A stretch of DNA of 20,746 bases from a virus: positions 1 through 20,746 of the IMG/VR virus record IMGVR_UViG_3300037117_000006. One strand, written 5' to 3'. Each line of letters opens with the position of its first letter. Within the stretch, counting starts at the first letter, position 1. The translations under genes were made by a program, and so were the position numbers. The notes beneath the pieces are model-generated. The model was not told the origin of the DNA. It was given only the letters and a program-made list of their open reading frames with translations, and did not search any database. Positions 1 through 20,746 of the stretch are shown here, in pieces.

Positions 1-2
1 TG

Positions 3-413
3 GAAATGGGGCGTGACGGGGTTCGTGCGTTCATTGCTGGGCTGATTGATACAGATGGAACCGTGAATCGTAGTGGACAGTTTAGCTTCACGACGAAGGA
101 CTACATCTTCGCGGGGCAGGTTGCAGAGCTTGCTCGTGCTTGCGGACTTACTATTTACTGCGAGCCGTGCTTCAATAAAACCTACGAACGGTACTACATA
201 CGAGTACATTTTGCAGTCAATGATGGTGCGTTAATGAAGCCATTTTTGCGCCATGCTGGCAAGCAGAAACGAGTTGGTAGAAAGAACACTCCAAGAGTAC
301 CGAAACCAAATATGGTTACGGCAGTGATAGATGTTGGAGAGATGCCTTGCGTCGATTTGGAAGTTACGAGCAAGGACCATCTTTATGTTACAAATGGCTT
401 GGTGACGCACAAC
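3..413 (+). mobile_element. Intein C-terminal part with LAGLIDADG homing endonuclease, in polA
   Basis: The translated segment before the polymerase motif B holds a LAGLIDADG-type motif (FIAGLIDTDG), which in the DOD endonuclease family supplies a catalytic Asp. It ends with C-terminal splicing blocks: a V-x-D-L-E-V-T-x-x-H-x-x-x-V-x-N segment, then THN directly before Thr. The terminal His-Asn pair and the hydroxyl residue at extein +1 (Thr, codon 414-416) are the expected splicing residues. The insertion point is inside motif B, directly before TINFG and presumably just after the conserved Lys, the most conserved part of the host protein and a typical intein site. The N-terminal splicing domain and the first endonuclease motif lie left of the window, so activity cannot be judged fully. 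Confidence 0.93.
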
Positions 414-1004
414 ACCATTAACTTCGGAATCGTGTACGGCATGGGCGTTACAAAACTTATGGATACCATCAACTTCATTGCGAAGTGTGAAGAGAACATG
501 ATCGACATCAACGTTGCACGGGCGCTCATCGACGCTTACTTTGAGGGCTACCCATTAGTTGATGCGTACAAGATCAAGATGGGCAAGCGTGCAAGAAGAC
601 AAGGCTTCGTGACGACGATCATGGGGCGTAAGCGCAGATTACCAAACGCCTCTTCAAAGGATCGAGCGAAGTCTGCCGGTGCGGAGCGTCAAGCTGGTAA
701 CGCTCCAATCCAAGGATCGGTTGCCGACGCCATCAAGCTCGCGGTCATTCGGCTGGGACGTAAGCTTTGTGCAGAGCATTGGCCCTATCGCCTACTCTTG
801 CAGGTCCACGACGAGCTGATATATGAAGTGCCGAAGGCATGGCTGTCGAAACACAAGTCAACGATTAAGGTGCTCACAGGAATCATGGCTGAGTGTTTGC
901 CGCTATCTGTGCCGGTCATTGTGAAAGCTGACATCTTGAATCGTTGGGGCGACAAGATCGACCTTGACGCTATGGACTTTGATGAGGAAGAAATCACTGC
1001 ATGA
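3..1004 (+). CDS. polA: DNA polymerase I (family A), C-terminal part, carrying the end of an intein
   Basis: The frame is already open at the left edge, so the 5' part lies outside the window. The first 137 or so codons are the C-terminal half of an intein (separate entry). After the splice junction the polymerase resumes with family A motif B (TINFGIVYG, the O-helix that contacts the incoming nucleotide) and later motif C (VHDELIYEV, with the metal-binding D and E). This is the palm domain of a replicative or repair phage polymerase that extends primers with dNTPs. Motif B keeps Phe in the NFG position, as in E. coli Pol I, where T7 polymerase has Tyr. The basic stretch GRKRRLPNA between the motifs also fits the family. 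The stop overlaps the next start (ATGA), so translation is probably coupled. The exonuclease domain cannot be judged because it lies upstream. The identification is secure. Confidence 0.95.
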   Translation, partial: EMGRDGVRAFIAGLIDTDGTVNRSGQFSFTTKDYIFAGQVAELARACGLTIYCEPCFNKTYERYYIRVHFAVNDGALMKPFLRHAGKQKRVGRKNTPRVPKPNMVTAVIDVGEMPCVDLEVTSKDHLYVTNGLVTHNTINFGIVYGMGVTKLMDTINFIAKCEENMIDINVARALIDAYFEGYPLVDAYKIKMGKRARRQGFVTTIMGRKRRLPNASSKDRAKSAGAERQAGNAPIQGSVADAIKLAVIRLGRKLCAEHWPYRLLLQVHDELIYEVPKAWLSKHKSTIKVLTGIMAECLPLSVPVIVKADILNRWGDKIDLDAMDFDEEEITA

Positions 1005-1258
1005 ACAGTCTCGCTGAACTGATCCGCGTACACCCGAAATCTTCGCCGATAAACGTGGCGTGCGAAATCGTCCCAGGGCATTACTCAAAGCAGTATGTTG
1101 TTGTCGAGGTCCGTAAGAACACGATCATCAAAGTCGATGGCGTGCAAAAACCGTTCGAGGTGACGGCGACGGTAACAGTGTGTCACGCATGTTGGGATCG
1201 TTGGTGCTACGACTGCACGAACGTATCTCGCGAACTGCAACGAGCCTTGGAGCACTGA
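1001..1258 (+). CDS. Small protein with CxxC-x4-CxxC cluster, function unknown
   Basis: An 85-residue protein. It starts with the ATG that overlaps the polA stop (ATGA) and ends with a TGATG overlap into the nuclease gene, so it sits inside a tightly coupled replication operon. Residues about 61-72 read CHACWDRWCYDC, a CxxC-x4-CxxC spacing typical of a small metal-binding knuckle, most likely zinc. The N-terminal two thirds look like a small beta-rich segment (alternating V/I runs such as YVVVEV and VTATVTV). I do not recognise the family. A role as an accessory nucleic-acid-binding protein in replication is only a guess from location and the Cys cluster. No signal peptide or membrane segment is visible. 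Confidence 0.7.
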   Translation: MNSLAELIRVHPKSSPINVACEIVPGHYSKQYVVVEVRKNTIIKVDGVQKPFEVTATVTVCHACWDRWCYDCTNVSRELQRALEH

Positions 1259-2166
1259 TGCCTGCTTCTGCCCTTTCCCGCTTCGTTCAATCCATCAAGG
1301 ACGAGGATCGTGCGTCGCACAGCATTGGTGATACGCTCAAGAAGATTCTTGACGACTACACCGGCAGTCGTGAGTTTCAACAATACTGTTCGGACCATGC
1401 GGAAGATGCTGCAAAGTATCTCAAGAAGCAGGAAGGCGAGCGTCAAGGGCGTTGGCGTGCGTCGAGTGCGGGCAAGTGCGTGCAAGCACAGGCATTCGAT
1501 GTTGTTCTCAACGAGTTAGCCGAGAAACTTGACGATCACGATTGGTTTAAGGAAGCCCGCACTACGAACCCGCTCCACGTCCCACTGCTCTACATAGAAG
1601 TTGTGCGACCGGCACGACAAGTGCGTGCACTTGATAACGGAACGTTTGGTCACGTTCGCTGGCATATGGTTTTTGATGCTCTACATGAGAAGGGCATCGT
1701 CACGACGCTATTCGCCGAGGAGCTGCGCTATTACCCATTGTTGCAGCTTTCGGGAACGTGTGACCGTGTAGTTGAGTTCAAGTACGGCGGCAAAATGGTT
1801 CGAGCAGTCATCGACTTCAAGACCATCAAGACGCGCTACTTCACCACACTCATCGGCCCACAACGCGACAACGCGGCCCAGCAACATGCTTACGACCTTA
1901 TGGGGTTCGGGGCTGATGTCTTTATCATGCTATACGAATGCAAGGACGATCAGGAGCTGAAGCTATACGACCGGCCTTATGATCCTGACCTCATCGCGAC
2001 AATGGACCGCGAATACAAGCTTGCGAATCGTTGGGTGGATCAGTTGCTAGAGGGCCGTAAGCCTGACGTGGAGTTGCCGCTAGAAACGTCGTGGTGTTCC
2101 TGGTGCCCGTGGAATAAAACGTGCGCGAAACTGCACCCGGATCGGCCTGATTTGGTGAAGAAGTGA
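1258..2166 (+). CDS. Cas4/RecB-like PD-(D/E)XK exonuclease with probable Fe-S cluster
   Basis: A 302-residue protein starting at the ATG that overlaps the upstream stop (TGATG). An in-frame ATG exists at 1180 but would run far into the previous gene. The nuclease core is visible in order: Glu near residue 155, GTCD at 167-169, IDFK at 185-188 (the D-x-K of the PD-(D/E)XK motif) and a QQHAYD helix near 208-213 (RecB motif). Four cysteines are placed as in Cas4 and AddB: one upstream of the core (GKC, 74) and three near the C-terminus (280, 283, 289, in CSWCPWNKTC), which typically hold a 4Fe-4S cluster. Known relatives are 5'-3' or bidirectional ssDNA exonucleases making ends for recombination. 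In a phage recombination operon next to RuvC- and RecA-like genes it is best read as a recombination or repair nuclease, not a CRISPR gene. Confidence 0.88.
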   Translation: MPASALSRFVQSIKDEDRASHSIGDTLKKILDDYTGSREFQQYCSDHAEDAAKYLKKQEGERQGRWRASSAGKCVQAQAFDVVLNELAEKLDDHDWFKEARTTNPLHVPLLYIEVVRPARQVRALDNGTFGHVRWHMVFDALHEKGIVTTLFAEELRYYPLLQLSGTCDRVVEFKYGGKMVRAVIDFKTIKTRYFTTLIGPQRDNAAQQHAYDLMGFGADVFIMLYECKDDQELKLYDRPYDPDLIATMDREYKLANRWVDQLLEGRKPDVELPLETSWCSWCPWNKTCAKLHPDRPDLVKK

Positions 2167-2714
2167 TCGTCGGCGTTGATCCGGGCCTAACATCGTTCGG
2201 TGTAAGCAATGGTGAGGACCATGATGCATTTAAGACTTTACCGAACCCGGCTCTTACTGAAGAAGAGAGCCTTCTTTTTCGTGTGTTCAGGCTTTGCGGT
2301 GACTTAGAGAACTATCTTGGCGTTGAGGATGCAGAACTGTTCATCGAAGCACCACAGCTTCGAGTGCCGGAGCACGGCGGTTCGCATCTGTATCAAATAG
2401 GATGGCTGATGCACGGGCTATATGACTTTGCAGCTCGGCGAACAGGTGAAGGGCGCGTAACGACGATTGCACTCGTACAGCGTGGCACCTATTTGAAAGC
2501 ATTATTCGGCAAAGGTGTTATCGCTGAGACACTGTTAGCCAAAGAAGTCTACAAGAAGTTTGGAGTGGAGATAGACCATGACCGTGGACTCGACAAAATC
2601 GAAGCTTGGCTCCTCTGGAAGTACGGATGCGGAATCCAAGACGGATCAATCGAACCAAAGCAACGGGGCAGCGTCCAAAGGGGCCGTAAATCGGTACGAT
2701 CTGCTAAACACTAA
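2163..2714 (+). CDS. RuvC-like Holliday junction resolvase (RNase H fold)
   Basis: A 183-residue protein with a GTG start overlapping the previous stop (GTGA). The N-terminus VGVDPGLTSFG is the first beta strand and catalytic Asp (residue 6) of RuvC-type nucleases. LFIEAP supplies the second acidic residue (about 62), and DHDRGLDKIEAWLL near 138-151 supplies the C-terminal acidic cluster. This family cuts Holliday junctions or branched DNA with two metal ions. In phages such enzymes resolve recombination intermediates and debranch DNA before packaging. The length suits the family. The last 40 or so codons overlap the next gene in another frame, and the C-terminal tail there (SVQRGRKSVRSAKH) is basic, possibly a DNA-binding extension. 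An Hjc-like nuclease lies 1.8 kb downstream, so the phage may carry two junction-cutting enzymes. Confidence 0.85.
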   Translation: MIVGVDPGLTSFGVSNGEDHDAFKTLPNPALTEEESLLFRVFRLCGDLENYLGVEDAELFIEAPQLRVPEHGGSHLYQIGWLMHGLYDFAARRTGEGRVTTIALVQRGTYLKALFGKGVIAETLLAKEVYKKFGVEIDHDRGLDKIEAWLLWKYGCGIQDGSIEPKQRGSVQRGRKSVRSAKH

Positions 2715-3225
2715 TCAGAAGGCTATCGAAAACGCCTATGCACAGATTCGCAAGACTGCGAAGACGGCAGAGAGCATTGTCGATAAAATCGTTCGCGAGT
2801 ACGGCGAACAGCTCGACGTGTATGTCAGTAATGTCGAAGCTCGTTTGGATGACATTCGTGACGGGCGCATTAAGCAGTTCTCCGACAACGACCTTCAGCA
2901 AATCGTGCTTCGGTTGCCGATTCTCATGTACCGGCTCGGTGACATGCTCGACCTTTCAGCAATCGAGTCTGACATCAGCAAAGCAGCGTTGCAGAACCTG
3001 AATGCACAGAACTACTTGGATGCGCCAGGCCGAACGGTTCCTGAAAAGAAGGCGCATGCCGAGTTGCAGACGCAAGCTGAAGCGTCGGTCGTGGACCTCT
3101 CACGGCACGTCTATCAACGGTTGAAGAATAAGATTGAGAACGCATCGGCGCTGTTCGATGCAGTACGCAAAATCATTACCATGCGTGATACCGAACGCAC
3201 CGTCTTTGGAAGGTCAACGAAGTGA
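2578..3225 (+). CDS. Helical protein of unknown function between RuvC-like and RecA-like genes
   Basis: A 215-residue protein. The ATG at 2578 is preceded by GGAGTGGAG, a good ribosome binding site, and there is no obvious later start. The first 40 or so residues are rich in Ser, Lys, Asn and Gln and look disordered. This is the part that overlaps the end of the RuvC-like gene. The rest is almost all amphipathic helix with many charged heptad-like runs (for example ENAYAQIRKTAKTAESIVDKI). There is no Cys cluster, Walker motif or signal peptide. The gene ends four bases into the RecA-like gene (GTGA overlap). Position beside a phage RecA and overall helicity make a recombination mediator (a UvsY-like role, loading recombinase on ssDNA) a reasonable hypothesis, but no family motif proves it. 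Confidence 0.75.
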   Translation: MTVDSTKSKLGSSGSTDAESKTDQSNQSNGAASKGAVNRYDLLNTNQKAIENAYAQIRKTAKTAESIVDKIVREYGEQLDVYVSNVEARLDDIRDGRIKQFSDNDLQQIVLRLPILMYRLGDMLDLSAIESDISKAALQNLNAQNYLDAPGRTVPEKKAHAELQTQAEASVVDLSRHVYQRLKNKIENASALFDAVRKIITMRDTERTVFGRSTK

Positions 3226-4529
3226 GCAAGACTCCGCCGATCTGTGGAATCTGCCGCGAGGTCCTGGGTGCCCCACCTGCTGCTGGCATGCCGCCCTATC
3301 ACCCGTCGTGTTTGCGCGAGCATCCTGAGTTCTTGGAGCCGCCTGAGAACGTCGGCGTGAAGCTTGATGCCGTCGCGAATGCCGGAGCGGTGGGATCGAC
3401 GGAATGGGTCGAGGAGTTCAACAGGCAGTTCGGTGCCATGCTCAAGCCGTCCGATGAGGTGCCGCCTATCACCTATCGCAGCAGCGGTTCTATCGCCCTG
3501 GACGTGGCGTTGGGCGGCGGCTGGCCCAGAGGTCGGGTGATCGACGTGATAGGGCGTGAGGGCTCAGGCAAGACGCTCCTGTTCGAGCTGGCAGCCGTGG
3601 CGGCCCAGAAGATGGAGGGCAAGCGATCCGTGCTCTTCGACTTCGAGGGTACTTTCGACCCTAAGCGATTCGTCAGCCTGGGCGGTGATCCGAAGATGCT
3701 TGACGTTGTTCGCGCTGAGAATGTCATGGATCAGAAAGCTCCGCTCCTGTTCGGTGAAACTGCTTACGACATGGCTCGGATCATCTTTATGCATAGCAAC
3801 ACGCACGCATGCCTGTGCTTTGACTCAACGGGCGCGATGGTGTCGAAATCGGACTACGAGAAACGTGAAGAAAGCATTGAGAAGACAGGGTACGGTGTCG
3901 AAACCGCTCGTCTCATCTCCGATGGCTTAAAGTTGCTTATCGGAACGGGGATGCTCGCTCGCAGCGGTATGACGCACTTTTACATCTCACAGAGTCGCGA
4001 CAACCTCACTCAGCGCGCAATACGAGGGATTCCGCCGCCTGATAAGCCGACCGGAGGCCGAGCGTTACGGTTCTACGCTTCAATGCGTGTTGAAGTATCG
4101 AAGGGCGATACCTTGAAAGCTACACTTGAGGACGATACTACGGGTGTTGTGGACACAAATGTCGAAGTAGGGCATGTTACAAAGATTCGCGTTCGCAAGA
4201 ACAAGTGTAACAGTTATCAAGGTCGCGTTGCAGAGTTTAACCTTTTTACCGGGGGCGAACTGCAAGGGTTGGATCGTGTCAGCGAGTTGGCTACACTTGC
4301 GATCTATTCCGGTGTTGCAAAACGCGGCGGCTCATGGTACGAAGTTCCCAACATATTCAGAGTGAAGGGGAAGGAAGTCTTCCCGAAGGCTATTGAAGAT
4401 AACTTTGCTGAAGTCGAAAAGCTTGTGCGTACTCGACTTGCAGAGATTATGGACGGCAGTTCGCAGCCCGAAACTGAAGAGGAGCAGGATGTACTCGAAG
4501 ATGGTTCAGGAGAACCTCAAGCGGAGTAA
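3222..4529 (+). CDS. recA: RecA-like recombinase with N-terminal zinc-finger-like motif
   Basis: A 435-residue protein with a GTG start overlapping the upstream stop. The RecA core is clear: the SSGSIALDVALGGG entry segment, Walker A GREGSGKT (111-118), FDFEGTFD holding the catalytic Glu (142), Walker B ACLCFDST (Asp 201), the TGGRALRFYASMRVEV segment (277-292) that follows loop L2 in RecA, and a C-terminal ELATLAIYSGVAKRGGSWYEV block matching the RecA pattern. It should form ATP-dependent filaments on ssDNA and drive strand exchange in phage recombination and repair. Ahead of the core is a CxxC...HxxC arrangement (C8, C11, H27, C30), which resembles a small zinc knuckle and is not part of classical RecA. 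The C-terminus is acidic, as in bacterial RecA. The gene overlaps the downstream nuclease start by 41 bases. The family call is secure; recA or uvsX naming is a matter of convention. Confidence 0.93.
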   Translation: MSKTPPICGICREVLGAPPAAGMPPYHPSCLREHPEFLEPPENVGVKLDAVANAGAVGSTEWVEEFNRQFGAMLKPSDEVPPITYRSSGSIALDVALGGGWPRGRVIDVIGREGSGKTLLFELAAVAAQKMEGKRSVLFDFEGTFDPKRFVSLGGDPKMLDVVRAENVMDQKAPLLFGETAYDMARIIFMHSNTHACLCFDSTGAMVSKSDYEKREESIEKTGYGVETARLISDGLKLLIGTGMLARSGMTHFYISQSRDNLTQRAIRGIPPPDKPTGGRALRFYASMRVEVSKGDTLKATLEDDTTGVVDTNVEVGHVTKIRVRKNKCNSYQGRVAEFNLFTGGELQGLDRVSELATLAIYSGVAKRGGSWYEVPNIFRVKGKEVFPKAIEDNFAEVEKLVRTRLAEIMDGSSQPETEEEQDVLEDGSGEPQAE

Positions 4530-4896
4530 AGAGCACGAGGAACACGTCGCTTCTATTCTGCGCCCTATCTATGCAAGCGATGCCGTAGCACGTTCCGACA
4601 AAGGCGTTCGCGTACAGCCCGGCAGCGGCAACCAAGCTCTTAACCCAAACGATGTCAAAGTCATCGAGCGTTGCTACGTCGAGTGCAAGGAAACTTCAGC
4701 CGGTTCCATTTCAATCAAGCATGCATGGTTGACGCTCGTAAAGAAGCGTGCAGCTATGGGCGGCTTGCGTTCAATCCTTGCACTGCGGTTCTCGCATCCG
4801 TTTCATGCCTTCTGTAAGGACTACTACGTCATTGATGAGGCAACGCTCGTCCATCTCTTGAAATGCGAGCTAGAGGTGGAGCGGAAGGAGCAGTAG
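4489..4896 (+). CDS. Hjc-like PD-(D/E)XK nuclease, putative Holliday junction resolvase
   Basis: A 135-residue protein. I chose the ATG at 4489 because GAGGAGCAGG lies directly upstream; an in-frame ATG at 4501 is possible and one at 4393 lacks support. The start lies inside the recA end. Motifs fit the Hjc and phage resolvase branch of PD-(D/E)XK nucleases: an N-terminal EEHV helix with a conserved-type Glu, PGSGNQ (44-49), NDVK with the catalytic Asp (55), and VECKET with E65-x-K67, followed by a helix and the LRSILALRF strand. Such enzymes bind and cut four-way junctions symmetrically as dimers. A general DNA endonuclease is the alternative. With the RuvC-like gene it closes the recombination module. 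No metal-binding Cys cluster or export signal is visible. Confidence 0.8.
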   Translation: MYSKMVQENLKRSKEHEEHVASILRPIYASDAVARSDKGVRVQPGSGNQALNPNDVKVIERCYVECKETSAGSISIKHAWLTLVKKRAAMGGLRSILALRFSHPFHAFCKDYYVIDEATLVHLLKCELEVERKEQ

Positions 4897-4921
4897 CCGG
4901 GCTCTAAGAAGGTGCCGGTCC

Positions 4922-5521
4922 ATGTTGACCGATCCGGCATGGGATGGTTGGAACAAATACTCAATCGACAGCATTGACGATCTGCGTTCACTGCTGCGTT
5001 CGGTACGGGCACTCGAATCGCTGGCCCAGGAAGGTGATTCAGTATCCGCAACAATCCTGCTCGATATACGGAAGGCAATGCGCTACGAAGCATTTGAGAG
5101 CGTGCGCGTCCTAACGGAAGAGCAGTTCAGAGTGATCCAGCTCTATCTCATCGAAGGTCGGACTACCCGAGATGTTGAGAACGTCATTAAGAAAGACCGC
5201 CGTATGATTTTCTACTACATCAAATCCGGTCTACGCCGTATGCTGTGCTATCTCCACAATGAAGAGTTCGGATCGTGGTATTGGCAGCCGTGGCAAGTAG
5301 ACTTCGTTGCGCGCAATCAACATCTTCCACGAGAAGAGCTGGCTGCGCGAGTAGGAAAGAACGAGAATGCGGTTCGACATGTCCTTCAGCGGTTGCAGGG
5401 CACCACAATCAATCGAGGCGCAAGCAGACGCGATCTTGGAAGCGGATCGGAAGCAGCGACGCGATTGGCGGCAGGATCAGTACCCATGTCTTACGCGCGG
5501 ACAGCTAGAGCGACGGGGTGA
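4922..5521 (+). CDS. Regulator with two helix-turn-helix segments (sigma region 4-like)
   Basis: Up to 199 residues from ATG 4922, preceded by AAGAAGGTG. Residues 64-111 (LTEEQFRVIQLYLIEGRTT...) resemble the sigma70 region 4 or LuxR-type HTH: an L-T-x-x-Q-x-x-V-I entry, a short turn, then a recognition helix (DRRMIFYYIKSGLRRML). A second HTH-like segment lies at 123-158 (WQVDFVARNQHLPREELAARVGKNENAVRHVLQRL). It lies between the recombination and packaging genes, so control of late transcription is plausible. A small terminase-like DNA binder is the alternative. After residue 160 the sequence becomes Arg/Ala/Gly/Ser-rich and looks like a poorly selected frame, while the +1 frame looks more protein-like there (see the next entry). 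The true C-terminus is therefore uncertain. Confidence 0.7.
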   Translation: MLTDPAWDGWNKYSIDSIDDLRSLLRSVRALESLAQEGDSVSATILLDIRKAMRYEAFESVRVLTEEQFRVIQLYLIEGRTTRDVENVIKKDRRMIFYYIKSGLRRMLCYLHNEEFGSWYWQPWQVDFVARNQHLPREELAARVGKNENAVRHVLQRLQGTTINRGASRRDLGSGSEAATRLAAGSVPMSYARTARATG

Positions 5522-5615
5522 AAGAGAAGTCGGCTGTGACCCAGCAGCGATTGACGGACAGTTGCCTTCTGAAATCAGAACTAACTTCCGAAAAACCCGA
5601 TACCTTCCCGCTTGA
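5379..5615 (+). CDS. Possible overlapping small gene, or frameshifted C-terminus of the upstream regulator
   Basis: A 78-codon frame starting at ATG 5379 (another ATG at 5367) overlaps the last 143 bases of the regulator gene in the +1 frame. The product is charged and plausibly helical at first (QSIEAQADAILEADRKQRRD), then has CLTRGQLERRGEREVGCD. Its composition is more like a real protein than the overlapping end of the regulator frame. No convincing ribosome binding site precedes either ATG (AGGAAAG is about 8-10 bases before 5367). Two readings are possible: a separate small gene translated within the regulator, or a +1 frameshift, natural or a sequence error, joining the HTH part to this C-terminus. 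I cannot decide from one sequence. Function unknown. Confidence 0.45.
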   Translation: MSFSGCRAPQSIEAQADAILEADRKQRRDWRQDQYPCLTRGQLERRGEREVGCDPAAIDGQLPSEIRTNFRKTRYLPA

Positions 5616-5619
5616 TTAC

Positions 5620-5644
5620 TGTAAAGGAGGGCTTAAACCTTACA
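5620..5644 (+). promoter_or_regulatory. Hairpin holding a strong Shine-Dalgarno sequence without a close start codon
   Basis: TGTAAAGG (5620-5627) can pair with CCTTACA (5638-5644), leaving one A bulged. The stem and loop contain AAAGGAGGG, a near-perfect ribosome binding site. No ATG, GTG or TTG lies at the usual 5-10 bases downstream. The first ATG (5648) opens a 9-codon frame (MIQHEMQTG) ending at 5677, four bases before the putative small-terminase start at 5682. It could therefore be a short leader that couples ribosomes to the terminase gene. The hairpin is seen in the sequence; the regulatory role is inferred. Confidence 0.4.
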
Positions 5645-5681
5645 GCGATGATCCAACACGAGATGCAAACGGGTTGAAGCG

Positions 5682-6296
5682 ATGACCGATCCTAATAGAC
5701 TGCTCACTGCTTCTAAGATGATGAACGATGTTCAGCAGCGGCTATTTACGCTCTATGTTGGTATTGGGTCAAGTCGTACCATTTCAAAGCTTCACGAGCT
5801 TTGCCATGTTCGAGGATTTAACGTTACAAAACGCATGCTGGATCGTTGGAGTGCGAAGTGGCATTGGTCCGAGCTTGCAAAACTGACACAACAAGAAATC
5901 GCAAATAACGTTGCAAGAGAAGTACAGCCTCAGCTTCGGGAACTCATTGACCTTGATCTAAAAGCGTGTATAAAAATGAAGGAGCGATTTCATAAGCGGC
6001 TTGAGATTGATCCGTTCTCCGAGGACTTCGATGCGCTGCCGGAGGCGAAGAAAGAGCTTGCGATCATACCTGATCTTGCCGACTACGAGCGCGTTGTTCG
6101 ACTTGAGAAGCTGTTGCTCGGCGATCCTGAAGAACTAGAGCGCAAGGGCGAAGTCTCGCGGCTCGGTAAAGTGCTGGGTGACAACGACGGGAATGTCATT
6201 GCGACATTGCGTGAGCGGACGATTCAGGTTTACGGGCTGCCCGATAAAGACGTTATCAAAAAGGTGCATGAGCAGCTCGAAGGTGGTAAGGAGTGA
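5682..6296 (+). CDS. Putative terminase small subunit (TerS)
   Basis: A 204-residue protein directly upstream of the large terminase, whose GTG start overlaps its stop (GTGA). Residues about 30-62 form an HTH-like segment (SSRTISKLHELC, then VTKRMLDRWSAKWHWSE). The RW-x-x-KW-x-W pattern is common in phage small terminase and DUF1804-like proteins, which bind the packaging site on the genome and recruit the large subunit. The rest is helical and charged, fitting an oligomerisation region. No strong ribosome binding site lies just before ATG 5682 (only a weak GGGTTGAAG). A strong one sits about 50 bases upstream in a hairpin. The call rests on position and the HTH, not on a diagnostic motif. 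Confidence 0.7.
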   Translation: MTDPNRLLTASKMMNDVQQRLFTLYVGIGSSRTISKLHELCHVRGFNVTKRMLDRWSAKWHWSELAKLTQQEIANNVAREVQPQLRELIDLDLKACIKMKERFHKRLEIDPFSEDFDALPEAKKELAIIPDLADYERVVRLEKLLLGDPEELERKGEVSRLGKVLGDNDGNVIATLRERTIQVYGLPDKDVIKKVHEQLEGGKE

Positions 6297-8974
6297 CTGC
6301 CTTCTTACAAGCTGTTGCGGACAACACGACCTTTGGCTATGCCACGGAGTACATGATAGTCGATGGCCGTCCGTTTTCATTCGATGGGCACAGCTATCTC
6401 ATCGACTTGTATCAAGACAACCACCCCTACCAAGTCATCGAAAAGGCGGCCCAGATGGGTGCCTCGGTACTTGGTATGGCAAAGGCGTTCTTCGTCTGCG
6501 ACAAGCTCGGAAAGAACGTCATTTACTTCTTCCCGACTGATGAAGACGTGCGCGAGTTCTCCAAAGGCCGTGTTGCGCCGATCATTCGCGATTCGCCGCA
6601 CCTCGAAGCTGTTGTTGGTGACGCCGATGCGGTTGGACTGAGAAACGTTGGCCGAGGCTTCCTGTACTTCCGAGGCATGCGCTCGAACATTCGTATGAAA
6701 TGTTTTTGCGAAGATACGGAAGTGCTTACTCGCTCCGGCTGGAAGCATTTTGATTCAGTAACGAGAGAGGACTACATTGCTACGCGCTCACCGAGCGGCA
6801 TATTTATGTGGCAGCGCCCTACCGACGTTTGGCAGTACGACTACAACGGCGAAATGTTGCATTTCAAAGCTGCCGGAACTGATGTGCTTGTTACACCGAA
6901 TCATCGCATGCTGTTTCAATCTTGCCCAGGGAAGCAGGAATGGTTCGAGACAGCAGAGCAGCGCAGGAACGCGAAGGCTAGTCAAACGCACCAGCAGTTT
7001 GTCCGTAGTGATGTTACTTGGCGCGGCGAGGTTCCAAAGTTTCTTGTCAAGGACGGTCGGGATGCACATGGCGATAAGTGGTTCATAACGATTCCAGGTA
7101 ACAAGCGCAACAATGCGTGGGAATCGGCGGGAAGATTGCCTTCAAGGCGTATAAATCTTGCCGATTGGGTTGCCTTTCTAGGGCTGTACTTAGCAGAAGG
7201 TTCGACTCAAGGAGTCATGGGCGGCAAGCGTGGCGGTCGAGTTAGCATTTCTCAAGTTGAGAAATCTAAGCATTTCCAGCGGATACAAAAGCTGCTGCCA
7301 AAGATTGCCGCCACATGGAGCTACGATAACGGGAGCACATTTCGCATTGGTGATATGGAACTTGCGAAGGTGTTGTTTCCATTAGGCAACAAGTACAACA
7401 AGTTCGTGCCAGAGTGGGTGAAGAATCTGCCGCCCAGGTATTTGAAGATTTTGTGGGAGTGGGCTGTGGTCGGCGACGGCTCTGTTCAGCGTAGTCAAGT
7501 GCGGTACGGGACCATGAGCAAGAAGTTGGCCGACGATATGCAGGAAGTGTTAATGAAGCTCGGTGTTCTTGCGTATGTGAAACCGCAGAAGCAAAGTACA
7601 GTCCCGACGATTCGCGGGCGTCAAGTGAAGAGTACGGTGCCCTGCTACGTTGTTCTTGCACGAACTACCGGCAAAACAACCGTTGCACCAAGGCCGCAGG
7701 CTGTAAAGTATCGCGGCACAGTTGGATGCGTGTCAGTACCGAACGGCGTTATTTTGACGCGGCGTAACGGGCTTACTATGTGGAGCGGCAACTCGATTGC
7801 GGCTGACCTCCTCATCTTTGACGAGCTTGATGAAGTAACGAACAATCAGTTGGAGCTTGCAGATCAGCGCCTCAACCACTCATCGTTGAAGTGGCGTTAC
7901 CTCCTTTCGACGCCGACGTTCGACAACTACGGCATCGACCGCGAGTTTCGCAAGAGCGACCAACGGTATTGGAACCTCATCTGCAAGAACTGCCTGACGC
8001 CGAACATTACTGAGAAGCTGTTTCCTGATTGCGTAAAACGCATTAGCGAAGTGAAGTGCATTCTTGTTTGCCGCAAGTGCGACGCGGAGCTGGACGCACA
8101 GTACGGTCTTTGGATAGCAGAAAAACAGACTGAGCGCATTCGTGGGTATCATCTCTGCTCGCTCTACGGCATCTATACCGACCTTTCGGAGTTGATGTAT
8201 AAGTTCGAGGAAGGCCGGCACCGTGAAGAGTTCATGCGCTCGAAGTTGGGCATGCCGTGGGTCTCGACAGATCAGCGGTTGACGCCGGAGCTAGTGGAGC
8301 GGTGTTGCGAGCGGTACGAGTGTGGACCGATGGGCATGACGCACACCTACATGGGCGTTGACCAACGCGGGCGCGAGCTGCATGTCGTCATTCGCGGCAA
8401 TGATGATCGTACACGCCGTCCGAAAGACGTGCTTATCAAGCGTGTTCGCAAGTTCGAGGACCTCGACGTGCTTATGTCCGAGTTCGATGTAGACTTGGCG
8501 GTCGTTGACGGTACGCCGAATCAGCATTCAGCGCGGGACTTCTGCATGCGCTTTCCAGGCCGTGCCTACATGGCCTACTATAACGAGAATCAGCGTGGAT
8601 CGTACAAGTGGCAAGAGTCCAAGACTGATGACGAGGACTATCAGGTTACGGTCAACCGCACCGAATCGCTCGACGCCATGTATGAGGAAGTGCAGCGCCG
8701 CGAGATTATGCTCCCTAACCCCGACAACGCGGAGATTCACTCGTTTGTCGAACAGGTATGCAATCTTGCGCGCATCAACGAAGTCGATGACGACGGCGGC
8801 GTGAAGCATGCCGTTTACAAACGACTTGGCGAGGACCACTACGCGCACGCTTCAAACTACGCACTGATCGCACACTCGCGATTCGGTGGGCCGGTTCAAA
8901 GCATCATGGTACAATCGCCGATCATCTCAACAAATGTCGTAAGCCGCCGCTTCGAGGAAGGGTCTCGATACTAA
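6293..8974 (+). CDS. terL: Terminase large subunit (TerL), interrupted by an intein
   Basis: An 893-residue precursor with a GTG start. Removing the intein (residues 137-500) leaves 529 residues, a normal TerL length. The ATPase part has EKAAQMGASVL (about 50-60), which aligns with the deviant Walker A of lambda gpA (Lys at the front of the motif, no GK[ST]). Walker B LLIFDELDE (D510, E511) follows the intein, then the coupling motif LLSTPTFD. A zinc-ribbon-like set of four cysteines (C564, C567, C593, C596) separates the ATPase and nuclease parts, as in GpA-type terminases. The RNase H-like nuclease has GVDQ (D690), VVDGTP (D739) and GEDHYAHASNYAL (D848). The enzyme pumps phage DNA into the prohead through the portal and cuts it at start and end. 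The portal gene follows one base later. The call is secure. Confidence 0.95.
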   Translation: MTAFLQAVADNTTFGYATEYMIVDGRPFSFDGHSYLIDLYQDNHPYQVIEKAAQMGASVLGMAKAFFVCDKLGKNVIYFFPTDEDVREFSKGRVAPIIRDSPHLEAVVGDADAVGLRNVGRGFLYFRGMRSNIRMKCFCEDTEVLTRSGWKHFDSVTREDYIATRSPSGIFMWQRPTDVWQYDYNGEMLHFKAAGTDVLVTPNHRMLFQSCPGKQEWFETAEQRRNAKASQTHQQFVRSDVTWRGEVPKFLVKDGRDAHGDKWFITIPGNKRNNAWESAGRLPSRRINLADWVAFLGLYLAEGSTQGVMGGKRGGRVSISQVEKSKHFQRIQKLLPKIAATWSYDNGSTFRIGDMELAKVLFPLGNKYNKFVPEWVKNLPPRYLKILWEWAVVGDGSVQRSQVRYGTMSKKLADDMQEVLMKLGVLAYVKPQKQSTVPTIRGRQVKSTVPCYVVLARTTGKTTVAPRPQAVKYRGTVGCVSVPNGVILTRRNGLTMWSGNSIAADLLIFDELDEVTNNQLELADQRLNHSSLKWRYLLSTPTFDNYGIDREFRKSDQRYWNLICKNCLTPNITEKLFPDCVKRISEVKCILVCRKCDAELDAQYGLWIAEKQTERIRGYHLCSLYGIYTDLSELMYKFEEGRHREEFMRSKLGMPWVSTDQRLTPELVERCCERYECGPMGMTHTYMGVDQRGRELHVVIRGNDDRTRRPKDVLIKRVRKFEDLDVLMSEFDVDLAVVDGTPNQHSARDFCMRFPGRAYMAYYNENQRGSYKWQESKTDDEDYQVTVNRTESLDAMYEEVQRREIMLPNPDNAEIHSFVEQVCNLARINEVDDDGGVKHAVYKRLGEDHYAHASNYALIAHSRFGGPVQSIMVQSPIISTNVVSRRFEEGSRY
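6701..7792 (+). mobile_element. Intein with LAGLIDADG homing endonuclease, in terL
   Basis: A 364-residue in-frame insertion. It begins with Cys1 in CFCEDTEVLTRSGWK, the classic intein block A. Block B is VLVTPNHRM. The two endonuclease motifs are FLGLYLAEGS (about residues 294-303 of the precursor) and WAVVGDGS (about 390-397). It ends with VPNGVILTRRNGLTMWSGN and then Ser as extein +1. The penultimate residue is Gly where His is usual; some known inteins tolerate this. Joining the flanks gives MRSNIRMK-SIAADLLIFDELDE, a continuous approach to Walker B, which supports the borders. The endonuclease would cut intein-free terL alleles, allowing the element to spread between phages. Confidence 0.93.
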
Positions 8975-8975
8975 A

Positions 8976-11900
8976 ATGATATTCTCATCGGATGGCAAGA
9001 GTGCGCTGAAGTCGGTTGACGGTGAAGAGCGCGTTCAAGTCATCAGTCCCCAAGAAGCACAGCGGATTGATTGGGCAAAAACTACGCAAGTCATCGACGG
9101 CGCAAGCTATGAGCCGGACAAAGAGTTCGAGGACGCCGCAGTAGCTCGACCAATGAATCCAATGGACTTCACAGCAGAGACTTTTAACGGTAAGCCGTTC
9201 GAGGTCGAGGCTGAACTGTTCGAGGTTTCGCGCGACGGTACGGAGTATCGGTTGCAGCGTTACCCGAATAAGGCTGCGCTTGCTTCGCGCCTCAAGGAAG
9301 CCGAAACGCAGTGGCACACTTGGACACCTCCTGAGCGTCATTTACGGGAAGCCGTGCGGCCCAGAGAGCGTGCGATTGATACCGCAGTTGATGAGGCGGC
9401 ACGAGAGCAGTTACGAGAAGCGTTTGATGGTGGTGGGGGCTATCCTCCGGCCAATGACAGTCAAGCCTGGGCATCGAGTCGCTATGGTGATGGCTTCGAC
9501 GCACAAGCGGAGTACGTTCCGCTCATGGCGGGGCCGTGGTCGAAGCAGCTTTATCAGCGGCAGTTTTTGGAGATGCACTGCCTGACCGGCGATACGAAGA
9601 TTTTGATGCTTGACGGCACCTCAGTTCGTATTGATGACCTTGCAAAACGTGGTGGTGAGTTCTGGGTGTATTCATGCGATGGCACGCAGGTTGTGCCTGG
9701 ACGTGGCTATGACGCGCGCAAAACGGGTGATCTTCCGGTCTACGCCATTGCTTTGGATAATGGTGAAGTTGTCAAGGCAACGGGGAATCACGGTTTCATG
9801 TTACGCGATGGTTCATATAGACGAGTAGATGAGCTGAAACCGGGGGATAGATTGATGCCCCTGTACCGAAAATATAAGGGGCGTCGAACTAACCCTAAAA
9901 CGAAGCAGACTTACGAAAGTGTTTATCATCCTGGCATGGATTTGTGGGAGTTTACGCATCATCTTGTGGCTCGTAGGCATGTTGAAAACTTTTTTGAGTA
10001 TCGCGACGGCTACCACATTGACCATATCAATCAAGATGCTCACGATAACCGACCTGAAAATCTGCAACTGCTGACTTCTGGCGATCACATGCGGAAGACT
10101 GTTGCATGGAATCTTCAGCATTCGCCTGAATCGTTTACGGGAGCAAAAGGCAAGCCTGTCTCTGAAGCGCGCCGTAGAAAGATTAGCGAATCTAACCGTA
10201 GACGGCATGCAGCGTACACAGAAGAAGAGCGTACCTCCCTAAGTCAGAAACATTCCGAAGCTCAAAGACGCCGTTATGACAATGGCTATGCCATGTCAAA
10301 AGAGCATGTTGAATCTATTAGGCAGGCGAACTTAGGGCGCAAGCGTGACATAGTGAGTCGTACTCTTTCTAGCGAGAACGCTAAGAGTGTTTGGGACAGG
10401 TATACCCCTGAAGAGCGGCAAGCGCGTGTGAATAAAGTGAAAGCCGGTTGGACGCCGGAGAAGCGCGCAGCCCAGGCTATTCTTAATCATCGTGTGGTAT
10501 CGGTAACGAAACTTGGTGTCGAGCCGGTGTACGACATCTCTGTTCACGGATACAGCAACTTTGCTCTTGAAGCCGGAGTGTTCGTTCACAACTCGAAAGC
10601 GTTTGAGGCGTACAACCACAATCCGGTTGCACGTCGAGTCGTCAACATTACGCGCGACTTCATTTTCGGGCATGGGCTCGATCACGTTTCAACCAGCTCT
10701 GATGTTGATGAAGTGTGGACGGAGTTTGTAGAACGCACTGACTTCTACAACCTGCTCGCCGATACCATCTACACTGACCTCTCGTGGGCCGGTGAGATGA
10801 TGTTTGAATGGTATGATAACGATCCATTCAAAGGTGCCACAGATTTCCGAATGATCGACCCGTCAACGGTCTGGGAAATCGTGACGGACCCCGAAGACAT
10901 TTTCAACGTCTACTACTACTATCAGTCATACGAGACTGCCATGCAGCAGTACGTCACAGGCAACATTCCTTCTACGAAGTACATCATCCGGCAAATCCCT
11001 GCGAACCGCGTAACGCATATCAAGATCAACTCGTCCATGTACGAGAAGCGTGGGCGCAGTGATCTGTTCCCGAATCTCGGCTGGGTGAAGCGGTTGAAGG
11101 ATTTGATGAATGCTCGCGTCATCAAGGGCCAGCTCGAAGCGGCGTTCGTTTGGGACGTAGAAGTGCTTTCGGGTGACGCGAACGTTGCGGCGGTTGGGTT
11201 GAAACTGCCTGATCCATACAAGGCTGGCTCGACGTTCGTTCACAACAAGAACATTAAGTTGACGCCGGTATCGTCATCGCTCAAGGGTAACGAGCAAGAG
11301 CCTGATGTCGAGAATCTCATTACACTCATCGCGCTCGGTGGCAACATCCCCAAGGAGTTCTTGGGGCAGACTTCGCGCGGCGGTCGTGGCGGACAGCTCT
11401 TGTCGAGCGAGCCGGGTACAAAGTGGTTCGAGCGCCGTCAAGTGCTCATCGACCGGATCGTTCATACCGTAGCAAACCGCGTGATCGGCAACGCCATTAA
11501 GGCGAATATTCTGTCGCTGGACGACATCTTGAAGGATGCTCGTTCAGTGCGCCGTCTTGCGCCAAGTGCTTCAAACCAACCAAAGCGCGGGGACATTGAG
11601 AACAAGATCGAGGACACGCGCGAGGAGCAGCAAGATCAACGCGACGAAGCGCAGCAGACTCAGGCTGATGCACAACAGCAGAACGCTCAACAACAGCAGG
11701 ACGCCAAAGATCAGGCCGACAAGTCGAAGAACGGCAAGACTGAAGTTCACGTTTCAGTCAACGGAAAGGCTAAGGTGAAGGAAGCGATCCGTGGTGTTGT
11801 ACGCGAGTCTGAGGCCGACGATAGCAACGGCGGCCCGTTGACGAAGCAGCAGAAGGCGCGCATCGAGACCATCAAGAAGACGCAGAACTACTCCAAGGAG

Positions 11901-12578
11901 TTCTTGCAGTTCATGTTACCGGCTATCGCACAAGAGGATCGCTCCTCGAAGCTCAAAGACGTTGCACTTGCCGAGTCGATGGAATGGATTTCAAAGCGAA
12001 CGTCGGCAAACATGGGCGCTCACGAGCTGAACATTACGACCTACGACTTCGATGAAGAGCGCGTGCAGATCAACGCCGAGTCCGACGAAGGCATGTCGAT
12101 TGCCCATGTGTATTCGCAGGACGGTAAAAAAACTCCCGAGACCGTGCTTGCACAGGATGTTCAAGAGCGTGAGCAGGCAGAGCAGCCTCCTGCCGAAAGC
12201 TTTACGAACGTGCCTGTGCCTCCGACTACTGAAGGAATGAAAGTTGTTCCAACACAGGGTCAGAATCCAAGCGACCAACCCAACAGCGGCACGAAGAAGG
12301 TGAACCAGCACGCAGCTCTTGATACCAACGATACGAATCCAACCAGCACGAATAAAATGAGTCCAGAAAATCGAAACCCAATGACGGATAAAGGAAAGGC
12401 CGGAATACTCGCTCACGAACGTAGGACTAAAGCGTCGTTGCGCCGAGCCGTCAAAAGTGAAATCCTTAGAGAAGCCCTCGGGCCTCTTATGAAGGAAGAC
12501 AGTGCTCTTGCGAAGTTGATCTTGGAACGTAAAGCTGATGCTGTCAACTCGGAAGAGCTAGATGAAGCCCTGTCCTAA
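8976..12578 (+). CDS. Phage portal protein, interrupted by an intein, with long C-terminal extension
   Basis: A 1200-residue precursor, 862 residues after removal of the intein (residues 202-539). It starts one base after terL ends; GAGGAAGGG lies about 12 bases upstream. The portal identity rests on position after TerL and on the block after the intein: YNHNPVARRVVNITRDFIFGHG, then DLSWAGEMMFEWY, PSTVWEIVTDPED and NIPKEFLGQTSRGG, the order seen in SPP1-like and related portals. The portal forms the dodecameric DNA channel at one head vertex. After the core comes a coiled, Gln/Asp/Glu-rich stretch (nt 11620-11720) and about 250 further residues with low-complexity linkers (PPAESFTNVPVPPTT), longer than most portals. 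These could be a fused scaffold-like or accessory region. The first 200 residues are also poorly conserved in look. The overall call is strong; the tail function is unknown. Confidence 0.88.
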   Translation: MIFSSDGKSALKSVDGEERVQVISPQEAQRIDWAKTTQVIDGASYEPDKEFEDAAVARPMNPMDFTAETFNGKPFEVEAELFEVSRDGTEYRLQRYPNKAALASRLKEAETQWHTWTPPERHLREAVRPRERAIDTAVDEAAREQLREAFDGGGGYPPANDSQAWASSRYGDGFDAQAEYVPLMAGPWSKQLYQRQFLEMHCLTGDTKILMLDGTSVRIDDLAKRGGEFWVYSCDGTQVVPGRGYDARKTGDLPVYAIALDNGEVVKATGNHGFMLRDGSYRRVDELKPGDRLMPLYRKYKGRRTNPKTKQTYESVYHPGMDLWEFTHHLVARRHVENFFEYRDGYHIDHINQDAHDNRPENLQLLTSGDHMRKTVAWNLQHSPESFTGAKGKPVSEARRRKISESNRRRHAAYTEEERTSLSQKHSEAQRRRYDNGYAMSKEHVESIRQANLGRKRDIVSRTLSSENAKSVWDRYTPEERQARVNKVKAGWTPEKRAAQAILNHRVVSVTKLGVEPVYDISVHGYSNFALEAGVFVHNSKAFEAYNHNPVARRVVNITRDFIFGHGLDHVSTSSDVDEVWTEFVERTDFYNLLADTIYTDLSWAGEMMFEWYDNDPFKGATDFRMIDPSTVWEIVTDPEDIFNVYYYYQSYETAMQQYVTGNIPSTKYIIRQIPANRVTHIKINSSMYEKRGRSDLFPNLGWVKRLKDLMNARVIKGQLEAAFVWDVEVLSGDANVAAVGLKLPDPYKAGSTFVHNKNIKLTPVSSSLKGNEQEPDVENLITLIALGGNIPKEFLGQTSRGGRGGQLLSSEPGTKWFERRQVLIDRIVHTVANRVIGNAIKANILSLDDILKDARSVRRLAPSASNQPKRGDIENKIEDTREEQQDQRDEAQQTQADAQQQNAQQQQDAKDQADKSKNGKTEVHVSVNGKAKVKEAIRGVVRESEADDSNGGPLTKQQKARIETIKKTQNYSKEFLQFMLPAIAQEDRSSKLKDVALAESMEWISKRTSANMGAHELNITTYDFDEERVQINAESDEGMSIAHVYSQDGKKTPETVLAQDVQEREQAEQPPAESFTNVPVPPTTEGMKVVPTQGQNPSDQPNSGTKKVNQHAALDTNDTNPTSTNKMSPENRNPMTDKGKAGILAHERRTKASLRRAVKSEILREALGPLMKEDSALAKLILERKADAVNSEELDEALS
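9579..10592 (+). mobile_element. Intein with HNH homing endonuclease and NUMOD-like repeats, in the portal gene
   Basis: A 338-residue in-frame insertion starting at Cys (CLTGDTKILMLDG, block A), with block B VVKATGNHGFM, and ending in YDISVHGYSNFALEAGVFVHN followed by Ser at extein +1. All splicing residues look intact. In place of LAGLIDADG motifs the middle holds an HNH motif (YHIDHINQ, then DNRPENLQLL and a GDH; precursor residues 346-371). Several short basic repeats follow (SEARRRKISESNRRR, SKEHVESIRQANLGRKR), which resemble NUMOD3 DNA-binding modules of intron endonucleases. The joined exteins read LYQRQFLEMH-SKAFEAYNHN. This makes a different endonuclease lineage from the other two inteins in the window. 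Confidence 0.93.
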
Positions 12579-12633
12579 GTGTGGGCAACAGGACGCTGAT
12601 GACGAACTAGCTCGTCAGCGCATTGCTTGTTGA
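12562..12633 (+). CDS. 23-residue peptide with CPxCG motif
   Basis: A very short frame between the portal and MuF genes. ATG 12562 lies in the portal end (17-base overlap), with GGAAGAG six bases upstream, and the stop at 12631-12633 overlaps the TTG start of the next gene. The peptide begins MKPCPKCGQQ and ends in IAC, so it has half a zinc ribbon (C-P-x-C-G) plus a third Cys. It also neatly fills what would otherwise be a 50-base gap in a genome with almost none. It may be a real microprotein, or mainly a device that carries ribosomes from the portal gene to the non-ATG start of the next gene. Evidence is spacing, ribosome binding site and the Cys motif only. Confidence 0.5.
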   Translation: MKPCPKCGQQDADDELARQRIAC

Positions 12634-14102
12634 TTAAAGTTGTTGACCGCCAACTCTTTGAAGCCAAAGCCAAGCGCCGAAAGGTGCGGGCTGCGATAGG
12701 CTCAATCCTTCGTAATGCTCGCAAGCCGCTGTTCAACCGAGTCGAGATTGAGATTCAGCGATATCAAGCAGCACTCGTCAACCTCCTGAATCAATCACAG
12801 CGCGATCTTGAACAATCGGTAGGGGCGTCAGGACATCTTGCGATTACACTTAACGATCTCGTTGAAGAGTTCCAGAAACTCGGAATGGTGTATCTGCAAA
12901 ACGGTGCGGACATCGGGTACGAGCGCGCTCTCACAGACTTGAAGGATCGCGGCTGGATTGCAAGTTATCAGGAGCCGGTCCACGCGCCGAAGGAAGCCGT
13001 CGAGGCTGTCTTGACTGCGAACTACAAGTACCTGCGTTTGAGCTTGCTACCTGACTTACAGAAGAAACTGCAATGGGCGACGCCAAGCAACGTCGGCCCA
13101 GCGATTGCAGCAATGCGTGCTCGCGTGCAGATGTACGGTCACTATGTCTGGGTCGCGAGTCAGGAAAGTTATCGCGCATGCATCAAGGACTTTTTCACGC
13201 ACACGACGCTGCATGAGAGTGCTGTACCACGCAAGATCAAGATTCGCGAAGGTGGGCCCGGCTCCGGGTTTCACGGGCATGCCGGTCGTCCTGGTATTCG
13301 CGGCGGATCGGCAGCGGGAGGCGGTAAGGCGCAAGCGATTTTCTTAATGGGTGGCAGTGCAAGTGGGAAAGGACGCCTTGCCCAACGGTACGCGAAAGAA
13401 TACGGCATTAAGAATGTCATCAACTGCGACCATATCAAGGAAGCCTTCCCACTCTTCACCGGCAAGCCGATCAACGGTAAGTACGGAACGTCGGGTCCAA
13501 AGACGTATCAGGAGCTGATTGAGAACTACACTCCTGAAGAAGTTGCAAACGTCAACGAATACATCCGCGATCATACCCCCTTCTCCGACGTGCATGAGTT
13601 TGCACAGCGGCAGTTCGGCGATCCCGACAAGTTCTATGAAGACAACAATCCGGCAAGTGGTGGGCTGACGCATGAAGTATCGTCGTACATCGCAAAGCAA
13701 CAGCTTGCGGGCGCACTTGATTCGGGCAAGTCATTCGTTTATGATTCGACCGGCAACGGTTCGTACTATCCGATATGGGCAGGCAAAGCTGCCGACGCCG
13801 GGATGGCTGTCACTATCGCTCAGGCATACGTTCCTCGCGAAGTTGCACACATGAACGACGATGCTCGTGGAGCGAATGCTGATCCGGGCGATCTGACGGG
13901 TCGGACGGTGGGCTCGGCGGTCCTAATGAGCACCCATGATAAGGTAGACGCGATGGCTCCGGTTATGGCTGCCTGGGCTACAGGGGCGCGTGCAGCGGGC
14001 CAGGACGTGACCTTCACGCGCGATGATACCTACACCCCGGAGATGCTCGCCAGAGCCCGAGAACTTGGCTATACCTACTCTTCGCGACCTACCGGAAACT
14101 AA
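12630..14102 (+). CDS. MuF-like head protein fused to a zeta-toxin-like kinase domain
   Basis: A 490-residue protein from TTG 12630, overlapping the preceding stop (TTGA); TTG 12627 is an alternative. Residues 1-200 are helical and charged and lie directly after the portal, the usual place of the MuF/SPP1 gp7 minor head protein. Residues 208-227 form a Gly-rich linker (GPGSG...GRPG...GGS). From 235 on there is a P-loop kinase: IFLMGGSASGKGRLA (Walker A 241-248), NCDHIKEAFP (Asp as in zeta toxin), a THEVSS helix start, DSGKSFVYDSTGN, and a late GRTVGS. Zeta toxins phosphorylate UDP-N-acetylglucosamine and block wall synthesis; relatives phosphorylate other substrates. No epsilon-type antitoxin is visible. 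MuF proteins enter the capsid, so the kinase could be packaged and delivered with the DNA. The kinase family is clear; the MuF part rests more on position, and toxicity is unproven. Confidence 0.78.
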   Translation: MIKVVDRQLFEAKAKRRKVRAAIGSILRNARKPLFNRVEIEIQRYQAALVNLLNQSQRDLEQSVGASGHLAITLNDLVEEFQKLGMVYLQNGADIGYERALTDLKDRGWIASYQEPVHAPKEAVEAVLTANYKYLRLSLLPDLQKKLQWATPSNVGPAIAAMRARVQMYGHYVWVASQESYRACIKDFFTHTTLHESAVPRKIKIREGGPGSGFHGHAGRPGIRGGSAAGGGKAQAIFLMGGSASGKGRLAQRYAKEYGIKNVINCDHIKEAFPLFTGKPINGKYGTSGPKTYQELIENYTPEEVANVNEYIRDHTPFSDVHEFAQRQFGDPDKFYEDNNPASGGLTHEVSSYIAKQQLAGALDSGKSFVYDSTGNGSYYPIWAGKAADAGMAVTIAQAYVPREVAHMNDDARGANADPGDLTGRTVGSAVLMSTHDKVDAMAPVMAAWATGARAAGQDVTFTRDDTYTPEMLARARELGYTYSSRPTGN

Positions 14103-14115
14103 CACCCTACCACTT

Positions 14116-14158
14116 TTGTAGCATACCCCCTTGCGGCGACGGAACGCCTATGCTACAA
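14116..14158 (+). repeat. Perfect 10-bp inverted repeat overlapping a promoter
   Basis: TTGTAGCATA (14116-14125) and TATGCTACAA (14149-14158) are exact reverse complements separated by 23 bases. A further GGCG...CGCC pair (14135-14138, 14145-14148) lies inside. The right arm covers the -10 region of the promoter entry, so it could be an operator bound by a dimeric repressor. No T-run follows, so it does not look like a plus-strand terminator. It lies in one of the few non-coding gaps of the window (14103-14177). Confidence 0.65.
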
Positions 14159-14159
14159 T
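14131..14159 (+). promoter_or_regulatory. Sigma70-like promoter for the accessory gene block
   Basis: TTGCGG (14131-14136) and TACAAT (14154-14159) are separated by 17 bases, and TGC directly before the -10 gives an extended -10 (TGnTACAAT). Transcription would start near 14166, leaving a leader of only about 12 bases made up of the strong ribosome binding site GGTGGAGGTGA before ATG 14178. Such a short leader is unusual and is a reason for caution. The overlap with the inverted repeat suggests control by a repressor. Confidence 0.55.
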
Positions 14160-14177
14160 AACGGTGGAGGTGACAGA

Positions 14178-14792
14178 ATGGTCTCGACAATGACTGACAT
14201 GGAAAAGCCCAACGCATTCACTGATTCGTTCGATTCCTTCGTATGCGACGAAGATACAATCAAAACTGAGCCTGATACGAACGGAGTCTACTACGTCGCA
14301 ACTGTCAAGTATGATGGCTGCGGCGAAGCGCCGTGGGAAGAGAATGACGGGCACGGGCCGGTCTCCGATTGGCGACGACTCGACAGTAAGCGGCCCGGCG
14401 AGCGCGTCTTGTGCACCGATAGAAGCAGTGCTCGCTTCTACGACTTCGAGGAAGCCGTGAAGATCGCACGCGCAGACGGCTGGGACGCCGAACCATACAA
14501 AACGGGAACGCCAGGTGAACGGGCAGTACGCGCAGTCGAGGACGACTTCAAGGTCCTCAAAGCGTGGTGTAATGACGAGTGGAGTTACTGCGGCGTCGTG
14601 CTCTCGCAACGGCAGATCGTTGACGAAGATGACGTTGAACTCGACAAGCATGTCGAGAGTCTGCGGGGCATCGAAGCCAACTATCCCGGCACCAAAAACG
14701 AGCACCTTACTCAGGTCGCGAATGACTTGCTCGAAGAAGCGAAGAGCCGGACGCATTCGCGCCGCATGATCGTGGAAGTGGTGGCGACATGA
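14178..14792 (+). CDS. Conserved-type phage protein, function unknown
   Basis: A 204-residue protein. ATG 14178 has an excellent ribosome binding site (GGAGG, 7 bases before). It is acidic and soluble with no signal peptide or membrane segment. Notable segments are GVYYVATVKYDGCGEAPWEE, GHGPVSDWR, KRPGERVL and RFYDFEEAVKIARADGWD (about residues 36-115), a pattern I associate with small phage and plasmid hypotheticals of unknown role. The C-terminal 70 residues are helical and end in RRMIVEVVAT. It is the first gene after the 14131 promoter and overlaps the next gene (ATGA), so it leads the accessory operon. No enzymatic motif was found. Confidence 0.8.
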   Translation: MVSTMTDMEKPNAFTDSFDSFVCDEDTIKTEPDTNGVYYVATVKYDGCGEAPWEENDGHGPVSDWRRLDSKRPGERVLCTDRSSARFYDFEEAVKIARADGWDAEPYKTGTPGERAVRAVEDDFKVLKAWCNDEWSYCGVVLSQRQIVDEDDVELDKHVESLRGIEANYPGTKNEHLTQVANDLLEEAKSRTHSRRMIVEVVAT

Positions 14793-14998
14793 CAACCACA
14801 GTCGATGTCCTGGTGAGCAATCAAGGCACCATCTTCACGTTCACGCCGCTCACATCGGCAGCACGTGAATGGATCGAAGAGAACGTCGCAAGCGAAGGCT
14901 GGCAGTGGCTGGGCGGATCGCTCTGCGTCGAACATCGTTACGCGAGCGACCTTGGTCGAGGCATGCGTGAAGCAAACCTAGAGCTAAAGGAGGGCTGA
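14789..14998 (+). CDS. Small conserved-type phage protein, function unknown
   Basis: A 69-residue protein with an ATGA overlap to the gene before it. The sequence IFTFTPLTSAAREWIEENV, then GWQWLGGSLCVEHRYASDL, then GMREANL resembles a small protein common in phages and mobile elements: a strand, a helix, then a hydrophobic VEHRYA strand and a closing helix. No catalytic motif or export signal is present. It ends two bases before the next start, and its last codons supply the ribosome binding site AAAGGAGGG of that gene. The function is not known to me. Confidence 0.78.
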   Translation: MTTTVDVLVSNQGTIFTFTPLTSAAREWIEENVASEGWQWLGGSLCVEHRYASDLGRGMREANLELKEG

Positions 14999-15000
14999 AC

Positions 15001-15711
15001 ATGAGGCGCAGTCAGAGCTACGGCAAGATCGCTTACAATAATGCGGGGCGCAAAGAGAACCTCGTTGAGATCGAATGGGAGCTGACCGAAGAGAGCCGAT
15101 TTTCAATGAGTGGCTCGATCTGGAACCGCAACCACAGCGACATTATTGCAGGCGGGCAGTGTCTCGAAGAGATCGCGAAGCTGCTGCCGCACAACAAAGA
15201 CGTGCAGCGCAAAGTCGAAATCTGGCGCACTTGGCATCTCAACGACATGAAGGCTGACTGCGTACATCAACGGCAGCAAGGCTGGCCGCTTGAGAAGTCG
15301 ATCAATCTGTTCAGGTTCCAGCTCGACAGCGGGGTAAGCGGTCTCCGCAGTAAAATCGAAAATAACGCAATACATGGACTCAAATACGGGCAGATTGTAT
15401 CAAGCGGATGGTTGATTCCATTAAACGAGGAGGAAAAGCGGCTGCTCAATCTCCCGTTCTTCCTCGAAGTCTACAGCTACGACACGGCGATACCAACGCC
15501 CGAAGACTACGAGCCGGACCGTTTCCGCTCGTCACCTGAACGCAAGATGCTTGGCTGGGTACGAGCTGAAGATCACCCAGACGGACTGCTTGGCAAGCCG
15601 TGCAGCGTGTGCGGTTACAAGTACGGAACCGCGTGGCTGAAAGAAGAGTTGCCGCCCGAGATTGTGGCGGAAATCAAATCGTGGGGCTTAAAGAAGGAGG
15701 TGGCAGTGTGA
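15001..15711 (+). CDS. Phage/plasmid-type hypothetical with C-terminal CxxC
   Basis: A 236-residue protein with a textbook ribosome binding site (AAAGGAGGG, 6 bases before ATG). The first third is beta-rich (LVEIEWELTEESRFSMSGSIW). A central helical part has WRTWHLNDMKADCVHQ (about 76-91), and the C-terminus has KPCSVCGYKYGTAWLKEELPPEIV. The CxxCGYKYGTAWL segment looks like half a zinc ribbon and, together with the WHLNDM motif, marks a family I have seen only as hypothetical in mobile DNA. Other Cys and His residues (C60, C87, H88) could complete a metal site. The stop overlaps the next GTG start. No function can be assigned. Confidence 0.8.
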   Translation: MRRSQSYGKIAYNNAGRKENLVEIEWELTEESRFSMSGSIWNRNHSDIIAGGQCLEEIAKLLPHNKDVQRKVEIWRTWHLNDMKADCVHQRQQGWPLEKSINLFRFQLDSGVSGLRSKIENNAIHGLKYGQIVSSGWLIPLNEEEKRLLNLPFFLEVYSYDTAIPTPEDYEPDRFRSSPERKMLGWVRAEDHPDGLLGKPCSVCGYKYGTAWLKEELPPEIVAEIKSWGLKKEVAV

Positions 15712-15989
15712 ACGACAAGATCGCAGCAACGGTGCTGCTCAGTGACCCGTGTTTAGTAATCCTCGTCAAAGAAGGTGAGCACGGCTATTGGGAGCACGAA
15801 CGATGCCCAACCCCGCAAGACGCCTACGCTCGGGCTGACACGCTCAACGATGCGCTGAGAATCAGTCCAGCAGAACGCGAGGCGCTCTATTGCAGGTCAA
15901 TATTCCCACACAGCACCGCAACGGCGCAAACCTTCGCAGACACAGCGAAGCCGCTTGCGGAGAAGTACAGTGGGGTGGCAGTGTGAACG
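15699..15989 (+). repeat. Direct repeat of 16 bases at two consecutive gene junctions
   Basis: GGTGGCAGTGTGAACG occurs at 15699-15714 and again at 15974-15989. Each copy spans the end of one gene (reading VAV-stop) and the GTG start of the next (reading Met-Asn). The copies are 275 bases apart and bracket the 92-residue gene between them. This could be the trace of a junction duplicated when that small gene was inserted, or a shared translational coupling signal. Confidence 0.7.
15708..15986 (+). CDS. Small hypothetical protein bracketed by a 16-base repeat
   Basis: A 92-residue protein. The GTG at 15708 overlaps the previous stop (GTGTGA) and has AAGGAGG 7-8 bases upstream, so longer versions beginning inside the previous gene are not needed. 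The N-terminal half (AATVLLSDPCLVILVKEGEHGYWEHER) looks like two beta strands; the rest is helical (PQDAYARADTLNDALRISPAEREAL). No Cys cluster, signal peptide or enzyme motif is visible. I do not recognise the family. The start and stop lie in the two copies of the GGTGGCAGTGTGAACG repeat, which hints at insertion as a cassette. Confidence 0.7.
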   Translation: MNDKIAATVLLSDPCLVILVKEGEHGYWEHERCPTPQDAYARADTLNDALRISPAEREALYCRSIFPHSTATAQTFADTAKPLAEKYSGVAV

Positions 15990-16333
15990 CGCTCGACTAC
16001 ATCAAGGAGGTGACGAAGGAAACGTCACCCCTCGCTGGCCCAGGTGGAAGTCCGCTGTGGGGTCAGCACCACGAGCACGCGATGGAGATGCCAGCACCCG
16101 GCTTCGAGCGCGCTCTCGTGAGACTGCTCTTGGGCTTTGCGGAGTACGCGGACGTTTATAAGGAGCGGTACGAAAGCCCCGTTGGCGAGGACGGGTATCT
16201 CGGCGACAAGTGGGAAGACATCGCAAGCGGAATCCTCGGACTGCTCAACGGCGAGCACGGAAGACTCGACGCCTGTACGTTTGACAAGATGATCCGGCAA
16301 ATCGCAACTGACAACGGAGGCAACATCGAATGA
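15983..16333 (+). CDS. Hypothetical protein, 116 residues
   Basis: GTG 15983 overlaps the previous stop in the same GTGTGA arrangement as its neighbour. Only a weak GTGGGGTGG lies upstream, so translation is probably coupled. The protein starts MNALDYIKEVTKETSP and has GFERALVRLLLGFAEYADVYKERYESP (about 39-65), a long amphipathic helix. It then has GDKWEDIASGILGLLNGEHGRLDACTFDKMIRQIA, also helical. It is likely a small all-helical cytoplasmic protein. No motif points to a function. The stop overlaps the start of the secreted protein gene (ATGA), keeping the operon unbroken. Confidence 0.7.
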   Translation: MNALDYIKEVTKETSPLAGPGGSPLWGQHHEHAMEMPAPGFERALVRLLLGFAEYADVYKERYESPVGEDGYLGDKWEDIASGILGLLNGEHGRLDACTFDKMIRQIATDNGGNIE

Positions 16334-16770
16334 AAACACTCTACATCAGCCTGGGCGCGCTGCTCCTTGCGTTTGGCGTTCCTAGTATCGCTCACGCGCA
16401 GTACGTCAACGCTGGCTGCGGTCAACTGATCCGTTCGCGCATCCAGCTTGAAGACCAAGCCCAGGCTGCGAACGGTGCCGCCGATTACGGAACGGCATAC
16501 GAGCAGTACCAACAGGCCGTCGAATACCGAGCGAACTGTGCTGGCGAGACAACCGGCGCAGCGAAGCAGTGGAACCTCTACTTCGAGGCATCGGATTACT
16601 TCGGACTCGAAGCTGCAACGACGAGCGATGATTCGCCGTGGCACGATCAGGCAAGCGGCTTTCGTTCCGAAGCTCATGAGATCACGAACAACCTCCTCAA
16701 CGAGAATCTCGAAAGTGGTTTACGGCAGCTCGTGCAACAGCTCTGGAACTATACGCAAGGCGACGGGTAA
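16330..16770 (+). CDS. Secreted or periplasmic protein with Sec signal peptide, function unknown
   Basis: A 146-residue protein with ATGA overlap to the gene before. The N-terminus is a clear Sec signal peptide: MKTLY, then a hydrophobic core SLGALLLAFGVPSIA, then AHA-Q, with signal peptidase I cleavage expected after residue 23. The mature part is helical, with two Cys (GCGQL and RANCAGE) that could form a disulfide, and repeated QYQQAVEY/YEQ-like helices resembling a TPR-type or coiled-coil fold. Export of a phage-encoded protein in the middle of an accessory block is typical of lysogenic-conversion or superinfection-exclusion genes, but that is inference. A lysis-related role is less likely, since no lytic motif is seen. 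Confidence 0.78.
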   Translation: MKTLYISLGALLLAFGVPSIAHAQYVNAGCGQLIRSRIQLEDQAQAANGAADYGTAYEQYQQAVEYRANCAGETTGAAKQWNLYFEASDYFGLEAATTSDDSPWHDQASGFRSEAHEITNNLLNENLESGLRQLVQQLWNYTQGDG

Positions 16771-16775
16771 AGGGC

Positions 16776-16895
16776 ATGATCGGTGAGGACGAAGAAGAAG
16801 AACGCGCAGGCGTAGCACAGGCGCAGGGCGGCAGCAAGAGCCGGTCGAATCGCTGGGATCATGATCTATCAGGACCCTACGACATGGCCTCGTGA
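16776..16895 (+). CDS. Possible 39-residue acidic/Arg-rich small protein
   Basis: ATG 16776 lies 5 bases after the previous stop, with GGGTAAAGGG upstream as a fair ribosome binding site. The product begins MIGEDEEEERAG and ends NRWDHDLSGPYDMAS, overlapping the start of the next gene by 35 bases in another frame. The stretch would otherwise be a 90-base non-coding gap. Support is limited to the start signal and spacing; the family is unknown. It may serve mainly to bring ribosomes to the next start, which has no good site of its own. Confidence 0.4.
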   Translation: MIGEDEEEERAGVAQAQGGSKSRSNRWDHDLSGPYDMAS

Positions 16896-17655
16896 CGAGA
16901 AGGCCCTAGCAGAAGGCAACCGCGCGATGGAGGCCGCAGCACCGGCTTACCAAAGAGGCGACGATGACGAACCCGACTATCTGTTCTCGGAGCTGGTAAA
17001 CGGCAAGTGGCAGCCCTGCAATCGCGACGAGCACGGCATGCCAATCACAACCCCGGCGAGCGAACACGCACGGGTACAAGAGGGCGGCGCAGGATCGGGA
17101 TACCACGGACACCCAGGTCGTCCTGGGCAGCGTGGAGGATCGGGAGCAAGCGACGAGATTTCAAAGGCAATCAGTGGCATTCGCAAACATGGTGGCGTTA
17201 CCATCGACATCCATGGAAACATGCCGCAACACGGCTTTACCGTAGGTGGGCTGGGCGAAGAGAAGATCGTGGATAGGCTGACTCGTGAAAACGTGCAAGA
17301 ATATCACGTCAATAACGCGACGGCACTCGCGCAACCGAATCGGTACTTCGGAGGTTGGATTGAAAAGGGTCAGTTCTACATGGACGTTTCCGAAGTGCTT
17401 GGATCGCGAGTCGATGCATTAGCAGCGTGTCACGAGCGATTACAGATTGCAGCGTTCAACCTAGACTCAGGGGAATCGGTGTATGCAATGAGTGACGAAA
17501 GCAGACCGGGTAAGGATAACCCGGCAACCGAGATTCGCGAATCGGAAGGCAAGAAGCCTGAGTTTCCGAAGCTGTTGCTATTCGGCAAAGACGTGAACTT
17601 CGATGACATCGTGAATAAGGTCAACGCTGAAATCGAGAAGTCGAAAGCGTCGTGA
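16861..17655 (+). CDS. Second protein with the GRPG linker, fused to an unknown C-terminal domain
   Basis: A 264-residue protein; ATG 16861 is the only start left, because an in-frame stop lies shortly upstream. The N-terminal 70 residues are polar and Pro/Asp/Glu-rich, with YLFSELVNGKWQPCN. Residues 75-94 repeat the linker of the MuF/kinase protein (EGGAGSG, HPGRPGQRGGSG). The following domain (about 110-215) contains IDIHGNMPQHGFTVGG, LAQPNRYFGGWIEKGQFYMDVSEVL and AACHERLQIAAFNLDSGE. This resembles a compact alpha/beta domain that I have seen as a C-terminal module in phage head and polyvalent proteins, but it has no function I can name. It is not like the zeta kinase. The shared linker suggests both are packaged or processed alike. 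It ends with a GTGA overlap to a micro-ORF. Confidence 0.75.
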   Translation: MIYQDPTTWPRDEKALAEGNRAMEAAAPAYQRGDDDEPDYLFSELVNGKWQPCNRDEHGMPITTPASEHARVQEGGAGSGYHGHPGRPGQRGGSGASDEISKAISGIRKHGGVTIDIHGNMPQHGFTVGGLGEEKIVDRLTRENVQEYHVNNATALAQPNRYFGGWIEKGQFYMDVSEVLGSRVDALAACHERLQIAAFNLDSGESVYAMSDESRPGKDNPATEIRESEGKKPEFPKLLLFGKDVNFDDIVNKVNAEIEKSKAS

Positions 17656-17699
17656 ACACGCGCGACATTATCGACGCCGGTTGGTGGTTTGACATTTGA
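17652..17699 (+). CDS. 15-residue micro-ORF with tandem Trp codons (possible leader peptide)
   Basis: The GTG start overlaps the stop of the previous gene (GTGA), and the frame encodes MNTRDIIDAGWWFDI. The stop overlaps the next ATG (TGATG). It is the first of two micro-ORFs that bridge the gap to the Cys/His-cluster protein gene. The product looks unlike random sequence (a charged helix start, then GWWFD), but it may be only a coupling or leader peptide, or the remnant of a decayed gene. The tandem TGG codons are notable because a strong hairpin follows. Confidence 0.4.
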   Translation: MNTRDIIDAGWWFDI

Positions 17700-17752
17700 T
17701 GAGCGACATAGAGCGTGCGATTACAAGTGCTGAGAAGAATGAGCACTTGTAA
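17699..17752 (+). CDS. 17-residue micro-ORF running through a hairpin (possible leader peptide)
   Basis: The ATG overlaps the stop before it (TGATG), and the TAA overlaps the next ATG (TAATG). The peptide is MSDIERAITSAEKNEHL. Its last 11 codons lie in a 12-bp perfect inverted repeat, so a translating ribosome would open the hairpin just before the start of the 17752 gene. A control role by translational coupling is more likely than a stable product. Confidence 0.45.
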   Translation: MSDIERAITSAEKNEHL

Positions 17753-17753
17753 T
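17720..17753 (+). repeat. Perfect 12-bp inverted repeat (strong hairpin) over a start codon
   Basis: ATTACAAGTGCT (17720-17731) pairs exactly with AGCACTTGTAAT (17742-17753) around a 10-base loop, GAGAAGAATG. The right arm runs into the ATG of the downstream gene (17752-17754). An overlapping alternative fold (GAGC 17741-17744 with GCTC 17764-17767, GTAA 17749-17752 with TTAC 17759-17762) is followed directly by TTTTTATT and would exclude the first hairpin. Translational or transcriptional control is inferred. Confidence 0.75.
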
Positions 17754-18267
17754 GAGTGTTACAGCTCTTTTTATTGGCCCCGATGACAACGAAACGTGCA
17801 ATGGTTGTGAAGATGCGGTCGAAGGCAACCCGTACACGATAGAAACATGTCCGCAACCGGGCGATCAGGAGTGCATGTCGCGCTGTCGGCACGCGATTCA
17901 GATCGACGGCAACGCCCCATCGGACATGCCGACGATGACTTGGCGAGGATCGCTTGGGTTTCAGCCCGAGCTAGAGCCCGCTGAACCTGCGTTAGTCGAT
18001 ACCATTACCCCAGATGAAGGGATGCAGTCACCTGTAGACTTGGTGAACGCCTGGGCGAAGCACGACTCCGATATACTTTCAGGGATTCTTACCGACGATC
18101 CCAAGGCGCTCGAATACGCGAAACAGCTCGCAGTTCAGGGCTTTGATGATGTCGATGCAGTATCTGCGTACAATCTCGCTGATGCACTGAACGATGTAAC
18201 GAACCATGAAACGTGGCACGTCATCCTCCATGCAGGTCGCTGGTATGTTCAAGCTCAATCGTCGTAG
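17752..18267 (+). CDS. Protein with N-terminal Cys/His cluster, possible detached minor-head-protein segment
   Basis: A 171-residue protein; ATG 17752 overlaps the micro-ORF stop (TAATG). The first 50 residues hold CNGC (16-19), GNPYT, PQPGDQEC and SRCRH (C41, C45, H47), a probable metal-binding cluster. A similar Cys/His arrangement with GNPY and PQPG is, as far as I recall, found near the end of MuF-type minor head proteins. Here it is detached, 3.6 kb downstream of the MuF gene. Then comes an acidic Pro-rich linker (about 70-92) and a C-terminal alpha/beta part (SPVDLVNAWAKHD ... NHETWHVILHAGRWYVQA). No export signal is visible. The leader suggests controlled translation. The head-related reading is a hypothesis. 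Confidence 0.68.
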   Translation: MSVTALFIGPDDNETCNGCEDAVEGNPYTIETCPQPGDQECMSRCRHAIQIDGNAPSDMPTMTWRGSLGFQPELEPAEPALVDTITPDEGMQSPVDLVNAWAKHDSDILSGILTDDPKALEYAKQLAVQGFDDVDAVSAYNLADALNDVTNHETWHVILHAGRWYVQAQSS

Positions 18268-18490
18268 CGCACTTGCGCTCATCGGCGGCATACTCATGCT
18301 GCCTGCGTTGCCGAAGCCTAAAGCTCCTGATGAACCGGACATCGTTTGTGGTGGTCCGTGGGGTCAAGAAACTGCGGACTTGTGGACGTGTGGTATGTAT
18401 AAGAGCGGGCCATTAACGATTGCGCTTTTAGAGAAAACATGGCTTGACGAGCATCGTCGCATAATGGACTACTACCGGGGTGCAGTATGA
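18245..18490 (+). CDS. Small membrane-anchored or exported protein with Tat-like N-terminus
   Basis: An 81-residue protein. ATG 18245 lies 23 bases before the previous stop; an upstream ATG at 18206 would add a polar N-terminus that spoils the signal. The N-terminus MFKLNRRSALALIGGILMLPALPKP has a twin Arg before a hydrophobic run, like a Tat signal or a membrane anchor. It lacks the full SRRxFLK consensus and a clear AxA cleavage site. The mature part has two Cys (VCGGPWGQ, WTCGMYKSG) that might form a disulfide outside the cytoplasm. It is followed at once (ATGA) by the HExxH protein, so the two may act together. The family is unknown to me. Confidence 0.65.
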   Translation: MFKLNRRSALALIGGILMLPALPKPKAPDEPDIVCGGPWGQETADLWTCGMYKSGPLTIALLEKTWLDEHRRIMDYYRGAV

Positions 18491-18990
18491 ATGCGATTCA
18501 GCTCGTCGTATTTGACAAGCCGGTTAGCTTTTGGTGCGATGACTACACGACGCCTGAAGAACAAGCAACGGCTACTGCTGCCTTCATAGCCGCCGTCGCG
18601 CTACTCAACAGCCGCCGAGCATACTTTGATGATGCCCTCGTTGCGGCTATCAAAGAGATCAACGCCATCGTTATCACAGGTTCGGACAAAACGAACCTTG
18701 GTGCAACAGGAAAGTACAGTATGCTGCTATCGTCGGCATACATTGCACTGTGTTCAATCGCGTGGATTGCATCGCTGTTTATACACGAAGGGCAGCATCA
18801 TCTCAACGCTGGGAAGTATCCAGCGCCGAATGAATGGTGCAACGAGCAGTCGGCAGCACGGATGCAACTTACGGCTGGCGTGCTTATGGGATTCACGCCA
18901 TCCGAGGGCGCTGACCTCATAGCATATTCTGCGGACAGCAATGCCTCGGCAATGGAAGTTCATATGCGCGGATACAAAGGTCCACAGTGA
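18487..18990 (+). CDS. HExxH metalloprotease-like protein
   Basis: A 167-residue protein, ATG 18487 overlapping the previous stop, with GGGGTG upstream. Residues 92-104 read AWIASLFIHEGQH, a hydrophobic helix ending in HEGQH, which fits the zinc-binding HExxH (H100, E101, H104). A downstream Glu in CNEQSAARMQ (E120) sits 16 residues after H104 and could be the third zinc ligand, as in gluzincin-type folds. The following helix (RMQLTAGVLMGF) fits the same pattern. There is no signal peptide, so it may act in the cytoplasm or with the exported neighbour. Substrate and role (processing of a phage protein, host attack or wall-related) are unknown. The stop overlaps the next GTG. Confidence 0.68.
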   Translation: MNAIQLVVFDKPVSFWCDDYTTPEEQATATAAFIAAVALLNSRRAYFDDALVAAIKEINAIVITGSDKTNLGATGKYSMLLSSAYIALCSIAWIASLFIHEGQHHLNAGKYPAPNEWCNEQSAARMQLTAGVLMGFTPSEGADLIAYSADSNASAMEVHMRGYKGPQ

Positions 18991-19304
18991 AGTCGTCTTG
19001 GACGCCGCAGAACCCGCCGTGGTTTCCAGAGAAGATCATGGACGAGGCCAAGACGTTGATGACGTTTCGCTTAAGCATGCTACATCCCGACGTGGCATCA
19101 GGTGAGTGGCCTGCGCGGTTGAGGAACGATACGAGCTTTCATCAAGACTTGATCGACATGGCTGTGGAGCTTCTAAAGCAGGCGAAGTATCCGGTCATTG
19201 CGCTCCGAACCATGCTCGTCGTCAATGCGAAGTGTGATCTAATATGCCAACAGATTGCAGCGGAAAAAGGTTATCCGTATTGGGGCGGTGCTCGTGGCCG
19301 TTGA
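18987..19304 (+). CDS. Hypothetical protein, 105 residues
   Basis: GTG 18987 overlaps the previous stop (GTGA). The protein starts MKSSWTPQNPPWFPEKIMDEA, continues with SMLHPDVASGEWPARLRND and a helix VELLKQAKYPVIALRTMLVV, and ends YPYWGGARGR. It appears soluble and helical with no known motif. The last 11 bases overlap the probable start of the next gene. The role is unknown; it may belong to either the accessory block or the structural genes that follow. Confidence 0.65.
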   Translation: MKSSWTPQNPPWFPEKIMDEAKTLMTFRLSMLHPDVASGEWPARLRNDTSFHQDLIDMAVELLKQAKYPVIALRTMLVVNAKCDLICQQIAAEKGYPYWGGARGR

Positions 19305-19761
19305 AGTCTATCTCCACAACGTTGACGTGGTGATCTCGAAGCTCGTCAAAGTGGGCCAAGGGTTCGGTCCGTATGTCAACAACGTGCTTGATGATGCAGT
19401 GAACGAAGACATCTGGCCGTTGTGGATGCGGAACATTTCAGGAATGGTATCGCTTAGAACACTGCGAGCAATGGGGCACCCATACAGCAAGAAGTTCCCC
19501 GGAGCAAGCGGCGACTACAAGGTCAACATTCAAAGCGGTGAGCTAATGACTGCCACGCATATCGAAAGCGGTGACGATGGAAGCGGCCATTACGTTCGGC
19601 TTACCAACTCCTCGCCGCAATACATCTGGCTGCGTTACGGTACGGTCAAGATGCGGCCCAGAGACCCTGGGGGTGAAGCATTCACCGAAGCTATGCCCAC
19701 CATACGCGCTCGCTTTGCACAGGCCGTGCAAGCTGGTATAATCGAACTGTTCGCAAGCTAG
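19294..19761 (+). CDS. Possible head-tail or tail completion protein (HK97 gp10-like)
   Basis: 155 residues from GTG 19294 (GGGGCGG upstream); GTG 19288 and ATG 19255 are alternatives further inside the previous gene. The N-terminus is helical (VYLHNVDVVISKLVKVGQGF). The C-terminal half has GHYVRLTNSSPQYIWLRYGTVKMRPRDPGGEAFTEAMPTIRARF, close in pattern to the Y-x-x-Y-(V/I)-E-x-GT-x-x-M-x-(A/P)-x-P-F of HK97 gp10-like proteins, which link the connector to the tail tube. Here the usual PF is DPGG, so the match is partial. If right, the gene marks the return of the morphogenesis module after the accessory block. Another minor tail protein is the main alternative. Confidence 0.45.
   Translation: MAVEVYLHNVDVVISKLVKVGQGFGPYVNNVLDDAVNEDIWPLWMRNISGMVSLRTLRAMGHPYSKKFPGASGDYKVNIQSGELMTATHIESGDDGSGHYVRLTNSSPQYIWLRYGTVKMRPRDPGGEAFTEAMPTIRARFAQAVQAGIIELFAS
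19715..19742 (+). promoter_or_regulatory. Extended -10 promoter before the Acb2/Tad1-like gene
   Basis: TATAAT (19737-19742) is a perfect -10 box preceded by TGG, giving an extended -10. TTGCAC lies 16 bases upstream (19715-19720), a weak -35. The predicted start near 19749 leaves a short leader with TAGGAGGA (19759-19766), five bases before ATG 19771. The promoter lies within the end of the upstream gene. Confidence 0.6.
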
Positions 19762-19770
19762 GAGGATTCA

Positions 19771-20010
19771 ATGCTGCACGGAAGTACATTTCAGTATCTC
19801 AAGCCATCTGACAATCAACGCGAAACTATGCAAAGAGCGCGGGATAGTATCGATACTTGTGCCAGAGAGTTGGACGAAATACTGCCGGAAGGGCCTGATA
19901 AGACTTACCTCATCCGCAAACTGCGTGAGGTTGGCATATGGGCAAACGTAACGATCACGCGCTTATCGGATGGAACACCAAGAGAAGGAGCGACAGTCGA
20001 TTATGGGTAA
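19771..20010 (+). CDS. Acb2/Tad1-like small protein (candidate anti-CBASS/anti-Thoeris sponge)
   Basis: A 79-residue protein with a strong ribosome binding site (TAGGAGGA). It begins with a short N-terminal segment (STFQYLKPSDNQRE), then two helices: a charged first helix (RARDSIDTCARELDEILPEGPD) and a second ending RKLREVGIWANVTITR (about 49-64). The F-x-Y-x-x-P-(S/T) entry, the P-x-G/S-x-(E/D)-(K/R) turn and the L-(R/E)-E-(V/A)-x-x-WAN-x-x-I segment are the pattern of the Acb2/Tad1 hairpin domain. Acb2 binds cyclic di- and trinucleotides and silences CBASS; the related Tad1 binds signalling molecules of Thoeris. It has its own promoter, which suits a gene needed early in infection. The family call comes from pattern memory, not a search. 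The C-terminal tail (LSDGTPREGATVDYG) is extra. Confidence 0.68.
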   Translation: MLHGSTFQYLKPSDNQRETMQRARDSIDTCARELDEILPEGPDKTYLIRKLREVGIWANVTITRLSDGTPREGATVDYG

Positions 20011-20188
20011 CAAATCCCAACCCAAGCGCGAAGTGAAGAAGCCGAAACAAGACAGCCTTCGCGGTACGAAACGCCAACCCAATCCCGTCGATGAAGTGGA
20101 AACGGTACGCGAGGCGGAAAAGAAAGCCGCCGACAAGGGGAATCCCTACCACGATCACAGTAAAGATACGAGTACGTTAAAGGATTAG
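20003..20188 (+). CDS. Small highly charged protein, function unknown
   Basis: 61 residues from ATG 20003; AGAAGGAG lies 12 bases upstream. A longer form from ATG 19970 is possible. The gene overlaps the end of the Acb2/Tad1-like gene. The product is very Lys/Arg/Gln/Glu/Asp-rich with almost no hydrophobic residues (for example KPKQDSLRGTKRQPNPVDEV), so it is probably disordered in isolation. It may bind nucleic acid or serve as a small head component. No motif is recognisable. Confidence 0.6.
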   Translation: MGNKSQPKREVKKPKQDSLRGTKRQPNPVDEVETVREAEKKAADKGNPYHDHSKDTSTLKD

Positions 20189-20197
20189 GGGACTGAG

Positions 20198-20365
20198 ATG
20201 CCTGCGAAAGTTTTTGCATACCCACGCTTCATTCCGTTCTACAAGCAGTTCGTAACCGGACACGTTGCAAAGCGTGCGCGTAAAGACTGCCGGTGTTCAC
20301 GGGCGCAAGCAAAGCAAGAAGTTCTACAAGGAGCATCGCGACATCGGTGTGGGCTAAATGAGTGA
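20198..20365 (+). CDS. Small basic protein, 55 residues, possibly frameshifted at its C-terminus
   Basis: ATG 20198 follows the previous stop by nine bases, with AGGGGACTGAG upstream. The product starts MPAKVFAYPRFIPFYKQFV and continues HVAKRARKD, very basic. After about residue 28 the frame turns Cys/Arg/Ser-rich (CRCSRAQAK), while the +1 frame reads VKTAGVHGRKQSKKFYKEHR and stops directly before the next ATG (TAAATG). Either the +1 continuation is the true C-terminus (one base lost or a real frameshift), or two small genes overlap. The function is unknown. Confidence 0.5.
   Translation: MPAKVFAYPRFIPFYKQFVTGHVAKRARKDCRCSRAQAKQEVLQGASRHRCGLNE
20274..20357 (+). CDS. Possible 27-residue basic ORF, or the true C-terminus of the 20198 gene
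   Basis: GTG 20274 opens a 27-codon frame (MRVKTAGVHGRKQSKKF...) within the 20198 gene in the +1 frame. It ends with TAA abutting the ATG of the next gene at 20358, the exact spacing expected of a real upstream gene. No clear ribosome binding site precedes GTG 20274, which favours the frameshift reading over an independent gene. Confidence 0.35.
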   Translation: MRVKTAGVHGRKQSKKFYKEHRDIGVG

Positions 20366-20746
20366 GCTGACGTTCGCGCAGCGGCTAGATACGTTAGCAA
20401 AGGCGGCAACGCAGTCACCTGAGATTCTCGCTCAGTTCGATACGTTGAGCGCCGAAATCAAAGCTGCCGAAGACGACGCGATGAAAGAGATTGTCGCGGT
20501 CGAATCCGTACTGCAACGTACTGCGACTACTCAGAAGAACGATGTTGCAGCGTGGATCGAAAGTCAGAACGCCGAGCTGTATGAACTGTGCATCAAAAAC
20601 CCAGCTATCTACGACCTCATCATGTCGGTGATCTACGGTGCGAAGTGTTGGACGCAGGATCATCATGTCGAGTACAATGCGTTCAAAGTAAAGGGCCATT
20701 GGGACGGCTCTCGACTCATCCTCAAGTTCCAAGAAGACCTCGGATT
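20358..20746 (+). CDS. Incomplete protein, function unknown (cut by window end)
   Basis: ATG 20358 follows TAA directly (TAAATG) and the frame stays open to the last base, giving 129 residues. The first half is helical with coiled-coil-like runs (MSELTFAQRLDTLAKAATQ, then LSAEIKAAEDDAMKEIVAVES). The second half has AWIESQNAELYELCIKN and IYGAKCWTQDHHVEYNAFKVKGHWDG, ending in a beta-like segment (RLILKFQEDL). There is no obvious signal peptide or enzyme motif. Codon use and spacing fit a real gene. The remainder lies outside the window, so no family can be given. Confidence 0.75.
   Translation, partial: MSELTFAQRLDTLAKAATQSPEILAQFDTLSAEIKAAEDDAMKEIVAVESVLQRTATTQKNDVAAWIESQNAELYELCIKNPAIYDLIMSVIYGAKCWTQDHHVEYNAFKVKGHWDGSRLILKFQEDLG

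Follow-up and report, generated by a model that had tools for sequence, protein, structure and literature searches.

Does a stretch of phage DNA in which polA, terL and the portal gene all appear interrupted carry three genuine inteins, and how could such a set have come together? The window analysed here is a whole IMG/VR record of 20,746 bases. From left to right it contains the end of polA, genes for a PD-(D/E)XK-like nuclease (with a match slightly below the Pfam cut-off) and a RecA-like protein, the terminase small subunit gene, terL and the portal gene; after the portal gene there is a gene for a protein with a zeta-toxin-like domain, followed by smaller genes. The original prediction had placed an intein in each of polA, terL and the portal gene, and domain and motif matches together with empty sites in relatives bore this out, with the outer coordinates exact (Table 1). 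From these comparisons, the window very probably holds three independent mobile inteins of one uncultured phage.

Table 1. Inteins and exteins of polA, terL and the portal gene in the window (a slash in a motif marks the splice junction)
Feature	Position	Strand	Evidence
polA intein, C-terminal 137 aa, LAGLIDADG type	3..413	+	PF14528, TIGR01443, junction VTHN/T
polA C-extein, O-helix (TINFGIVYG) to stop codon	414..1004	+	DNA_pol_A 4.6e-43
terL N-extein	6293..6700	+	GpA_ATPase; 75-77% identical to best empty relatives
terL intein, 364 aa, two LAGLIDADG-like motifs	6701..7792	+	empty sites in relatives; same-site intein in L016
terL C-extein	7793..8974	+	phrog_675 terminase 1.3e-101; 60% identical to L002
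portal N-extein	8976..9578	+	homologous to relatives L002-L029
portal intein, 338 aa, HNH endonuclease type	9579..10592	+	PF14890, HNH_3, empty sites
portal C-extein	10593..12578	+	phrog_10963 portal protein 2.6e-15; 48% identical to L003

The three inserts and their neighbourhood

The portal insert is the most readily recognized by profile models, with 69.1 bits for PF14890 (cut-off 35.8) and 32.9 for HNH_3 (PF13392, cut-off 24.8), and it presents Cys1, a TGNH motif and the C-terminal FVHN/S (HN, with Ser at +1). The polA insert lies within the O-helix and is seen in part, as the N-extein and the N-terminal part of the intein, including Cys1 and the first LAGLIDADG motif, are located beyond the 5' end of the contig. 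What is present scores 21.7 with the C-terminal intein model TIGR01443 (cut-off 15.6) and 31.9 with LAGLIDADG_3 (PF14528, cut-off 22.5); without the stop codon, the coding part of its C-extein is 414-1001.

The terL insert, located six residues upstream of the Walker B-like LIFDE, carries Cys1, TPNH in block B and the C-terminal WSGN/S (C-terminal Asn, Ser at +1), and scores 35.0 with LAGLIDADG_3 (cut-off 22.5). Its match to the N-terminal intein model TIGR01445 (19.1) is below the cut-off of 24.5, and the general splicing model PF14890 gave no match on this insert. It should be noted that a splicing-model score is a detection aid and does not define an intein. Since the general splicing models perform poorly on this insert, the case for terL rests on comparison, and the best support comes from relatives in which exactly this site is empty, together with the homology to other phage inteins. 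By phmmer, TerL residues 133-212 match the AceL NrdHF-1-1 intein 6zgq (1.5e-6). AlphaFold models made from two-sequence alignments were too poor to be of use, with a pLDDT of 40.5 for the terL intein and 37.6 for the portal intein.

The expected division into two LAGLIDADG inteins and one HNH intein, with at least two endonuclease lineages, agrees with these matches (PF14528 in terL and polA, HNH_3 in the portal gene). Likewise, two of the inteins are present in full, with almost every splicing residue retained, as had been proposed; the sole exception is the penultimate residue of the TerL intein, which is Gly and not the usual, non-obligatory His. The same GN/S ending was observed in all six inteins compared: that of the window, the one at the same site in L016, and those of the TerL of Gordonia phage GMA6 (L011), a phage DNA methylase (L010), the prohead protease of LR756508.1 (L007) and a Lak-A1 gene (L009). 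Because Gly is found in six of six, the absence of the penultimate His is a family trait and not a sign of decay. Mycobacteriophages also carry inteins without the penultimate His, and the Bethlehem RDF phage intein, with a penultimate Gly, was shown to splice, while its Gly-to-His mutant was slowed (available part of Kelley et al. 2016, PMC5050341).

We also considered whether a single intein had been amplified and copied three times. This was rejected, as blastp gave no mutual match among the three window inteins at E 1e-3 and each of them falls with different relatives. An assembly artefact was rejected too, given that independent contigs have the same sites filled.

Another aspect of this neighbourhood is a linker motif, REGGxGSGxxGHxGRPGxxGGS, which is present in proteins 3' of the portal gene in many clade members (window 13251 and 17083; L004:10151-12310; L014, L015, L017, L019, L021, L022 and L024). 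A single open frame in L004, at least 1189 aa long, contains five copies of the linker, which divide repeated domains from one another in the manner of cargo units on a string. In the window, the post-linker C-terminal part of the product of 12627-14102, directly 3' of the portal gene, matches Zeta_toxin (PF06414, 35.5 bits, cut-off 22.3).

Occupied and empty sites among relatives

The joined extein frame that the original prediction expected of intein-free relatives was found in both genes in which the insert is complete. The terL site is empty, with the frame joined and conserved exteins on both sides, in 19 of the 20 syntenic loci, all of which have the terL-portal neighbourhood; two distant TerL matches not showing the insertion site (L005 and L006) were excluded from the counts. 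Among 19 bacterial-genome loci, TerL likewise runs without interruption in 18, the upstream frame of the remaining one (L074) being unreadable. For the portal gene, the site is empty under the same conditions in 25 of the 26 loci readable at that position, three second copies of contigs having been left out. The exceptions are L016, with the same TerL residue filled by an intein 46% identical over the alignment, and L027, with the same portal residue filled by an intein 57% identical. The O-helix site of polA is empty in all six relatives showing it, with Lys as the preceding residue in each, and it is filled in LR745208.1, a 485 kb huge-phage record (L008), by an intein 41% identical over the part present. 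A second polA site (QG/S), empty in the window, is filled in the clade member L019 (L019:1603-3246); the polA of LR745208.1 has a second intein at this site too (QG/T).

Searches of viral contigs with single queries gave no matches for the terL intein or for the polA C-extein. With alignments as queries, the terL intein led back to the L016 contig and, in addition, to two distant inteins located in different genes, and the portal intein retrieved the L027 contig as its sole match. A match of Lak-A1 to TerL residues 8-502 was rejected as a TerL, being intein homology in another gene. Outside the window, whole-record scans found no clade record with two inteins, which is not proof of absence because most of the records are fragments. 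The splicing-domain scan of 27 records gave one match each in those of L027, L019 and L035 (the last one weak), and the LAGLIDADG scan of 14 records gave matches in those of L019 and L016; the PF14890 tallies are lower bounds, since neither the TerL intein of the window nor that of L016 was detected by this model.

A tree of 22 TerL extein rows places L016 with the empty L017 and L019, and L027 with the empty L021 and L022; both branches are starred, and the window lies outside them. Because the occupied L016 and L027 nest with empty sisters, occupancy has repeatedly switched, whether through gain or through loss, and so patchy a distribution shows that inteins were exchanged or lost in the past.

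How the inteins would have arrived follows from established intein biology. Each gene would be translated as a precursor, from which, judging by the residues, a class 1 Cys/Asn self-excision would join the exteins. The endonuclease (LAGLIDADG in polA and terL, HNH in the portal gene) would cleave the corresponding allele that lacks the intein in a co-infecting relative, and repair would then copy the intein and adjacent bases into the cut allele. The insertion sites are conserved positions of functional importance, at which losing the intein imprecisely would be lethal. The trio probably results from separate gains, or from the retention of old inteins, within one lineage, and requires no joint function.

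The original prediction went further and read the cluster as a sign of frequent co-infection and homing, which our results do not support: the closest inteins found for the two complete ones share just 46% and 57% identity with them, and no conversion-tract signal at the DNA level survived correction. The codon-level test around the sites comprised 48 comparisons, counting two pairs in both directions, with nothing significant after correction; the smallest p value was 0.031 before correction (window against L020, portal gene). Recent transfer is not indicated either, since the intein identities are of the same order as those of the exteins (about 60% for the TerL C-extein with L016 and 48% for the portal C-extein with L027), and none of the relatives retrieved had a near-identical intein in a divergent host gene.

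This similarity of identities is what vertical descent would also allow. The inteins could have been ancestral to the clade and inherited vertically, while the other members lost them by recombining with intein-free alleles, in which case the window would be a relic and not a homing hot spot. This alternative concerns the history only, as the splicing mechanism would be the same, and the fact that no recent near-identical transfer was seen speaks in its favor. We consider it possible but somewhat doubtful: it needs many independent losses, with L016 and L027 each lying within a starred group that is otherwise empty, and the flanks IAA (TerL) and S (portal) are common to the occupied rows across groups, unlike those of their own sisters.

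The flanking residues deserve a closer description. At portal +1, both occupied rows have Ser; of the 25 empty loci, 17 have Ala, seven have Arg and one, L020, has Ser. At TerL +3, both occupied rows have Ala, found in one of 19 empty loci (L030); Pro is present in the other 18 and in 19 of 19 bacterial-genome loci. The lineage-merged one-sided Fisher tests gave p values of 0.038 (portal +1) and 0.033 (TerL +3), which are modest, and independence among the rows is incomplete. In these alignments, the flank residues track occupancy, which fits what co-conversion would give. A nucleophile at +1 is required for splicing, so the portal pattern matches what co-conversion on invasion would leave. 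In haloarchaeal mcm, a Pro to Ser change at +1 is needed by co-conversion on intein invasion (available part of PMC10643990).

The intein-free portal gene of L020 (L020:4290-4340) has the same +1 Ser codon as the window, and directly downstream of the site 32 of 33 bases are identical, in a gene side that is overall about 63% identical. This near-identical stretch of 11 codons is a possible scar of a lost intein. That the portal +1 Ser and the TerL +3 Ala were indeed imposed by co-conversion, and that L020 would be a former host after precise loss, seems to us rather unlikely; if the scar reading were true, past inteins would become mappable in intein-free phages.

How unusual the trio is

Leaving out the window, the terL site is occupied in one of 13 lineages, the portal site in one of 12 and any polA site in one of six. 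With rates from the other lineages, any one lineage would hold such a trio by chance with a probability of about 0.001, and about 0.04 trios would be expected over 14 lineages, window included; these figures are only descriptive, because the trio was the reason for choosing the window. The rarity that had been claimed for such clustering stands within the phage's own clade and fails beyond it, where equal or denser sets exist. The unannotated 484 kb phage record LR756508.1 (L007, 140000-165000) presents five inteins in about 13.6 kb: three interrupt a T4-like portal gene, a fourth lies in a gene upstream and the fifth in the prohead protease. The L013 record presents three within about 8 kb. 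In the available part of PMC5050341, cluster C1 mycobacteriophages have 117 inteins (our sum over its Table 1) and at most 55 cluster C genomes bear inteins, so by our own arithmetic some cluster C genomes must hold at least three. Up to three inteins per genome are found in crAss-like phages (available part of PMC7886860). The trio is unusual among the relatives of this phage and not among phages generally; as a three-intein case it is tidy, real and striking, though ordinary in kind.

That the three genes all belong to the replication and packaging block could suggest that the inteins delay or gate the maturation of these proteins, and conditional splicing has been published for other inteins. 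Nevertheless, close relatives manage without each intein, the intein sets vary by lineage and the three inteins share no sequence relationship, which makes such a functional clustering very improbable. Least credible of all is that the inserts are dead, non-splicing Hint-like remnants that break their genes: the weak N-terminal splicing-model score of TerL and its missing penultimate His would agree with it, but the frames are open through insert and extein, Cys1, TxxH, Asn and the +1 Ser are intact, the penultimate Gly is shared by all the TerL-like inteins compared, and the Bethlehem RDF intein splices with it (PMC5050341), so broken genes were rejected.

Comparison with known systems

With three mobile inteins as the preferred reading, the value of this group of phages lies in having occupied and empty alleles of terL, the portal gene and polA within one syntenic clade, in which intein gain, loss and co-conversion become readable. 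The catalogue of phage inteins gains an intein in a GpA-type terminase and an HNH intein in a portal protein.

The mycobacteriophages offer one parallel. As in the window, the available part of PMC5050341 describes inteins in TerL ATPase domains, with one site in Walker B, as well as portal inteins (six, in cluster C1) and class 1 inteins with a penultimate Gly. Their TerL inteins are located in terminase_1, terminase_6 and one terminase-like protein, whereas the TerL of the window is GpA-type, and its site is just upstream of the Walker B-like motif. The TerL intein of Gordonia phage GMA6 (KR063280.1) is 26% identical, with a penultimate Gly and Ser at +1, and is placed just before FIGFDE; however, the relationship is only distant, and the exteins gave no match to the TerL exteins of the window. 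The polA of LR745208.1 shares the O-helix site and, unlike the window, has the extra intein at QG/T. Finally, the haloarchaeal MCM inteins (available part of PMC10643990) are similar in that neighbouring inteins occur and an unsuitable +1 residue must become Ser, although that system is archaeal, both inteins are in one gene and the empty +1 residue is Pro, in contrast to the Ala or Arg of the portal gene studied here.

What the first reader, a model, noticed from the sequence alone, without database searches (positions are those of the whole stretch)
12630..14102. MuF-like head protein fused to a zeta-toxin-like kinase through a Gly-rich linker
A protein expected in the phage head carries a C-terminal P-loop kinase resembling zeta toxins. 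MuF proteins with toxin ends are known as polymorphic phage toxins. A kinase effector packaged in the capsid could act in the newly infected cell. No antitoxin is visible, so the host range or target may avoid self-harm.
Basis: partly seen in the sequence, partly recalled or inferred. Interest (0 to 1): 0.78.

Follow-up and report, generated by a model that had tools for sequence, protein, structure and literature searches.

The report
Swappable kinase effector in phage head
A phage gene joins a probable head protein to a toxin-like kinase through a short conserved peptide that many unrelated phages use to attach interchangeable enzymes to head proteins, and that looks like a cut site for releasing them into the infected cell.

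Summary
In detail: ORF 12627-14102 is a helical N-terminal domain, a Gly-rich linker and a zeta-toxin-like P-loop kinase (Pfam Zeta_toxin E 9e-9, above cut-off; catalytic K248, D268, D373, R414, R426 kept). The N-terminus is not detectably MuF, although the gene sits right after the portal. The linker is more than a spacer. It is a 20-residue element, GGxGSGxxGHxGRPGxxGGS, found mostly in viruses. It follows portals, MuF and other head proteins and precedes ADP-ribosyltransferases, nucleases, kinases and other enzymes. Three related phages show the swap: the same carrier ends in the kinase (window), a ParB/sulfiredoxin-like domain (L257) or nothing (L123/L124). A second carrier shows a different pattern of loaded and bare states. 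The residue just before GG is fixed within a phage (88%) but differs between phages (15%), and this repeated in a pre-specified second sample (92% v 17%). Synonymous sites do not show it, so DNA copying is not the cause. In this clade it is [I/L/V]xE|GG, the T4 prohead-protease pattern, and the clade's portals are enriched in [IL]xE[AG]. Best reading: a polymorphic virion effector, probably cut free by the phage's own head protease. Cleavage, packaging and kinase substrate are inferred.

The parts
12627..13250 (+). carrier domain (residues 1-208), all-helical, probable head protein; homologues in L123/L124 (free-standing) and L257 (linked to another domain)
   Evidence: no family match
13239..13250 (+). 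K-I-R-E, putative P4-P1 of a head-protease site (I-x-E|GG)
   Evidence: genome-specific P1; cleavage itself inferred
13251..13310 (+). conserved junction GGPGSGFHGHAGRPGIRGGS (residues 209-228)
13311..14099 (+). zeta-toxin-like P-loop kinase (residues 229-491)
13350..13370 (+). P-loop GGSASGK (residues 242-248), catalytic K248 at 13368-13370
13428..13430 (+). D268, equivalent of the zeta catalytic Asp (equivalence recalled)
13452..13661 (+). about 70-residue insert seen in none of the six aligned relatives
13866..13904 (+). R414 and R426, the two conserved Arg
8976..12578 (+). portal protein with intein (intein nt 9579-10592); tails enriched in [IL]xE[AG]
6293..8974 (+). terminase large subunit with intein
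16861..17655 (+). second linker-bearing protein: 74-aa N-part ending RVQE, then linker, then a domain matching phrog_3170/phrog_17808
17083..17142 (+). second junction GGAGSGYHGHPGRPGQRGGS
17752..18267 (+). carrier B, bare here; homologues carry linker plus effectors in L124 and L257

Best explanation
The gene encodes a swappable virion effector. Shown here: (1) residues 229-491 are a zeta-toxin-like kinase with its core catalytic residues; (2) residues 1-208 are a carrier encoded directly after the portal, which in close relatives ends bare or in a different domain, with the change at the same junction; (3) the junction is a 20-residue element shared across many phages between head proteins and enzymes; (4) the residue before it (P1), and less strongly P3, is phage-specific as an amino acid, not as DNA. 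Inferred: the carrier is built into the prohead next to the portal; the phage's maturation protease cuts at I-R-E|GG (P1 E208) and frees the kinase inside the capsid; the kinase leaves with the DNA and phosphorylates a host metabolite or nucleotide-like substrate early in infection (UDP-sugar cell-wall precursors if it acts like zeta/PezT).
For: Kinase. Swap in the same carrier: window kinase; L124 and L123 bare; L257 linker plus ParB/Srx-like domain (6 of 6 PDB sequence hits are sulfiredoxins, E 0.007-0.027). Carrier B: bare in window, five linkers in L124, one in L257. Junction contexts: 72 N-parts incl. portal (Phage_portal_3 11, Phage_portal 7, Portal_Mu 2), Mu_F 4 and head maturation protease; C-parts, 146 of 175 scanned: ADPrib_exo_Tox 16, Topoisom_I 3, PBECR3 2, Zeta 2, Ntox50 1, Gln_amidase 1. 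Flank GG.GSG, not part of the search pattern, 87-94% per fixed position in 193 elements. P1 within/between 0.88/0.15, 126 elements, 41 genomes, 0/2000 permutations; pre-specified replicate (note) 0.92/0.17, 23 elements, 6 genomes, 0/5000. Adjacent Gly third bases kappa 0.01-0.27 v P1 0.86; 90 of 158 same-P1 pairs use different codons. Portals of the three relatives: [IL]xE[AG] 20 v 3.85 expected; D, Q, K, R, N at P1: 7, 2, 1, 3, 4 v 3.6, 3.7, 3.4, 2.8, 2.8; TerL 1 v 1.7. T4 gp21 cuts after L/I-X-E and frees packaged proteins (PMC9026906, passages).
Against: No protease gene was identified in the window, L124 or L257. No virion data. A short-motif protease would not need 20 conserved residues on the P' side; that is unexplained. 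The three portals are homologous, so their sites are not independent, and carriers of other E-type genomes show no significant excess (6 v 3.6, p 0.18; non-E carriers 39 v 30.7, p 0.07). P3 is mixed: in L252 none of 3 P1=L elements has K/R at P3. V351 replaces a Glu kept in the six aligned relatives, and the P-loop GKGR lacks Ser/Thr, so activity or substrate may differ from zeta. The structural second look ranks polynucleotide kinase (Z 14.1) above zeta (Z 12.2).
Confidence: 0.6

Rival explanations
1. Uncut head-toxin fusion. The kinase stays joined to its carrier, as in MuF polymorphic toxins, and the junction is a flexible spacer that tolerates domain swaps.
For: MuF toxin fusions are known (PMC5576092 and PMC12226406, passages); MuF-zeta in PSS2 lacks this linker; carrier swaps fit equally well.
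Against: A bland spacer would not keep His, Arg, Pro and Ser at fixed positions, nor a phage-specific residue just before it. Note that the His, Arg, Pro and final Ser were part of the search pattern; the upstream Gly and Ser were not.
Confidence: 0.2
2. Docking or ejection signal. The 20-residue element is bound by a virion or ejection component, and the phage-specific residue tunes that binding; no cleavage.
For: The whole element, not only the P1 side, is conserved; many stand-alone effectors are a short leader plus the element.
Against: It also occurs in portals and MuF proteins, which need no docking; variation is sharpest at one residue, with a weaker P3 echo, as in a protease site.
Confidence: 0.17
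3. DNA recombination hot spot. The linker is conserved because it is a shared DNA segment that drives domain shuffling.
For: Within-locus synonymous matches are modestly raised, 38% v 29%; three L124 copies share DNA.
Against: Between loci, fourfold sites match at the chance level, 26.9% v 26.7%; P1 is shared by different codons.
Confidence: 0.03

Closest known systems
MuF-zeta and other MuF/portal polyvalent fusions (Iyer et al. 2017, PMC5512222; cyanophage PSS2 minor head protein)
   Same: phage head-module protein with a C-terminal zeta-like kinase
   Different: the carrier here shows no MuF homology; PSS2 has no GRPG junction; none of the passages seen mention such a junction
T4 internal proteins/Alt with capsid-targeting sequence cut by gp21 at L/I-X-E (PMC9026906)
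   Same: leader or carrier, then an xE|G-type site, then a packaged effector; this clade reads I/L/V-x-E|GG
   Different: effectors also hang on portals and head proteins, the junction has 20 fixed-pattern residues, and P1 differs from phage to phage
Zeta toxin / PezT (epsilon-zeta, PezAT)
   Same: P-loop kinase fold, K, D and two Arg
   Different: no antitoxin gene, virion-type context, 70-aa insert, HxE Glu replaced by V351
Polymorphic toxins (Jamet et al. 2017 MuF; Iyer et al. 2012)
   Same: constant carrier, variable C-terminal enzyme
   Different: no immunity gene found; the junction is a short peptide rather than a releasing-peptidase domain

Membership tests
Zeta_toxin PF06414 | profile match over curated cut-off | tested here: met
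   35.5 v 22.3 bits
Zeta_toxin PF06414 | P-loop Lys, catalytic Asp, two Arg (roles recalled) | tested here: met
   K248, D268, R414, R426 invariant in 7 of 7 aligned
Zeta_toxin PF06414 | HxE Glu kept in the phage relatives | tested here: not met
   V351 in window, Glu in 6 of 6 others; its role is not established here, so it does not by itself exclude membership
Zeta_toxin PF06414 | phosphorylates UDP-N-acetylglucosamine | not testable with these tools
   needs an enzyme assay
epsilon-zeta / PezAT toxin-antitoxin | adjacent cognate antitoxin | tested here: inconclusive
   next gene is phrog_11104, in 48 other phages; hairpin between the genes
MuF (PF04233/PF06152) | profile match of the N-terminal domain | tested here: not met
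   no match at E 10 for window or L124 homologue, none to MuF for L257; hhalign v two MuF proteins probability 0.1%
MuF (PF04233/PF06152) | gene directly after portal | tested here: met
   window and L123/L124; in L257 one effector gene lies between
MuF polymorphic toxins | same carrier with different C-terminal effectors | tested here: met
   kinase / none / ParB-Srx-like
MuF polymorphic toxins | immunity gene | tested here: inconclusive
   none recognised in the window
prohead-protease substrates (T4 gp21 type) | L/I-X-E site before the packaged part | tested here: met
   I-R-E|GG and V-Q-E|GG in window, L-R-E|GG in all 5 L124 copies, xRE|GG in 5 of 5 L257 copies
prohead-protease substrates (T4 gp21 type) | cleaved in the prohead by an encoded protease | not testable with these tools
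   protease gene not identified; contigs are partial

The most novel reading that the evidence does not exclude
Many unrelated phages share one effector-loading standard: a 20-residue junction whose preceding P3-x-P1 residues match each phage's own maturation protease, so that any enzyme placed behind it, on a portal, head protein or short leader, is packaged and cut free for ejection.
Probability: 0.5. Interest if true: 0.87.

Novelty: new variant of a known kind. Interest (0 to 1): 0.74.

Why it matters
It turns an isolated kinase fusion into a searchable, testable effector-delivery code. The junction can be used to list virion-delivered effectors in metagenomes, and the residue before it predicts the specificity of each phage's head protease. 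It may also explain how an effector tied to the portal region could get free to enter the host.

Tried and rejected
Direct relatives of the full protein, carrier, kinase or portal in viral contigs by single-protein search: none. Phage tblastn: none for the full protein, only weak hits for the kinase. Carrier structure: low-confidence helical model (pLDDT 63.5); BFVD gave no E<0.001, though several weak hits are named minor capsid protein; the PDB second look gave only generic helix bundles. MuF membership: rejected on sequence. Cognate antitoxin in 14178-14792: judged unlikely. Recombination-site reading of the linker: rejected on synonymous sites. Literature: exact linker strings gave 0 papers; GGPGSG plus phage gave one unrelated herpesvirus paper; GRPG plus phage/motif/head gave 18 papers with no phage-head subject in the listing. 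These are string searches of an open-access library, so absence from print is not proven. ParB reading of the L257 domain: no Pfam or PHROG support, only weak sulfiredoxin matches.

Rows dropped: 29 of 175 C-parts not scanned (27 shortest and two of the longest, L006 and L055). For one search, elements without G.GSG, near-duplicate copies (60% or more identity over 14 residues downstream) and genomes with fewer than two elements were dropped; same-contig and near-identical loci were merged by hand. In one search, L253 (same contig as L054) and L256 (one element) were left out, and 3 of the 11 stretches were already held.

Full report
OBSERVATION. ORF 12627-14102 (+) is open for 491 aa. It follows intein-bearing terminase (6293-8974) and portal (8976-12578) genes. 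Pfam Zeta_toxin matches at E 9e-9, 35.5 bits v cut-off 22.3; residues 1-231 match nothing. An AlphaFold2 model of residues 229-491 (mean pLDDT 73, pTM 0.72) has zeta toxin 1gvn as top Foldseek hit, with 3q8x and PezT 2p5t also below E 1e-3. The second look gives polynucleotide kinase Z 14.1 and zeta Z 12.2. Alignment with six phage relatives (L082, L006, PSS2, DAC19, HCTV-5, Phrappuccino) keeps G242, G247, K248, D268, K271, H349, D373, R414, G425 and R426 in 7 of 7. The window alone has V351 where the others have Glu, and a roughly 70-residue insert. Its GKG followed by a residue other than Ser/Thr is also seen in PSS2 and HCTV-5.

CARRIER. The N-terminal 208 residues match no MuF profile. The AlphaFold2 model is helical but weak (pLDDT 63.5). 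Its head role rests on gene position and on its relatives.

RELATIVES SHOW A SWAP. A terminase search found L122-L124 (60% identity), and a later motif search found L257 (TerL 58%, portal 46%). In L124 and L123 the gene after the portal is the carrier alone (188 aa; 32% over 168 aa, E 7e-30). In L257 the same carrier (31%, E 2e-26) continues through a junction into a ParB/sulfiredoxin-like domain (the ParB label is from a recalled motif). A second carrier, window 17752-18267, is bare here. In L124 it is followed by five junctions with ART-like repeats and a HEMGH peptidase-like domain, and in L257 by one junction and a HETGH domain (ART and peptidase labels are by eye). The first L124 module matches phrog_2579 'ParB C-terminal domain', E 1.5e-34. 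L257 4359-6464 is a 10-residue leader plus three junctions and modules, the second module matching an RNA-polymerase ADP-ribosylase family (phrog_832, E 7e-4).

THE JUNCTION. In frame, 91 of 119 viral loci also have G.GSG just upstream, which was not searched for; in prokaryote genomes with the same pattern and limit, 4 of 119 do, and those 4 of 4 lie in phage head or packaging genes. In 193 distinct elements from 106 loci the unsearched flank reads G94 G87 x G88 S94 G94 percent. What precedes it: of 72 N-parts, portals are commonest, then NUDIX, MuF and others. What follows: of 146 C-parts scanned (of 175), ADP-ribosyltransferase exoenzyme 16, topoisomerase IB 3, GNAT 3, PBECR3 2, zeta 2, and single toxin families. 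The L006 kinase is a third zeta-like payload.

IT IS A PEPTIDE SIGNAL, NOT DNA. Fourfold sites match between loci at 26.9% v 26.7% for a position-shifted control; within loci 38.4% v 29.3%.

A PHAGE-SPECIFIC RESIDUE BEFORE IT. Across 41 genomes with two or more elements (126 elements), the residue before GG agrees within a genome at 0.88 and between genomes at 0.15 (kappa 0.86; 0 of 2000 permutations reach it). The next highest variable position is 0.61. I wrote the prediction down before the last scan; six new genomes (23 elements) gave 0.92 v 0.17, kappa 0.91, again the highest, 0 of 5000. Adjacent glycine third bases reach kappa 0.27 at most, and 90 of 158 same-residue pairs use different codons. 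The third residue before GG (P3) depends on it: genome-weighted, P1 E has I/L/V/M at P3 85%, R 86%, A has R/K 93%, L has R/K 55%, D only 5% aliphatic. L252 is an exception for L, 0 of 3.

WHY A HEAD PROTEASE. T4 gp21 cuts after L/I-X-E and frees packaged internal proteins whose leaders target them to the head (PMC9026906, passages seen). SPN3US cuts a 254-residue propeptide off its portal (PMC10052503, passages seen). The window reads K-I-R-E|GG and R-V-Q-E|GG, L124 L-R-E|GG, L257 x-R-E|GG. Portals of these three phages hold 20 [IL]xE[AG] against 3.85 expected; the same motif with D, Q, K, R or N gives 7, 2, 1, 3 and 4 (expected 2.8-3.7), and terminases give 1 v 1.7. The three portals are homologous, so this is one line of evidence, not three; other E-type carriers show no significant excess (6 v 3.6). 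No protease gene was identified, and the long conserved P' side remains unexplained.

KNOWN AND NEW. MuF-zeta kinase fusions were noted by Iyer et al. 2017 (PMC5512222, passage), who also proposed assemblin-like and metallopeptidase processing of polyvalent proteins (passages). Cyanophage PSS2 has a MuF-zeta protein. I found no description of this junction or its phage-specific residue in the searches. The window protein is a new variant of polymorphic virion effectors; the junction is the part that would surprise a specialist.

Noticed in passing
window 6293-8974, 8976-12578, 6-1004: Terminase and portal both carry inteins (portal intein nt 9579-10592 with HNH); the intact terminase and portal ORFs of L124, L123 and L257 look intein-free. 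The 5' ORF (DNA-polymerase-like by eye) also shows an intein-like start.
   Followed up: partly
L006:3-5999: A second recurrent Gly-rich junction, RHYGPGxHPGTGTxQxxHAG, four copies in one ORF beside the GRPG junction.
   Followed up: no
L129:4653-8534 (halovirus HCTV-5 protein 114): A third kind of repeated junction around zeta and ParB domains (YVDSPDEAPEG..VQQG and WVSDPTEQAPNRWTHTETGEHRYQE), suggesting archaeal tailed viruses use their own junction peptides.
   Followed up: no
window 14116-14172: Strong hairpin between the kinase stop and the next gene (z -4.6), without a clear T-run.
   Followed up: partly
window 14178-14792: phrog_11104 protein, shared with 48 phages, 41 of them Pseudomonas phages; a possible hint at a proteobacterial host.
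   Followed up: partly
window 18487-18990: 167-aa protein with HEGQHH, metallopeptidase-like by eye, no PHROG match.
   Followed up: no
L251: One phage contig with eight junctions, six preceded by L and seven of eight with K/R at P3.
   Followed up: partly

What the first reader, a model, noticed from the sequence alone, without database searches (positions are those of the whole stretch)
13239..17142. Same GPGSG...GRPG...GGS linker in two unrelated proteins of one phage
The linker at 13251-13310 (MuF/kinase) recurs at about 17083-17142 in a protein with a different C-terminal domain. The DNA differs while the residues are kept, so the peptide itself seems selected. It may be a packaging, protease-cleavage or threading signal shared by a set of delivered effectors: candidate parts of one capsid-delivery system.
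Basis: partly seen in the sequence, partly recalled or inferred. Interest (0 to 1): 0.8.

Follow-up and report, generated by a model that had tools for sequence, protein, structure and literature searches.

The report
Phage cargo linker beside protease site
Two proteins of this phage share a conserved glycine-rich peptide that turns out to mark, in many uncultivated phages, the spot where the phage's own head protease probably cuts enzymes loose inside the particle so they can be injected into the bacterium.

Summary
Confirmed and extended. The 20-residue linkers (13251-13310 and 17083-17142) share 16/20 residues, but only 6 of 16 third codon positions. It joins head proteins (portal, MuF, maturation protease) or short leaders to effector domains (ADP-ribosyltransferases, zeta-type kinases, NUDIX, GNAT, topoisomerase IB), up to five times per protein.

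The informative part lies just before the linker. P1 and P3 of the motif P3-x-P1|GG are constant within a phage but differ between phages (P1 identity 0.82 within, 0.16 between, in pairs with unrelated flanks). They follow the phage's head-maturation protease: T4-gp21 type goes with [LIV]xE, DUF2213 with D, a divergent DUF2213 branch with [RK]x[LA], HK97-type S78 with K. T4 gp21's measured specificity is L/I-x-E. The window has IRE and VQE; its relatives carry a gp21-like protease.

Best reading: a cleavage-and-release junction of capsid-delivered effectors, a new shared module of the T4 Alt / internal-protein kind. Not shown: cleavage, packaging, injection, and why the 20-mer itself is so conserved. 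The window record contains no protease gene.

The parts
12627..14102 (+). ORF A, 491 aa: N-terminal domain (found only in related phages, downstream of portal), site I-R-E, linker, zeta-toxin-like P-loop kinase
13242..13250 (+). predicted P3-x-P1 cleavage site Ile-Arg-Glu; inferred cut after 13250
13251..13310 (+). linker GGPGSGFHGHAGRPGIRGGS
13350..13373 (+). P-loop GGSASGKG of the kinase domain
   Evidence: sequence; Zeta_toxin PF06414
16861..17655 (+). ORF B, 264 aa: 70-aa leader region, site V-Q-E, linker, C-terminal domain of unknown function (phrog_3170/17808)
17074..17082 (+). predicted P3-x-P1 cleavage site Val-Gln-Glu; inferred cut after 17082
17083..17142 (+). linker GGAGSGYHGHPGRPGQRGGS
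8976..12578 (+). portal protein gene (with intein) immediately upstream of ORF A: head-module context
6293..8974 (+). terminase large subunit gene (with intein): head-module context

Best explanation
The linker marks a processing junction of capsid cargo. A head component or short targeting leader carries an effector into the procapsid. The phage's own head-maturation (assemblin-type) protease then cuts after a phage-specific P3-x-P1 motif directly before the conserved GG[PA]GSGxxGHxGRPGxxGGS segment. This frees the effector, bearing the glycine-rich segment at its new N-terminus, for ejection with the DNA. In the window the cuts would fall after I-R-E (13250) and V-Q-E (17082), releasing a zeta-type kinase and a second unknown effector. 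Shown here: sequence conservation, phage restriction, domain content, constancy of P1/P3 within a phage, and correlation of P1 with protease family. Inferred: that cleavage occurs there, that the products are packaged and injected, and that the window phage (a fragment without a protease gene) has the gp21-like protease of its relatives.
For: P1 and P3 are constant within a phage and P2 nearly free: in 111 pairs with unrelated flanks, P1 0.82 within against 0.16 between, P3 0.41/0.11, P2 0.16/0.08; 69 of 70 interdomain pairs share P1 class. Protease family predicts P1: DUF2213 13/13 D; weak DUF2213 5/6 L or A; S78/S78_2 5/5 K (permutation 0/100000); S77 (T4 gp21 family) 3/3 E, one of them held out, in 100 records searched. 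A second gp21-like family occurs in 7/7 E records and 0 of 35 non-E records (five of the seven seeded the profile, two held out), with T4 gp21 5jbl as top PDB structure match, Z 8.3, then herpesvirus proteases. Biochemistry agrees: T4 gp21 cuts L/I-x-E (PMC9026906); HK97 gp5 residue 103, known P1 of the S78 protease, is K (site from own knowledge). Relatives of the window, G021 and G058, are syntenic and carry LVE, MRE, LRE and LFE sites, this protease upstream of the capsid gene, and an invariant L-R-E at residue 63/61 of the capsid protein. G021's ORF B homolog keeps L-V-E but has a different linker. Domains joined: portal, MuF, protease, ART, zeta, NUDIX, GNAT.
Against: No cleavage, packaging or injection data. 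The window record has no recognisable protease gene. Records are not phylogenetically independent (three R-class records are near copies). One weak-DUF2213 record has H/N at P1 and G019 mixes R and K. Some linkers sit within 20 residues of a protein's C-terminus or directly after the start, where simple release makes less sense. A pure cleavage role does not explain the near invariance of the 20-mer itself.
Confidence: 0.8

Rival explanations
1. The linker is itself the packaging or ejection tag, recognised by a conserved head or portal element; the P3-x-P1 motif is only an accessory cut site.
For: The 20-mer is conserved across all protease classes and hosts and appears at N-termini, between domains and near C-termini.
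Against: It is exchangeable: in G021, G033 and L/A-class phages the same leader and P3-x-P1 motif is followed by other sequences. No binding partner was identified.
Confidence: 0.3
2. A passive flexible interdomain linker spread by recombination between cargo genes, with within-phage similarity due to recent copying.
For: Glycine-rich; some variable linker positions are also more alike within a phage.
Against: Codon identity within a phage is near the value expected from codon usage (0.40 against 0.34); P1 and P3 are constant while P2 and P4-P6 vary; charged and invariant His/Arg/Pro residues are not typical of a plain spacer.
Confidence: 0.08
3. Autoproteolysis or host-protease processing after injection rather than a head-maturation protease.
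For: Polyvalent proteins such as P1 DdrB are thought to self-process (PMC5512222).
Against: P1 follows the phage's head protease family across unrelated cargo that shares no peptidase domain; host enzymes would not give phage-specific P1.
Confidence: 0.07

Closest known systems
T4 Alt and internal proteins with capsid targeting sequence, cut by gp21 (PMC9026906)
   Same: Short N-terminal leader, L/I-x-E site, cargo incl. ADP-ribosyltransferase, N- and C-terminal processing, same protease family in E-class phages
   Different: T4 cargo lacks the conserved GG[PA]GSGxxGHxGRPGxxGGS segment (own knowledge, not tested here); here the module is shared by many unrelated phages and proteases and occurs repeatedly inside polyproteins
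MuF polymorphic toxins (Jamet et al. 2017, PMC5576092)
   Same: Head protein fused to C-terminal toxin domain, encoded next to portal, proposed head delivery
   Different: No cleavage motif or conserved linker mentioned in the passages searched; here portal, protease and leader-only carriers also bear it
Phage polyvalent proteins (Iyer et al. 2017, PMC5512222; 2022, PMC9503650)
   Same: Multi-domain effectors fused to MuF, portal or capsid protease, predicted injected
   Different: They invoke internal peptidases; no shared junction tied to the head-maturation protease was found in the passages searched
phiKZ/201phi2-1 head proteins cut by gp175 at S/A-x-E (PMC9026906)
   Same: Many cargo proteins processed at a short P3-x-E motif
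   Different: The review reports no other identifiable cleavage requirement, so no conserved segment after the cut

Membership tests
Prohead-protease-processed head cargo (T4 Alt/IP kind) | Encoded in the head module | tested here: met
   ORF A directly follows portal; order conserved in G021, G058
Prohead-protease-processed head cargo (T4 Alt/IP kind) | Site matching the phage's own head protease | tested here: inconclusive
   Met at family level; window has IRE/VQE but no protease in its 20.7-kb record
Prohead-protease-processed head cargo (T4 Alt/IP kind) | Observed cleavage and presence in mature virion | not testable with these tools
   needs proteomics
Prohead-protease-processed head cargo (T4 Alt/IP kind) | Injection into host | not testable with these tools
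   needs translocation assay
MuF polymorphic toxin | MuF domain (PF04233/PF06152) | tested here: inconclusive
   No Pfam match in ORF A at E 0.1; position downstream of portal fits; 9 other linker proteins do carry PF04233
Zeta toxin kinase (ORF A C-terminus) | PF06414 over gathering cut-off and P-loop | tested here: met
   35.5 bits against 22.3; GGSASGKG at 13350-13373
Assemblin-type protease (relatives' E-class protease, L212:1126-2706) | Fold shared with T4 gp21/herpes assemblin, His and Ser motifs | tested here: met
   5jbl Z 8.3, HCMV proteases Z about 4.5; BFVD capsid maturation proteases E 6e-11; YADHP and G[IV]SINA conserved; model pLDDT only 67, other four models about 40

The most novel reading that the evidence does not exclude
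A conserved 20-residue segment, unrelated to protease specificity and shared across phages of many hosts, is a general cargo or ejection tag read by a conserved part of the phage head or tail; with the adjacent P3-x-P1 it forms a portable two-part delivery signal by which injected effectors of unknown function can be listed from sequence.
Probability: 0.3. Interest if true: 0.87.

Novelty: new variant of a known kind. Interest (0 to 1): 0.73.

Why it matters
It gives a sequence-level marker for phage proteins that are probably packaged and injected, including many of unknown function. It also allows the cleavage specificity of poorly known head proteases (DUF2213, S78, an unnamed R-class family) to be predicted from the cargo they accompany. 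It turns the general idea that head-fused effectors are delivered into a testable release mechanism.

Tried and rejected
tblastn of the linker alone against isolated phages gave nothing (low-complexity filter), and four phage-collection records related by head or cargo genes carry no linker. AlphaFold of the R-class protease candidate failed (pLDDT 32) and profile comparisons of it were uninformative; its call as protease rests on position before the capsid gene, restriction to R-class records and motif reading. Peptidase_S78 was found in only 3 of 50 records, so one protease family does not explain all. phrog_595 'head maturation protease' was not used as evidence because its matches fall into two separate regions. 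Foldseek against PDB with the E-class model gave no significant hit; the VIA re-alignment did. Chance similarity rejected. Gene conversion rejected by codon comparison. An AT-hook reading of GRPG rejected because flanks are often acidic. Peptide strings of the linker occur in no held paper. A second linker family (FDPxQPRDxxGRWT) was scanned, but P1 is only clear for it in L/A- and E-class cases.

Full report
Observation. ORF A (12627-14102) encodes IRE|GGPGSGFHGHAGRPGIRGGS and ORF B (16861-17655) encodes VQE|GGAGSGYHGHPGRPGQRGGS. They share 16 of 20 residues, 6 of 20 codons and 6 of 16 third positions at shared residues; shuffled controls never passed 10 of 20. The record is a 20,746-base IMG/VR contig and holds just these two copies. 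ORF A ends in a zeta-toxin-like kinase (PF06414, 35.5 bits, cut-off 22.3); ORF B ends in an uncharacterised phage domain.

Distribution. The same pattern found 12 stretches in 257 Gb of bacterial and archaeal genomes; 11 of those 12 share two or more ORFs with viral contigs. Up to nine copies lie in one 12.5-kb contig, and up to five in one protein.

What it joins. Among 154 non-redundant linker proteins, Pfam and PHROG find portal, Phage_Mu_F and maturation-protease domains together with ADP-ribosyltransferases (ADPrib_exo_Tox 17, DRAT 5, ART-PolyVal 3, Alt-like), zeta toxin, AAA_33, NUDIX, GNAT, topoisomerase IB, 2'-5' RNA ligase, Ntox50 and CdiA_C. Example: L029 is portal - NUDIX - linker - ADP-ribosyltransferase. 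In other proteins only a short leader precedes the linker. In G032/G044 one leader type (IKDISSEVLTxLFE) precedes different proteins, including a GNAT and a PI3/4-kinase-like domain.

The site before the linker. The invariant positions are GG.GSG..GH.GRPG..GG. The residue before GG (P1) and the one two further upstream (P3) are nearly constant within a phage but differ between phages. Restricting to 111 within-phage pairs with unrelated flanks, P1 identity is 0.82 against 0.16 between phages, P3 0.41 against 0.11, P2 0.16 against 0.08, and P4-P6 near background. Of 70 interdomain pairs, 69 share P1 class. The classes are [LIV]xE, [RK]x[LA], [VTI]xR, xxK and xxD. Codon identity among linkers of one phage is 0.40 against 0.34 expected from codon usage, so recent copying does not explain this.

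Correlation with the head protease. In 50 records, all 13 with a strong DUF2213 match are D class; five of six with a weak DUF2213 match are L/A; all five with Peptidase_S78 or S78_2 are K (0 of 100000 permutations). DUF2213 proteins match PHROG head-maturation-protease families. Peptidase_S77, the T4 gp21 family, occurs in 3 of 100 records, all E class, one of them held out; the G044 protein matches the gp21 crystal structure sequence 5jbl at 2e-5. Most other sizeable E-class records carry a second family found upstream of the capsid gene in G021; a profile finds it in seven E-class records and none of 35 others (five of the seven seeded the profile). Its predicted structure (pLDDT 67) matches T4 gp21 best (Z 8.3), then herpesvirus proteases, and viral capsid maturation proteases in BFVD. 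A 658-aa protein upstream of the capsid gene is restricted to R-class records, but its identity as a protease is only inferred. Records are related to each other, so these counts are not independent events.

Agreement with biochemistry. T4 gp21 cuts after L/I-x-E; T4 internal proteins enter the head by a leader removed at that motif, and Alt is cut at both ends (PMC9026906). HK97 gp5 residue 103, the P1 of the S78 protease from general knowledge, is lysine.

The window. Its relatives G021 and G058 are syntenic (terminase about 60 and 49%, portal about 48%) and carry homologs of ORF A's N-terminal domain. In G021 the ORF A homolog reads KLVE|GGYGSGFWGHPGRPG. The ORF B homolog reads KLVE|GSPDQPRDDHGRWT: same site, different linker. 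Both relatives have the gp21-like protease, and their capsid proteins share L-R-E|A at residue 63/61. The window itself contains no protease match.

Exchangeable linkers. In L/A-class records, FDPxQPRDxxG[RQ]WT linkers are also preceded by R-x-L/A. In G033 the leader RIRxSLxxRRMD precedes either the GPGSG linker or AKGxYxEEPDSWITL. The constant element is therefore leader plus cleavage motif; the glycine-rich segment is a frequent but replaceable neighbour.

Mechanism and limits. The most likely mechanism is packaging through the head domain or leader, cleavage by the maturation protease at P3-x-P1, and release of the effector with the linker at its N-terminus for ejection. Sequence statistics support the cleavage step. 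Packaging and injection rest on analogy with T4 Alt. Why the 20-mer is so conserved across protease classes remains open; a second function as tag or protease docking element is not excluded.

Novelty. Head-fused effectors and maturation-protease processing are known separately. The shared junction module and its P1-to-protease correspondence were not found in the held literature; that library lacks most subscription journals and all bioRxiv preprints.

Noticed in passing
window 6-1004, 6293-8974, 8976-12578: Inteins in three neighbouring genes (DNA polymerase I fragment, terminase with LAGLIDADG, portal with HNH); in relatives G021 and G058 the terminase and portal matches break at the intein positions.
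   Followed up: partly
L005, L189, L210:8555-9175 and loci: A second linker family, FDPxQPRDxxG[RQ]WTxGG, widespread in viral contigs and in some phages preceded by the same P3-x-P1 motif.
   Followed up: partly
L181:13649-14458 and L053:8803-10476: A third post-site sequence, AKGxYxEEPDSWITLKSNGEHVPLN, after the leader RIRxSLxxRRMD.
   Followed up: no
window 18487-18990: Small protein with HEGQHH, a zinc-metallopeptidase-like motif, near the cargo genes.
   Followed up: no
window 17752-18267: Cys-rich module FIGPDDNETCNGCEDAVEGNPY that in relatives G021 and G058 is the N-terminus of large linker-bearing proteins; here it is a short separate protein.
   Followed up: partly
L140:5922-7895: 658-aa protein before the capsid gene of R-class phages with no PHROG match; probable new protease-scaffold fusion.
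   Followed up: partly

Follow-up and report, generated by a model that had tools for sequence, protein, structure and literature searches.

Our analysis considered a 20,746-base stretch of viral DNA, the IMG/VR virus record IMGVR_UViG_3300037117_000006, referred to here as the window. The window is probably a fragment of a larger genome, and the phage records searched held no nucleotide-level relative of it. A DNA polymerase A fragment, RecA, the small and large terminase subunits (the latter, TerL) and the portal are carried on one strand. Signs of three inteins are seen: in the DNA polymerase A (LAGLIDADG; 3-1004), in the terminase large subunit (LAGLIDADG; 6293-8974) and in the portal (an intein splicing domain with HNH; 8976-12578). 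The gene at 12627 encodes a Zeta-toxin-like kinase domain, and a GSG(F/Y)HGH(A/P)GRPG(I/Q)RGGS linker is common to several proteins, both in the window (12627-14102 and 16861-17655) and in a related phage (L157 2-808 and 2319-6017), where one 1232-aa frame holds it several times.

The gene under study lies near the end of the window (Table 1). The 79-residue open reading frame that had been claimed for this locus is present, with a strong ribosome-binding site ahead of it: AGGAGG, separated from the ATG by 5 nt, shares bases with the TAG stop codon of the upstream gene (19759-19761). At its other end, the ATG of the downstream gene falls inside the 3' end of the acb2-like gene and overlaps its stop codon (ATGGGTAA, 20003-20010). 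Among close relatives, purifying selection acts on this gene family (median dN/dS ~0.17 over 23 pairs).

Table 1 Features of the acb2-like locus, in window positions.
Feature	Position	Strand	Basis
Upstream gene, possibly virion-related	19294..19761	+	GTG start at 19294 suggested by homologue
Promoter-like TTTGCA-17-TATAAT with TGn extended -10 (19734-19742)	19714..19742	+	sequence match
Shine-Dalgarno-like AGGAGG	19760..19765	+	read from sequence
acb2-like gene, Acb2/Tad1 hairpin-domain protein	19771..20010	+	PF24729, PHROG 1454, 71-member alignment A2, dN/dS
Tyr9 codon, equivalent of T4 Acb2 Y8 (cyclic dinucleotide binding)	19795..19797	+	alignment
Downstream gene	20003..20188	+	homologue directly follows upstream gene's homologue in L096/L157
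Further conserved-neighbourhood gene, cut by window end	20358..20744	+	27-31% identical homologue, same order, L096/L157

The original prediction spoke of a late operon. The one thing that speaks for this setting is the same-strand cluster with TerL and the portal, while the direct neighbours gave no convincing family match in Pfam, PHROG and NCBIfam profile searches. The upstream gene, without a match in the phage records, has a 41% identical homologue in one viral locus (L096; E=6e-32). Homologues of genes 12627, 16861, 17752, 19255, 20003 and 20358 make the phage represented by L096/L157 co-linear with the window; towards the downstream end the similarity is weak (E ~1e-4, in a small search), but the genes agree in order and position. 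In this phage, the homologues of both flanking genes are direct neighbours, and only 4 bases separate them. Its own acb2-like gene, 50% identical, lies ~4 kb further downstream, near a probable integrase (named by eye). Because the gene is found at one place and missing from the other, the comparison indicates a movable extra in this lineage, an accessory gene that sits as an insertion between two conserved ones. Querying the viral contigs with the flanking genes yielded no empty site directly; the one described here came from L096.

The neighbours of the relatives also vary. Terminase-like and replication-like genes (named by eye) are found next to them in viral contigs, and in named phages the neighbours include the portal and RNA ligase, ThyX, HicAB or tRNAs. 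Both the varied neighbourhoods and the lack of the gene at this site in L096/L157 agree with an accessory gene that has a role in host interaction. They should also be considered when weighing a very different possibility, namely that the product is a virion or assembly component, placed as it is between genes of a presumed structural cluster, on the same strand and tightly spaced with its neighbours, with TerL and the portal upstream. Since the co-linear relative lacks the gene here but carries one elsewhere, and since relatives sit in many unrelated contexts, we regard a virion role as very improbable. As separate observations, in eight viral contig loci (e.g., L058) a terminase-like large ORF (by eye) follows a short way downstream of the acb2-like gene, and in Gordonia phage FlyingTortilla a hairpin-family gene (L154 1171-1389) lies between the portal and RNA ligase genes; after these comes a gene with the annotation VIP2-like ADP-ribosyltransferase. 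A SMODS gene was not found in the one bacterial genome carrying a relative, although this says little.

For the homology of the 79-residue protein to the Acb2/Tad1 hairpin family, an HMM search had been named as the check. The Pfam model of this family, PF24729, was matched with E=1.4e-4 and 22.4 bits, a score that falls below the curated cut-off of 27 bits. PHROG 1454, annotated as of unknown function, was matched with E=3e-10. Relatives of the window protein are encoded by at least 147 stretches in viral contigs. All 18 family members of the first sampled set matched PF24729, and three full-length relatives that share roughly 54-63% identity with the window protein (L031, L110 and L091) scored 41.8, 38.5 and 32.3 bits, respectively, when examined singly. 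With the same model, the Acb2 proteins T4 Vs.4 and Pseudomonas p26 score 71 and 66 bits. Because of this chain of full-length relatives, the window protein belongs in the hairpin superfamily despite its own sub-threshold score. The claimed homology is thus borne out by profile, as well as by the fold and the residue pattern described below, and we consider it close to certain. Direct comparisons were less telling: No Acb2 came up when solved structures were searched by sequence, either with the protein or with its 18-member profile, and when profiles were compared, the T4 Acb2 group gave a weak match (probability 29%, 18 columns, with the second helix alone aligned). The NCBIfam and PADLOC collections held no match to the window protein. 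Two irregularities in the annotation of related genes were also seen. Hairpin-family genes in Paenibacillus phage records (H45, H46, H50 and H51) are labelled 'phosphomannomutase', an apparent misannotation, and the cyanophage S-2L record contains, between S2L_47 and S2L_48, an unannotated ORF (L155 1177-1392; MSITNDELHTRFTYHP...EEACFWANAGVARRT) with the hairpin pattern.

The AlphaFold model of the window protein as a monomer (pLDDT 87.5) contains helices at residues 5-8, 14-37 and 42-63, i.e., a short N-terminal helix and two long antiparallel helices in a stand-alone protein. A short helix followed by a long helical hairpin is the layout described for Acb2 (PMC10419184, PMC12043709), so that the predicted fold is that of Acb2. 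Of the 16 best structural matches from the viral library, nearly all were named as Acb2/Tad1 hairpin proteins, with probabilities of ~1.0. A Foldseek search of the PDB with the model gave nothing below E 0.001, T4 Vs.4 (7uq2) appearing ninth with a probability of 0.35. In VIA-align, 7uq2 was second in the realigned list (Z 6.4, 64 residues, rmsd 3.1), a score that unrelated helical fragments equalled and that does not decide the matter by itself; for this reason, the match supports but does not prove the relation to Acb2. An identity with Tad1 was also considered and was rejected, as the 79-aa model has no N-terminal beta-sheet domain. Of the "Acb2/Tad1-like" label in the original prediction, the architecture thus favors the Acb2 side, while the Tad1 side does not hold.

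By Acb2 we mean a homo-hexamer that binds cyclic di- and trinucleotides. Individual positions of T4 Acb2 can be traced through the 71 family sequences of the alignment, in which the conserved Tyr and Trp served as anchors for the correspondence. T4 Y8, for which the Y8A mutation disrupts cyclic dinucleotide binding and abolishes function in Panoptes assays (PMC12657218, PMC12657230), corresponds to Y9 and is kept in 68 of the 71 members. K23, K71 and W76 correspond to R24, R52 and W57, all invariant (71/71), and M75 corresponds to I56, this position being Met in the other 70 members. Two positions differ. F82, which stacks on the ligand in T4 Acb2 (PMC12657218), is replaced by Thr63 in 70/71 members; p26 Acb2 has Ala in this column, so the Phe is not universal in Acb2. 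T68, where the T68M mutation lowers binding in T4 Acb2 (PMC12657230), is replaced by Arg49 in 71/71, in a column that also varies among T4-like Acb2s and is not a defining residue. We therefore rejected the change from T68 to Arg49 as proof of a new specificity. Taken together, the two replacements suggest that ligand choice may differ from that of T4 Acb2; a related pocket is expected, although its ligand range is not readable from the sequence.

These differences bear on whether a hairpin-family protein might have a different job, binding another small ligand, a nucleic acid or a host protein, in a clade without sponge function. The replacement of F82 and T68 would suit such a role, as would the low direct similarity to tested Acb2, the annotation of hairpin-family members in phage records as hypothetical and the unknown function given for PHROG 1454. 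Yet the Tyr that was tested in Acb2 and the basic positions are kept almost without exception and the fold matches Acb2, and we consider a different job rather unlikely. To our knowledge, most members of PF24729 have never been tested, and the literature searched held no functional report for the large clade around the window protein.

The original prediction also described a TGnTATAAT promoter inside the previous gene. This sequence is indeed present within the 3' end of the upstream gene, as part of TTTGCA-17-TGGTATAAT with the -35 TTTGCA at 19714-19719, and is private to this phage. It agrees with the sigma-70 extended -10 consensus in 10/12 hexamer positions, a 17-nt spacer and TGG. TATAAT is unique in the window on both strands (3.2 expected), TGNTATAAT is likewise unique (0.3 expected), and no other window site combines 10/12 matches with TGn. 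The site is the best-scoring one in the window, with 0.19 expected per window by chance, and, given the protein, the codons that produce the -10 would be chosen with a probability of ~0.6%; both of these values were computed after the fact. Conservation of the promoter upstream of relatives was sought and none was found, the rate of promoter-like sites scoring >=8 being 17% upstream of other family members and 15% at random positions, with no clear enrichment. The mRNA following the site has no notable fold.

One can thus read the site as a chance match in coding sequence, with the gene expressed by read-through of the cluster, and we lean towards this reading, as the lack of enrichment points in this direction and as the phage may bring a sigma-like factor of its own. 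Against chance stand the site being the only TATAAT in 20.7 kb, its best score, its correct placement and orientation and, after the fact, the codon choice. Use as a promoter is, accordingly, a possibility that we hold tentatively, and the argument for early expression is a guess. A private promoter would make sense if the gene had only recently entered a late-expressed cluster. Elsewhere in the window, positions 4922-5521 present a weak sigma-factor-like match (PHROG 3512, E=2.7e-5), possibly a phage transcription factor.

Our preferred explanation, to which we assign a probability of roughly 0.6, is that the gene encodes an Acb2-type hairpin sponge and is an accessory gene between two conserved genes. 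The product would be a stand-alone hairpin protein, for which Acb2 of T4 and of Pseudomonas phage provides the analogy: like these, it would form a compact oligomer, and this oligomer would bind cyclic-nucleotide immune signals without degrading them. Such capture of the signal would keep the effectors of CBASS-type, and possibly other nucleotide-signal, systems switched off. We infer oligomerisation, ligand binding, the anti-defence effect and use of the promoter; the Acb2-like sponge function itself seems reasonably probable by this analogy, making the protein a good candidate blocker of nucleotide-signal immunity. More speculatively, and with little likelihood in our estimation, the large environmental phage clade, marked by invariant R24, R49, R52 and N59 and by a C-terminal DGxPR tail, could form a separate sponge subfamily with a pocket reshaped to capture a signal other than those of Acb2 and Tad1. 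If the protein is a sponge, Acb2-type counter-defence would be common in uncultured environmental phages and would move between genome positions as an accessory gene, and the invariant arginines would indicate a change, open to testing, in the immune signal captured. The Acb2-type sponge family is known; what is new here is a further member, in a large clade.

Among known systems, the closest is Acb2 (T4 Vs.4, PDB 7uq2; Pseudomonas phage p26, PDB 8h2j/8ixz), with which the window protein has in common the Pfam model, a small stand-alone chain and the short helix plus long helical hairpin. The likeness extends to Tyr8/Tyr9 and the basic K23/R24 for both T4 and p26 and, for T4, further to the basic K71/R52 and the Trp of the second helix. 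The window protein differs in its shorter inter-helix loop, in Arg49 for T68 and Thr63 for F82, in a C-terminal DGxPR motif that is absent from Acb2 and in its overall sequence, with 12% identity to T4 Vs.4 over the structural alignment. Tad1 (Thoeris anti-defence 1) resembles it in the helical hairpin domain named in PF24729 but not in the N-terminal beta-sheet domain, as only four residues precede the first helix of the window protein. The PHROG 1454 Acb2/Tad1 hairpin proteins, from phages of Mycobacterium, Gordonia, Paenibacillus, Lactococcus and Streptomyces, are ~30-40% identical to the window protein and share with it a pattern of the type F-x-Y-x-x-P...R...P-x-G...L-x-x-x-x-M-W-A-N; however, at the positions of R49 and R52 in the window clade these proteins often carry T and E, and they differ from this clade in hosts and neighbours. 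For the sponges Acb4 (SPO1) and Tad2, the mode of action proposed here, sequestering immune nucleotides, would be the same; reportedly, Acb4 is not a structural homologue of Acb2, Tad1 or Tad2 (PMC11722364).
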